The notes under the pieces were generated by a model that was not told the origin of the DNA, ran no database searches, and saw only the letters and a list, made by a program, of their open reading frames with translations. A stretch of DNA of 64,000 nt from positions 4,849-68,848 of the forward strand of contig NW_017265152.1 of the NCBI RefSeq assembly GCF_001638985.1. The letters are read 5' to 3'. A program made the translations under genes and the position numbers. The DNA comes from Phycomyces blakesleeanus NRRL 1555(-) (lineage: Eukaryota > Mucoromycota > Mucoromycetes > Mucorales > Phycomycetaceae). Shown one piece after another: positions 1 through 64,000 of this stretch; positions within the stretch are counted from its first letter, which is position 1; each line of letters opens with the position of its first letter.

Positions 1-1043
1 TTGTTGACACGTCTGGAAAGACACATATGGCATTTGCAGACTTTGCAACTGCCTATGCCAACGATCAGACTCGTATGGCTAGTCTAGAACCATCTCTGAT
101 GCCATCCTATGTCCCCCAGACCTCCCTCAGTGATGCTGAGGTTTCTGTCATTATCTCGGTAATTAATATTAATATATGTTAGTATCAACAACTTATTAAA
201 CAACCTGTATTTAGGAAATCTTTGTGGAAAAGTTGTGGGACTGGAAGTTCGAGTCTGACAACCCTGCTCTTGTTGCTGAGAACGAGAGTAAGAAGAAGTG
301 GAACTTGAACGAGAAGATTAACCACCGCAATAACGTAGCTGTTATCAACTACTTGAAGAGCTACATTAGCGCCCAGACTCGTCTAGCTGGTACTCACCCA
401 CGGGTGATAAGTGATAAAATAAAAAACAGGTACAAGCACAGTCATCGTACTTTTCACGAGTCTCCTGAGCAGAAGGCCAAGAAAAACAGCAAGGGGAGAG
501 CAAACAGTCGTACTCTTCAGGTTTGTATATACTATATAAAAAATTAATTGGTATATTACTATTTTCTCAAGCTACAATCTATATAACCAGATGTCTATCC
601 GACGCAAGTCGACATACATGGACAACTGGGTAGCCATTGATGCTGCAATGGGATATAAGACTGGAAACCCTGTTGAGAAGGCCTATCTCAAACTCTTTCA
701 GAAGGATGCCATGTCTGATGGTGAGTCGGATATTGAGATTGTGGACAATCTTCCACGACGGTGTTTGCATGTGGCTCGCCCCACTTGGAGAAGTGAAGAG
801 GTAAATAATATTTAGAATAAATAAATAAGTTTTATAACAAGAAAAATAAAGAACTAATAAAAATAAATACAGTTCAACAGATTGTTGACAATGGTTGACG
901 ACATTGATCGTACCCATCACGTGTTAAATGCGGGCGTGGGAACAAAGCCAAGAATGAACAGATATCCAGCAACATTGTTGCCTTGCTCTGTTCCTGCCAC
1001 TCTGTCCCAGTCATTGCCTCGTTGGGCAATCAACGATGAATAA
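1..1043 (+). CDS. P1 companion protein (5' partial), putative TnpA-like element protein
   Basis: Four exons are readable: 1-158 (frame from base 3, start outside the window), 215-520, 591-800 and 873-1043 (TAA). The 306-nt second exon has exactly the length of the second exon in P2 and P3; it is basic, with W-D-W near its start and several R/K pairs. The third exon ends with M-S-D-G-E-S-D, then R-P-T-W-R-S-E-E, the family signature. The last exon ends P-R-W-A-I-N-D-E. I know no named domain for it. Conservation beside four transposases argues for a role in transposition, for example end binding (inference). The gene converges on the transposase with 115 bp between stops. No stop or frameshift was seen. 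Confidence 0.7.
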
Positions 1044-1158
1044 ACATTTTCTTTTTTACTATGTTCTGTTGTAGGGCCGAATAGTAATAATTGAAATTGA
1101 ATTGATTAAAGGAAATAATAATAGAGGATAAATATATAAGTAAGTGTGTGTATGAGAA

Positions 1159-4106
1159 TTAATAGTAAATTTTTTTTGGTAAAGAAATCGCGAGTTTTTT
1201 GTTGACATTTTTTGTAGTTTTGTAATCTACTATTGCAACTGTTAGGAGAATCCGATATACTGGCAGGATGCTTTGAAAATCTTGCTTGTAGAATTCATCC
1301 TGTAACAACTCAACTCCTTCTAATTCTCTTGTTTTGTCCGAAGTGGATTTGAACCATTTGACAAATGCAAATACATGCTGACTACTATGGGGATTTCTGT
1401 ATGTTAGAGAAAAAACAGTTGGCCTAAAATTGTGAACAAAAAGGTACTGAATCTCTCCAACATACGCATGTTCCGACCCAGTTCGTTCAGTGAAATATGC
1501 TTGTATGTATGATCCGCGGCCATTCGTGCCAATGCACCCTTTGTAGCTTTGCCCAAGAAGATCAATGGACTTCACCATTTCGATCCAGTCATTGACGAAA
1601 GGTGAGTCATCAATTACATCTTTGCAACCTGAGATCTGTGGATTCTTGTACGCAGCTTGATAGTATCCTACAAGACAATCATATTCATGTTTTGGCATAA
1701 ATGATAATGGTCTTGTTTTCAATGGCAAGGCGGATGGTGGCAGGGGCTCGTTTCCACGAATTATCATTGAAAGATTCTGTGAAGCTTCAAGATATTCGGA
1801 AATTGAGAAAGAGTGAGAGAGGTAGGTGTTGGTGTTGGTGTTGGTGTTAGTGTTGGTATTGGTGTTGTTGTTGTTGGTGGTGAACTTATCAAAAATTTCA
1901 AAACATGCAAGTGCATGCATAGGTTTCAGAAGTCGACGCACAAAATCTCCCTTCCACGACTCTTCAATAAACTGTCTCATAAATGTCGATTCGAACCCGT
2001 TTCTTCGATTGGTCTTGATATTTTTCAGGACACTATTGTACCTTTCAAAGCTGAAAAGCCAATAGCCATAGACGGGCCCAAAGTCAATCATTGTTTGGCG
2101 TAAGTGCAGATGCAGGTGCATGTTGGGAGAGAGAAGGTCCAGGTCGTACAATGTCTCACACCCTTTACAGAATTCTTCTAAGCATTTGTGTCCTTTCTCA
2201 ATGTCTTCTTCAGAAACACTAGGCTTGGTGAAGTATCTGCATGCGTTAACAAACTCTATCCAGTTCTTGAACTCTGGCAACGGCAACACATCCCTTAGAA
2301 CCACAGGAGAGTACACAAGGCACCAAGACTTCCACTCATCAGCCTTCATATAGGGAAATCCCTTGGCAATCTTTGTCCCAAGTGACGTGTAATCGGGCGG
2401 CAACACTACCTTCTCAACAGCCTTTTGCATGGCAACGAGTTTTTTATCATCGATTAATCCATCCGCAACCCATCTCTCCAGCATTCTTTTGGCAGTGCCT
2501 AAGAAAAGATTGTGCATGGGATCGATGATCGTGCAGCGGACAATATCAAAGTACTGAAGACGATGCAGTTCGGACCAGCGAACACCATGTGCAACTTCAA
2601 GACGCTGTCTCTCAGTTGGTTTGGTTGCATTTCTCCTGATCTCTGCATCCTTACGATTGTCATTCTTAGTGCGAAGGAGCCACTTTGAGAAATCAAATCC
2701 AGAATAATCAACGGAACTCGTTCCAGCCAACCTCGAAAATTGACGCTTACACTTGTGGCATGCATTTGTACTTGTATGGGATGTGAACCCACATACTTTC
2801 CTTGCAGCAGGTATATCACAGGCAACCATGAGAAGGGCTGCTCGGATAGAAGTACCATTTGGACATTGGTGAGTCTTAATCTTAATACCTTTGTACAGCT
2901 CCATCAACTCATCCACAAGCGGTTTCAGATAGTTATTTATGTCAGAAGTGCTTGCTTCTTTAGGCCCTGGCATTAACCCAACAAGAATCACGTTCTCCTT
3001 CTTGAACCGCTCACTGCGTGGAAGATTATTGATTGCAAGATATATGGCACCACAGGAGTAGGTAACACCATCGAATGGCTGAAACCAGTCAATGTTCAGC
3101 GTGAGCATGAGTGATCGCTCGGTATCAACAAAAGGTATACCATCTACGTCTACTATCTCATTCCACATCGCACCATCGTACATGTCAAACAAAGTGCTAT
3201 CCATTTTCGGGCCGCGGTTCCATGAGTTGATGTTGTTTTCAAAATCCGGGCATTGAAAAAACGTCTTTAGGGCTTTCTTGACGGAGTGGAATACATATGT
3301 CTTTTTGGGTGCTTTTGACCCGGGACCAGACTTAAACAAGCTGTTGCCACACAAGGAGGTTTTACCAAAATTGGGTGATGTACAACACAAAGGGGCGGCT
3401 TCATTATCATATATGGCATGGCATTTGCTACATGCAACATACTTCTTGACACCACTTGTCAACGCTTCAAATCCGGCCAAACGTTTGAGGCCAGCAACAC
3501 TCACTGGAAGGCGGAATGGGTCAAACAAAAACTGCAGTATCTTGTTGATTATGGCAATCAGGATTACAGCTCCTTCATCCACGACGTATAGCGAGACAAA
3601 AAGAGCAACCGAAATAACATTGAATCGGTGAATCAAATTCAATTCCGAGATTGATTCCAATGAAGAATCTTTAATTTGATTTTTTTTAAAGAACGTTGAT
3701 TAACTCTATTTTCTAGGATATAATATTATCTAAAGCTGTGTACCTACCTTCATCATTGTCCATCTCAACATCGGATTCATCTTCATATTCTTCTTCGTAA
3801 GTGTCACTTGTATACTGGACATTATCTTCAGGGCCAAACACGCAATCCGTTTCAGAGAAAGGTTGGTTTCTTGTCCGTATATCCAAAATGTCATTTGTGT
3901 CATTTAGGTCTACAAAAGCGGAATGTTAGACCCAAATAAATCAATGTAATAAAATAAGTTTTCTTACTTCTAAGCTCAGAATTTATTTCAACATCTTCTT
4001 GTTCAAATTCAAAACTATCTTCCTCTTGATTTACAGGCTCAGAAACAGCACTACTAATTGTATCGCATGTGTCTTCATGGGCTACACATTTATTATTATT
4101 AGTGTT

Positions 4107-4156
<50 letters not shown>

Positions 4157-4375
4157 AAATAATAAAAAAGGAAATGATATAAAATAAAATAAAATAAAGT
4201 AAAGTAAAGCAAATGTATTAACCGTACGCATTTGAACATGTGTAATATCATGATTATCTTTTTCTTGATGACGTTTAAATGTTTTAACAGATACACGATC
4301 GAATCCTAGTGTCTTGCTTTTACAGATAGAGCATCGACACTCTTTTCTAACAATTGGTTTGCGAATAGGAGCCAT
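1159..4375 (-). CDS. P1 Plavaka-type (CACTA/EnSpm) transposase, apparently intact
   Basis: Four exons join in frame: 4375-4228, 4081-3968, 3909-3748 and 3668-1159, total 2934 nt (977 aa). Exon 1 carries a zinc-finger-like C-x2-C-x16-H-x5-H pattern (CRCSICKSK ... HQEKDNH); exons 2-3 are very acidic; exon 4 holds the catalytic region. Family marks in exon 4 are N-I-D-W-F-Q-P-F-D-G, L-P-G/M-P-G-P-K-E, D-I-P-A-A-R-K, D-P-M-H-N-L-F-L-G and M-H-L-H-L-H-L, as known from Plavaka and related KDZ/Tnp2 transposases. A microsatellite in the reading frame (near 1830-1875) encodes an Asn-Thr run of about 20 residues. No internal stop or frameshift is present, so the protein could be functional. The start chosen is the Met just before the zinc motif. 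Confidence 0.82.
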
Positions 4376-4628
4376 TTTAAAATGAAAAGAAAGGTTTACA
4401 ATAGTATTTAATAGTAAAGAAAGAGACTTCAAAGAAAACACACTTTTATTTTATTTGAGTTTGATGTTGCATTCTAATGCTACACAGCTGCCAGTAGCCA
4501 ATAGAGTAGCTTAAAATACTATTCAAATACTTTACTCACAAAAGTGAGCTGAACTACAATTTTACCTATTCTGTCTATCAGAACTTAGGTATACTTTACA
4601 TATGCGAAATTGATCTGTTTTTGCAGTG

Positions 4629-4965
4629 TTATATATATGCTAGATTAGCAGTTAACAGCTTATATATATGTCAGATTGACAGGCAACAGCTTATATATAT
4701 GCCAGATTGGCAATCAATAGCTTATATATATGTCAGATCGGCGATCAACAGCTTATATATATGCCAGATTGGCAATCAACAGCTTATATATATGCCAGAT
4801 CGGTAGTCAACAGCTTATATATATGCTAGATCGGCGATCAACAACTTATATATATGCCAGATCAGTGGTCAACAGCTTATATTTATCCTAGATCAACTAT
4901 CAATAGCTTATATATATATGAGATCAGCTATAATTAGTTTATATATAGTGTCAATTAGTTATTAT
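4629..4965 (+). repeat. 31-bp AT-rich minisatellite, array 1
   Basis: About ten tandem copies of a ~31-bp unit of the form CAGCTTATATATATGCCAGA followed by TYGGCRRTCAA. Copies differ by a few transitions. The array starts right after the P1 end at 4628. Open frames through it are by-products of the repeat. Confidence 0.85.
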
Positions 4966-5989
4966 CAGCTTACATAATCTTGCATAATATTGCATAATTA
5001 TATATAGGCACATATAAGAGAATTTAAACATATATAAAAATATAAAAAATAAAGTTTGTGTGACATACGTCATTATGCATATTCGCGTAATGTAAACAAT
5101 ACAATTGCATTGCTGAAAAAAATTAATAACTTTTGGCTATACTTGTTATATAACGTGCATAATCATGCATAATCTTGCATAAATGATCTACGTAAACAAT
5201 ACCATTGAATTTGTGGGAAAAAATGACAAAAAATTGCTTTTTTCGCAAAAATTTCCTTTTTTGGTTAGTCTGAATGCATCTAGCGTGAGAAGTCTTGGCA
5301 TTTTTAGTGTGGGAAGATAGGTTATATAAATAGCAACTATGTAAAAGCTTGGCATGGAAAAACATTTAACTTTAAACTATCAAAAAGCCATTCCGACAAT
5401 AATTAAATATATCTCTTCTAATGAAAGTTCAAATTCTTACTAAGTAATAATTTTTTAATTTTTTTTGCTATATAAAGAAAATTTAGTAGTATAATATAAA
5501 AGTATCAAAATATGTAAAGAGCAAGTACAGAATTAATAAAAATTAATTTTCATATTTTTTTACTAATTTTCTTATAAAAATCAAAATATTATTATATAAA
5601 TCAATAAAAAAATATATGAACAAGTCAACTTATTAATATTTATTATAATTTTAATGTATTTATATACTATATATATATATATAAAGATTATAAAAGAGTT
5701 GTCAATATATATAAAATTAAAGATTAAATATGATTAGAGTATGTAACTTATATTTGACGAGATGATTGGATACGACTTGGATATTGACAAGTGTGAATAT
5801 ATATAATGTGATAGATCTAATGGTATTGACTAATATCAGAGATAGATAAGATGTTATAGGCTAATATTAGTAATAAATCAAATGTTATTGGCTAATATTG
5901 ATTATATATTATATTTTATTAACTTATATAAGTAGTAAATTAGATGTGATAAATATATATATAAAGTACAGATTGACTGTTATTGATTA
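4966..5989. other. AT-rich spacer with degraded minisatellite traces
   Basis: No gene is supported. The sequence is A/T-dominated with many TATATA tracts. Short pieces resembling the flanking minisatellite (CAGATT..., TATATATAT...) recur from about 5780 onward, so it may be an older, eroded part of the same array. Confidence 0.5.
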
Positions 5990-6617
5990 ATATATATATC
6001 AGATCAGATATCATTTATTTTTATATATACTAGATTGGCAGTGTTCAGCTTATATATGTATGAGATTGACTGTTATCCACTTATATATATATCAGATTGG
6101 ATATAATATGTTTATATATAGTACAGATCATCTGTTATCAGCTTATATATATACCCAATTGGCGGTCAACACTTATATATATACTAGATTGGTGGTCAAC
6201 AGCTTATATATATACCAGATTGACTATTATCAGCTTATATATATATCAGATTAACTGTTATTGATTTACATATATATCAGATTAGCTGTGATCCACTTAT
6301 ATATATATCAGATTGGATATCATATGTTTATATATAGTGCAGATCACCTGTTATCAGCTTATATATATATACAATTGGTGGACAACAACTTATATATATA
6401 CCCAATTGGCGGTCAACAGCTTATATATGTATAAGATATGATATCATCAGTTTGTATATATATCAGATTAGCTGTCATTAGCTTATATAGATATACCTGA
6501 TTGGTGGTCGACAATTTATATATATACCATATCAGCTATCATCAGCTTATATATATATCAGATGGAGTATCATCTGTTGATATATAGTGTGCATCACCTG
6601 TTGTCATCTTATATATA
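5990..6617 (+). repeat. 31-bp AT-rich minisatellite, array 2
   Basis: Roughly 18-20 degenerate copies of the same unit as array 1 (CAGCTTATATATATACCAGA type), with more substitutions and indels. It stops exactly at a CACTGCAAAAGG transposon end at 6618. Confidence 0.8.
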
Positions 6618-7417
6618 CACTGCAAAAGGAAGGTCAATTTAATATACTAAATCTTGATCAAATACTGTCTGAATGAATAAAATTCAGCATGAATTCGATC
6701 TGAATTTATGATGTCTATTTTTTAAAATTCGTGAGCTAAATGAATACAATTAGTATACTGAATTTTAGAAACGCAAAGAGATAAAGTGTGATATAGTTTT
6801 ATGTAATATATTTTGGTCGTAAAAATATAGACGCACTTTTGTCAGACCGCACATTTTTCATTCTATATTGGTTTTGGGAGTTTTTTTAAATACAATGCAT
6901 AACATTTAACATCTCTTTAATACTATATATGGGTTGTTAAAGAAGAGATTTGTTCAAGATTTAGTCAAGATTTAGACGTTTATAGGTCATTTTAAAGGTT
7001 TTTATTAGTGTGAAAAAATTTTCTCATTGTTTCTAGCTATTTCTATTCGTCTACATCACTAATCGTCTCGTGTTGCAATTGGATAAAAACATCACACTCA
7101 TGATGCCATCATTTATTTTAGTGGATATTGTATTATTCCTTTCATATATCCATTGATCCACCCCTGGTACAATCGACCCCTACTGTATTCCATTGCTTGC
7201 TGTGGCATGCTTTCTTGGTCTGTTTGTTTACTTTTATAAAAAAATTATAGGGTGGATTAGAAAGAATGTTCTAGATATATTTATTTGAGAGCGACAGATT
7301 ATTTAAAAAATATGAATGTACTTACAATAAAGTTAAACACGAGAACAGATGGATGTCTTTAACATAAAGATATGTATATCAATTTTTTAGTTAAATGTCT
7401 CAATTATTGTAATATTG

Positions 7418-7740
7418 TCTATAAAAATAATAACTTTTGTTAATACGATACAAAGTAAATAAGACCATAGTTTGCTTACCAGACAGTTCAGAAAACAGAA
7501 GAGTTGACAAATAGAAAATGCAATGACATTGTCTATAAAATATAATTTTTTATTAGAATGAAATAAAGAGTATCAGACTATTTTTTGCTTACCAATTATT
7601 CAATACAGTAGAAGAGGTGGCATGCGGAAAATAGAGATATTATCTATAAAATAATTTCTTTTCATTAGAATTACATACAAACAAATAGAATGATTATTTA
7701 CTTACTTGTCTGTCTGTAGAGAATAAGAGTCAGTGTATAA
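7418..7740 (-). repeat. Three tandem ~112-bp exon/intron-like units in the P5 arm
   Basis: On the minus strand, units beginning at about 7643, 7532 and 7418 each start with TCTATAAAATA-type sequence complemented to a 3' splice-like ...TATAG, followed in the first two by 51-53 nt and then G|GTAAGC. The 7706 copy also carries a GTAAG. The arrangement looks like duplicated small exons with their introns, in the same arm and orientation as the third gene of P2 and P3. Coding frames are not conserved well enough to name. Confidence 0.5.
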
Positions 7741-8516
7741 TCAAAAAAAGAGAGCCGAGATAAAGATCAGTGATTATAAAGTATATAGTATACATAAGAA
7801 AAATAATAAATACAAGTTGTATCTTGAAGATGTACATTAATATTTATACAACAAACCATTTTGTAAACCCTCCCGAGGTATATGTCTTTGCTAATGGGCC
7901 AGAAAAATCTACAGAATAATTAATATATAAATTGTAAATAAATATTCAAGTATATTTTTATTACATTTTTGTTGTTATTTTTGAGACAGTTAAAAAGAAC
8001 TTGATGTTTTAAAGCATAGAGTATCATGCTAGAATAAAAACAACAAAATGATTAGGTCTTGAACCTTTGATGTGAGTTGATGCTTATCATGTTAGACATT
8101 AAGAAAGAAGTAAAGAAGAAGAAGGAAAAAATTAAAAAAAAAAACAGGGGAAATTCAAAATTATAATTTTATGACTGTTGACCCTGAGAAACTGATAGAA
8201 TCAATTGAGCAAATTGAAAGTCATTCAACCCATCTCGATTGAGGCAAGACATTACATACTAAGCCATAATCTCTCACATCTTTTTAATGGATGTAAGCTA
8301 TTACTAATGCCTTTCCAAGTCGGCTTAAAAAGAAAAGTATAATATAGAGATCAAAATGCTATAAAGAGCATCATCAGAAAAATAATCTTTTGGTGCCTTA
8401 CTTTCCACCTTTACATATGTTTTGATTTATTTTATTATTTTAAAGAAACCCAACTCTAATTATTAAAGTATTCACATTGTTTCCATTTCTTTCATTAGTC
8501 TTAAATATCTCAATTC

Positions 8517-9604
8517 ATGTCTTTTAATACGCAGCAAACCAAAAAAACAAAAAAGATGACTACAAAAAAGTCTGTTCAACAAACTGCTGGGACAGCAGCA
8601 AGCACAAGACAACGGGAAATTCTTCCCAGCTTGACAGTTGGCGCAGAGCTAGATGGTACTGTCCTGTCCACTTTGTCCACCATGAGCACCTGACTGAATG
8701 AATCTCATTCACTTCCGGAGAAGGTCTACCACAACATTGGAGCAACCAATGGCCAGAATAACAATTCGAACCATAGTCCCATCGGTCAGGCTCTTACTAC
8801 AGGAGAATATATAAAGTACCACCTTCCAACGGTTTTGGTAGAATATATACTAGTAATAGAATATTGCAAAGTCACTTACATTATATTTTGCAGAGATTGA
8901 TTCGTTCTCAAACACGAGCAGTTCTGGCAACAATGCCATTGACAGTCAATGAGAGCGCCTTCTCAACATCCAACCATCCCATTGCTGATGTAGTGCAGAA
9001 CTACACACATCAGCAAGCTGAAGTAAAGTCTGTTTCGTCTGCAGTTGTGGAAGAGAAAACCCGAAGACATATTTTGTATATGCTTCAAAGGGCAAAAGCT
9101 TTGCCAGAAAAGATAGCTCAACAAAATCGGATTTCTCGACGCCGGTCCAGAAAGAGAAACGTAAGTATAGTCAACAGTTTTTGTGTAAACTATTTTAACT
9201 TTTTTTTTCAGATTCTTGCAGACTACAAGGCAATTCACTTAGCTGACAAGGCAATCCTTAAGTCTAAGTTTGGTGAGACTGTCGTTGACATTCTGGACTA
9301 TGACATGTTGTCTGATATTGAGTCAGATGAGAAGAAAAATAAAACTAGATATACTCCTAGAAATAGACATCACTTGGTAAGGCTCTCATAATAAAAGTTA
9401 TTTTTTTAATGCTTCTAACTCAAAAGTATTTATATTATAATGCAGGTGAATGAATACTTTACTGTTTTGAAGAAAAAGAGACTTGCTAACAAGGGACCAG
9501 ACGTCATTGGAAATTCTGTCTATCCAATTATTTTGAGAAACACTGAGTTATCGAATGAGAAAAATGTGCGTGTTGCTGCTTGGATTCACACACGCCAACA
9601 ATAA
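8517..9604 (+). pseudogene. P5 companion gene with one nonsense codon
   Basis: Four exons: 8517-8837, 8894-9160, 9212-9376 and 9446-9604 (TAA). The N-terminus is polar and rich in Thr/Ser/Gln; exon 2 ends in a basic stretch (RISRRRSRKRN); exon 3 carries M-L-S-D-I-E-S-D-E, the counterpart of M-S-D-G-E-S-D in the other companions, but the following W-R-S-E-E is not recognisable. A single TGA at 8691-8693 breaks exon 1; CGA to TGA is one possible origin. All splice sites are canonical. It is the most diverged companion in the window and has no partner transposase beside it. Confidence 0.6.
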
Positions 9605-10240
9605 ATTGTTATTTTGTTTACAAAGCGCATATAGTACTTTAATGATTTTTATTGATTGTGTTGAATGATGTGGGGTGAAGTAGTAAAATATAATCAGGCA
9701 GTATTGTCAAGATGAGAAGCAATTAATATATAAATACAAGAAAAAAGAAAAAGACAAAATCAACAATCAAAATAATAAATAAATTGTTACTTTATTTTAT
9801 TTTATTTTATTTTAAAGCCAATTAATAAAATATATATATATATACAAAGCAATTATTTAATTATATAACCTTGATTGTTTTATTCTCGTTTTTTTTATTG
9901 GAAATTATAATACTGATATTAGCAAGAATATGTAATAAAGGCTAAGAAAATGGTAAATGTCAGATATTAAATATACAAGTATTTTGTCTTTTATATTATT
10001 GATAAAAGCAAGAGAAATAAATAATGGTTTTTACTATTTGTTAATAGTTAAAAAAACTGGTAATATAATTTACTATTGCTCTTTTAAATACTTAATAAAG
10101 AAGTAACGTTAAAACTTAATAAAAATAAAGAGATAAATAAAGATAAACCTTTTTACAGTCAAAAAACTCGTATTATAATTATTTATATTTATATTATATA
10201 GCACTGTATTTATTTATTTATTTTTATGTGACTACTTTTC
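9605..10240. other. AT-rich interval without genes
   Basis: I see only A/T-rich sequence with simple tracts (TTTTA repeats near 9795, TATATA near 9835). No open frame or RNA gene is supported. Confidence 0.6.
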
Positions 10241-10249
10241 TAGGCAGTG

Positions 10250-10394
10250 GAATGACAAGACGTTTTTGCGTCCTACTTTGCATTTTATGCGTAGTCAACA
10301 CGAAGCATGAATGCAGACGATGCACTGGAACAATGCATGAAGAACTCTCTTCCATGTACTCCTTCTCCCACAACTCTAGACCTTGTTCAACTAA
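10250..10394 (+). pseudogene. Exon fragment of an unknown gene, cut by P2
   Basis: After a good 3' splice-like site (cttttctag, ending near 10243), one frame reads about 21 protein-like residues starting Q-W-N-D-K-T-F-L, then a one-base shift leads into a second frame (N-A-D-D-A-L-E-Q-C) open to the P2 end. Beyond P2, from 17277, a frame could continue for about 20 codons. I do not recognise the protein. It may be an older transposon or host exon. Confidence 0.3.
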
Positions 10395-10637
10395 CACTGG
10401 AAAAATAAAAAAAATACTATAGCTTTAAGTAATGAGAAAGGTAGTGGAAATGTCAGGGTTTTTTTTCAGCTCAGCCGTTTTTTTTATTTAAGTTGGGGGT
10501 GTATTTTCGACGTATTCTATTGGTTTAGATAGACAATAAAAAATTCATATTTTTTTGGCTTGCTATAAAATCACATCAAATAAAGTATTTGTAGTACTTG
10601 TTTCCTTTTTTATTTTATAATTCAAGCTATACACAAT

Positions 10638-13600
10638 ATGTTTCCCTCTACCCAAATCCACACCTTAGACTGTCACTGCATTAAATGTCACAACAGTCAT
10701 CAGAAATCTTCTTATGCTGCAAAGCGTACTGAGACTCGTCGTAATAAGAGAGCTAGAGTTGAAGGTACCAGAATATTTGAGAATAGTATAATATATTCAG
10801 TGTTGGTTTTTTGTTTGCTGCGTAATAATCGTTTTAATTTTTTTTTTTATTTTTTATTTATGTTGTTTATTTTTAAACTTTTAATGAAACACAGCCGCAA
10901 TGAGAAACATGGATGTAGATACTGAGGGTAAGAATTTTTTTATTTGAAAGCAGAAAAAAAAACTAATAAACTATTATATTCCATATTTGTAGTAATCCCG
11001 ACTTCTCGTTCCAATTCTGTGGAAGCAATGGACGGTCAGACCAACTCACCTTTTTTGGATGCCGCCTCAATGTTTGACAATGACAGAGACGACAATGATT
11101 TCGATGACAATGTTGAAGATGAAGTCAATGAGATCGAGATTGAGGACTTCAACAGTGAAGGTCAGTGTGAGATATATAAAGAAAACTAAAAGAAAAAGAG
11201 AGTAAAAGAAAAATCAAGTGTTAATTTTTTTTAATTTTTTACAGACCCTTTTGCTGCTCCTGATATGCCCGAAAATGAAGTCCATCAATTCATAGCCATC
11301 TTTACGGTACTATTTGCTTCACGTCATGTTGTTGATAAGGGTGCTGCTGTCTTGATTGAGTTTATCAACAACCTGCTGAGAATCTACGATCAAGATTTTC
11401 AATTACCAACCAGTCTTGCCGGTTTACAAAAAATGACAGGATTTTCTGCTATTACAAAAGGCATCAAGAAATTTGTGGTGTGCCAAGACTGTCATACAGT
11501 ATATCAGGATATCGTATCTGCTCCTCCTTGATGTGTTTCCTCAAAACTTGGTGCCAGGTCTGCATGCAACTGTAATTTGACGAAATCCATGTCTTCCAGT
11601 GCCTTGGTTGCAAAGCGTGAATATGTCTACCAATCCATTAAAAATACATTGAGCATTTTCTTCTGTCGCCCTAGTTTCGAAGCCAAGATTTGTGAATGGA
11701 ATAAGGAGTTGAAGATGGTAGATACTCTGTGCAATGTCTATGATGGCGCGATGTGGAAGGAGTTGAAGGACAAGGAGAGTGTATCATTTGTGTTGGACCC
11801 ACACTCACTAATGTTAACACTTAATATCGACTGGTTCCAGCCCTTTGATGGTGTCACTCACTCCTCTGGTGCTATCTATCTGGCCATCAACAACTTGCCC
11901 CGTGATGAAAGATTCAAGCCAGAGAATATTATTCTTGTAGGTCTCATGCCTGGTCCAAAGGAGCCAAAAACCGACGAGATCAATAGTTACTTGGAGCCCT
12001 TGGTGGATGATTTGAAGCAGCTGTACGTTGGCATGCGGATTCCTACACACGAATTCCCAAATGGTGTCAGTGTTCGTGCTGCACTACTGATGGTTGCATG
12101 TGATATCCCAGCCGCTAGAAAGACAAGTGGATTCACAGCGCATAACAGCACATGTGCTTGTTACAGGTGCAGCCGGCAGTTTACTTGGTTAGGGAGCAGC
12201 AACCAGGTTGATTTCCGTGGATTCAATTATTCTCGTTGGAATATCCGCAGTGGTGCAGAGAGCAGGTTGCATGCTGAGGAGTGGAAGGATGCAAGTACAC
12301 TCTCAGAAAGGCATCAGCTGGAGGTCGAAAATGGTGTTCGATGGTCGCAGTTGCAACGCCTTGGATACTTTGATCTAGTACGTGGAACGATCATTGATCC
12401 CATGCATAATCTTTTCCTGGGGACGTCTAAGAGATTAATGGATTGGTGGATTGATGAGAAGACAATTGGACCTGAAGAGTTTGCTTCGATGGAGAAAATT
12501 GCAGAGACAATGGTACTACCCAGAGATTACACCACACTGACAACCAAAATTGGAAAGGGCTTCAGCTACATGAAAGCGGACGAGTGGAAATCATGGGTTC
12601 TGGTTTATTCTCCTGTCTTGTTGCATGGTATTCTCCCTCCATTACAATTCAAGAACTGGATGTATTTCGTTGATGCATGCCGATACTACGTAAAGCCCAG
12701 CATTACTTTTGATGAGATCACCACTGCCCACAGCCTGTTAGAAAAGTTTTGCAATGCATGTAACGTAGACTATACCGCCACTATTCTCACCTGCAATATG
12801 CACCTACACCTCCATCTTCATGAATGCATTCGTGATTTTGGACCAGTGTATGGTTATTGGCTCTTTGGGTTTGAGCGATACAATGGTATTTTAAAGAATT
12901 TCAAGACAAATGGCAAAGACGGTTTTGAGGCGACCTACATGAAAAATTTTGTTCAGAATGCGTATAAGGGTGATTATGTCAATGCTGTTCTTAAAAGTTC
13001 TAGCCAGATCCCCTTCATTCACACTCTGTCTAAACTTGTTACAACCTCCATACCTGCCGCCACAGTCACCACTCTCTCCAGTCGCCCATTCAGATTGCAA
13101 ACATTCGTTCAAGGCTACACTGATCCTTATAATCCACCCAAGGGTAACGAGCCTCTTCCTCCTTCTACATTTCCTCTAAAATACAAAAAGCCATCAGTAA
13201 TGGATGATTCCGACTATCTCCATTTACTTGAATATTACCAAGTCGTTTACAACCTCCCAGACCTTGCCAGCTATCAGGACACGTCCTATAATCGCCCAGC
13301 ACTTGACAATCAAATCATCAAATTGAAGTCAATTGACATTCTTGGTCAACACTATCGAGGAACAAACAACAGCACAATCAGTCGCGGATCACTTGTTCAG
13401 GCAAAGTTTGTTGGTAGTAATGGAAACATTATACTTGGATTTGCTGGACAAATTCAGTATCTTTTTACACACTCCTTCCAACTTCCACCCACGCACAATC
13501 TCCATCTGACTCGCATGGTTCATGATCATCAACATGTATTCGCATTTATCAAGTGGTTTTGTACTTCCTCTGATAGGTCGCGTGAGGATGACGGTGTTGA

Positions 13601-13751
13601 ATTTTGTTTGCCCACGTTCTCTCCTGATAGCTACCATAGCATTATACCTGTACATCGCATCTTATTAGAGGTTGCTACAGCTACTATTGCGACAAGTAGA
13701 AATGTTAGCAAAATGCTGGTAATTCCATTGCCAAAGAAGCTATATGCTTAA
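10638..13751 (+). pseudogene. P2 Plavaka-type transposase with a single nonsense codon
   Basis: Exons 10638-10764, 10895-10927, 10993-11160 and 11245-13751 sum to 2835 nt (945 codons), fully in frame. The only defect is TGA at 11529-11531, at a position followed by C-V-S-S-K-L-G; the rest is open, so inactivation looks recent. Exon 1 has a cysteine pair motif (CHCIKC) and a basic end; exon 3 is acidic. The catalytic exon shows N-I-D-W-F-Q-P-F-D-G, D-I-P-A-A-R-K, D-P-M-H-N-L-F-L-G and M-H-L-H-L-H-L, then a C-terminal V-I-P-L-P-K-K-L-Y-A shared with P1 and P3. It converges on the companion gene with 139 bp between stops. Confidence 0.82.
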
Positions 13752-13890
13752 ATAATAAATAAAGTGAACTTTTACATTTCTTTTTCTTTAACAAAAAAAA
13801 CAGAGCGCATATTTCTGATATATATATTGATAGTATTTTGTATGTGAAAAGTAATATATAGATAAAAAGAGAGAGGCAATTTTTGTTTAT

Positions 13891-15109
13891 TTAATACCCG
13901 TCTCTAAGGGCCCACTGAGGAAATTTGGGGGTTATGTCATCTGGGACTGCTGTATTGGACACACTGGTGAAAACCCTCTCCTTCATTTGAGAAGCACTTG
14001 ACCCCATTGCTTCAATAACATACTCATCAACGAGTTTAATGAGAGTATTGAACTAAAATGATTTTGTTAATACTTCACTTTATATTTTTTATAATAAGAC
14101 ATAATTATTAATATAAAATAATATACCTCGTCACTTCTCCATCCTGGCCGAACAATCTTGACGATGCTCTTCGTGCGATTCTCGAAGTCTTCATCTGCAG
14201 ATTCTCCATTGGACATTGCTGCCATTTGCATCGTGAAGTCACAATCTCTCTTCATTTGTAGATCAATTGCTTCTTTGTTGTCTGTGTATGCAAGTAAACG
14301 GCGAGTATGATTCTAATAGTAGTTTTTTTGTATTAGTATTTTTAAAATTCTCAAGACTAAACTATATTATTTTGAAATTATTTATTTAGAGATTACACTT
14401 ACATCTCTGGCACGTCCTGCCCTTCTCGAACGAGTGTTTGTTGCTTTTATTTCCTCTTCGGTTTTTCTTGCTTTTGAAACCCGGCTGGTGAAGTTTTTGT
14501 GCAGTCTTGCTCTCAAGTCTGCCTCTCTAAATCCCTCATGGGTAAACTTGCGCTTCAAGTTTTCAAGAAGTCGCACCACCAACTCCTTGTTTGGCGACTT
14601 GTAAAAGAAAACATTTGTATTCCATCTGGGCTTACTCTCATTTGCCAGGATATCAGCTTGATTTCTTGTTTTCAGCTTGGGATCCCACATGAGATTACGA
14701 ATATGGGCCTGATAGAATATATGAGAAAATACATCGATAAAATTTTGCACACGTTGATACTCACATAAACATCATTAGAGGCCTTCTTGCTAAACTCAGA
14801 CGGGGCGTTGAAGGCAGGCTGAGAAACATTAGCCATTGTATTGGTAGGGGAAACGAGGGGGGCCCTGCTTAAACTGTCAATAGCAGTGATTGTCTCAGTG
14901 CTGCTGGTGGCAAGAACACCAATTCTGCTATTCATGTTTAGCAATGTATCTTCAACAGTGCCGATTTGTTCTTGTACAATCGACATGTCAGCTGCCATGT
15001 TGGTTCCCATGGCTGTCATATTAGTTTTCAAAGTAGAAAGAATTTCCATCAATTGTTCGTTTGTAATCTCAACGGGACGAAGAGCAAGTTGACGTCTTTG
15101 AATAGCCAT
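13891..15109 (-). CDS. P2 companion protein, intact (332 aa)
   Basis: Exons 15109-14765, 14708-14403, 14312-14127 and 14052-13891 total 999 nt in frame. Residues ~10-75 are rich in I/L/M/T/E with heptad-like spacing (coiled coil likely). The 306-nt second exon is basic (M-W-D-P-K-L near its start, R-S-R-R-A-G-R-A-R at its end). Exon 3 contains M-S-N-G-E-S-A-D-E-D followed by V-R-P-G-W-R-S-D-E. The C-terminus P-Q-W-A-L-R-D-G-Y aligns with P1 (P-R-W-A-I-N-D-E). Function is unknown to me. Fixed exon structure and constant position beside the transposase suggest a second transposition protein. Confidence 0.75.
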
Positions 15110-15599
15110 TGTCTACAGAATATAATAAAAGGTAAAAATGTAACTGTTAATTTTAGATTACATTGTTATTGATGCTATTATACAATTGAATTGAATTGAA
15201 TTAAAAATAAATTATATCAAATTTACATACTTAAATTATTTGAAATAAAATGGGTTGATGTGTGTGTGTTTGAGTATGAGTGCAATAAGTAGCAAGAAAG
15301 CAGGAGAAAGAGTAAACAAATTGTATAAAACGTATGGTTTATATAGATATTCAGCATATCTTTGATATATAAGTCTCTATTAATACTTCTTGTAATCACT
15401 GAGATGCAAATCGGCTTTCATACTGCTTTAGAACCCAATTGATCAAACCAGTCTAGTCTTTTGTTTCAAACGCACTTTTCTTTTTTCTTTTTTTTTCTTT
15501 TTTTGTTGTTGTTCCTGTTTCTCTTTTTTTTTGCTCTTTATATTTGCTATTGGTCTTTTCTTTGTTTCTCTATCTCTGCAACTTCTATTATATTTGCAA

Positions 15600-15960
15600 A
15601 CTATTTGTGTAAGACATGTTCTTTCTAAAAAGTCTTCTTTATAGAAAATAAAAGAATTTATTTATTCTGTTGCCATAGACACACTCTTCGTCGCTGTCTA
15701 CACCCATTTTTTTTTATTTTTTATTAGTCTTTTTTTTTAATCTGCTTTTTTAAAGTACTTTTTTTATATAACTAAAAAGAATTAGTTGTTTCAGTTGCCA
15801 TAGACACTCGCCCTCTCTTTTCTTTTTACTTCTTTCTTTCTCTTTTACTCTTATACTTGCAAATGTTCCTGGTAAGGCGCTTTTTTTCTTTATTTTTCTT
15901 TATTAGTAATTTCTTCAAATATAGCTGAGTAATAACAAGTGTTTCTGCTACCATAGTCAC
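15600..15960 (+). repeat. Three tandem ~130-150-bp units in the P2 arm
   Basis: The sequence (T/C)TG(T/C)(T/C)(A/G)CCATAG(A/T)CAC recurs near 15668, 15793 and 15946, each time acting as a polypyrimidine-rich 3' splice-like site; CTTGCAAA/TTTGCAAA recurs before each GTAAG-like site. The units look like duplicated exon-intron segments at the 5' side of the third gene. Confidence 0.5.
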
Positions 15961-16419
15961 TCGCGTATAGTTTCCTTCTGATGCATCCTCTTCACAATGG
16001 CCATCCGGATTAGCCAAGGTTAGTAAATATACTTCATACCATCATCTCATAAAAGTATCCTGATTTTTTCCTTTCTTTTTTATAGGACATATCACCCAAA
16101 ATATTTTCTACAGCTAAACACGACCACCAACACGGTAATATTTTTATCTATTTATTTATTATATTTCTCTTTAATATTAATCAAACTGAATCCAATTTTT
16201 ACTATAGATGAACAACCCTCTCTAAAACATGCTATGAATCAAAAGCTTCTATCTCATGCTGCTGTCATTGACATGGTAAGACTTTTTTTGTTCTTTTACT
16301 ATCCTTATATGTATCATTATATTATTTATACTGTTTATTAATAAAAAAAAAACTACCAGATACTATATCGACTTTTGATAAGTATTATCTATATCTACAA
16401 ATAAATCCGTTTGCTTTGG
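15804..16419 (+). CDS. Third gene of P2: small multi-exon gene conserved in P3
   Basis: Supported exons: 15804-15871 (hydrophobic, ends A-N-V-P), 15957-16018 (62 nt), 16086-16134 (49 nt), 16208-16275 (68 nt) and 16360-16419 (60 nt), each between good AG and GT sites. P3 has the same series with internal lengths 62, 49 and 68. Encoded peptides align: S-D-A-S-S-S-Q-W in both; D-I-S-P-K-I-F-S versus N-I-S-S-K-I-L-S; K-H-A-M-N-Q versus K-H-A-I-D-Q. The 62-nt exon has an in-frame TAG in P2 (before F-P-S-D), and the phase into the last exon does not fit simply, so this copy may be broken or the model incomplete. The true start was not found. No known domain was recognised. Confidence 0.5.
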
Positions 16420-17350
16420 GTATGTAAATTAATAATTATATCGCCCAATTCACAAAAATTAATTTTTTCCAATCATTTTCTTAGTCAAAGGAATCAAAAT
16501 TCCGTAGCTTTACTTGTAATATTTTATTGTTTGGTCTTTGTACTGGATAATTCCAATATAAGTATTAATGGTTTATAAGAATTGAAATATCCAACACACA
16601 CGCACACCCATCACTAACGATTTATCTATTCTCAAAAAGTACTGCTCGTACCCCAAAAAAAACGTATTGAGCAGCTCATTTTTTTTTAGGTATTTCTTTT
16701 TTGTAGAAAATTTTTCATCCCAAATATAACAAACCGACCGAGCAAGAAGTAGCTAGAGATATAGAATAGTATTATTAGATCTGAAACCTAGAAACATTCT
16801 ATTCTTTCCAATAAAAATAAAAGCGTAAACCATTACTAGCCTAATAAGAACGGGAAACCAAGTAAATAAAGAACATATTACTGGTCCATAATTTTAAAGA
16901 CGCCTTTTTTTGCTGCTGATGACCAAACTTCTTAACAATAAACTAGCTTAAAGGTCACCTTTGCGCTACTTTTAATCTTCATAATATGTCGGTGCCTGAC
17001 CTTTATGGTTCCATATAAAGAATATCAAAATAGATACGCAGTTTTAAAAAACTTTCTTTTTATATATCAAGTCAGATAAGTATATCTAAAGTGCTAACAA
17101 ACCTTACCTGCGGCACCCCCCACCCACAATTCCGCTAGTTGACTCTAGTCATTCCACTATCTGTGAAGGTCACCTTCAGCACAAGTGGAAAAAAAAATCA
17201 ACTAATTTAAATATGGAAATTACACTACACTATACCCCATATTTAAACTACCTTATTTTTTTTAATTTTTCCAGTGAATGAAGTTGATGTATGGTTTATT
17301 TGGGGGTAGAAATCAAAGATTTTGTCAGTGATTTCAGTTTTGGGAGTGTA

Positions 17351-17470
17351 TCATATTGGCGGGACTGCCTGAACAGCCTGAACAGTCTCAACAGTCTCAA
17401 CAGTCTCAACAGTCTGGAAATATGTTACTAAACTTACTTCATGTATTTAGGCAAATGTTCATTTTTTGGA
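17351..17470 (+). repeat. Left inverted repeat of MULE M1
   Basis: The block TCATATTGGCGGGACTGCCT through TCTGGAAATATGTTACTAAA to TTAGGCAAATGTTCA reappears inverted at 27327-27235. It includes several near-identical 9-10-bp CAACAGTCT steps. The right copy is followed by a second diverged unit (27328-27385), so the arms contain subrepeats. Confidence 0.75.
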
Positions 17471-17769
17471 GGCAGTCAGATCTTTGATACATGTTTAATG
17501 ATTCAAAAAATAAAATAAAAAAGCATTGAAAATAAAGATAAAAAAATAAATAAATAATAATATGAATAATAATAATAAAACTTGATAAGAGATAAAGAGA
17601 TAAATATAAAAACAAGAGAATGGAATAAAAAAGAAAAATAAAATAAAAAGATTTACAAAATAAGATATATATTAATATTATTGAATAGAATTCCATTATG
17701 AAATCCATATCTTGGTAGTTAATACAGAATAGAAAAGTCCTCTAGGCTATGTTTTTTACTATGACTTTG

Positions 17770-20511
17770 TGAAATAGGTTTATTTGCAGCCAATTGAAGT
17801 TTCTGGTTAGTTTGCATTTTGCAAGGAGAAAATTGTTGATGTCTAGAATAAGTATAATGGGTTCGAATTTGTCTGGTGTGGTAGTGAATGGTACAAAGAG
17901 ACAGTCGCCAGTTTCTCTTGGAGTATTCTAATATATATGGCTACGGTTCTGTTATATGCATTTGCTACGAGTTGTGGATGGTCAATTGTACCAAACTAAT
18001 GCTGTTCAGGGAGGGGCTAGTGTTTGTCTTTTAGGCTGATGATTAATGGGTTTGTGGATGCAGACATATGGCCGTGCTTCATTCTTTCTCAATAATGAGT
18101 GTGTTGATATTTTAAATAATTTTCTAACATTTTGTCTTTGACTTCAGGCCATCGTTCCTAGTTCTGATATACTTCTATTGCTATTGCTCTATAGCCACAA
18201 TTGCCATCTGGTTCTGGAAAGAATACCTGAGATATTTGGTGTGAGCAATTGTAAGATTAGTCAGAAGTGTATGATCACATAGTGAACCTAGATTAATAAT
18301 TTTTTTAATGCTTTTTGCTGTTTTTCTAAAGATAATTCATGTCTAAAAAATCGAAAAAAGTTGAATGAGTCAAATCTGAACAATATGTTATAATAAAGAC
18401 TTACTTTTTTTTTGTTGTTTCTTTTTTTTCTGCTTCAAGACAGTGCTCTAGGGCAATCATTTTTCTTTTTGTATTTTTAGATCTGTCTTTGATGGCTTCC
18501 ACTACTATTGGATCATTAAGGTTCTCAAGTTTCTGCTTGGAGTCTAGTTCTATTATTTTGTTAATGTATTCTTCGAAATGCATTTGCTGTTGTTTGCTTT
18601 GGTTGTTGATAAGTATTTAAGTAACCCATTCAAGCTTATATGCGAGTTGGGGTGTTATTGTGGTGATTTTAGTGATGTTTTTAGGTACAGGTAATGCATT
18701 GTGAATAATTGAGTGATTTGTACATAATTATATATAAAAAGAGAAAATAGTTTAATAACATATATATATATATATTATCTTCTCCTTCTAAGTAGTTTAT
18801 TCTCCATTGTCTGGGAATGTAAGAAATTGGGATTTTTTTATATTGTGCAAGTTGATGGTAGCAGGCCAAGAGATAGTTGTAGTTAATGAGGCATTTGCAC
18901 TCTTTTGTGAGTTTTTCAGGTATAATTGATTTGACAAGTTCAAGTTTAATGTGATCCATTACAAAATGACAAATTTTGTGGCAAATATCATTCAGTTTAC
19001 CAAAAGAAGTTTCAAGGGCATACTTCAGAGAAGCATGTGAACTTTCTGCATGGTTGGAAGTGCAATTTCCAAAGTGAGGATGCTTAAAAACATAGGTGCT
19101 TGCCCCATTCTCTTTGTCATGTATATTTTTGATAACGTAAATAAAAAATAATGTTATTATTTATTGTTAACAAACTGTTTTCAGCAAATATAACAGCACT
19201 TTGCATACCTCTCAAGGAAAGCTTTCGTACTTTTTTCTTGATCTTTACAATTGTCTTTTGCAAACCTGAGATATGCATCAATCTCTTTTTTCTCTTCTTT
19301 GGAAGTGGTGCACTTCAATGTAATTTGGTCAAGATAACTGGCTAACTCGTTCAAGAAGTCTCTCTTGTCCCCATTCTTGTCTTTCTTCATCATTGACAAT
19401 AGCTGCTTCTTAAAATTATTCTTAATGTGCTTATAGCACAACAGCTGCTTACACTCAGGGAAAGCATTTGTAATTGCATTCCTCAATGCTTTCTCATTGT
19501 CAGTGATAAACACACTTGGAAGTAGAAGTGTTGCGGTGGTTGTGTAGCTGCTGCTGCTATCATTAACATCTGGCCAGACAGAATTGTGCAGACAGAAAAG
19601 TACCCATAGATAGTTGTCTATCGTTTTGTGATCTACCCAGGCTCCAGCAATTGGGAAAGTCTTCATAGTTGTATGGGGGGTTCCACTTACATTACTAATA
19701 TCAACAATGTTGACATATGTCATTTGGTGACTATTTGTCTTTTATATAGCATCTATTACAATGGTTTCTGGCAGTCTTCTTACTTTGTCAAAGGCATTTT
19801 TATGGATGAAAAACAACATGTTGATTTTGTTTACCTTATTATCACCAATACTGTACCGGACATAAAAGTCTAATTCTTGCAATGCAGTAATGAAACTAAA
19901 TATTTCTCTTCCTTCTTCTGGCTTTCTGAATTGTTGTTTGATATTTTTGATATCTTGACAGATAAAACTGGTGTACTCACTTCTCTTCAAGTTATTGAAG
20001 ATGGTGGATACATCATCGTTTTCTTCAAGGTGTTGGACAACAAGAATAATAGCCTCAGGTTCAAGCTTTCAATGCATAGCATATGCTCTGCGGTCTTCTA
20101 CAATCTGATGATTGTGTTTTGCCTCACAGGAGTGGACTACAATCTTTTCTTCTTTCTTTTTTGAGGCATACACAAAACAAGAACAGTCACTCTTTTGGGT
20201 ATCCTTTACTTGTTGTCTCTCCCACTCAGAAATAGGGGTTTTTTGGTTGACAGAGACTTTTGGAACAATTTTTCAGTCTTTCTAGTATCTCTATACTTTT
20301 TATAGTGCTTACAGATTATTCTTATACAGGTGCTTGAGGAAGAATAAGTAGTGAATGCAATATTATGCTTAGTACCATATGCTTTTGTGGCTTCACAAAA
20401 GGCTACAGTTGAAGAGAATTCTCTTCCAATAAGAAATATCGAGTTGAACTTGGTCAGGGCAGCATTATACTTCTTTGAATAAGTCTCACTAACAATGACA
20501 TAGTTATTGGT
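17770..20511 (-). pseudogene. M1 MULE transposase with SWIM and C-terminal OTU domain (decayed)
   Basis: Order from the N-terminus: a FAR1/WRKY-GCM1-like zinc domain (20450-20080; D-C-S-C-F, S-C-E-A-K-H-N-H); an MULE DDE core (19990-19190; V-I-D-A-[stop]-K-T-N, then F-I-T-D-N-E-K-A-L and C-Y-K-H-I); T-S-N-H-A-E-S-S-H-A-S-L-K (~19080-19000); a SWIM-like finger E-C-K-C...A-C-Y-H (~18900-18840); a charged helix-rich linker (18583-18401); then an OTU-like protease domain around 18240-17770 with P-D-G-N-C-G-Y-R-A-I. The expected OTU histidine region reads N-F-N-W instead of N-x-H-W. Several stops are present (TAA in the DDE motif, TGA near 20075, TAG after the OTU nucleophile) and at least one frameshift near 20210. 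Not functional. Confidence 0.75.
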
Positions 20512-21345
20512 CACTGCAAAAATCCACTGAAATACTATGGTATAAAACTACCTGTAATATAGTGTAATTTTGGGGTTTAACGTCTATCTTTGGTGTGATT
20601 TGATATGATACTAAAGGTAGCTTGAGAACAAGTGCCGTGTTGTACCCAAGATGTGGAGTAAATCTTGGAAAAATGACCGAGTAGGGTTCATTAGTATTTC
20701 TGTGTGTGCACTGGCGTAGTATGAAGTATTAAGAAGGTTTAGTTTAAGTTTACGTTTTATTGTGATACACGGGTTACGCCAGTTTAAAAAACGATATGCA
20801 GGTACTTGATTCATGTAGTAAAGATAGGATTGTCGACTGTTTTAACCAATCCTTGACACTCTTTATTATGAGGTCATCCATAGTATGCTTCCCCAATTAC
20901 TTGATATTCAGTTATTATTGGTTTAAAATATAGTTTATTTTTTGTATTTATTAAAAAAAAATTGTTCTGGACTGATGATCTAGTAGTATTATTGTATACC
21001 CTGAATCCTTTCTATTGGCCTGCTTGATATTATTTTGGATCGGGTGGTTCTTTACCCAAAAAATAAAATGCCTGAAAAATAAAAACAATATGCTGTTTGA
21101 TATGATAGAGCAATGTTTAGAAAGTATGAACAAGAAGTGCGTTTAATCAAAAGGATTATGCTTTCTATATTCTACAGATATCAGCATTTATACAAACTTA
21201 TACTTACACAACAGCTGTTTGTTGAGAATAGACAGAATTTTTTTTTGAGGATGGTAAAGATGACGTTTAATATGATTCCTTTGACTATGAGAATAATTGA
21301 CAAAAATTAGTTTGGATGAATTGGATGCTAGAGAAATTCATTTAC

Positions 21346-22105
21346 CTTTATAAATCAAGAGAATACATTTGTAAGCCAAGAAGTACTTTTCAAGAGCTAA
21401 TATAGCATCTAGTAAAAGAAAATATTATATTATTATAGTGTATCAATAATATTCACATATAGATATTCTTTAAAAAAAAACTTACTATTGCAATGTCAGT
21501 AGCATGAGATAAAGACTCTTGATCTATGGCGTGTTTGTGAGAGGGACGTTCACCTATAATAAAAAGTATATTTGGTTCAATAAAAATTAAAACATAATAT
21601 AATAAAAAAATAGATATAAAATATTACTATGTTGATAGCTGTGTTTAACTATAGAGAGTATTTTTGACGATATGTTCTTTATGAAAGAAAGAGAAAAAGT
21701 TAGAATAATGTTATGAGCTGATGGCAAGAAGTACATTTACTAACCTTTACTAATCCCAATGACCATTGTGAAGAAGATGCATCAGAAGAAAATAAAACGC
21801 TAGTATCTACAACAACAGAAACAATTATTATTTTCAGTTATATATATATATATATATTATTTTAAATAAGTCATCTTACCAGAAGAACGCGTGAAAATAA
21901 TGAAAGTTGAAAAGAAAGAGAATAGAAGAGAAAAAGAGAGAAGAGAGAAAACAGTAAAATGGGGAAAAAGTAGAAAATAAAAAATAAAAATAAAAAAAGC
22001 CAAAAGACCAAAGGACAGAAGGATGGAAGGACAAAAAGACAAAAAGACAAAAAGGCCATAAGCATATATTAGATGGAGTTCAAAATAAAGTAATATGAAG
22101 GCCAA
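21346..22105 (-). pseudogene. Third gene of P3, homologue of the P2 third gene
   Basis: Minus-strand exons: one ending at 21890 (hydrophobic, open back to a Met near 22105, ends F-T-R-S-S), then 21806-21745 (62 nt), 21676-21628 (49 nt), 21553-21486 (68 nt) and 21408-21346 (63 nt), each with AG/GT borders. Joined peptides read S-S-D-A-S-S-S-Q-W, K-I-L-S-I-V-K-H, K-H-A-I-D-Q-E-S-L-S-H-A and, in one frame, A-L-E-K-Y-F-L. The internal exon lengths equal those of P2. The long hydrophobic first exon (Phe/Leu/Ser-rich) is low complexity, so its coding status is doubtful, though a signal or membrane segment is possible. The phase from the 68-nt exon into the last one does not fit, as in P2. Confidence 0.45.
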
Positions 22106-22390
22106 TTCTCATTTAGTATTCAAAGAAGTTATTTTGAATATATTCATAAAATAATATTCATTGCATATAAATATTCTCAGACCTTTAATATCATTGAAAG
22201 TTTGTTCTTTATTTATTGTTGCGCACTTAATCACAAATCTTTACCTACTCACTCACCTACCCAAACATCCACACAAACGATTTCAATCTACCTCTGCAGG
22301 TTTATTATAAAAGACATAAAATATATATGAATTTGTATAATAGACTAATATTAATAATTGCAAAATGGGCAATACAACATTTATTAGAAA

Positions 22391-23569
22391 ATGTCTGGAA
22401 ACTGTCATATTCTCCCTGAGATTACTGTGGGAGAGAAAAGAATCATTGCCAGCCTTGCTGGTATGCAAGCTAACATAAAAGCAGTAAAGCGTCAATTGTC
22501 TGACATGGGCAAAAACGTTGGTGCCATTGCAGCAACCAGCTCTGATAACGCTGTACCAGCCAGCACGGTTGCCAACCCCATTCCTGCTCCCATTGTTGCC
22601 ACCATCCTTGCTACTGCTAGTACCGAGATCACTGCACCTCCCAAAGCAGATTTTGCTGCGGAACCAAGTAAGGCCAATACCAAAAATGTCTATATATGTA
22701 TTCGAATATATAAAAATATATCAATTCAGTATTTAATTATAATCAAACAGAAATTCATCAAAGGGTACATGTGGGATCCCAACTTTTGGTCAGACAAGCC
22801 TGCTTTGGGGCAGACAAACGAAAATAGGTCCAGGTGGGTCACTACAGTTTGCTTTTGCATTTCGCCTAACCAAGAGTTAGCTAAGAATGTTTTTGACTAT
22901 CTGGTGCCCAAGTTTTTTGGTGTTGGAATGAGAGAGGCAAACCTGAACAAATATGTCTACATGACTTACTGTTCTTGTAAGAGTGAGCAAAACAAGGATA
23001 GAGAGGCCAGGAAGAAGTTGAATACTGTTTCCAGAAGACATAGGCATGAGAAGGAGGTAGTTTATATTTTTAATTGACTTCATTTTATATTTTTCTTGAT
23101 ATAAATTAGCAAAAATTCTTAATTGATATTTTTATTAGCACTTCAGACGTTGCAAGGCAGCATACAATAAGAATAAGATTGCCATTGACAAAAAAATGGC
23201 GCAAGATTGCTCTGCTCTGCTCATCAGGAAAGCAATGTCTGAAGGTGAATCAGACAGCGATTCAAGAGGCTCGACTTCTTCCCAACTGATTTGGATCTTG
23301 CATCTAGAATGGAGAAGCAATGAGACAAATTTTTCAGATAATTTAAATATTTTTTTGTTTTCGTAATGTATAATAATATATGGATAAGAATATTGTCCTT
23401 TGTATAATACAATCGTTTGATTGAACTCGTTGATGAAGCTGTTATAGCTGATTTGAGCAGCAATGCCCATCAGTTACTGAAACAAATTTGGTTAAGAACC
23501 ACAGATTTGGCAGTCCCAGACGCAATTGCATCACAGTTATCTCAGTAGGCTCTTAGAAATGGACCCTAA
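22391..23569 (+). pseudogene. P3 companion gene, decayed
   Basis: Exon 1 runs from 22391 to about 22687 (coiled-coil-like start, then an Ala/Pro/Thr-rich stretch), exon 2 is 22751-23056 (306 nt, as in P1 and P2), exon 3 is 23139 to ~23322 and exon 4 ~23411-23569. Exon 2 has M-W-D-P-N-F-W near its start. Exon 3 carries A-M-S-E-G-E-S-D-S-D and L-E-W-R-S-N-E. The 5' splice site after it has decayed (GAGAC where P1 and P2 have GAGGT), as has the next 3' site. Exon 4 has TAG at 23546-23548 where P2 has Trp (Q-W-A-L-R), a G-to-A change. It converges on the transposase with 174 bp between stops. Confidence 0.65.
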
Positions 23570-23743
23570 ATAAAATATGCAAATTCTTTTTTTTAAAACA
23601 AAAAAAAACTTTTCATCTATGCCTACTTCCTACACTCTAATTATCAAAAAAAATATAAAAAGAGGTATTACTCATCTTTGGAATTTCCTTTTTGTTTTTC
23701 TTTATAGAAAGAGGGGGATAGAGCATATTTATTAATAGAAATT

Positions 23744-26700
23744 TTAGACATAGTAATTTTTGGGTAAAGGAATGACGAGTGGTTTTTTTGATATTATTTC
23801 TTGCTTTTCTAGTAGCAGTTGCAACTTCCATGTCAATGCGATGTACTGGCAGAATGCTATGGTAATTGTCTGGCATGAAGTTTGGCAAGTAGACATCAAT
23901 GCTTTCAGTTTTGCGCCTTTTATCAGCTGTAATTGATAACCATCGAATATATGCAAAGATGTGTTTTTTTTGATGGACTTGGGATACAGGAGAGTTCGGA
24001 TGTGGTGGGGGTGTAAATGAATGAATGAACAAGTACTGAATTTGTCCCGTCAATGCGGTTTTAGTTATGTTGTTGCTGCCAAGAAACATTGCTTGTACAA
24101 AAGACCCACAATTTCCAGAACTGTTTTTGCCTTTATATATTTGGCCAAGGAGATTGATTGATTTTAATTTTGTGATTTGATTATCAACAAAATAAGGGCA
24201 TAAGGAAGCATTGTGGTAACTAACAATATCAGGATTGGCATATACAAGCTGATAAAAATGAAGTAATTGAGGATAATCAATATCACTCATTGTTGATGCG
24301 TTTAAGGAACATAATGGGAAGGATGATGGAGGAAGTGGTTCGTTGCCTTTCGTTAAAGGTGATAGGCATAAGAATATGTTAACAAATTGTTGCAATTGGA
24401 AATTTTGGCGTGAAAGGGGGGCATAGGAGACATAGGAATCATAGTTGGCAGTAGTTGTGGCAGAAGAAGTAAGTTTTTGAAGGAGTGGAATAAAGGGGAC
24501 TAGGCTAGGGCATGTCAAGACCTTTCGCATGTAACCACCCTTATATGCATCATTAATGAATGTTTTCATATATGTAGCCTCAAATCCGTCTTTTCAGTTG
24601 GTGTCAATTTTTTTAAGCAGCCCATTGTACCTCTCAAACCCAAGGAGCCAATAACCATACACTGGTCGAAAATCGTTGATAGTCTCATGAAGATGAAGGT
24701 GCAGGTGCATGTTGCAGGTGAGAAAACCAGGTTTATATATCACTAGGCATTGCTGACAGAAACTCTGCAGATAGTCGTGAGCTTTGTTGATTTCAGACAT
24801 GGTAATTGATGGCTTTACAAGAAGATGGCATGCATTTACAAAATCTATCCAGTTCTTCAACTTGTGTTGCGGCAGAATATTCTTCAAGAGAGCTGGAGAG
24901 TATACTAATACTCAGGATTTCTATTTGTCTGCTTTCATGTACGAGAAACCCTTCCCAATTTTGGATCTCAAAATTGTGTAATTGGCTGACAGCACCATTG
25001 ATTCTGACGTTTTTTGCATTGTGGCCAAAGCTGCTGGTGATATGTTATTTTCTTTAATCCATTTTTCAACCATTCTTTTTGCCGTTCCCAGGAAAAGATT
25101 ATGCATGGGATCAATGATTGTTCCACGTACTAGATTAAAGTATCCAAGACGATACAACTGCGACTATTGAACACCATTTTTGACCTCCAGCTGCTGTCTT
25201 TCTGAGGGGGTACTTGCACTTTCCCACTCCTCAGCATGCAAACGGTTCATATCATTATTCTTTGGCTGTCATTGGTCTGTGTCGAATTCAGAAAAGTCAA
25301 CAGCAGAACTGCCTTTCAGGCAAGGGAATTGTTTGTTACATTTGTAACATGCATGCGTGCTATTGTGTGCAGTGAATCCACTGGTCTTTCTTGCTGCAGG
25401 AATGTCACATGCTATCATTAATAATGCTGTACAAATCCAGGTGCCTGCTGGGTGTTTGTAAGTGGGTACATGTATTCCAAAATACAGCTGCAATAATTCA
25501 TCCACCAATGGTCTTAAGTAGTTATTGATTTCGTCAGTTTTTGGCTCCTTTGGCCCAGGCATAAGTCTAACTAGAATCGTGTTCTCTGCCAAAAATCGTT
25601 CTTCTCAAGGAAGATTGTTGACAACCAGGTACATGGCACCACATGAATAACTGGCCCCATCGAAGGGCTGGAACCAATCGATGTTCAACGTGATCATTAA
25701 CAAATGAGGGTCTTCAACAAAGGATTCGCCATCCTTTTCTTCCAACTCTTTCCACATATCGCCATCATATACATTGCACAACGTATTTATAATCTTTAAC
25801 TGCTTATTCCACTGTCTGATTTTTTGCTTGAAATCTGGGCGGAGAAAGAGCAATCTTAGTGCATTTTTTACTGATTGGTAACAGTATTCACGTTTGGCAA
25901 CCTGGAGACCAGAGGAAGATTTTTTTGTCAATTGACAGTTGCATGCAGAATGCGCGCCAAGCTTCATGAAGTCACAATGGGAAGGAGCCAATGCACTTTT
26001 CTCATATACCTTGTGGCAGTCCTGACACACAAGGAATCTCTGAACGTTTTTGTTCATGGCGGAGAAACCTGTCATACATTGGAGACCAGGAAGGCTCAAG
26101 GGCAATTGGAAATCCTGCTCGTAAATTGTCAAGAGCTTGTTGATGAACTTGATCAAGACAATGGCACCCTTGTTGACCACATAGCGGGAAGTGAACATTA
26201 CCACAAAAGTAGCAATAAACCTGTGCACTGGGTTCTCAGGCATATTGGGGGTGGCAAAAGGGTCTATTATAAAAAAAATTAACACCCCCATTTTTTTTCT
26301 TAGTTGTTCAATACTGACCTTCATTATCAAATTCTTCAACCTCAATTTCAACAATATCTTCGACCTCTTCACTTTCTTCTTCGTCATTGTTTGTGTCATT
26401 GTTATCATTAGCATTGTCAATAACCTCATTGTCAATAGTCATGTTGTCATTGTCAGACATAATATCGGCTTCCCAAAAAGGTGAGTTGGTCTGACCGACT
26501 GATATTTCTGAGGGGCCTGCTTCCTGGGACAGAAAAGCTACATATAGAATAAAACTCTTAGTTTATATTCTCTGGTGTTAAAATATATTCTGCTTACTTT
26601 CAACATCAACTTCCATTGAGCTGCTTTGAGCAGATGTATCTATTAAAAAGTATTATTATACAAAATACTCCCAAAAAATAAAAACAAAAAATTCCAAAAA

Positions 26701-26856
26701 AAAAGTACTCATTTCACTTCTTTTGAAGGCTTCATATCTTGCTCTTTTGTTATAGCATTGAGCAGTTCGTCTTTGAGCTAGACTGTAACCTTCTTGGTTA
26801 TTTTTGCATTCATTACAAAAGTACTTCTTATTATGAGTATTCGAAGTAGAGGACAT
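23744..26856 (-). pseudogene. P3 Plavaka-type transposase, multiple stops
   Basis: The first exon (26856 to ~26716) has F-C-N-E-C and a basic end; two short exons follow near 26638-26597 and 26543-26319, with an acidic region; the catalytic exon runs from 26268. It retains N-I-D-W-F-Q-P-F-D-G, D-I-P-A-A-R-K, D-P-M-H-N-L-F-L-G and M-H-L-H-L-H-L. In-frame stops lie at about 24591, 24907-24918 (two), 25165 and 25599, all in one frame; a T7 run near 23781 carries a frameshift before the C-terminal V-I-P-L-P-K. Compared with P2, the stops replace Trp (TGG) or Arg (CGA) codons, so nearly all look like C-to-T or G-to-A transitions. Confidence 0.8.
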
Positions 26857-27107
26857 TATGTTTTTTTAATTGTTTAAAATGTTAAAGTAAAATAGAAACA
26901 AGTGTTATATATTTTTTTATTTATTACGACTTTATAATAATGATGATAAAGTAACTATTATGATCGAAATAGCTAAGCCAATAGAATCCAGTACAATGAC
27001 ACTATTAGTTTGAATACAAAAATAACGCTGAGATAAAAAATCACCCTAAATTTACTATGGTGTTCAGGTACCCCCACACATAGATATTCAGGGTCATTTT
27101 TCCAGTG

Positions 27108-27128
27108 GGTGTTATTGATATTGCTCAT
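27108..27128 (-). pseudogene. First seven codons of the M1 transposase
   Basis: Minus strand from ATG at 27128 reads M-S-N-I-N-N-T up to the GGT/ACC target duplication of P3; the frame continues with N-N-Y-V-I-V at 20508. This shows where the split M1 gene starts. Confidence 0.7.
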
Positions 27129-27205
27129 CTTAGAATGTCAAAAAAATTATGCACTGATGTTGTAATAAAAAAAGAGCAGTGATTTTATTGGCAAACTAAA
27201 GAACA

Positions 27206-27214
27206 CTTTATATA
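27206..27214 (-). promoter_or_regulatory. Putative TATA box of M1
   Basis: TATATAAAG on the minus strand lies about 80 nt upstream of the M1 ATG and just inside the right inverted repeat. Position and spacing fit a Pol II promoter; no other evidence. Confidence 0.4.
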
Positions 27215-27234
27215 GTCCTCCCTACTCCCTCTGC

Positions 27235-27385
27235 CCAAAAAATTGAACATTTGCCTAAATACGTGAAGTAAGTTTAGTAACATATTTCCAGACTGTCGAG
27301 GCTGTTCTGGCTGTCCCACCAATATGACATTTACCCAAAGACGTGACTAAATGACGTAATACATTTTCAGGCTGTCCTTCTAGGC
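27235..27385 (-). repeat. Right inverted repeat of MULE M1 plus a diverged second unit
   Basis: 27327-27235 matches 17351-17470 in inverted orientation. On the minus strand 27385-27328 reads as a diverged copy of the same block (GACAGCCTGAAAATGTATTA ... GGGTAAATG), so the terminal region is built of repeated subunits. Confidence 0.7.
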
Positions 27386-28970
27386 TATCCTGCCACGCTA
27401 TCCATAAGTTTCCCCTAACTTAATAGTCTGTTTATAAGTTGACATTATACCAAACAAATATACGTTTTTGGTTAATGCAAGAACATTCTACAGCACTTAT
27501 GTCACAATGTTATAGCCGGCAAGCCGAAGCTTAAACAAAAGGGGAAGTGCAAACCAATTGTTCCAAAAAGAGAAAAGAGGAAATGAACCTCTTTTTGTAA
27601 TTAGTTACTTTGACTCTCTCTCATATTCTCACATAGCAGAAGCAATAATTCAATTAATATTCTTATAGATGAGACATTATATTGAATAAGACCTGAAGAC
27701 AAACATTCCAAATAATTAGTATAAATATCAATAGCAATTGGTCATACTAAAATTATCTTTTATCTACTATATTATTTTGTCTGTTTGATTGTACTTCTTT
27801 AAGTATACTTCTTTATTATCAAGTATACTTCTTTGTGTGTTTTTATATTGCCGGGCTGTTGATATGTTTTTTACGCAATCTGATAACACTGATGCGTGTG
27901 GTACTTTGTTATGTGTATGGTGTGTACAAGAAAAGCAAGGTATGGGTAATAATAAGGGTTGAACTCCGTAATGAGATAGGATTATTTGAATTGAGAAACA
28001 ATTGTAATGAAATGTAAATTAAATAAGAGAAACTACTTCTAGAAGGGAAAAATAGAAGGAATTTCAGAAGGGAAGAAATATCTAGAACTAGCAAAAGGAA
28101 ATAAATAATGCTAATGTAAAATAAACTAAGTTAAGGAAAGTATTCAGAGAATAAAAGATTAAACATTAACTAAGAGAATTTCTAAGGTAATTTTAGAATG
28201 AAAAATAAAGAGAAAATTTAACAAAATGAAAATTGTAAAATTCGAGGGGAAGAAAAATAATAGAAAAATAATAGAAAATAGTCAATCTTCCACGAAGACT
28301 TGACAAAGAAAAACAGTAAATAGAAGAAAAATTCACGAGAGATCAGGGAAAGTAGACAGCATCTTTAGAGAAAACTTTTGTATCAGAAAAATTTGACAAT
28401 TGTTTATTGATTGATTTTGAAGGGTTATTTATACTACTTCTTGGATAAAATTTATGGCGAAAATAGGTTGCACTGATGTCTAGGAGATAATTGTGATAAA
28501 AAGATAGACAAAATAATTGTAATCAGGATTTGTCATAAAAGAAAAATAAATAAAGTTATAATACATAACTACAGAGAATGGAAAAGATCGGGAAGGAGTA
28601 TGCTATAAAGAAATAGAAAAACTACAGTTAACAATTTTGGTAAAGTAGTGTCAAGAGGAAAACGTCACATTTAGTGCGTAAGAAAAGTAAGAAAAATAAA
28701 AGAGGGACAAACTAATTTCGAGAAAGAATAAAGGGAAGGGAAATTTGTCTTCAGAAAATTGGAGAAGAATAAAAATAAAAATAACGAGAAGTCAGATTTT
28801 TAGAATAAGAAATAAAAATAATATAAATAAAATTAAAATTAAAATTAAAATATAAAATTATAGTTGGGGGTTTGAGACTTTGTAACTGATTAAAAAGGTT
28901 GAAATCGATTGAAAAAAGAACTCTTACTGCAGCCGATAAAACCCACAATGCGCCACATTAACATCATTGT
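27386..28970. other. A-rich interval without a supported gene
   Basis: The + strand is strongly A/G-rich from about 28020 to 28860 with many AGAAAATA-type words. TATAAATAACCC followed by AATAAAC on the minus strand near 28440-28395 resembles a short LTR core, but no matching LTR ends or reading frame were found. The last bases (to 28970) should be the original 5' flank of tRNA-Val before the LINE inserted. Confidence 0.5.
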
Positions 28971-28986
28971 TGGTTTCTTGGTGTAG
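28971..28986 (+). repeat. Target-site duplication of the LINE, left copy (5' end of tRNA-Val)
   Basis: TGGTTTCTTGGTGTAG is identical to 34204-34219. It contains the first 15 nt of tRNA-Val and half of the A box. The bases outside the two copies differ, so the duplication is 16 bp. Confidence 0.92.
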
Positions 28987-29372
28987 GTAAAAGATTTTTA
29001 TTGAAAGGCTAGTGGGCACACGCACTATAGAGCTATTGCCCGCCTTTAAGAGTACAAAAAAGAATAATAGAAAGAAAAAAAATCCAAGGGGGAAAATGGG
29101 AAAAACTAGAAAGGGAAACTAAGCTAGGGGATATAAAAAAAGGGAGATAAGGATAAAATATGAGGCATGTATGAAACTCATGCAATAAATGGAAACTAAG
29201 ACTAATATAGATCTAAACTAAAAATAAAAGGAGATGGCCAGTCTCATTTGGGTAGCCAGTTCAAGAAGAGTTGTCCTCTGTCTGTTGCAGCATGATCAGC
29301 AAGATCAACCCCAGAGAAACAGATCTGTTCTATATCCAACATGATTCTACAAAGAATTGGCCAAGTAAAGAT

Positions 29373-32300
29373 CTAGAAGGCATTGTTCTTGTTGTTTTTA
29401 AGTTTCTTCAGAGGCAGCATATTGAGTACATAATCAATTGGATTAGGTTGTACTGTAGAATAGAGATGGAGACGAATTGCAGCTCCAGTACACTCAATAA
29501 CATGATGACGGCTGGTGGTATGCAATCCTCAGGAACAAGGTTGAGGACGTCCAGTGAGCCACCCCATACGCCAACGTATGAATCTACTACGTTCATAGTT
29601 AGTCATGGGAAGCCAGAGAATAGGGTCAACACCAAGAGAAGGACGGCAAGCAGAGAGAAGTATTTGTTGAGAGCGTTGCAAGAAGAGGGCTGGTTCAAAA
29701 ATGAACGAATGGCATGCTTGCAAGCTTTAGAATCAGCATTCTGACGATTAGAGAGAGACAACCAAATGGGATTAGCTAAAAGCTTAAACCATTGGTGTGC
29801 TGGGTTTGTAAGAACAGGTCGAAGAAGAGTAAACAGAGCCTCATCAGGCAACCAGAAAGCACGATATACAAACTTGAAACCAAGAGTCAAGATCCTCTCC
29901 CTCATGCTAGGAAGATTCCCAAGGTGATGGAAAACAGATGTAGAAGATGTGGAGTGACCTCCAAAAATCATGCGTAAGCATGTGTTCTGGGCCTTTTCAA
30001 GCACAGCAACTTGTTTGATGTTGAAGCAGGATATTGCTAGGCCATACTCAAATTGTGGATGAATAAACTGGCGATACAAACGAATTGAGAGTAGACGTGA
30101 CAACTCAGTGTGATTGACACCAAGTGATTGAAGAGCACACATGCTGTTAATAGCAGAGACACAATTACGAGAGATGAGAAGAGATAGATCAATAGTCCCC
30201 TTTGCTGAGAAGGGAACACCAAGGTAAGGAAACGAATGAGCATGAGGAATAGGCACATTGTAGAGAGAGAATGACAAAGGAGAAAGAGAACAAGAATAGT
30301 GAAGGATCATGCACTTGGTGGGACTCCAATGATATCCTAGCTCTTGAGAATGTTGTTCAGCAGAATTCAGAATGACAGGCATAGCTTCTGGTGTAGCAAT
30401 GATGGCAACATCGTCAGCAAAAAGTAGTGAATTGACTAATTGATCATTGAGTCTTGTGGCAGCAGTCTGATTAAATACTGTGTTACAAAGTTCCCCTGCA
30501 GCACGAAGAGCAACTGGTAGAGAATTTATGTACACGGAATAAAGGTGGGGAGAAAGCACAGATCCTTGCATAACGCCAGTCAATGGTTGGAATGATCTGG
30601 ATGTTGCACCAGAAAGCAACACCTCAACTTGAACATTGTCAAAAAGACTTTGTAACAAAGCTAACATAGCATCAGAGGCAAGAGGACGTAACGATGTCCA
30701 TACTACAGAACGATCAACAGTGTCATATGCAGACTTGATATCAAGAAAAGCCAAGACTGGTGGTGCTTTGAATAGAGCTGTGTGACGACGGACCATCTCA
30801 TGGAGACAAAGAACTTGATCAAGGGAGCTACGTTGACGTTGGAATCCACCCTGTGCAATGTCAATTGTTGGAGACACATCTTCAAGAGGAAACTGTAGAC
30901 AATATTCCATGGCTTTTCTCAGGATAGACGTTAAGCTAATGGGACGATAGTTAGCAGGGTCATGAGTATCACCCTTTTTAAAGATGGGGACAATTTGTGC
31001 AGTACGCCATGCAAGAGGTGCAGAACCCCATTGCCAACAAAGCTGGAACAAAAGACAAAGAACAGGAGAGACTTGCTTAACAATTGGGTGAAGCATTTCA
31101 GCACGAAGATGGTCAACACCAGGAGCCTTGCGTGTAGGAAGCTTGAGAATTGCACTCTCTACAGAAAGATGAGTAAAAGGACACGATTCATCAATTGCAA
31201 TTGGTGATGAAATCATCACTGTCTGGTCTGGAGGGCGGCGTGCAGGAAGAAATTGACCTGAGAAAATCTGTTGAAGATGATCAGCCATTTTGTTAGCAGC
31301 TACTTGAGGTCCACCCGGATCCACAAAGACAGGACTGGTTTGACGATGGCTTTTAATATGTTTCATTGTTGCTGTGGTCTTTGCAAAGTCTTGTGTTGCC
31401 AATTTGTTGCAGAATTCTTTCCATGTTTCACGTCGACGACGCTGGACTGATAACCTAACAGCATGACATGCATCCTGATGGCGCATCCAGCATATAGCCT
31501 TCTGCAAACCACTAGAATGACGCCAGCGTTGGTAGCTGCGTTCTCTCAGATCCATTGCTTCTTGAAGGTCCACTGACCAGAACCAGTACTTTTGCATGGT
31601 ACGTGGTGTACGACGACCAACAGCAGTGTCCAGAGCATCATAGATAGCTTGAGCAAAAGCAGAGCACAGAGAATCTACAGGAGGAGGAGAAGAAGAAGAA
31701 AGGAAAGCACTGAACTGCTCTGTCAGATTGTCCAATGACCCAGAAGCTGTATCAATGTAGATCTTGAGAGTGTCAGGCTGAGCAAGCTTGGAAAGATTCC
31801 AAAGTAGGCGCGGATGATTAGTAGGGGGAGGGGGAGGTGAAACATAGGGAGTGAAAGTGAGGTTGACCATTTTGTGATCAGAGCCTAAAGAAAGATCAGA
31901 ACGAATTTGCATAGAAGGATTGAGAAGGGGGGACGTAGAAAGAAATAAATCAATGACACTGGAACGTGAGGTACCAGAGCCACCAGAAAGAAAGGTAGGA
32001 ATACCAAATGCAAGTAATTCATTCCAACAAGTGAGACCAGTTGCCTGGATCCACTGAAGAAAAGAAGTTCCTCGCGAAGTGATAGCATGGTCACCAAGAA
32101 AGGATCCCATACGTGAATTAAAATCACCACAAAAAATAGTGTTAGAAGAAGGAATAGAAGAAGAAGAGAGGGGGAGGTCATAAAGAATAGAAATTGCATC
32201 GTCATTAGAAAGAGAAGGGGGAAGATAAATGCAATGAATAAGACAATCAAATACAATACAAGAAAGAACATAAGGAGAAGAAGAAGGAACAATAGAAATG

Positions 32301-32539
32301 GGGTAAGGGAAAGAAGGATTTACAAGAAGAGAAATACCCATGCAGTCACGGCTAGCATTGGGGACAGACTGACCATAGGTATGGTACTGCTGCCAAGAAG
32401 TAGGATAACGATGGGGGGACAAAAGCCACGTTTCAGTGATAAAAAGAAGGGAAGTAAGTGGAGCATATGAAAGGATCGTAGGTATGGTCTGTTTTGCAAG
32501 ACCATTTGCATTCCATAATGTAATTGTTACTGGATTCAT
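29373..32539 (-). pseudogene. LINE ORF2: APE-like endonuclease and reverse transcriptase, C-terminus broken
   Basis: The open part is 978 codons from ATG at 32539. Endonuclease/exonuclease/phosphatase motifs: W-N-A-N-G-L at the N-terminus, T-E-T-W, G-D-F-N-S-R, S-D-H-K. Reverse transcriptase motifs: N-Y-R-P-I-S-L, L-D-I-K-S-A-Y-D-T-V, Q-G-S-V-L-S-P and L-L-F-A-D-D. Near 29650-29700 the frame shifts by one base; in the new frame the C-terminus continues (R-M-G-W-L-T-G-R-P-Q-P-C), then TGA at 29531-29529 replaces the second Cys of a terminal zinc knuckle (C-S-stop-G ... R-H-H-V-I-E-C), and that frame ends at 29373. No RNase H domain was recognised. ATG overlaps the ORF1 stop (ATGA). Confidence 0.85.
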
Positions 32540-34089
32540 AGATCAGAGAATGAAGGGATGGTGATGCTGGCAGTATGTATAGAGATGTCCAAGTCTTTTT
32601 TGGTGGGTCGTGGGGGAACAATCTCAGCTAGTTGGTCATCACTAATCCATCCCTGAGAGCAAAAGGAACGTGCAACAGCAAACTTGACAGGAGCCCTAAT
32701 GAATTCAATGGCACGTAGCATACGATCATTGTGAACATGTATAGCTTTTGTTGCCCTATCATCAAGTGAAAGAGAGGCCAGAGCTGGGTCACGGAGGTGA
32801 ACAGGGTCCAGAGGATCAAAGTTATCCAAAGTAGTAACACCATAACTCGCCAAGATAGTCTTGAGCTCAGGAGCATACTCATTATGTACAAGCATTCCCA
32901 TCACCTTACGATCAGGATAGTGGAGATCCAGCACACGTGCATTGTCTATCTTTAATTTCCTAAGACGTTGACGTTGAGTACTAATGGGGAGACGGATAGC
33001 ATTAGGTACATAAACAATTTGAAACCCCTGATCAGCATTTTCTTTAATTGTCATGCCACGAACAACAGCAGCAATGGCCCTAGCAGTTGGAGCCCTTTTA
33101 CGTGGTGTTTTAGAAACGAAAGTCTTGGTGGGTTCAGTGGAATGATGGGTCGGGGATGCAGGAAGTGATGGAAAATCAGCCTGAGAAACAACTGGAACAG
33201 AGGCAGCAATAGTAGCATATTTGGATGCTGCAGCACCAACAGAAAAATCAACATTCTCCTTTGTCAAACGTGCAATAGTGGCGTTTGCAGTAGCAAGAGC
33301 CTTACGCAACTCAATGTTCTCTTTTTGAACAGCCTCCAATGCAGAAAGACGTTCATCATAAGCCTGGAAACGGTCCCAAATATCCTGAAGAGTGGGCATT
33401 ACAGTTGGAAGAACAGGTGCAATGTCAGATTCAATTTCATGGATATCTGCCATGGAAATACTATGACCCAAGATGGAAACAGAAGGAGACACAACAGGCT
33501 CACTTGCAGAATGAACTTCAGGAATTTTGTGTTGGACTGCATTGATCAAAGATTGCATGGATGAAGCAGTAAATGTTGCACCACATTTGCATTTAAACTG
33601 TGGGCTACCAGTACGAGAAGTAGACCCATTAGAAACAATTTTGCCTGTAGTCTGGCAATGTGAACAGGACAAAACATTGTGCAATTTTTTAAAGTCTGCC
33701 TTGAGGCCAGACAAAATGAGAGCAGTGGGAGTAGGGCGGCCAGTGGAATTAATCACCTGTTTTTGGGAACCAATCATTGTTGGAGGAGCTTGAAAAAAAA
33801 TTTCGTGGGAACCAGGAGCAGGCAAAGCAGAAAAAGAAAGGTCTGAAACTGGGACAAAAAAGTGCGAAGTTGATGGTAAAACACCAGAACCACCTTCAGA
33901 GAAGGAGAAAAGAACTGGAGACGATAACAGAGGTACAGGCAATTGAGATGTAGTTGGAGATGCTGACAATCTTGAGTGATTTCGGCGCAGATGTGAAGAT
34001 GATTGCAATGATGATTCCAACAATTTGAAAAAAAAGTCAATTAAAAAAATGAAAATTGGTAGATATATAAAAACAACTATGACAATCAA
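32536..34089 (-). CDS. LINE ORF1, RNA-binding/chaperone-type protein
   Basis: 517 codons from the first ATG at 34089; the first ~30 residues are hydrophobic and may not be translated, and the Met near M-I-G-S-Q-K-Q is an alternative start. A zinc-ribbon-like C-S-H-C ... C-K-C-G lies at about residues 140-175. A coiled-coil stretch (D-R-F-Q-A-Y-D-E-R-L-S-A-L-E, then N-I-E-L-R-K-A-L) follows. The C-terminal third, with D-A-R-V-L-D-L and Y-P-D-R-K, resembles a compact RNA-binding domain. The stop overlaps the ORF2 start as ATGA, suggesting stop-restart translation of ORF2. The protein itself is intact although ORF2 is not. Confidence 0.75.
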   Translation of the reverse strand: MIVIVVFIYLPIFIFLIDFFFKLLESSLQSSSHLRRNHSRLSASPTTSQLPVPLLSSPVLFSFSEGGSGVLPSTSHFFVPVSDLSFSALPAPGSHEIFFQAPPTMIGSQKQVINSTGRPTPTALILSGLKADFKKLHNVLSCSHCQTTGKIVSNGSTSRTGSPQFKCKCGATFTASSMQSLINAVQHKIPEVHSASEPVVSPSVSILGHSISMADIHEIESDIAPVLPTVMPTLQDIWDRFQAYDERLSALEAVQKENIELRKALATANATIARLTKENVDFSVGAAASKYATIAASVPVVSQADFPSLPASPTHHSTEPTKTFVSKTPRKRAPTARAIAAVVRGMTIKENADQGFQIVYVPNAIRLPISTQRQRLRKLKIDNARVLDLHYPDRKVMGMLVHNEYAPELKTILASYGVTTLDNFDPLDPVHLRDPALASLSLDDRATKAIHVHNDRMLRAIEFIRAPVKFAVARSFCSQGWISDDQLAEIVPPRPTKKDLDISIHTASITIPSFSDL

Positions 34090-34203
34090 TCCTGCTGCAA
34101 AAAACAGATAGGTTTGATATAGTAGTTATAGAGAAAAAGAGGTAAAAGTAAAACTGTGCTGGGTTTGAATTCAAAACATAATTTGGTTGTGGAAGAGAGT
34201 GTG

Positions 34204-34219
34204 TGGTTTCTTGGTGTAG
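34204..34219 (+). repeat. Target-site duplication of the LINE, right copy
   Basis: TGGTTTCTTGGTGTAG, identical to 28971-28986. It forms the first 15 nt of the intact tRNA-Val gene plus one upstream base. Confidence 0.92.
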
Positions 34220-34278
34220 TTGGTTATCACGTCTGTCTAACACACAGACGGTCGCCAGTTCAAGTCTGGCAGAAATCA
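34205..34278 (+). tRNA. tRNA-Val(AAC)
   Basis: 74 nt, no intron. Acceptor GGTTTCT pairs with AGAAATC (one G-U). Anticodon stem TCTGT/ACAGA closes a 7-nt loop CTAACAC with anticodon AAC. T arm GCCAG-TTCAAGT-CTGGC is perfect. The discriminator base is A; CCA is not encoded. Internal Pol III boxes: A box TGGTGTAGTTGG (34212-34223) and B box AGTTCAAGTCT (34257-34267). The 5' flank is now LINE sequence, while the first 15 nt were rebuilt by the LINE target duplication, so the gene should still be transcribable. Confidence 0.95.
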
Positions 34279-34313
34279 TATTTACCTCTGGTGTCAGAGT
34301 GTTGACTATTATT

Positions 34314-34318
34314 TTTGT
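34314..34318 (+). terminator. Pol III terminator candidate of tRNA-Val
   Basis: First run of five T downstream of the tRNA, 36 nt past its end. Position is compatible with Pol III termination. Confidence 0.4.
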
Positions 34319-34340
34319 TTTGCCCAAATTCTTGACAGTG

Positions 34341-34413
34341 TGTCGTTTTCGATCTGGGTTGTTCTTCCAATGCTATAACACAGCCAAAATTGGTGAAACC
34401 CACTGGGAATCGT
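34341..34413. repeat. Dispersed ~75-bp repeat, copy 1, downstream of tRNA-Val
   Basis: TGTCGTTTTCGATCTGGGTT ... AAACCCACTGGGAATCG; related to 35034-35109. A shorter third piece, CCACTGGGGATCATCAAG, is at 34506-34523. On the minus strand these resemble LTR fragments (TATAAATA and AATAAA near 34590-34550), but no LTR pair was found. The rest of 34279-34963 has no gene. Confidence 0.55.
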
Positions 34414-35033
34414 AAACGAAGATAAAAGAATAAAGAGGATAGAAATGTCAAGTCTCGATCTGATATTTCTTTTCTGACACTTGTAACTAAGTTGCAGAAT
34501 CAATACCACTGGGGATCATCAAGTTTATGAATAGTTTTTAGATAAGAAATAAAGATGCTTTTTATTAAATATATTTCTTAACTATTTATACAAAATGATA
34601 ATTGATTTCTGGCTAAAAGAATAGCTACAATAATATGTCTTAGATGCCTGTTGTCCAGTAATATCTTCTACAAGTATATTCACTATCTTAAACATCTAAA
34701 ACATATATGAAAGATCAATCGGCAAAGTCAAGATCTTTTATCCTAAAAAGTCAACTCTTACTGGTTGCTTATAACTACCGCTTTTGTTCACCAATGTCAA
34801 CTCTGACAGAAAGATAGATAACTTTTATTGAATAAAATAATGTCCTCTTTTATATTTTTTCTAAAACTACCCAGCCATTATAAATATCTGTTTCGGTTTC
34901 TATTCTACTTTTGTTAAGCTATGTGCTTTCTAATTCTTTTGTGAGCAAAAGAAAATCACTTTGGTTGTCGTTCTCAAAAGAGAATTCTGTGTAATCGTCA
35001 TTCTGATTTGCTGACAAGAATTCGGGCACGACA

Positions 35034-35109
35034 AGTGTAGTTCCCGATCTGGGTTGGTCTTCCTTTTACTATAACAAAGTCAAAAGGTCAAACCCACTGG
35101 GGATCAAGG
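35034..35109. repeat. Dispersed ~75-bp repeat, copy 2
   Basis: TGTAGTTCCCGATCTGGGTT ... AAACCCACTGGGGATCAAGG matches 34341-34413. It sits in the spacer of the left inverted-repeat arm and is absent from the right arm, so it may be a later insertion. Confidence 0.55.
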
Positions 35110-35384
35110 AGTAAACCTAAAATTAAAGAGAGGATAAAAGATACTTTTTATTGATATAAATTGAATTGTCTTATATAGTTTTCTAGACTACTGGTTTTAT
35201 CCATTCAATTGGCGCCCATTTCCATCTAATTAGCATCCGTTTCCATCTAATTAGAACCCATTGACATCTGATTGGCTTCCATAGAAATTGAATTTGCATC
35301 CATTGCCAACTGAATTTGCTCCCCCCCCTTTTACTATTGGTGGAAAGGTACATGGCACTCAAATTTTTTATCCTTACACCTTAC

Positions 35385-35610
35385 AATTTTTTTATATAAC
35401 CATAGTATTTTTTTTTGTAAACATTGTACTTTTTTTTGTAAACATCATACTTTTTTTTTGTAAACGTCGTATTTTTTTATATAACTGTAGAATTTTTTCT
35501 GTAAATGTTGTATTTTTTTTATATAACCGTAGTATTTTTTTTGTAAATGTCGTATTTTTTTTTTATAACCATAATATTTTTTTTTGTAAACGTCATATTT
35601 TTTTGGCATA
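35385..35610 (+). repeat. ~20-bp T-rich minisatellite in the left arm
   Basis: Alternating units TTTTTTGTAAACGTCGTA and TTTTTTATATAACCGTAGTA, about ten in all. The inverted counterpart is at 40610-40835. Phe-rich open frames here are by-products. Confidence 0.8.
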
Positions 35611-35898
35611 AAACATGGATATTTTTATTAGGCATAATTAGTTGATAGAGAAATAGAACACATAATAAGAAGTAAGATATAATGAAATACAAAGTAATAA
35701 AAAAAGAAAAGTATAAAGCAGTAAAACAAATAAAAAAAGAGGGATATAAAGTGATAAAAAAATAAGAAAAAGAGGGACATAAAGTGGTAAAAAAAATAAG
35801 AGAAAGAGGGACATAAAGTAATAAAAAATAAAAATAAAATAAAAAAAGACATAGAGTGTAAAGAGCTTAAATAGACATAAAAGACATACTTAAAGCTT

Positions 35899-37907
35899 TC
35901 ACTCTCTGTTCAAACAGCGAAGAAAGAATGAAATGACATGGTTAATCCAACCCAAACAGTCCAAAAGGGTGACAGTTTTAGCTGATTCTGTAATCCTTAA
36001 GATGAGCCTGCCTGACTCTGTATTCTCTTCTCTGTGGATACCAAACTTGATCTTGGACCACATTTCCTCAATTGGATTCAGAAAAGATGAATACACAGGA
36101 AGATATGCACACTTGTACCCATGGGAAGAAATAAAGTCTTTCACCTCATCAGCCTTATGGATAGGAGCATTATCCATGATGAGATAACATCCTTGCATAC
36201 TCTGGCTGTCCAGAACGTCCATTGTATGACTAAGAAAGTCGAGGTAGTGCTGGGCTCTGGTGCCAATTCGGCCATTCACCTCAACATTGGTGTAGATGTC
36301 TAACTTTCTCTTCTTCTTGGTTGCGACTGCAGTGGGTTTCTTCAACGAGAGGCTGACAATCCCTCTCTTGCACATTGCACCAAGGATGGTGATGGACACA
36401 CCTCTCTGCATCGGGACAGTTGTCTTAGCCGGGGTGCCACTGACGGAATGACCAAAAGTTCTCTTGATATGCATATTGAAGTCTGCTTCATCAATAAACA
36501 CACAGTTCGACAGATAGTTGAAATCCGCATGTTGTTGCCACTCCAAAATGTGGTCTCGTCTCATCTCAATTGTGCTGATGTTGTCTCTCTTCTTGGGCAG
36601 CTTCTCCAACTTCTTCATTGTCAGGGCACACTTCTTCACTGTTGTAAATGAGTATTGACTACTGCTGTAATTGAGAATAAGTCTGAAGGAAATAATATAA
36701 GGCCTCAGCTATTCCAGTCAAAGGTGTCTACCGATTACTTTATTATTTAACACACAGGTTTAGCATGCATGATAGTGATTATATTTCATATGATGATATC
36801 ACCATAATATGGGATACATCAGTGGATTATTATAAGCATAATTATAACTCATAAACACATTTACTTTCGATGTTAATACTTCATTGGGACTACACACATT
36901 TATATAATTAATCATATATTAATTATCCCAAAATCACATTGCTCTGATTAAGGCTCAGATAGGATCGATTACCTGACCCCAGTCATATAATTTTCTCAAT
37001 CCAAAACAATATAAATAGCAGTAGTAGTTCAGTGTAGGAACCTGGTCAAACTTTGATACAAAATCTTTCTCAATAAACAAAACCTACACAAGTTCTCACG
37101 AATCTTCGTTCCTAATCTCAAATCTTCAATTCTTCCTCTTAAAAACTTCTTCAACTTCAACCACCACAACATTCACCAAGTGCTTCTGGATTGCTGATTT
37201 GGTAATCTGCAGCCCAGAGAACTCTTCCATGACAGCTATCCTTGCTTGTTCCAAGGTAGCATCTGGTTTATTTTCGAAAAACTTTAAAAAAAAGCAGAGT
37301 GTGCCTGGAACAACTTTTGGTTGCCATGTTTTTGTTCTTTAAGTGCAGAAACCTCCTCAACCTCCATCGTCTCCAGCCCATTAGACTCATCAGTCTCCAC
37401 TGTGGCAGCATCAAAATCGGCCTGGATCTTCTCTCTGGCCAACCTGACATAGTTCTGGGCAGTCCGGACATTGATGCCCATTTCCCTGGCAGTGGCAGCA
37501 GCAGTCTGGTTTTCCGAGAAAACCAAGGAGAAGAGCTTGTTCACCTGGTTTTGGTTGTACTTTTGGTATGAACCTCGACCTATGCTTTCTGCAGTGGGAA
37601 CAGAATTAGGGTCGACCTTCTCTGGCAGATTTGTCTTCGGCTTCTGTGCAACAATGGTTTTGATAGTAGCCTTGTTGACTTCAGTTGGCAAAAAACTTCT
37701 AAGACTTAAGAGGTTTGTGACTGCTGGGTTTCCGGCCGAGGTACGGGTCCATTCCATATTGGCATGGTTGACAAAGACATCTGTCACAGATCAGAGTACA
37801 ACTTCTCCATGCATTTTATTGACAATCTCTTGGTTGAAATTGCACAAGGGGTCAAAAGCAATTCCAGAAAACTGGGTTTGGTCTGCAGAACTGCTGTGAC
37901 TGACCAT
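35899..37907 (-). pseudogene. IS630/Tc1-like DDE transposase, interrupted by intron, stop and frameshift
   Basis: Start ATG at 37907. TGA at 37793-37791 breaks the N-terminal part (V-V-L-stop-S-V-T-D). A helix-turn-helix region follows (A-A-A-T-A-R-E-M-G-I-N-V-R-T-A-Q-N-Y). A frameshift sits in the A8 run near 37285-37292. The next frame runs to H-L at 37177, where a 538-nt intron (37176-36639, GTGAAT...ACAG) joins it in frame to K-K-C-A-L-T-M-K. The catalytic part has F-I-D-E-A-D-F-N, I-M-D-N-A-P-I-H and L-N-P-I-E-E-M-W, with 34 residues between the last D and E (DD34E). The intron is long for this genome and may hide an insertion. Confidence 0.75.
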
Positions 37908-38374
37908 TTCACAGTGCTTGTTCATAACAAATTCAAGGGAGTTGTTAGAAGTAGATATTTTTTTTTGAACATAAAAAGGGTGTTAAAATCGAGGAAGAAA
38001 GATAACTGAGAAACTTTTATTAAGATACTGGGGTATATATACCAAAAAAAATATTTTAATAACTTAAACGTTTCTACCAAGGTATAGTCTTGTCCTGTTG
38101 TCTTAATATATTTGGATAAAGAATGTGTTGAAGAATAATGAATGTTTACATATTAAGCTTCTTTATACTTTTAAGAACATTTATTTTATTAGCTGATTTA
38201 CAGTGCTACCAGAGCCTTTATGGTGTCCTGTCCTCTGTCTCAAAGGAAGGGGTAGAATTTCTCCTCATGGGTTTGCCCAACCAAAAAAAAAATAAAAAAA
38301 AATAAAAAAATAAAAAAAAATAAAAAAATAGAAAAAAAAAGTTTTTTTTTGTATAGAGCCAAGGAAAAGCTCGA

Positions 38375-38592
38375 AATTCAGTTATTGAGATTTTCAGTTT
38401 TTCAGAAATTTCTGCAGTTAGATACCATTTTATTTTCAGTTATTAAGATTTTCAGTTTTTCAGTTATTGAGACTTTCAGTTTTTCAGTTTTTCAGTTTTT
38501 CAGTTTTTCAGTTTTTCAGAAATTTCTTGCAGTAAGATACCATTTTATTTTCAGTTATTGAGACTTTCAGTTTTTCAGAAATTATTTGCAAA
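38375..38592 (+). repeat. TTTTTCAG minisatellite
   Basis: Tandem TTTTTCAG octamers (six in a row near 38476-38522) inside a larger ~85-bp unit with GTTATTGAGACTTTCAG and GATACCATTTTATTTTCAG repeated two to three times. An A-rich run (38280-38345) precedes it. No coding function is seen. Confidence 0.75.
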
Positions 38593-38599
38593 AAAATGG

Positions 38600-40011
38600 T
38601 TATGTATATTATAAAAATTTATGAATAAAAATGCTAGTTATACTATTTGGAGAATTATTTTTAAAATTGCGATTACATTTTTCTTTTTTTTATTTATTTT
38701 TTTTATTTCTTTTTTTTATTTTTTCATCTCTTTTTTTTTCATCTCTTTTTTTGTTTTTATTTTTTATTTTTTTTTATTTTTTTATCTTTTTTTTCATCTT
38801 TTTTTTTATTTCTTTTTTTTGTCATGAGCTTGTGCTATTTTTTGTTACTGTTTCTGTGTGTAATATTTGTTTTTTTTTGGTATTTTGTATCATGAAGGTT
38901 TCCAAAATTGAGATTGGGTAGTGTTGTAGGCAAAGCATAATTCTTGGACCACTTTCAGCTGTTTAACAGATTGTTGGACATTTACTTGTTTTGAGTGCAG
39001 ATTACAAAGAGTTATTGAGTTTGATATTAAGAAGATCAGGATTCTGACATTGTAAAATGGTTAGAGCAGGTGCTGAATAAATATAGCATTTTTGGATTCT
39101 TTTTTATAATGATATCAGATGCTTGTGTAGGACCAGGTTCATAAGAAATACAATTGTTGTGGTAGTCAATCAGATGACTGAATATTTGAGATAAAAATTG
39201 GCAAGTTTTTGTGTGGTCAGTAGAGTGAATTCTACTGTTGGATTTCGAAAAAGTATGGTCAGTGAAATGCACTTAAAAGCATTATGAATATGTGTAGACT
39301 GGTTCCTATTGTACAGATAGATGTTTAATCTTGTAGTTTCTTTGTAGGTGGAGGGTTGAATTGTCACATTTTCTTTTCAAATTTATAGCTTTTGTTCAAA
39401 ATACTATAGATTATTTAGAGATTAATATCAATGACTCCGAGGTATAGGCTTTATTTACATACAGAAACACAATGTGATATGGAAATAATAAAAAAATCCA
39501 TGAGATGTAGAGCTTTAAGAAGTGTTTTCATTGTTAGAGTATTAATTAGTTGTCAAAGTGAGCATGAGAATGAGATTTATTGCTGATTTAAGAAGAGAAA
39601 TAAAGAGTTTTGATATATAAACACCAAATGGAAAGAGAGAGAATTAGGATATCTCTTTTAAAAAAGAATGTTTATAATAAATTTATGGCTGTGGGTAATA
39701 TATTGTCCTATTTATTTTTTATCTCCTTGAGTTCAATTTGTACTACTTTATTTAGTGGACCTTGGAATATTATTTTTTGATATAAAAAGCTGAAAATATA
39801 ATGACTAATACTATTTAACAACAACTCAATCTTCTTTACATCTATTCTTGCTGCTTCAACTTGTGTTTTGATTTTTATCTTGCATCTTAAGTAATTATTA
39901 CTTCATTATAACAACTATATACTAGATATATCTATATTTATATAAAATATGTCACTTTAACATATCTTTCTATTTCTTTATTTTCATCTTTTATTATCAG
40001 AAAACCCTAAA
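38600..40011. other. T/A-rich interval without a supported gene
   Basis: 38660-38820 is almost pure T with A interruptions. The remainder is unique AT-rich DNA with no convincing open frame. Confidence 0.5.
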
Positions 40012-40310
40012 ATGTTACACGAGAAACTTGAAGAATATAACAGTGCCTTTGAAAAAATTATGGAAGGGCCTGAAGAGCCTGAAATGCCTGAAGATCCAAA
40101 AAGTTCTGCCACGTCAACAACAGACGAAACCCCCAAAAAAAGTAGAGGGCAATATCAAAAGCCTACAGATAAAGATATAAAAAAGCTTCTTTATCTCTAC
40201 TTCATAAGGGGATTAACTATCGAAAAAGCCAGCAAGATAGTAAATATTAAATAAACAACTGCTGGTGGCTATATTTTGAAGTGGAGAAAGTCTCCAGTTG
40301 TTTTTTTTTA
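40012..40310 (+). pseudogene. N-terminal fragment of an IS630-like transposase
   Basis: Eighty codons from ATG at 40012, acidic/Pro-rich start then K-P-T-D-K-D-I-K-K-L-L-Y-L-Y-F and G-L-T-I-E-K-A-S-K-I-V-N, a helix-turn-helix typical of IS630/Tc1 N-termini. After TAA the same frame continues (T-A-G-G-Y-I-L-K-W), so the stop is internal and the catalytic part is missing. Confidence 0.5.
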
Positions 40311-40569
40311 TTAAAAAGAACAAGGAGGCTACAAGTGACAAAAAAATGAATCTTTTATTCGAAACTTATTCTGCAATAAAGAAAGAATACAAATAATATC
40401 ATTGCATTTTCAATTTTAACATAATTATTATAATGAGATAATTGCTTTGTTATCTTATAACTGCAGTAAGGCATTTAACTTCAACAAAGTAATCTGGAGA
40501 AAAGTTTGCATATTCTGTTCGTTCTCTCTATAAATATTTTCTATGACGTATCTTTGTAGAAAGATCTAC

Positions 40570-41030
40570 ATACATTGAAGTGCTATTACATTAGGCATTT
40601 GGCACTTATATAAAAAAATATGGCAGTTATATAAAAAAAAATACCATGTTTACAAAAAAAAATACTACAGTTATATAAAAAAATATGACATTTACAAAAA
40701 AAAATTCTATGGTTATATAAAAAAATACAACGTTTACAAAAAAAAATACAACGTTTACAAAAAAAAGTACGACGTTTACAAAAAAAAGTACGATGTTTAC
40801 AAAAAAAAATACTATGGTTATATAAAAAAAATTGTAAGGCGTAAGGATAAAAAATTTGAGTGCCATGTACCCTTCCACCAATAGTAAAAGGGGGGGAGCA
40901 AATTAAGATGGCAATGGGAGCAAATTCAATTTCTATGGAAGCCAATCAGATGTCAATAGGTTCTAATTAGATGGAAACGGATGCTAATTAGATGGAAATG
41001 GGCGCCAATTGAATAGATAAAACCAGTAAT
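40570..41030 (-). repeat. Right inner inverted-repeat arm with minisatellite
   Basis: Inverse of 35192-35640, including the T-rich minisatellite (40610-40835) and the GGTGGAAGGGTACATGGCAC-like block. Unit counts differ between the arms. Confidence 0.75.
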
Positions 41031-41244
41031 ACTATGCATTATCCACAGTAGCTATTATATTATATTTAAATAAAAGAAGAGTCATTATACTGCGGTTAAT
41101 GCTCAGGAAGATGCTACTGTGCATAAAGAGATACTGCAGTTAACCATCTTTAGATTTTATGGATTCATCAAAATAATGTCTAACAGCAGCCAATCAGGAT
41201 AATGATTACACATAATTCTCTTTTGAGAACGACAACTAAAGGAA

Positions 41245-41715
41245 GCTCCTTATTTTATTCTATAAAGAGTTTAAATTAGTAGCTGACATGGTTCTGACTT
41301 TATAAATTTAATAACAGTTGATAGCTTTTTTATCCTACATTGGGAAATTGGTTTTTAATAAACACTTTTTTCTCCTTCCTAAAAAATACACTTTAATATG
41401 TCTCACAATACAAACAACACTATTTACAATATCTCCAATGCCCAGCAAGTCTTGATCAATTCGCATTTAGAAGGAATCAAGATGCTTGCTTTAAATACAA
41501 CAATATCAGTGCAAGTTAGTGAATGGAAACAATGTCTCGCAGAAATTAATAAGCTTTGTTCAACAAAGTAGAATAAAAAATATAAACATATCAAAGCAAA
41601 TTTAGTTTTTAGAAAAACAAGAAAATGTTACTGTGCTGGAAAATATGAATCTGAACATCAGACACACGTTGCTCAAAAGAATAAGAACACTTGAAAAATG
41701 AACTGACATATATAT
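41245..41715 (+). pseudogene. 5' fragment of a MULE related to M3
   Basis: Matches the inverse of 62437-61965. ATG at 41398 opens M-S-H-N-T-N-N-T-I-Y-N-I-S-N; the frame has TAG where M3 has Trp (C-S-T-K-stop-N-K-K) but keeps Trp where M3 has TGA (V-S-E-W-K-Q-C). Similarity stops near 41715. The fragment starts next to the end of the composite element at 41236. Confidence 0.7.
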
Positions 41716-42110
41716 TTGTAAAGACGTAGTTATTTAGGTATTAAGACAAGGTTTAATATTGAGTTCAGATACATATCAGCATGTAACAAGTTTGTCTTAG
41801 CACCATGTGCCATGACTAGCATTACACATGTGTAAAATTAAATAAAAATTACGGTGATATAGTTTTTTAGCACTTTCAGTGCGTTGATCTGACTTGGGAT
41901 GTTGAAAAGAGTTTTTTGAAACCAAGGTTTTCTTTTTATATGTTTTATATGGAGCTTTAAAGGTGGATAATATATTTATTTTCAATTTTGACAAAGTAGT
42001 ATAGTTCAATATTACACTTCTTTGTGATCTTTTATAGCCAATTAAATTCAATACTTGAGTAATTCTTTGGATTCTGAACCATAGTATAATTCAATCAATT
42101 TAATTTTATA
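41716..42110. other. AT-rich interval without a supported gene
   Basis: Short open frames only; no motif recognised. Confidence 0.5.
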
Positions 42111-43738
42111 GTAAATTCAAAAACCGGGCCAGCAAATGTAAAATTTGTACCCTGCAACTTATATCTTCTTGAGTTCTTATTCTTTTGCAATAGTTTTAAT
42201 ACACTCTAGGACATCTGTTAAAGAGCTACAACATACTATGCTAGTATAAATATATATATAGTATTAATAAAAAGTTATATGAAAAAAAGTGGAAATTTTC
42301 AGTGGCCCAGTTTTTTAGGTAAAGGTATCTTTTTTTATTTTTCATTAATAAGATACCCTTTCTTCAAAATGCATTTATGCATTCTGCTTTGCATAAATTC
42401 AATTAGATTCTTGCACATATCCTCTGGGATACTATCCCACTCATTCTGAAAACGAGACCACAATTCTCTCATTGAGCTAGCTGGCTCTTCATATTGGTAA
42501 AGTTTACCCTTTGTGTATGCCCAAAGGTTTTCAATTGGATTAAGGTCAGACGAAAATGGTGGGAAATCAATGACCTCAATCCCCTCTGTCTTCAACCACT
42601 TTCTGGTATTGGCTGCAGTGTGTGACCAGGCATTATCATGCAAAAACATGATATCGGACTTGATGAGATTCTGCTTCTTCAAGGTCTTCAGTAAGCCCTG
42701 CTCCAAAACTGTTACGTATTTTGGGCTTGTCATGGTTTCATTGCTCTTGAGAAGCTCTCCGTGACCTCTGGACGAAAAGCATCCCCAAACCATAACGTGT
42801 CCTTCAGCATAAACAGGGGAAGTCTTACCCTTATATTTTTTAATTGCTGACTTCTTCAACTTCCACCTCCATCTCTTTCCATCCGAGCCAAAGCGATTCA
42901 CCTTACATTTGTCTGAGTAGACAACACACTTCCAGTCTTCCATGGTGAAGTTGATATAGTTTCTTGCAAACTCCATATGCTGCTTGCGGATAGTGGGGTT
43001 TGTTTTTACCTTTGGAGGTGATTCCAAGGTACAGATGAACCCAGATGCTTTTAGCAAGGTGTGGATTGCTGGAGCCTTGACAGCAAAACCTTCATCACAT
43101 AGCTGTCTCTCTGCCTCTGTTGTTGTCATAAATTCCTCATTTAGGAATGCATAGATGATATGGTGGGCAAGCCTTTCATTGATTTGGGCAGGTCTACCCC
43201 CAGGAACTGAGGTAGAGATGTTCAATTTTCTTTGATATCTCTTGACAGAAGTCTGCAAAACACCAACAATCTTTGCTACCTCGGCTATAGACTTTCCATG
43301 TCTAAGTTCAACTTCAATTGAGAGTATTTTGTCGCGTGAGATGGGAGACATTTTTGTTTTAAAGTTGAGCAAAGGAACAAGGAAAACTCTGAAAAATTCA
43401 ATATAATATATCTATTTTGTTTGCATGATTGTGATGTAATGACAAGACACACTCCATATAAAAATTATTATAAAGCAGTTCTGCATTGAAAGTAAAGAAA
43501 TAATGCTTTACTCTATTTTTTGGCCCATACCTAAAAAACCGGGCCACTGAAAATTTCCACTTTTTTTCATATAACTTTTTATTAATACTATATATATATC
43601 TATACTAGCATAGTATGCTGTAGCTCTTTAACAGATGTTCTAGAGTGTATTAAAACTATCACGAAAGAATAAGAACTCAAGAAGATATAAGTTGCAAAGT
43701 ACAAATTTTACATTTGCTGGCCCGGTTTTTGAATTTAC
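42111..43738 (-). mobile_element. Complete Tc1/mariner-like element (1628 bp)
   Basis: Flanked by TA on both sides (42109-42110 and 43739-43740). Terminal inverted repeats of about 215 bp (42111-42326 and 43521-43738) begin GTAAATTCAAAAACCGGGCC and end near CAGTGGCCCAGTTTTTTAGG. They differ at only a few positions. The single gene on the minus strand is intact. Confidence 0.93.
42335..43372 (-). CDS. Tc1-like transposase, intact (345 aa)
   Basis: Uninterrupted frame. N-terminal paired HTH: I-L-S-I-E-V-E-L-R-H-G-K-S-I-A-E-V-A-K-I, then V-K-R-Y-Q-R-K and the G-R-P-A-Q AT-hook-like motif. Catalytic D: V-V-Y-S-D-K-C; second D: F-L-H-D-N-A-W-S-H; E in S-D-L-N-P-I-E-N-L-W, 34 residues after the second D (DD34E). 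Length is usual for Tc1. A second Met (M-S-P-I-S-R-D at 43351) is an equally good start. Intact TIRs and frame suggest recent activity. Confidence 0.93.
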   Translation of the reverse strand: MLNFKTKMSPISRDKILSIEVELRHGKSIAEVAKIVGVLQTSVKRYQRKLNISTSVPGGRPAQINERLAHHIIYAFLNEEFMTTTEAERQLCDEGFAVKAPAIHTLLKASGFICTLESPPKVKTNPTIRKQHMEFARNYINFTMEDWKCVVYSDKCKVNRFGSDGKRWRWKLKKSAIKKYKGKTSPVYAEGHVMVWGCFSSRGHGELLKSNETMTSPKYVTVLEQGLLKTLKKQNLIKSDIMFLHDNAWSHTAANTRKWLKTEGIEVIDFPPFSSDLNPIENLWAYTKGKLYQYEEPASSMRELWSRFQNEWDSIPEDMCKNLIEFMQSRMHKCILKKGYLINEK

Positions 43739-43740
43739 TA

Positions 43741-45996
43741 TAATTTCAGAAATTGTTTTATTGGTAAACGTTTATAATAGTATTTATTTCAAAAGAATAG
43801 AATATTTCTAGAACTATAACAATCTTATAGTATTGATTTATTGAATATCTGTTATTACTTCTACTGGTCTGCTTGATACTGTTTGAATAAAATAATTATC
43901 TACAGAAAAGAAATATCTGAAGATATAAAAAACAGACTGTTTGTTAGAATACAATAGTCTCTAAGAAGTATAGACAAATCATTAGCTATTTTTTCTGGAT
44001 ACTACACTTAATGTAGTATGTTTTTACATTTTGTATATATGTTTATACTTACATTGTAAATGTTGGAAAAGAGCGAGCAAAAAATAGATGTCAATATTGC
44101 TTATCCATGGTGTTCCTTATGATATATTTCACTATAAAAACAACAAAAAACATTAATTTTTGTGAATCGAATAAAATAATAAATAATTTACATACTAGTA
44201 GCAAGAATATATATTAACAGAGATAGATCGTCTTTGTAAATACTTGATAGAACTCTAGTGAAAAAGAATAATGTTTTATGTTAACACATTATAATCTTAA
44301 TATAATTAAAAAACAAAATAAAATAGTGATTTTTACTATGTTATGTTATTCCTAGTAATATGATATAAGAGAAATCAAAGACAAGATCAACAGTGTTCAT
44401 CTACAATAAGACTTTATTTTAGTAAGATGAATGTCAAAATAATATATATCACTATAAAAGACAACTGATTTAAGTAGCTTAATTCTTGTTTAAATTCTCC
44501 AAAAATTGGTGATTTATGTTCAATTATAGTTTGGTATTTATTACAAAAATTGATTCATTTAGTTAACCAAATAATGAGATTATAGATATTAAAATCAATA
44601 GATCAATTGAGAGTTATAATTCTCCCTTTTTTTGAAATGTTATAATTGTCTGTAATTCTGGTTATATATTCACCTATAACTTCAAATTATATCTAAGCCC
44701 TACTTGTTATAGAATTGGCTTTGAACTCTCTACCTCTTAAAATTTTTTATTTGCTTTAATTACATGATATTATTGGATAGACCTCACTAAAATTGATCTA
44801 GAATCAGTCTGAAATCGGACAGAAACAAGCATTGAAATGAATGATGGCAAAAAAAACTTAAATAGATCTTGTTGACATCATTAAGAGATGACGCATTTGA
44901 AATAAAATCTCATGGAAAAAATGGTTTTTATTGATTTTTGAATGATTAGAAAATGTATTTAGCTATTTATTATGGACTACTAATACTTCTTTAAAAGTGT
45001 GTATCCAAATAGTACAACTTGTATACACGTTATATTTTCATTTATTGGACGGCTTGAATGCATTAGATGACCTGACTTATACTATACTTCCCAATCTTAT
45101 TGGTTTCATGTATTTGGTGCGTTTTTTTTGTTTTATACTTCTTTAACTGAAAGTGAAATTCTTGGTATTTTCTTGGAGAATACGCTTGTTCAGAACTACA
45201 TTAGTTTAGAGCAAAAAAAGATAAAGAAGTATTAATACAGATTTCTTTATGAAATAAAATGAAATAACATACTTACTAGATCATTTATGGGGGTTCATAA
45301 CAAACCTCGCAATAGAATAAATATCTATTTGATTGATATTTTCTTTTAAATAAAAAGCACAAAACAAAATAAACAACTTTATTAATATATATGCTTTGAT
45401 TGTAAAGACACTTGAATTACTTATATATGATAGACACGCGTTTGCAAAAGGGAGCAAACCAGTATGACTTGAAAGAAAAGTTTGACATATTTATCTGAGA
45501 AGAAGAATTGATAAGTTACATGATTTAAGTTGAGATATATATATATTATCTTTTCATAGACTAAAAATACCAGAAAGTATATAGTGCCAAGAGCAAAACA
45601 TCTTTTATTACAAAATAGATAGAAGCTCTATCATTTTAAAAATAAAAAATATTTAGTCAGCAAGTTGTTTTATTTTATTTAGGAGATTGTTTATTACCTA
45701 TACTGTTTTGAATGCTTATTGAGTGTATTATTTATCTAATATATATTAAGATGATTATAAAAGCCAAAAGTATTAATAAAAGTTGAGATATTAAGAGTAA
45801 GCTTACCAAGACGTGTAAAAAGAGACAAAACAAGAAGACCAGATTAAAGAAAGAGAAAATAAAAAAAAGGGGGCATGGTTATTCTATTAAATATGAATTT
45901 GGGATTTTTTTAAAAATAAATAAATCAAAAAATTATTTTTGTTTGTTACTTAGAATTGAAAAAAAACGTAGTTGCACTATGCCAGCAGCTAATACA
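43741..45996. other. AT-rich interval without a supported gene
   Basis: About 2.3 kb of unique AT-rich DNA between the Tc1-like element and C4. No frame above ~60 codons, no tRNA-like fold and no repeat structure was recognised. Confidence 0.5.
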
Positions 45997-46039
45997 CACT
46001 ACGGTGGAGAAAATGGTAACATGTTACCACTTTGGTAAC

Positions 46040-46092
46040 ATAACTGCCATTTTTTACTTAATAAAAAATGGCAGTTATGACTCTGTATAAGG
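46040..46092. repeat. C4 left subterminal repeats, hairpin of TGGCAGTTAT
   Basis: ATAACTGCCATTTTTTA and TAAAAAATGGCAGTTATGA form a near-perfect palindrome. The same TGGCAGTTAT word recurs near the right end (53062, 53317 and, inverted, 53345), as expected of subterminal binding sites for a TnpA-like protein. Confidence 0.75.
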
Positions 46093-47129
46093 CCAAAACA
46101 GGCACTGTTACCATTTTTCAAAAAAAAAAATCAAGCGTCCTTCCTTTCCTCTATTACATTCTTTCTTTTGTTCTATTGCTTTCAATTCTAGCACAACCTC
46201 TTGTTTTTCCTTTGCAGCTTTAACAGAATGGTCTGTTTTTTATTATACAATATTGAATCGGGTTTAATTGAATTGAATCTTTATTTCAATGCATGTTTTA
46301 TTAAATGAAAATGATAATAATAATAGTAATAATGAAAAAACAATTCCATCGGCCACTCGCAATAAAAAATGGTTCTGTTTAGCTACTGCAAAACGTATGC
46401 AGTAAAACACTACTATTCAAATTGTATTTCATATACTTTGGGTATTCTAATATATCTTAGATAGCACTTATTATTTTTTACCGATTTCTACAAATATACT
46501 AATATTAGAGAAAAAACTTAAAATAAATAAATAGATATAATATTATTATAATGCTTACCTTTATATAATATGCTTACTTGTTCAGTAAAATAAGCATTTA
46601 CTCTAAGAATATATATATATATTAAAGAATGTATTAATATTTAAGATCTATATATAAGAAAAGCAATAAAACATAAGCACTATAGAAAGTCGTTATCGTA
46701 GAAGAAGAAAAACTTGAGCAAAGATTCAAGTCATGTAATATGAAGCTAATTCGAATCTGATTCATACAACCGGAATGAGCATCTTGTTAGAAAGCTTAAC
46801 GTGTTTATTCTACTCAATATACTTACATATAATAGAACGACTCCCAAGTATAATATATCAGTACAAAAATATTACTATTAATTTTTTTCCCAAAAAAAGG
46901 CTATATACTATTTCCTTTTATATTTGAATGTAGCGGAATTGTAGATGCTGTACATTAGCTTCAAATTCTTGTAATCACAACATTAGCAATCATATGAAAG
47001 AGGTCAATAAATTTTTTATATGAAAGAAAAAAGGAATAAAAAACATAAAAAGAAAAATGACGAGATAAGAAAAAAAATGCACTAAAGACAGACTAAAAAA
47101 ATCAAACTCGGCCAATCACAGCAGCCAAA

Positions 47130-48160
47130 CTATGATCTTCGGCTTCTCTTGCGAGCAGGCTCAACACTTGCTGTGGGTGGAGGAGACCTACATAAAAGAG
47201 TAAGAAGTTTATATTAGTTTTGTATTAACAGCGCATGAGAAAAAGCAACAATGGTAACTTACAGCACATCTGCCATTATGGGCGACTCAACATCACCAGT
47301 TTCTGACATATCAGGAGAAGAAAGTGAAGAATCACTTATGTCTCACTATGTCTATAGCATAATAAAAGGAAACGATGTTAATTAAAGTTTACAATATATA
47401 GATTTGTTAATTGATAAACTTACTTTGTTCTTCTCTGCCATTCTTCTCTTGTGCGTCTGGTTGTCGCTCTTGAAGCTTTCCCGAAGAAGGCTTCTTGCAC
47501 ACCACATTCTTTTACATTGGTGGATGTGCAATCCACCATTCTTTGCCAACCTCTCCAAATGCATCATGTAGTATTCCCTGTTTTTCTCTGGGATATTCTT
47601 CCATTCTTTTGAGGCCGCAGGATAGTCTTTGTCAATGATATCATGCTTTACTGTATGGCCTAATGTTTTGAGATGCAGTCTTTTTACTGTCAAATCATGG
47701 TCTGAAAGAGGGACTAATGGGGGCAAAGGCTGCCCTTGTGGAACTTCTTTGCAGCGCGCCTTCCAGTCCTGCTCGTGAAGAATCTGAAGCAACAGATTGT
47801 ATTTTTGCGCTTTGTTTTTTCCTTTGAACTTGCCGCCAGTATTGATTACTCGTTTACCGAGCTGATCAGGGTACTCTGTGAGCTGGGCTCTTTTCACAGA
47901 CTCGGCAATGCGCTCAAGAGCTACAAAAAATGTATGACAATATTAATAAAGTAAATAAACATCTAAGCACAGAATATATATGACTTACAACTCTGCTCAA
48001 TAATGCTTTGTTGCATTGTAGTTAGATCTTCCGCACTGACTGCTGGTGCAAATTGATTGCTGAATTGCCTTTGAAGCTCGCGCAATGCTTGCTTGATTTC
48101 AGCAAGATCAATCTCAATCTTTTGAATTGAGTTGAGGAGAGTTGTGTTAATATTGGACAT
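47130..48160 (-). CDS. C4 companion protein (TnpA-like candidate)
   Basis: Exons 48160-47989, 47920-47424, ~47351-47269 and a last exon ending at the TAG 47132-47130. The N-terminus is a coiled-coil candidate (I-Q-K-I-E-I-D-L-A-E-I-K-Q-A-L-R-E-L). The middle has K-R-V-I-N-T-G-G-K-F-K-G-K-N-K and a C/H/W-rich basic end (H-Q-C-K-R-M-W-C-A-R). The C-terminus is acidic/Ser-rich and then basic, P-A-R-K-R-S-R-R-S, a likely nuclear signal. The third exon as drawn begins with two stop triplets, so either its splice site is different or the gene is damaged there. It is divergent from the transposase. A role in end binding is inferred by analogy with plant CACTA TnpA. Confidence 0.6.
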
Positions 48161-49596
48161 GTTTAAGTTTTTTTTTAGCTATAAGCAGTGAGTTGAAAAG
48201 AAAAGGTGATAGTTTAGACAAGTAGAATAAGAGCGATTTGAGTTTGAGAAAGGCAACGATTTATTACAAGCAATTGATAGCTATTTATATGAAAAAGATA
48301 CAGACAGATGTACAAACAAAACATATAAAAGAAGGGATGCTTATGCACTTGTATGCACCTGTCTGCACCTGTCTGCAGTAGCTCATGTGAACACGATACA
48401 GTCTTTTCGTGTCGACACAACAAAACTGTAAGAAATATAAAGATAAAATGAATTAGACTTTAAATCAATATTATATGTATAAATGTTCATACTTTGCACC
48501 GTCTACATATTAAACGTTTTAAAGTATATGATATAATAATATAACTCTATACATATTGCAGATATAGCATGAAATTTGGTTAAAGTTCTCGATGACAAAA
48601 CCCTGTACCAGTTAAAATTATAACTTTAAATATACTCTACAGTAGCTATATAACATCTGAACATCATATAGTTAATTAGCCCCTTTTTATCAACATTAAA
48701 GTAAATGTTATGATACTCAAGTTCATATCATACTTATTATCATTATCGACTAAAACTTTTGATTGATGCTGTCATCAAAGGTAAAAATAATTTTAACTGT
48801 CATTACTATTATTTACCAAGGGGCATTTTTGATTGAAACCGTACATTTTTGAAAAAGGTGTGCTTTAACTCACATCGGCACTTTCAATTAACACCCCTTT
48901 CGATCAGTAGTGCTTATCTTGATGATGTCAGTAAAAGAGTATCAGACTATAGCCCTCATTATCTATATCTATTTCTTTAAGTTTTATACATAAACAAGAA
49001 AATAATGCTATTAGCTAAATATATATTCACTATCTCAAAAATATTATTAGTACAACACAGATAATATAAATATGTCTTTTCTACCAATGTGTTTAGACAG
49101 TACTACTTTTTTTTAACTGTTAATTATTAGAAGGCTGTTTTTCTTTGCCTTTGGTATTAGAGAGTAATTGATAATTTATTTAAAAAAAAACATAAATTAT
49201 TTGGTCATTAATTATCCTAAATATACATATACCTCTTTATAAAGCCCAAAGAATATCTAATCGCTCACAAGTAAAGAGTACGTGTCTGTTTCACCGGTGC
49301 TCTTTTAATGGTACCCCCTTGTCAACCAAGAAGTATTTTAACTTACATCATAATTATTAATGAAGAAGAATCTTTCCAACCACGGGAATTATTTACTGAC
49401 AGGTGTTTCACCTAGCATTGACATTACTGTAATCATTGCTATATCATCATTATGAGAGAGAAAAAGAAAAAGAGCCGCAAGCATTTTAGTTAAAAAATAA
49501 AGAGTATATAAAGATGTCTTTTACATTTAATAAATAGCACCAAAATCCTCTTCGCAGCTTTATTTTATATATTACATACGTACCAACCCAACCAAT
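48161..49596. promoter_or_regulatory. Divergent intergenic region of C4
   Basis: No gene seen. A minus-strand TATAAATAGC at about 48290-48281 lies 120 nt upstream of the companion ATG, and TATATAAAGATG-type sequence at 49504-49515 precedes the transposase ATG by ~85 nt; both are candidate TATA boxes. Confidence 0.4.
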
Positions 49597-52500
49597 ATGT
49601 CTTCTTCTAACGCCAGCCAGCAGAGAGATAGAATATCTACACAGCAATACCAATGTGATCAATGTGTCTTGTTTTTTGATAACTACCAGAAGCTGCAAAA
49701 CCACAAGAGAATTCACAGAGGAGATTCAGCAACAATGACTGAAATTGACCAGTCTATTCTGGATGATGTTGACATGTACCATGACGAAAATGATACTAGT
49801 AATGAAGATGAATCTGTTAGCAATTCAGGTAATGAAAAGAGCTGTAATTGTATTATTTATTTTCCAATTACTAAATAATGTATTACAGAATATACTATGG
49901 AGTCTATGGAGCTTGATAATACTATTTCATATAAGTGCGCATGTAATTTTGAGGACAGTGAGGGTGAAGCTCACATTTACGACAGCAGCCGAATCAGTAC
50001 AAATACTTTTACCAAGGCCAAGTTGATGAGTATTCATCTGTCTCAATTGATGCTACAGCATAGAATTGCTAGAGCAGCATATAGAGACATTGTTCAATTT
50101 ATAAACACTGTCATCCGAGACCATGACGATATAATGATGGGTAAAATATTATATTTTCTGTTACCTTGTACTTTAATTCCAGATCACTAACATGTAGTGA
50201 TATCGTTTTTTTTAGAACCTGGGGCTAAGATCAGTCATAGCGAAACTGTTGATGCTTTGCTCAAGTCAAAGTCAAGTGTCAAGGGCCATGAGTATGATGT
50301 CTGCTCTAGTGGTTGTTGATTGTATGGCATTAATGACGACCAGGAATCTTGTGTTGACTGCAGCAAACCGCGATACAAGACTGATCCTGATCAAAGTCAG
50401 ACACCAGCCGCCAGTATGAAACTTATGTCAGTTGGGGATATGCTTTCTCAAATGTTGGCAGATCCAGCCACAAGAGAACTCCTCTGTTACAGAGCAAACC
50501 GGGAATCTGTAGCTGGTCAGCTAACCGACATTTTTGATGGTGACAATTACAAGCAGTTGGTGCAGCAGGGCCTGTTCTCCAATCCCGATGATATTGCCAT
50601 TGGGCTTTATACCGATGGGTTTGTCAATCAAAAGAAAGGCAAAAACTCATATACCATCATCCATTGCATAATATTCAATCTAGACCCATCCATCAGGTAA
50701 TTAATTAATTCATTACTATTTATTATTATTATTACATTTTTTTTTAAGAAAAATTACTAATAAAATACTTAGATATACCAACAAATACCTTTTGCAACTG
50801 GCAATCTTGCCTGGCCCCAAGAAGCCAACTCATTTGGACTCCTTTCTTATACCTATCATCAATGAATTGCGAGATCTTGAGGCACATGGCTTGGTTGTCA
50901 AGCACAATGGAGTGGAGTTTTGCAGATCCAAGGTCTATCTTCTGCTTGCTTCTGGCGATATTCCAGCTGTAGCTGATATGGCCCACATTGGTTCCCATAC
51001 AAGTTTATTTGGTTGCCGTTTTTGTGAGACCAAAGGCAAATGCCCTACTAACAGACGGCATGGCATGTACTTTGATGACATTTCCGCCCGGTTAAGACCT
51101 TTGGAAGACTTCAAAGTAGGCAACCCTGTAAGTATACAAATGTTCAATTAGCCATCTTTTTTTCATACTAAATAACTGCTTGTAATAGTCGAAGAACATA
51201 TACCAGCCGAGCATATATACCCAACTCTCAACCTTCTCTGGATCATCATTTTTTGCATTAGATGAACTTCATTTAATTGCAAGAGGGATTGGAAAGCTTG
51301 TGTATGACCTGATTACCATCACCATCACAAAGGAAACCAAATTTTATTATACCCATCCAGACAATACCCTCAATACCACCGAATACCCTTTTCATATACC
51401 AAGAGCAGACCTTGTAACAATCGGAAACTGTATTACCAGCTCACAAAAATATATACCTACCTCATTTCAAGGCAGTTTCGACAACGTATTTGCCAAGATC
51501 GATGGTACTCGCGCAGTGGACTGGCTTGACTTTCTCTTATACCTTGTCCCCACTTTGGTCGTGCCTTATTTACCAAATAGGGCTGTCAAAACAGCTCTAT
51601 TATCTCTCGTGAAAGGTTGCGCGCTTGCCTTGCAATGGACGTTGACATCAGAATTGCTTGATGAGATGGAGTCGTAAGTTATTATACGTCTCATACATTA
51701 TCATTACAAATAGCTGATTGTTACCATTTTTTAAATATTAATAATAGATACTTCAAGCACTGGCACTCGTTTTTATACCAGCAAGTCCAGAATAATACCC
51801 TGTCTCGTAGTGTTTTCCGACCAGTGCAACATTACCTGGTCCATATATCCTATATCATCAAGCAGCAAGGCCCCCTGCGATGCTACTCCACTCGCTCAAT
51901 GGAGAGAGTAATTGGCGTCTTCTCAAAATTGATAAAGTCCAAATCAAAGGGTGGCCGAAACGCCAGTTTTCTTGTCGAGCGATTTGCAATTCACAATTAT
52001 ACCAGCACAGCAATCAGCATCTGTGATGAAATCAACCTCATTCGGCCAAAGCCATATGGAAGAGAGAGCTACATGGACCTTCCTAATGATCCTAGTGGTG
52101 CGCAGTTGTGGGAGCCGTTTCATCAGTTTGTTAATTTGAACGATGATTCGGTGGAAGGTGTAGGCGGCCCTAGTGTGAAGGAAGCTTTATTGAAATACTA
52201 CCAGAGAACAACAGGCTTGACTGGCCACAAGTTTGGTGACTCTGTTGTTGTTGTAGCTGCACGTCTGTGGATGGACTCGACTGTATATTCCTCATGCATG
52301 TACCGAAGAAAGAAAAACGAGACCAGCCGTGGCAACCATTACGTGATGTTTACTTGCCCCTATAGAAAGTAAGTATAATATTTTTCGATATACAATCAAA
52401 AGTTGCTTACATTCTATTTATTTATTTATTTTAGCAACCGTAATGTAATTGTTCACAGCTGGCTCGTTGGTACAGTACAGTTCTACTTTCAGCATGTAGA

Positions 52501-52786
52501 TTTCTATGGCTTCCCACACTTTCTTGCTTTCGTGGAGGTCATGAAGGAACATGACGCGGCTGGTCATGACTCATCAGTACCTATCGTCAAACAACGGTCA
52601 CAAAGCACCTGTACACTAGGCCACCAAACGCAACCAACTTATGCAGTTATAAGTGTAAATGACATTTGTCATCAAGTTGGTCTGGTCCAATACCCACCGA
52701 ATGGAAACCAGTTTTATGTAATCGCACCCTATTATATCTTTAACAACAACATGTGCATTACTAAAGGCAATCTTTCCATTCTGTAA
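49597..52786 (+). pseudogene. C4 Tnp2-like CACTA transposase with a single nonsense codon
   Basis: Seven exons (49597-49828, 49889-50140, 50216-50696, 50773-51127, 51189-51673, 51748-52368, 52435-52786) total 2778 nt in frame. The N-terminal C2H2 finger is Y-Q-C-D-Q-C ... H-K-R-I-H. A Cys-rich C-S-S-G-C ... C-V-D-C follows. Core motifs: G-L-Y-T-D-G-F, I-L-P-G-P-K-K-P, S-G-D-I-P-A-V-A, G-C-R-F-C, L-D-E-L-H-L-I-A-R-G and S-M-E-R-V-I-G. The only defect is TGA at 50317-50319 inside the Cys-rich motif, at a position where CGA is the simplest ancestor. It is distinct from the Plavaka-type proteins elsewhere in the window. Confidence 0.82.
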
Positions 52787-53299
52787 TCCTTTATATTTTT
52801 TATATCATCCTTGTATCTTATATTCTTTTTTTAATTTTCTCTATTTCTTATGTTTTTTTTAATCTCTATATGCCCCATCTTTCTTTTCTTCTTTATATAC
52901 TCCGGTTTTTTTTCTATTCTCTATACACCTTATGCTTTTCTCTTCATTCCCTATATGCTCTATACGCCATTACGCGATTTAAATAAAATCAAATTGCCAA
53001 TTCATCAAGATAAAAAGAATATCTAAAAAAAAAAGAACGTAGTTTAAAAAATAAAAAAAATGGCAGTTATGTTACCATTTCGTTCACACATTCCAAAAAT
53101 TATTAATCTTAATAATTGTTGACATCTTTAATATTCAATAAAACATATATTTCAATACTCAAAGTGGTCATTACAACTTACAAACATTTTTTACAGTATT
53201 GAAAATATTGTACAGCAACAAAAAAAGTGTTTTCATGCTACTTTTTTAAATTGCTACGAATGACATTACCATCTTACAACAAACGGTGGAGATTTTATT

Positions 53300-53369
53300 G
53301 GGTTTCGACCAAAAAAATGGCAGTTATGTGCCTACTTTCGGCCCAACTGCCATTCATCCCGCCGTAGTG
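53300..53369. repeat. C4 right terminal and subterminal repeats
   Basis: AAAAAATGGCAGTTATGTG at 53311, AACTGCCATTC at 53345, then the terminal CCGCCGTAGTG. The 53058-53080 copy (AATGGCAGTTATGTTACCAT) also repeats the left-arm motif ATGTTACC. Confidence 0.75.
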
Positions 53370-53628
53370 ACATATGAAAACCGGAGTATAGTATAAAATA
53401 ATATTATTCAAGTACTAATACATAATATAAGAATAAAACATGAATTGAAAATTAAATTAAAGAAATATATAAAATACTCACAACAAGAGTGGAAACATTC
53501 AAAGCTGTTCTTGTTACGTAATAGATCATGGTGTTCTCTGAGAAAAAATAAAACTTAAAGCCCAAATTAAATATAATATAAATAAACCCTTTGGATTTAA
53601 AAAAAACAAGCTATTTTTATTATTCACA

Positions 53629-54583
53629 ATGTCAAGAAATCTCAATAACAATTCAGTTAACAATGCTTTTGGTGAAGAACCTTCTGTGGGAAGGTAGATT
53701 AAAATCAAGCAGTCTTTGATTTTCTTATATTAATTTTATTTTCGTTTTTTATAAAAATCAAAAAAAAAGCCCACCAAGAAATACCAATGATATAAGGACA
53801 ATAATGTTGCAACACTCACAGAGAACAGTGAGCAATCAAAGACCACTAGCACCAAAGAGAGCTCGGTTGAATCTTGAAGGTGATTCGTCGGGTAGAACTT
53901 GTAACATCCATGATGTGTATGAGAAACTTGATACCATGAATAGTGTCTTAAACACTGTTTTGAAGAACACATCTTCTGAGAAAGCTGAAGCCACTGCTAG
54001 TAATGCAGTTGAGCAAGACATGTCGCCTGAATGTCAACCAACATTGGATGTAAGTAATCATAATATGTTTCTATGTAGATAGAATTTAATATATATTTAT
54101 ATTATAGCAATTGTTGCGCTATTATTTGAGTGAAGAGAAATTGTATGACCAATATAATACTAATAAAAATAAAAACAGTGAGGGAAACAGACTCATTCTG
54201 AAGTCCATTACCAAGTATCTTTGCCATCAAGAAGAGGGGAAAAAGATGAACTTGCCAACTTTTCGAACTAATATTGTGCAACACATTGGCAACAGAAAGT
54301 TGCAAGAAAAAAAACAGGAGAAAAGAAGCAGGAAGAGAATCGATGAGTCTGTCTTCATCAGCAATATGTAAAGATAAAAAACATATGCACACAATATACT
54401 AGATGTGATATTAAGTTAAAAATATTATATATTTATATATAGTCGTGTGAAAGAAGACAACCTGTCTTGAAAGCCAATTGGGTACACTTTGTAAACAGCT
54501 TTGAGGAGAATGACATCTTCTTATTTCATCCTACAGAGAGTTTGAATTTTAAAAATCCTATGAACAAGTGCAGCAATCTTACA
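53629..54583 (+). pseudogene. Unknown multi-exon gene, 3' end cut by MULE M2
   Basis: Exons 53629-53693 and 53770-54049 join in frame (M-S-R-N-L-N-N-N-S ... G-S-P-P-R-N-T); exon 3 starts at 54108. N-terminal residues ~65-100 may form a coiled coil (V-Y-E-K-L-D-T-M-N-S-V-L-N-T-V-L). Exon 3 is charged, ending K-R-S-R-K-R-I-D-E-S. A fourth exon from 54443 reads R-R-Q-P-V-L-K-A-N-W-V-H-F-V and is open into the M2 terminal repeat at 54584; the frame into it fits only with a weak splice site (GTCTTC at 54351) or a small indel. I do not recognise the protein. Its build recalls the companion genes of the CACTA elements, so it may be another element's gene rather than a host gene. Confidence 0.5.
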
Positions 54584-54885
54584 GGGACAACATTTTCAGG
54601 ATGGGGCACTACCTTTTTTTTGCCAGACTAATTCGTTGTGACTACTTGTCCGAGGTCCGAAGTATTTTCTCCAATCCTTCCGAACAAAACGATGTGTTCT
54701 GAAATTCCTAATCCATTTAAATATAAAACCTTCTTTTCTATTCTATACTCATCTCGTAAGAGCTACTAATCAATTGCACTTAAAAATATTATTTTTTCTC
54801 GAAGATAGTAAAGAGATTACTTTGCTCATTGCAGATTAGCAATTAGAAATCATGATGTTAATTACTTTCTAGAAATCACTTCAAT

Positions 54886-57800
54886 ATGAATCCTATTAAT
54901 AAAGAAATCCGCTTTTTCAATGGAAAGGAACATTATCCTGTCCAACAACCTCTTCTTGTCTCACCAGTTAATGGTTACAGTGACATGACAATGGCAATTT
55001 CAAAGATGCAGGAATATGCACTTTCCAACAATTTTGCACTTGTAACTAGAGATAGTAAACCAACTCGAGTGTATTTGAAGTGTGCCAAGGGCGGTCATTA
55101 TAAGAACACACGGAATATTGAAGACAGCAAATGCAAGAGAATTCCGTCTAGTGGAAAGACTGGATGCCCCTATCTCATTAAGGTATCCTACAAGAAGGCC
55201 GCTAAAGGATATCTTCTTTTGAAAGCCACCAATGAGATTGAAGGCTACCACAATCACCCTCTTGATGATGACTGCCTGGAATCTACCTTGAAAGGTCGTT
55301 TGTCAAAGGTTACTGTCAATGATGCTAGGGAAATTATGAAGCTTGTTGAGACCAAAACCAAGACTCGTGAGATCCAAAAGGCGATCAATGAAGAGGATAA
55401 TGTCAGCCATAAGTTGTATGTGAATGACATCAACAATATCAAGGCTGCTTTTGCTCGTACTACTGCTTCCACTTCTCAGGATGCAGGTACTGAACTTGTT
55501 AAAACCATAGAAGCTAAGGGATATCTTGTATGCTATAATGCCGGCAAATATGAATCTCTTAAAAGAGTATTTTTCTCACACCCAAAGATGCTAGAAAGAG
55601 CTCATCGCTTCCCAGAAGTCATGCCTATCGATGCCACCTACTTAAACAATAATTTGGAAATGCCTCTTGTATGCGTGGAAGGTGTCCATAACCTTGGGGG
55701 GGACACTCTTAAATCGTTTCCCATTGCCTTTGCCTGGATTTCAAATGAGAAACAAGAGACCTACATTTGGTTCCTTGAGCAGCTCAAGACATTTGTTTTT
55801 GAAAACAAGAAAAGCAGTTCTCTATTTGTAACAGACAAATGTATGGCCTTAATGAATGCACTTGACATTGCATTCCCAAAAAATGTCAAATTGTTATACT
55901 ACTGGCATATGTTGAATAGCATTGAAAATGTCTTCACTGGAAAACTCAAGTCAGTTGCAGAGAAAGAGGTCCTTATGGAGTATGTGAACTCCATGATTCA
56001 CAGCAGTACCAGAAGGGATTTCGAGGTTGCGTTGATGAAGTTCAATGCAGTATCTTCTGGTTGCGAAGTAGATGAAGGAGGGTCCAAGGTAGATGCATTG
56101 GTTTACTTTGCCAAAAGATGGATAAAGTGCCAGGAGAAGTGGGTAGGATACCTGACCAGCCAGCAAATGCATTTTGGGTGTACACTACCCAAAGAGTCGA
56201 GAGCGCACACCAAGCTTTGAAAAGAGGGATATCAGCAATTTCGTCTTTAGGGCTTGCATTTGAAGCTGTCAACTCCTATGTAGACAGGCTCAAAAGAGAC
56301 TTCAATGCTATAAAAATCAGGGAATCAACAACTGTTGATGGTTTGGTTGGCCGCAACAAGCAGCTTTCCAGGCTTTTTATGAAAGTCTCTAAGAGAGCAT
56401 TGCTTGTTATTGATCAAGAACTTCGCTTGATCAATAGAGACGATGAATTTTGTCATTGCAAAAACAGGTTTGAGTTCAACTTGCCCTGCAGACACTCGCT
56501 GCCAGCTGGAAGGGAGCTCACCCTTGATGATGTTCCTGAAAGATGGATCATAAATCCTGTTCTAAAAGAGACATCTTTTGAAGAAAGTTGTACAGTGCAT
56601 GTAATTGCCGAGAGGCCAGAAGAGTGGATACAAGAGATTGTAAAGCTTGAGGCTCTTTTCTGCTCTTGTGAGGGCAGCCAGCAAGTGGCCAACCTCCTTC
56701 AAAAGATCAAGAAGGTTACTTCTGAATTCGAAGGCAAAACTGGGCACCCTTCGATTAACTTTCAAGCCCCAGAAAAAAATAAATATCCTGGCAGAAGAAA
56801 GGGTGGTGCACGTCCTAAATACCTTCCCAAAGACTTTGGTCGGGCAAACTGGAGGAAGATCAGTGTTCCGTTTGGTCATGTAAGATAAAAAAAATATAAC
56901 ATAACAAAGTACTAATATGTATCTTGAAATACTAGGCCGGACTTAAGGCAATGGTTAGGTTAAGAGCTAGAACAAGAGATGGAAAGCCTGCAGCTACACA
57001 AAAAACGAAATACAACAAAAAACAAAATAAAAGCAAAAAAGAGTCTCTCGATCTAGGTAATATATACTTTTATTTTATAGTGTAATTGAATTCATGAAAA
57101 AGAATCTAACCTTATACTAATATGCTTTTTAGTCGATGCCACTAAAAACAAAACAAAAAAAATAAAACAAGAGCCTCTCGACCCAGGTAATATTCTTTCT
57201 CATTTTTCAGTGTAATTGAATCCATAAAGAGAAATATTGTTGTATACTTATATGCTCTTTAGTCGATGCCACAAAAGAAATAGAGTTTAAAAGACCCACT
57301 ACAGCTCAAGAAGATTACCAATATGACTATCGCACCTCTGTTGGCAAGAGGGTTAAATTTCAGCCCGGTTTTCCTTTCTCTCATGAGATAGTCGATGACG
57401 TTAAGGGTGGGTTTAACCCTACTGCTGATGGATGGTGTGGTTTTTGGGTCCTTGCCCATTTGATCTATAAAGATCAAGAAAAGTTCCCTCTTGTGAAAAG
57501 AGATATGCTTGCTACCCTTCCAAAATACAGCAGCATTTACGCCAGCACGTTTGGAGCCAATGTCAAGCAATCAGAAGACATTATAAAGCATGTTTCTGAT
57601 CTCTGCATCACCAACTCCAACTCCAACTTCATCTCAGCGTGTTTAGATGCCAGTATGTGGTTTAGCATACCCAACTGTGCTCAACTAGCTGCAGACACCT
57701 ATAAGCGACCAGTCTGCATCTACTCAGACAACCCCAACATCCCTTCCATATTGTTTCTTCTATTCACCCTTCTAAAAAAACATACCAAAACATCAACAAC

Positions 57801-58042
57801 CTCTGATTTTCAATCATGTTAACAATAACCACTGGACAACAGTACACCTCTCCCGCAATGTCTCAAGGAAATGGCCAACCATTCCTGAGTTATTCTTTTT
57901 GGGTTGTGTCAGAAACCAGATTCCCGACAACTTTGATACTTACTGGAACAAGTTTAAAGAGTTCAATAAGTATGATCGTAGAAATGTGATGTTCTCTTTT
58001 CTTTCTGATAAAGAGGAACATGTTGATCTCACTATAACATAA
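54886..58042 (+). pseudogene. M2 MULE transposase fused to an OTU-like cysteine protease, two frameshifts
   Basis: Exons 54886-56879, 56936-57056, 57133-57186 and 57263-58042. Order: FAR1-like zinc domain (K-C-A-K-G-G-H-Y ... G-C-P-Y ... Y-H-N-H-P), DDE core (M-P-I-D-A-T-Y-L-N; V-T-D-K-C-M-A-L; T-T-Q-R-V-E-S-A-H-Q-A-L-K), SWIM finger (C-H-C-K-N-R ... L-P-C-R-H), helical linker, Lys-rich exons, and a C-terminal OTU-like domain with D-G-W-C-G-F-W-V-L-A (nucleophile Cys) and N-N-N-H-W-T-T-V-H-L (catalytic His). A one-base shift near 56155 splits the DDE region; another at the A7 run near 57774 splits the OTU domain; total exon length is still a multiple of three. The OTU may act on ubiquitin-like modifiers, but its role in transposition is unknown. 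Confidence 0.8.
57041..57275 (+). repeat. Tandem duplication of an exon-intron unit in M2
   Basis: Two copies, 130 bp apart, of GAG(T/C)CTCTCGA(T/C)C(T/C)AG | intron | TCGATGCCAC. The duplication adds a 54-nt exon and keeps the frame: E-S-L-D-L-V-D-A-T-K, then E-P-L-D-P-V-D-A-T-K. Confidence 0.85.
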
Positions 58043-59463
58043 TCTTTTTTTCTTCTTTTTTTCTTTTATTTTTATTATATTTTTCTTTATATTTCATTAG
58101 CTAGACAACTTATTATTTATATACTCATTTACTCTTATATTTTATTAGCTAGACGATCTTTTTTTTTACCTTTATAAATCTTATCAATCTGTTTCTTTGC
58201 ATCAACATAAGCTATCTATCACTTGTGGGTTAAATGACTCTCCACTCTGTTTTTTCATAGAAATCATTCGTGGGAAGTACTTTACCCTACGAGTTACACA
58301 TATATCCAGCAAATCAAAAAGCATAAATGTTGGGTGGTGTTACACAGATAGAGCCAAACTATCTTCGAATATGTTATATTATGCATTTTTACCTATTTAT
58401 TTCATCAATTCAAGTCTTGGCTCTCTATAACTTTGGATCCAAGTAGTGTATAAATATATGTATGGGTTCTAGAATTTTTAGTTGAATTGAAAGGGTGGAT
58501 CATGAGAAAACTAACATAATATCCCAAAAAATTTGCTTTTTTTCAATAAAATAAAATATTGTATTTGCTTGTAGAATCACTTTTTTCTCATTTGTTTTCT
58601 ATGAAACTTTTACTGGATTTATATATTATCTGAATATATGTAATTAAAAACTTTTTTTTGGTCTTATATGAATATTTTTCATTTTTTTGTATTTTTAATA
58701 ACATATCTCATGTACATGTTGTAAGGAAATGATAGAAAGAGTTTTTACAGAATAAATAAAAACATGAATTTTGTAAATATATATTCGCTTAACTTCTATG
58801 CAAACTTTCTTAGGCATAAAAGGCTTCATTACCTTTATATTCATTATGAAAGTTTTTGAAAAAAATGCAAATTATATGGATTATAATTTTTTCCACTTAA
58901 ATCACACAAAATGAAAACATATGATTTATGTCTCAAGTTAAATTGTGAAAATATGACTCATTAGCAGTCACAGGTATGTGATTTGTTGATGGGGGCCAAA
59001 TAAATCTTATATCTTACAAATACTCAATTTTAGTTACCATTTTTGTGTAATAAGTTGATTCTATTTTTGCTTCTTTGCCTTATAATATTATATCATAATT
59101 ATAGTAAGAAGTAAACTTATTAGTGTTTAACTATTAATTATGACTCTAAGTAGCTGTCACTTTATCTAATATATATTTTTTTTAATGTAAACTACATTTA
59201 TTCTACAATTATTAGATATACTTTTTAATATATGTAAAATTAATTAATACTATATGTATTCTCAGGCATTTTTGTGACTTTGTTTTTCTTTTCTGAAGAA
59301 GATTTAGCAGTTTTTATTAGTGTTTATCTTAAATAAGTATTAACAAAAGGTAATGTTTATTACATTAAAGGATATTATAAGCCTAATAAAGTATTTAGTA
59401 AAGAAATTTCAAATTTTATAAGGTATTTTTTCAATAGGCAAGATATGAAGAGTCGTGACTTTT

Positions 59464-60005
59464 GGGGGACAACGTTTTCAGGGTAGGGCATGACATTTTC
59501 TATTAGGATATAATGTCTTGAAGTAACATGTTAGATAGTTTTTTATTATTCTATATATATATCAGTTAATTTATTACATATAGTATAAAACTTTAAGTAT
59601 AGAATTATATATATAAAACAACACTTTTATATTTAGTCAAAGCTATTTTTTTATATGAGAAGATTTTTTATTATCATTTTGCCCAAAAACAGGTCGTGCT
59701 TTCTAAAGAAGGAGAGATATATGCCTGGAGACAGTTTGATGAATGCACAAAGTTTGGGAGCAATTTAGTGAGCTAATACGCATGAGTGGAGAAGGAAAAG
59801 ACATAATTACATAGAGGAAAGAAGCGTAGAAAAAGCTATTATCCTGCCTTGTATAAAAGTATCTTTATTATGATAAGTATGAATCCTTAGGGACCAGATA
59901 TAATTATTTGATACCGGACAGCAAGTCACAATTTGTGGTCCAGTAAAATCAAAACAACGTTTCCCATCAAAAAGGTAGTGCCCCATCCTGAAAATGTCGT
60001 CCCCC
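59464..60005. repeat. Possible 542-bp MITE with M2-type ends
   Basis: GGGGGACAACGTTTTCAGGG at 59464 faces the inverted copy ending at 60005, giving a short unit with no coding capacity. Either it is a MITE nested at the right end of M2, or the right side of M2 carries a duplicated terminal repeat. Confidence 0.45.
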
Positions 60006-60130
60006 TAATATTAGCAGAACAAGTGACGGTCTTTACTTTTTGGTAAATGTCAGAATTGTTTTTGTTTTTGTTAATAAACAAAAATATTTTTCTTATATGT
60101 AAAACCTTTTGATGATATATTATTTTTTTA

Positions 60131-62282
60131 TTATCTTTGAGTATTTAAGCTTCTAAAGTATGAAGGATTCTTGCTTCTATATTTATCCATCAATTGTACA
60201 GCATGTGCAAGTGCTCTTTTCATTTCTTCTACATCTGTTTGGTCTAAGTCCGGAATTGTCTTCAAAGTCTGTAGATCTTCAAAACAATGATACATTGTTG
60301 TAGAATATGTTGCAATTCTATCAAAGCCATGTGTATCTCTATGCTCAACAATACGTCTTTCCTCTACTATTTCCCCTACTTCGCCTTCGTTTTCATTTGT
60401 ATAGCCTTGTCTGCTCAACTCTGCTCGTGCAATCTCTCTTCACTCGAAAAATCCAAATTTGACATCACAGTAGTGTTTAAGCAAGAATGAATGCTTACAA
60501 GGGATTTGGCGAGACAAGAAGTTTGGGCATGTACAGTCTTGTATCAAATTGTTGTTGACATTGATAATATACCATCTATTCTGAGTAGCAAAAGACTTTA
60601 TCTGCCACTCACCATTATAATCATCCATGCTATTACCAGTCTCACCCAGAGGATTGAGAATCATGGAAGAAAGCATGTCATCTTGGATCTTTGATGCAGC
60701 AAAAGATTTTCTTGACAACTTATTTTCAGTGAGTCCCATTTCACCATTATTGAAATGGATGCACTCAACTTCTTGTTCATAAAAGAACTCAACATCATTT
60801 GTCAAGATAAAAATGAGACGATTCAATCTTCTTATGCATGTGCGACCAAAGTAAATGATCTTAAGTTGATTGTACCATGATTCAACATAATTGTTTGTTA
60901 CATATCTTTGATGTTGCTGGCTAACGTAAGGGCGCCCCCATCTTCTCAACAATTCTTTGTTTTCGGTCCATTTCTTTTCAAAGTATTACAGAAATTGAGG
61001 TTGATCTTGGATCAACTGCTTGAAATCATTGATGGCTTTTTAAAACGTTTCTTTGTCTGACTCGATGAGAATCTGTCTCAAGTAGTTTTTCAATACAGTC
61101 TTATAGTTTCCAAGTTGTTCTGAAGTGAAAGACGTGTTTAACTTAATCTTACTGTTAAGATTATGTTGCCATGCACAAAGAACATGGAAATCACAGTAAT
61201 GAATTGCTGCTTGAGGCAATGCTTCTTTGATTGCATTAACCTTTGGAATGCTGCAGTTAATTGTGATGTTCATTGGTGCAAAACCACTCTTGTTGCAAAG
61301 ATGACGGAACTAATGGTGGATTGGAACAGCCGTCTGATTGTTGGCTATCATATATGCAGCAGAGAAGCCTTTTCCTGTCTGCAGATGGCAAGTGACTAAA
61401 GTGTATAATACTTCATCATTTTGGGATGAAATACAATGTGTGGCATCAAGACAAAAAGATTGTGACATTCTCATAATTGACACTTGTGTTCGTGATTGGA
61501 AACCGATAGCAAATTGTTTTTTAACATTGTTGTAGACAGAAAGATTGATATCAAAGATGCAATAATTCAGTGATGCTAACTTCACATTTAATCAGAGAGA
61601 AATAGATGCATTTTCATCAGAAGCAAACATATACAATAAAGTAGTCATCTATTTGATGTACATAGTATTTATTTAATTTAAAATCTTTATTGTGTATTCA
61701 TTGACAAACCTTTCTCATTCTGTTGTAAATTACTTCATAATTAGGCTTTCTAATACCCACACCTCAATCATCGATCTGTCTCAACACAGAAATTCTGGTA
61801 CTTCTACAGCTGCTGCCACTTTTCAACTGTTCTTCAATTATTCTAATTGCCTCAGAAGGCAAAGGAAGTGTTCGGATTTCCTTTTTCTCACTGGGAACAT
61901 GGTAGACATGAGCTCTTGTTTGGCAGAAAGTGACAACATTACAGTTGCTAATGTACTGCTTAATCTGCAGAGCAGCTGTACAAGAACATGTCTTTGTGTC
62001 CTTTTGAGCAACGTGTGTCTGGCATTGAGATTCATATTTTCCAGCACGGTGACATTTTCTTGTTTCTCCAAAAACTAAATTTGCTTTGATATGTTTATGT
62101 TTTTTATTCCACTTTGTTGAACAGAGCTTATTAATTCGCACAAGACATTGTTTTCATTCACTAGCTTTAACTGATATTGTTGTATTTAAAGGAAGCATCT
62201 TGATTCCTTCTAAAGGCGAATTGATCAAGACTTGCTGGACATTGGAGATATTGTAAATAGTGTTGTTTGTATTGTGAGACAT
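60131..62282 (-). pseudogene. M3 MULE transposase with SWIM finger, decayed
   Basis: ATG at 62282 opens M-S-H-N-T-N-N-T-I-Y. The N-terminal Cys/His-rich part (K-C-H-R-A-G-K-Y; C-S-C-T-A-A-L; H-V-Y-H) is at 62140-61764, after an in-frame TGA near 62158 where the copy at 41398 has TGG (Trp). The DDE-like part (S-F-C-L-D-A-T-H-C; H-Y-C-D-F-H-V-L-C) is at 61625-61040, with a TAG replacing Trp near 61312. N-N-Y-V-E-S-W-Y-N-Q-L-K follows, then a SWIM finger D-C-T-C-P-N-F ... I-P-C-K-H (60540-60470), and a C-terminal tail ending at 60131 with no OTU domain. Several further stops (near 61040, 60985, 60440). Confidence 0.7.
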
Positions 62283-62439
62283 ATTAAAGTGTATTTTTCA
62301 GGAAGGAGAAAAAAGTGTTTGTTAAAAAACAATTCCCAGATGTAGGATAAAAAAGCTATCAACTGTTATTAAATTTAGAAAGCCAGAACTGCATCAGCTA
62401 CTAATTCAAACTCTCCATAGAAAAAAATAAGGGGCTTTG

Positions 62440-62797
62440 GAGAATGTTGACAGTATTCTCCATGCTGATAAAATGTCAGACCTTGAGAGTGATGACAAAA
62501 GAGAAGAAAAGGAACTGGATTCATTCTCAGAAAAGAGTTTTTTTTGGAGATTCCGCCCAAGCTGGAGAAGCGAAGAGGTATAGTACAAAAAAACTATTTT
62601 TTTGGATGGTGTGTAATAATACTTACATTGACATATAGGGAGATAGGTTCGTTGATGAACTTGATGCAGATTATGAGGCAGCTCATAATAAGAAAAATAA
62701 TACCTGTCCATTCGAGCATAAATTTAAAGGAATAAGAGATAAGCAGCTTAGTAAGACCAAAGCAAACAAGCTGCCATCATGGTCAAAGAAACAATAA
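62440..62797 (+). pseudogene. P6 companion gene, last two exons only
   Basis: Exon up to 62577 reads L-E-N-V-D-S, K-M-S-D-L-E-S-D-D, then R-P-S-W-R-S-E-E before GTATAG. The last exon, 62639-62797, starts G-D-R-F-V-D-E-L-D and ends L-P-S-W-S-K-K-Q. Both pieces carry the family signature and are open. The upstream exons are absent because M3-related sequence abuts at ~62437. Confidence 0.65.
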
Positions 62798-62864
62798 GAT
62801 AATAAATCAAACATTTTCTAATAAATTGATAAAAGAGTGCAAAGTGGTATTTTATTAATATTAT

Positions 62865-64000
62865 TTAAGCTTCTATTTTCTGGGGTAAAGGGATTACTAA
62901 ACGTTTAAATTCACTAGTTATAGTAAACCTATATTTAGCAATTGCGATTGGTGAATATAAACCATGTACTGGAATAATACATTCATAATTAAGTACAGAA
63001 GAAGGTTCATTCCAGAGCTCAATGCCTTCATTTAACATTGGCTGGTAACTCCCCGAAGAATAACTAGAGTACCACTCAACAAACGCAAAAGTATGGGTGA
63101 TGACAGTTTCGTTGATGGTTATCAAATGTTAAAATAAATACAGTATACGGCCAGGAAACGCTGCTTTATCTTCACTGTTATTCTCAAGATAATAGGCGCG
63201 GAAATAAGATTCAGAAGAGTGTTCCTGTCCAAGAAGAGATATCTATTTCATTTTCTCAATTCGGTTATTGACAAAAATCTGGTTAGACTTGCAGTTTGAA
63301 TAATGACCAAAAAGATCGTGACTGCCATACGCGTGTCTGTAAAACTCCAGTAAACATTCATAATGTCCCTTGCACATTGTAATCCTTTGGTCGAGTTTAA
63401 TCGGAAACACTGAAGGGGGCAACGGCTCACAACCCAAAGCAGAATGACGAGGGTTTAACGAATATTCAACAAAGTCAGACAGAGAAAAGATACTGGCAGT
63501 AGAAGATGGATGCAATGCTGCTAATTGATCTTGACTATTTAAAATGCAATGCAGAAAGTCAATTGCAAACTGGGGAAGATGGTTGATGAAAGATTGTATG
63601 AAGCTGTCAATGTATGTTCTCTCTAAAAATCTCTTCATCATCGTTGATTTGAAGCCGCCTTTTTGATTTGTTTCGATATTCTTCAACAAACCATTGTATC
63701 TCTCAAAACTGAATAACTAGAAAGCATAAATTGGCCCAAAGTCATGAACACACTCGCCAAGATGAAGATGTAGATGCATATTTGGTGTCATGGCCGATTT
63801 TCCATACAGTGTCTGAAATCTTGTACAAAACAATTGGAGTTTACTGTGGGCTTCATCTATTTCTTTGTCAATGATCGAAGGTTTTGTGAGTAAGCGGCAT
63901 GCGTCAACAAACAAAATCCAGTTTTCGAGATTCTTGGCTGGAAGCACATGCTTCAGAACAAATGGAGAGTATATGACGCACCACAACTTCCACTTGTCAG
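62865..64000 (-). pseudogene. P6 Plavaka-type transposase, C-terminal half with stops
   Basis: Reads in from the window end (D-K-W-K-L-W-C-V-I-Y-S-P), then M-H-L-H-L-H-L-G, F-S-F-E-R-Y-N-G-L-L-K-N, E-P-L-P-P-S-V-F-P and the C-terminal R-L-V-I-P-L-P-Q-K. Stops: TAG near 63718 where the other copies have Trp (Y-G-Y-W-L), TAG near 63242 (M-K-stop-I-S-L-L-G-Q) and TAA near 63127. The N-terminal half lies beyond base 64000. Confidence 0.8.

Follow-up and report, generated by a model that had tools for sequence, protein, structure and literature searches.

An L1-like LINE of Phycomyces blakesleeanus very probably (probability of about 0.9) inserts between nucleotides 14 and 15 of tRNA-Val(AAC) genes by way of a nick after A14, priming at that nick, and an opposite-strand cut at the tRNA 5' end, with a 14-bp duplication rebuilding the gene.

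A LINE within a tRNA-Val(AAC) gene

The 64,000-nucleotide stretch of DNA analyzed here (the window) contains a full-length LINE abutting a complete tRNA gene. The position, orientation, and duplication of the features below are read directly from the DNA.

28972..28985, + strand: distal stub (target-site duplication), repeating tRNA-Val nt 1-14 at the LINE 3' end; exact match to 34205-34218
28986..34204, - strand: LINE (non-LTR retrotransposon), full length, ~5.2 kb, antisense to the tRNA; from the sequence
28997..29002, - strand: AATAAA, 17 nt before the stub in the LINE sense direction; from the sequence
29603..32539, - strand: ORF2, 978 aa in the window copy; open reading frame
30212..30979, - strand: reverse transcriptase domain RVT_1; Pfam, E 4e-23
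31865..32242, - strand: APE-type endonuclease, Pfam Exo_endo_phos_2 part, the domain covering about residues 1-230 of ORF2; Pfam
32536..33777, - strand: ORF1, 413 aa, with CxxC-type cysteines; open reading frame and Pfam scan
34205..34278, + strand: tRNA-Val(AAC) gene, complete, its nt 1-14 forming the proximal duplication copy; ARAGORN and sequence
34212..34223, + strand: A box (internal promoter), with limits that we take from established tRNA numbering; the insertion point, nt 14/nt 15, lies between 34218 and 34219; from the sequence

An exact 16-bp repeat had been reported to flank the LINE in the initial annotation, and TGGTTTCTTGGTGTAG is indeed present at 28971-28986 and 34204-34219, with identity ending on either side. 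Allowing up to two mismatches, GGTTTCTTGGTGTAG has only two sites in the window, which are the repeat pair (0.13 expected). ARAGORN places the one tRNA gene of the window, tRNA-Val(aac), at 34204-34279, and pairing sets the limits at 34205-34278; an Rfam scan of the window gave no match at the gathering score. The terminal bases of the LINE are ambiguous by 1-2 nt, and its sense 3' end reads ...CTTTTACC, without a poly(A) tail. A genome search with this LINE returned five more full-length rows at 98-99% identity.

The duplication common to the Val family is tRNA nt 1-14 (28972-28985 and 34205-34218), and stops exactly at the mature tRNA 5' end. The 16-bp repeat does span the start of tRNA-Val, but it is not the unit of duplication: base -1 is not common to several copies (stub G vs. 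gene T at C1:3054398/3059632 and C15:300259/305494), and nt 15 is made by the element in Ala genes. The two further matching bases are most simply explained as ends of the element. Judged from the Val family by itself, the duplication could measure 14 or 15 bp, because nt 15 is G in both gene and element. In Ala genes, which a second LINE lineage occupies, gene nt 15 is A and the junction base is G, placing the nick after A14.

The Val-targeting family across the genome

A pattern free of target sequence located 25 Val-family 3' ends (backward-pattern control in the same genome, 0), and a pattern including the target located the same 25 places. All 25 adjoin a stub of tRNA-Val nt 1-14, which is exact in 23 cases and off by one and two bases in the others; the flanks of other copies, proposed initially as a check, thus proved to be the same stub throughout, and unrelated flanks were not met. 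Several tRNA-Val loci belong to larger duplications, so these 25 junctions represent fewer than 25 independent insertions; the 15 outermost upstream flanks form about 8 groups. At paralogous loci, upstream flanks are 89% (L001/L004) and 94% (L003/L008) alike, their LINEs are 98.5% alike, and L003 and L008 differ in 5' truncation. Since the LINEs are more alike than the flanks and the L003/L008 truncations differ, insertion at both pairs would most simply have come after locus duplication.

A census by pattern gave 16 Val(AAC), 2 Val(CAC), and 2 Val(TAC) genes. LINE sequence lies directly against nt 1 of 16/16 Val(AAC) genes and of one of the two Val(CAC) genes found, while no LINE was seen in the <110 bp read upstream of the two Val(TAC) genes. 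All 16 Val(AAC) genes are complete and identical over 74 nt, which, together with the single site shared by the 3' ends, upholds the original proposal that the element entered tRNA coding sequence and left a complete gene. As every Val(AAC) gene found is a rebuilt gene, the repair is very likely functional, and since a complete tRNA gene is left behind, LINE copies can likely pile up at tRNA genes without harm to the cell.

LINE 5' ends at the occupied genes vary slightly (GTGT, GTGTGT, GTCGGTTTG). Among copies from the genome search with a readable 5' end, 10 of 19 are 5' truncated, to an extent that varies between copies. Ten of the 25 stubs have LINE sequence before them, forming head-to-tail stacks; in that at C17:939792-950247 the nearer copy is the one that has decayed, contrary to simple age order. 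Two relic copies (L026, L029) have no readable stub beside an element end.

A second lineage and a copy outside tRNA

A second LINE lineage, with an ORF2 45% identical to that of the Val family, has the same insertion point in tRNA genes for Ala, Thr, Ile, Lys, Tyr, and Phe; with Val included, both lineages and tRNA genes of seven amino acids thus share one junction. A TRGCTYA stub adjoins 39/39 of the second-lineage 3' ends (target-free pattern; control 0). The lineages differ in the A-box word of their targets, TGGTGTA genes being used by the Val family and TRGCTCA genes by the second lineage. The latter genes are sparsely used for some isotypes, the occupancies, all lower bounds, being 1/11 for Phe, 4/22 for Lys-CTT, 0/3 for Lys-TTT, and 0/2 for Thr-CGT. 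By hand count, the next same-strand gene within 60 kb is not a tRNA of the stub's isotype in 12 of 75 second-lineage junction rows. ARAGORN reported no tRNA at L066 and L079, though the sequence of both holds Tyr genes with an intron. Stubs reading GCCTTCTTGGCTCA were considered as tRNA-Met, which the anticodons rule out (Thr-AGT).

Seven TRGCTCA and seven TGGTGTA words occur in the window, or about 5,850 each when scaled to the genome, and among the copies found few lie outside tRNA genes. One such copy, of 45 bp (C4:2574727), sits at TGGCTCA, and its 16-bp direct repeat stops at the nick position. A tRNA-specific endonuclease was suggested initially, but the split of lineages by word and the TGGCTCA copy suggest that the putative enzyme is likely better described as specific for A-box sequence.

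Proteins, RNA, and classification of the elements

Sequence matches and a predicted model class the elements as APE-type (L1-like) non-LTR retrotransposons, with an APE endonuclease and a reverse transcriptase in one ORF2 (PF14529 and PF00078, both above the Pfam cut-off). The hallmarks of non-LTR elements are present: no LTRs, frequent 5' truncation, a fixed 3' end (25/25), and target-site duplication. The reverse transcriptase tree comprises searched relatives and long-branched outgroups only, with reference clades absent, and "L1-like" denotes sequence and fold matches.

The 413-aa ORF1 is present in 8/8 long copies scanned and has no Pfam family above cut-off. The start of ORF2 overlaps its stop as ATGA. 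The window ORF2 is shortened at the C terminus; in L002 and L003 it has 1,098 aa. The predicted model of the L002 protein (pLDDT 88) has human LINE-1 ORF2p as its best PDB match, which also leads the ORF2 sequence matches, and its endonuclease part matches the folds of human L1-EN and TRAS1-EN.

The 3' ends at the stub read CTTTTACC or CTTTAACC, and a poly(A) tail is absent. Compared with shuffles, the 3' end of the Val family folds somewhat better (z -2.1); the Ala-family 3' end (z +0.8) and the Val-family 5' end (z +0.3) do no better than shuffles, and on this basis we claim no shared RNA structure. AATAAA precedes the stub by only 17-20 nt; were the stub a guide, as considered below, it would be transcribed with the element.

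Proposed mechanism and alternatives

The recurrent junction, the occupancy of Val(AAC) genes, the stacking, and the habit of the second lineage are, like the layout of the window locus, direct readings. From them we infer target-primed reverse transcription, the strand and order of nicking, and reading of the A-box word by the endonuclease, the nick site and strand being deduced from the insertion products. ORF2p would recognize TGGTGTA (Val family) or TRGCTCA (second lineage) and nick the sense strand of the tRNA after A14, the A-box adenine. Reverse transcription would be primed at this nick, and cleavage of the opposite strand at the 5' end of the tRNA would yield the 14-bp duplication that rebuilds a complete tRNA gene. 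As the rebuilt gene is a perfect target again, each new copy would insert between its predecessor and the tRNA, and successive entry would produce head-to-tail stacks with 14-bp stubs between copies and the youngest copy beside the tRNA. A-box words are common but non-tRNA copies rare in the set found, and it is therefore likely that the Pol III complex or open chromatin adds efficiency.

The Pol III complex might instead recruit the element to the tRNA 5' flank, as for Dictyostelium TRE5 and NLTR-A, with insertion just upstream of the gene and not inside it. The final layout resembles this, the element lying 0 bp upstream of nt 1 and antisense, as TRE5 does, and close to the 2-6 bp given for NLTR-A in the available text of PMC5006619 and PMC5911963; the rarity of non-tRNA copies despite common A-box words also points that way. 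However, the far end bears tRNA nt 1-14, which sets the break inside coding sequence, and the lineages are divided by A-box word, with one copy at TGGCTCA lacking a tRNA. Recruitment is thus an unlikely explanation, and could supplement sequence choice but not substitute for it.

Still less probable is a single ancient insertion, after which segmental duplication and unequal crossing-over multiplied the tRNA-LINE unit, the junctions being inherited. Several tRNA-Val loci do have similar flanks, and two C17 arrays hold copies sharing kinds of stops and score, but similarity is 97.8-98.7% among eight long LINE copies against 74-94% for matching stretches of related upstream flanks, 5' truncations vary between copies, and the junction recurs across seven isotypes and two lineages of 45% identical ORF2. 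Some copies run into N stretches, indicating that LINE-rich places are imperfectly assembled; even so, a chance insertion or assembly error at the window locus only is extremely improbable, given that 25/25 and 39/39 3' ends share one kind of site across many contigs. Chance is ruled out by the 25/25 junctions and by two window sites where 0.13 were expected.

Insertion within the gene may be one case of a wider habit. Tentatively, and with rather less than even odds, a Mucorales-wide LINE clade may have homed on the tRNA A box, with self-repairing, target-renewing jumps that copy the tRNA head, stacks in order of arrival, and an element-transcribed stub that would pair with the freshly nicked tRNA head and so serve as RNA guide. 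If the guide reading were true, the parasite would bear a sample of its target as an address label. The system gives access to the reading of a Pol III promoter word by a LINE endonuclease, to placement of the second-strand cut, and to possible guidance of the next jump by the stub. For site-specific gene writing, a repeatable, safe-harbor insertion that leaves the gene whole would make a useful model.

Comparison with known systems

The R1, R2, TRAS, and SART LINEs combine a sequence-specific nick with target-primed reverse transcription and a fixed duplication, and need no poly(A) at the junction. Structures of R2, L1-EN, and TRAS1-EN are among the structure-search matches of the L002 ORF2 model. 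In place of the restriction-like endonuclease that follows the reverse transcriptase in R2-like elements, the Phycomyces LINEs have an N-terminal APE domain. R1 and R2 insertions inactivate the rRNA unit, whereas in Phycomyces the tRNA gene becomes whole again and available for further insertions.

According to the portions available of PMC5006619 and PMC5911963, Dictyostelid TRE5 lies ~50 bp upstream of, and antisense to, the tRNA, TRE3 ~100 bp downstream, and Dictyostelium purpureum NLTR-A, which has an RNase H domain, 2-6 bp upstream of the mature tRNA; TRE5-A and TRE3-A end in oligo(A). As described there, these are likewise APE-type LINEs tied to tRNA genes, NLTR-A being the most similar. 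They lie beside the gene, however, whereas the Phycomyces LINEs lie inside it, 0 bp from nt 1 with the break after nt 14, and have neither a 3' oligo(A) or poly(A) tail nor, in the Pfam scan of the 1,098-aa ORF2, an RNase H match after the reverse transcriptase. Duplication of tRNA sequence by the Dictyostelid elements is not reported in those portions.

Dada DNA transposons also occupy fixed sites inside tRNA genes, as well as snRNA genes, and some use the A-box TAGCTC (PMC3706591, text available in part). They differ in having a DDE transposase and a 6-7 bp duplication, which would be too short to restore a tRNA gene, where the Phycomyces LINEs have an EN-RT protein and 14 bp. The same portion names Dewa, a zebrafish LINE tied to a tRNA unit, which is site-specific like the Phycomyces LINEs but targets the tRNA-Leu spacer and not coding sequence. 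Grem-LINE1 of Mucor, an L1-like Mucoromycotina LINE with ORF1, AP endonuclease, and reverse transcriptase, is similar in domain makeup but is described as pericentric (PMC7377519); the word tRNA is absent from the main text of that paper.

No LINE inside tRNA genes with gene rebuilding is described in the available parts of PMC3706591, PMC5006619, PMC5911963, PMC7377519, PMC2699053, and PMC11258239, and insertion inside a tRNA gene with self-repair and stacking was not found in the accessible text of the open-license literature searched. Known tRNA-targeting retrotransposons avoid harm by landing adjacent to the gene; the Phycomyces LINE would enter the gene and mend the break.

The window element and its tRNA gene

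The 16-bp repeat TGGTTTCTTGGTGTAG occurs exactly at 28971-28986 and 34204-34219, with identity stopping at both edges, and encloses a LINE whose two reading frames meet in an ATGA overlap. ARAGORN calls a single tRNA in the window, a complete tRNA-Val(AAC) beginning with the second repeat copy. The initial annotation, which described a LINE flanked by an exact repeat inside tRNA-Val with a complete gene left, therefore holds. Of the nine other window ORFs scanned, six belong to DNA transposons: tnp2 (PF02992), DDE_3 and MULE transposases, two of each.

Features of the window
Between the repeat copies, minus: LINE (sequence reading)
Within the LINE, minus: ORF1, 413 aa
Within the LINE, minus: ORF2, 978 aa in this copy, APE-type endonuclease and reverse transcriptase
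1159-3204, minus: DNA-transposon ORF (ORF scan, as for the next five)
11589-13751, plus: DNA-transposon ORF
19181-19723, minus: DNA-transposon ORF
35899-36618, minus: DNA-transposon ORF
42335-43351, minus: DNA-transposon ORF
54886-56220, plus: DNA-transposon ORF

Val family junctions and tRNA-Val genes

With 37 of 47 candidates scored, a DNA search of the 53.5-Mb assembly (60 contigs) with this LINE, the Val LINE, returned at least 57 matches; six of those listed, including the window copy, span the query at 98–100% identity. A target-free pattern for the 3' end found 25 places (backward-pattern control, 0), and a pattern including the target found the identical 25 at 0–2 mismatches (control, 12 at up to 3 mismatches). 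Each 3' end abuts a stub, a second copy of the first 14 tRNA nucleotides. All 25 stubs were read: 23 carry an exact 14-mer, either GGTTTCTTGGTGTA (20) or GGTTTGCTGGTGTA (3), and the remaining two show one and two changes. Unrelated flanks at other copies, which the initial annotation named as the sign of a chance insertion, were thus not seen.

A pattern-based census, which diverged genes could escape, identified 16 tRNA-Val AAC and two CAC genes at zero mismatch, and two TAC genes. One more row, the nineteenth, has three mismatches and does not represent a tRNA. LINE sequence directly abuts nucleotide 1 in all 16 AAC genes and one of the two CAC genes; the TAC genes, whose A box is TGGTCTA, have no LINE sequence in the <110 bp read upstream. 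The AAC genes are identical to one another over 74 nt, and so is one CAC gene to the other. Had insertion broken the gene, no intact tRNA-Val(AAC) would remain among those found.

Upstream of both CAC genes lies a diverged LINE 3' end in opposite orientation (C1:2587945-2588071, by search; L043, C21:163778, by eye). It terminates in a decayed tRNA-head stub that is inverted and 4 bp away from the gene. These loci look as though an earlier insertion had entered a partner tRNA placed head to head with the present gene.

A second lineage in other tRNA genes

An ORF2 search (47 of 297 candidates scored) revealed a further LINE set of 45–46% identity in head-to-tail clusters. Its first seven 3' ends, fetched before the target was known, all end at a tRNA head, and a target-free 3'-end pattern found 39 places (control, 0), every one adjoined by a TRGCTYA stub. 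A wider pattern contains an A-box form and hence does not test the site; it matched 99 rows, 24 from the Val family and 75 others (control, 3). Counted by hand from the listing, with old stubs carrying 1–3 changes, the next same-strand tRNA within 60 kb matches the stub isotype in 63 of these 75 and does not in 12.

Genes with a stub upstream, by isotype (gene pattern search; lower bounds)
Ala-AGC: 12 of 15
Thr-AGT: 8 of 12
Ile-AAT: 7 of 14
Lys-CTT: 4 of 22
Tyr: 4 of 10
Phe: 1 of 11
Lys-TTT: 0 of 3
Thr-CGT: 0 of 2

The counts are lower bounds because two genes without a stub match, Ala C10:1561308 and Thr C46:74312, are occupied, with a LINE 5' end at nucleotide 1. No LINE end was seen in the <60 bp read upstream of Ala genes on C3 and C25 and Thr genes on C2, C27 and C33. 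The five Ile genes read all begin GCCCGCTTAGCTCA. Of the eight Ile-side stubs, two match this sequence and six depart from it by 1–2 bases. A LINE-like 5' end stands at nucleotide 1 of the Ile genes on C28 and C2 and is missing there from the other three, which is compatible with 5'-truncated copies. Two loci, L066 (C4:2960808) and L079 (C44:159891), hold a tRNA-Tyr with a short intron, and ARAGORN as run missed both. LINE insertion at the tRNA site is real and general in the Phycomyces genome.

Proposed nick position and target word

Nucleotide 15 of the Ala genes is A (TAGCTCAAATGG), whereas the element junction reads TAGCTCA followed by GGTTAAAG; the break therefore falls after A14, the A-box adenine, and the cDNA begins GG. 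Since the 5' junctions of full-length copies, as read in each lineage, begin at tRNA nucleotide 1, the duplication extends from the first mature-tRNA base to A14. In the Val family, nucleotide 15 is G in both gene and element, and because of this ambiguity the length of 14 is taken from the second lineage. Of the 16-bp duplication in the initial annotation, the exact repeat stands, but the duplicated unit, judged from the Ala junctions, is nucleotides 1–14.

At C4:2574727, a 45-bp 3'-end remnant lies outside any tRNA (none by ARAGORN) between 16-bp direct repeats ending TGGCTCA, so that duplication and A-box word are separable from the tRNA itself. Junctions at C9:822487 and C44:139821 have stubs that are diverged or lack a tRNA assignment. 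TRGCTCA and TGGTGTA each occur seven times on the two strands of the window, or ~5,850 times each scaled to the genome, and more than the word is thus needed. The rarity outside tRNA genes would follow from Pol III context or from the loss of copies that do harm.

Site, duplication, orientation, stacking and the A-box split between the lineages are direct observations. As a mechanism, ORF2p would nick after A14, and the free end would be extended on the element's own RNA, starting at ...ACC; the other strand would then be cut at the tRNA 5' end and the gap filled, duplicating nucleotides 1–14. AATAAA precedes the stub by 17 nt in the window copy (Val) and 20 nt in L084 (Ala). A transcript might therefore run into the stub, in which case it would contain the complement of the nicked head and could pair there. 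Read-through pairing is a feature of R1/SART-type elements.

Stacks, 5' ends and kinship of loci

LINE sequence recurs before 10 of the 25 Val stubs; copies are therefore arranged head to tail there with the 14-bp stub between them, the expected outcome if a rebuilt gene is hit again. Solo-LTR-like inserts split the tRNA-distal copy in two stacks (C13:1294761-1301643, C1:3241969-3249136), and diverged relics, 72% and 76% identical, are placed farther out with unchanged orientation: L029 beyond the C28 stack and L026 beyond the single copy at C1:3054413. Both agree with the youngest copy adjoining the tRNA. The C17:939792-950247 stack, in which the decayed copy is nearer to the tRNA, runs against this order. 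It and C17:877906-888576 each contain one copy that agrees with its counterpart in score and in the kinds of stops, which suggests exchange between them; the decayed copy is proximal in one and distal in the other. Inserts breaking LINE copies look like solo LTRs: they begin with TGTTGTGA or TGTGGTGATCC, and their last bases are CAACA or CACA. N stretches interrupt copies L010, L011, L014, L015, L017, L024 and L027, and given these there may be more or longer stacks than counted.

Solo-LTR-like inserts (by look)
C13:1300757-1301388
C5:450062-450590
C28:89864-103043
C1:3243290-3243834

Among 19 Val copies with a readable 5' end, nine start at position 1, six at 110–136 (L007, L008, L009, L014, L015, L016) and four elsewhere; eight additional 5' ends lie at or near position 1. 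None of 200,000 uniform draws placed six starts inside 27 nt. The cluster would be explained by an additional RNA start or by a shared stopping point of the reverse transcriptase.

Grouped by upstream flank, the 15 outermost stubs form ~8 sets in which matching stretches are 74–94% alike, and blocks are also shared downstream of tRNA-Val genes; the loci are thus partly duplicated. Within 400 bp downstream of many tRNA-Val genes (L031-L048), common blocks are ~70–98% alike, indicating a repeat or old locus duplications there too. In paired loci the LINEs are 98.5% alike, against 89% (L001/L004) and 94% (L003/L008) for the flanks, and L003 starts at position 1, L008 at 123. The simplest reading is that the insertions are later than the locus duplication; conversion among LINE copies is a possible alternative source of their high likeness.

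Proteins and relationship to known elements

An intact 1,098-aa ORF2 is present in L002 and L003. The L002 model (mean pLDDT 88.4) has human LINE-1 ORF2p, then R2, as its best solved relatives, and the predicted endonuclease part resembles L1-EN (TM 0.72 by target) and TRAS1-EN (0.78). Across 39 aligned ORF2s (L002 and 38 of 83 hits), D139, D197 and H222 show no variation and N10, E36 and N141 almost none; we take these to be the APE catalytic residues. The protein search, with 7,978 candidates scored, found at least 83 related proteins. Named hits to E 1e-24 among the matches listed belong to Phycomyces, Rhizopus, Mucor, Cokeromyces, Parasitella, Gilbertella, Thamnidium, Dichotomocladium and Circinella, all Mucorales. 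In a 59-row tree (quick method, SH-aLRT support), whose rooting is unsure given long outgroup branches, a group of 18 rows (support 98) takes in the Val LINE, and the second-lineage Ala LINE belongs to a different one of 26 rows (support 98), both including named Rhizopus and Mucor members. If the shared site was inherited, the tRNA-site habit would be older than the split of those fungi; two independent origins are a possible alternative.

In the portions of the literature available, dictyostelid LINEs are placed ~50 bp upstream, ~100 bp downstream or 2–6 bp upstream of tRNA genes (PMC5006619, PMC5911963), Dada DNA transposons lie inside tRNA genes with 6–7 bp duplications, the zebrafish LINE Dewa is located in a tRNA-Leu spacer (PMC3706591), and Ty3-type LTR elements of Rhizopus oryzae frequently share locations with tRNA genes (PMC2699053). 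A search of the literature listings yielded no description of a LINE that sits within tRNA genes and rebuilds them. On this survey, the Phycomyces tRNA LINEs are a not previously described variation among site-specific LINEs.
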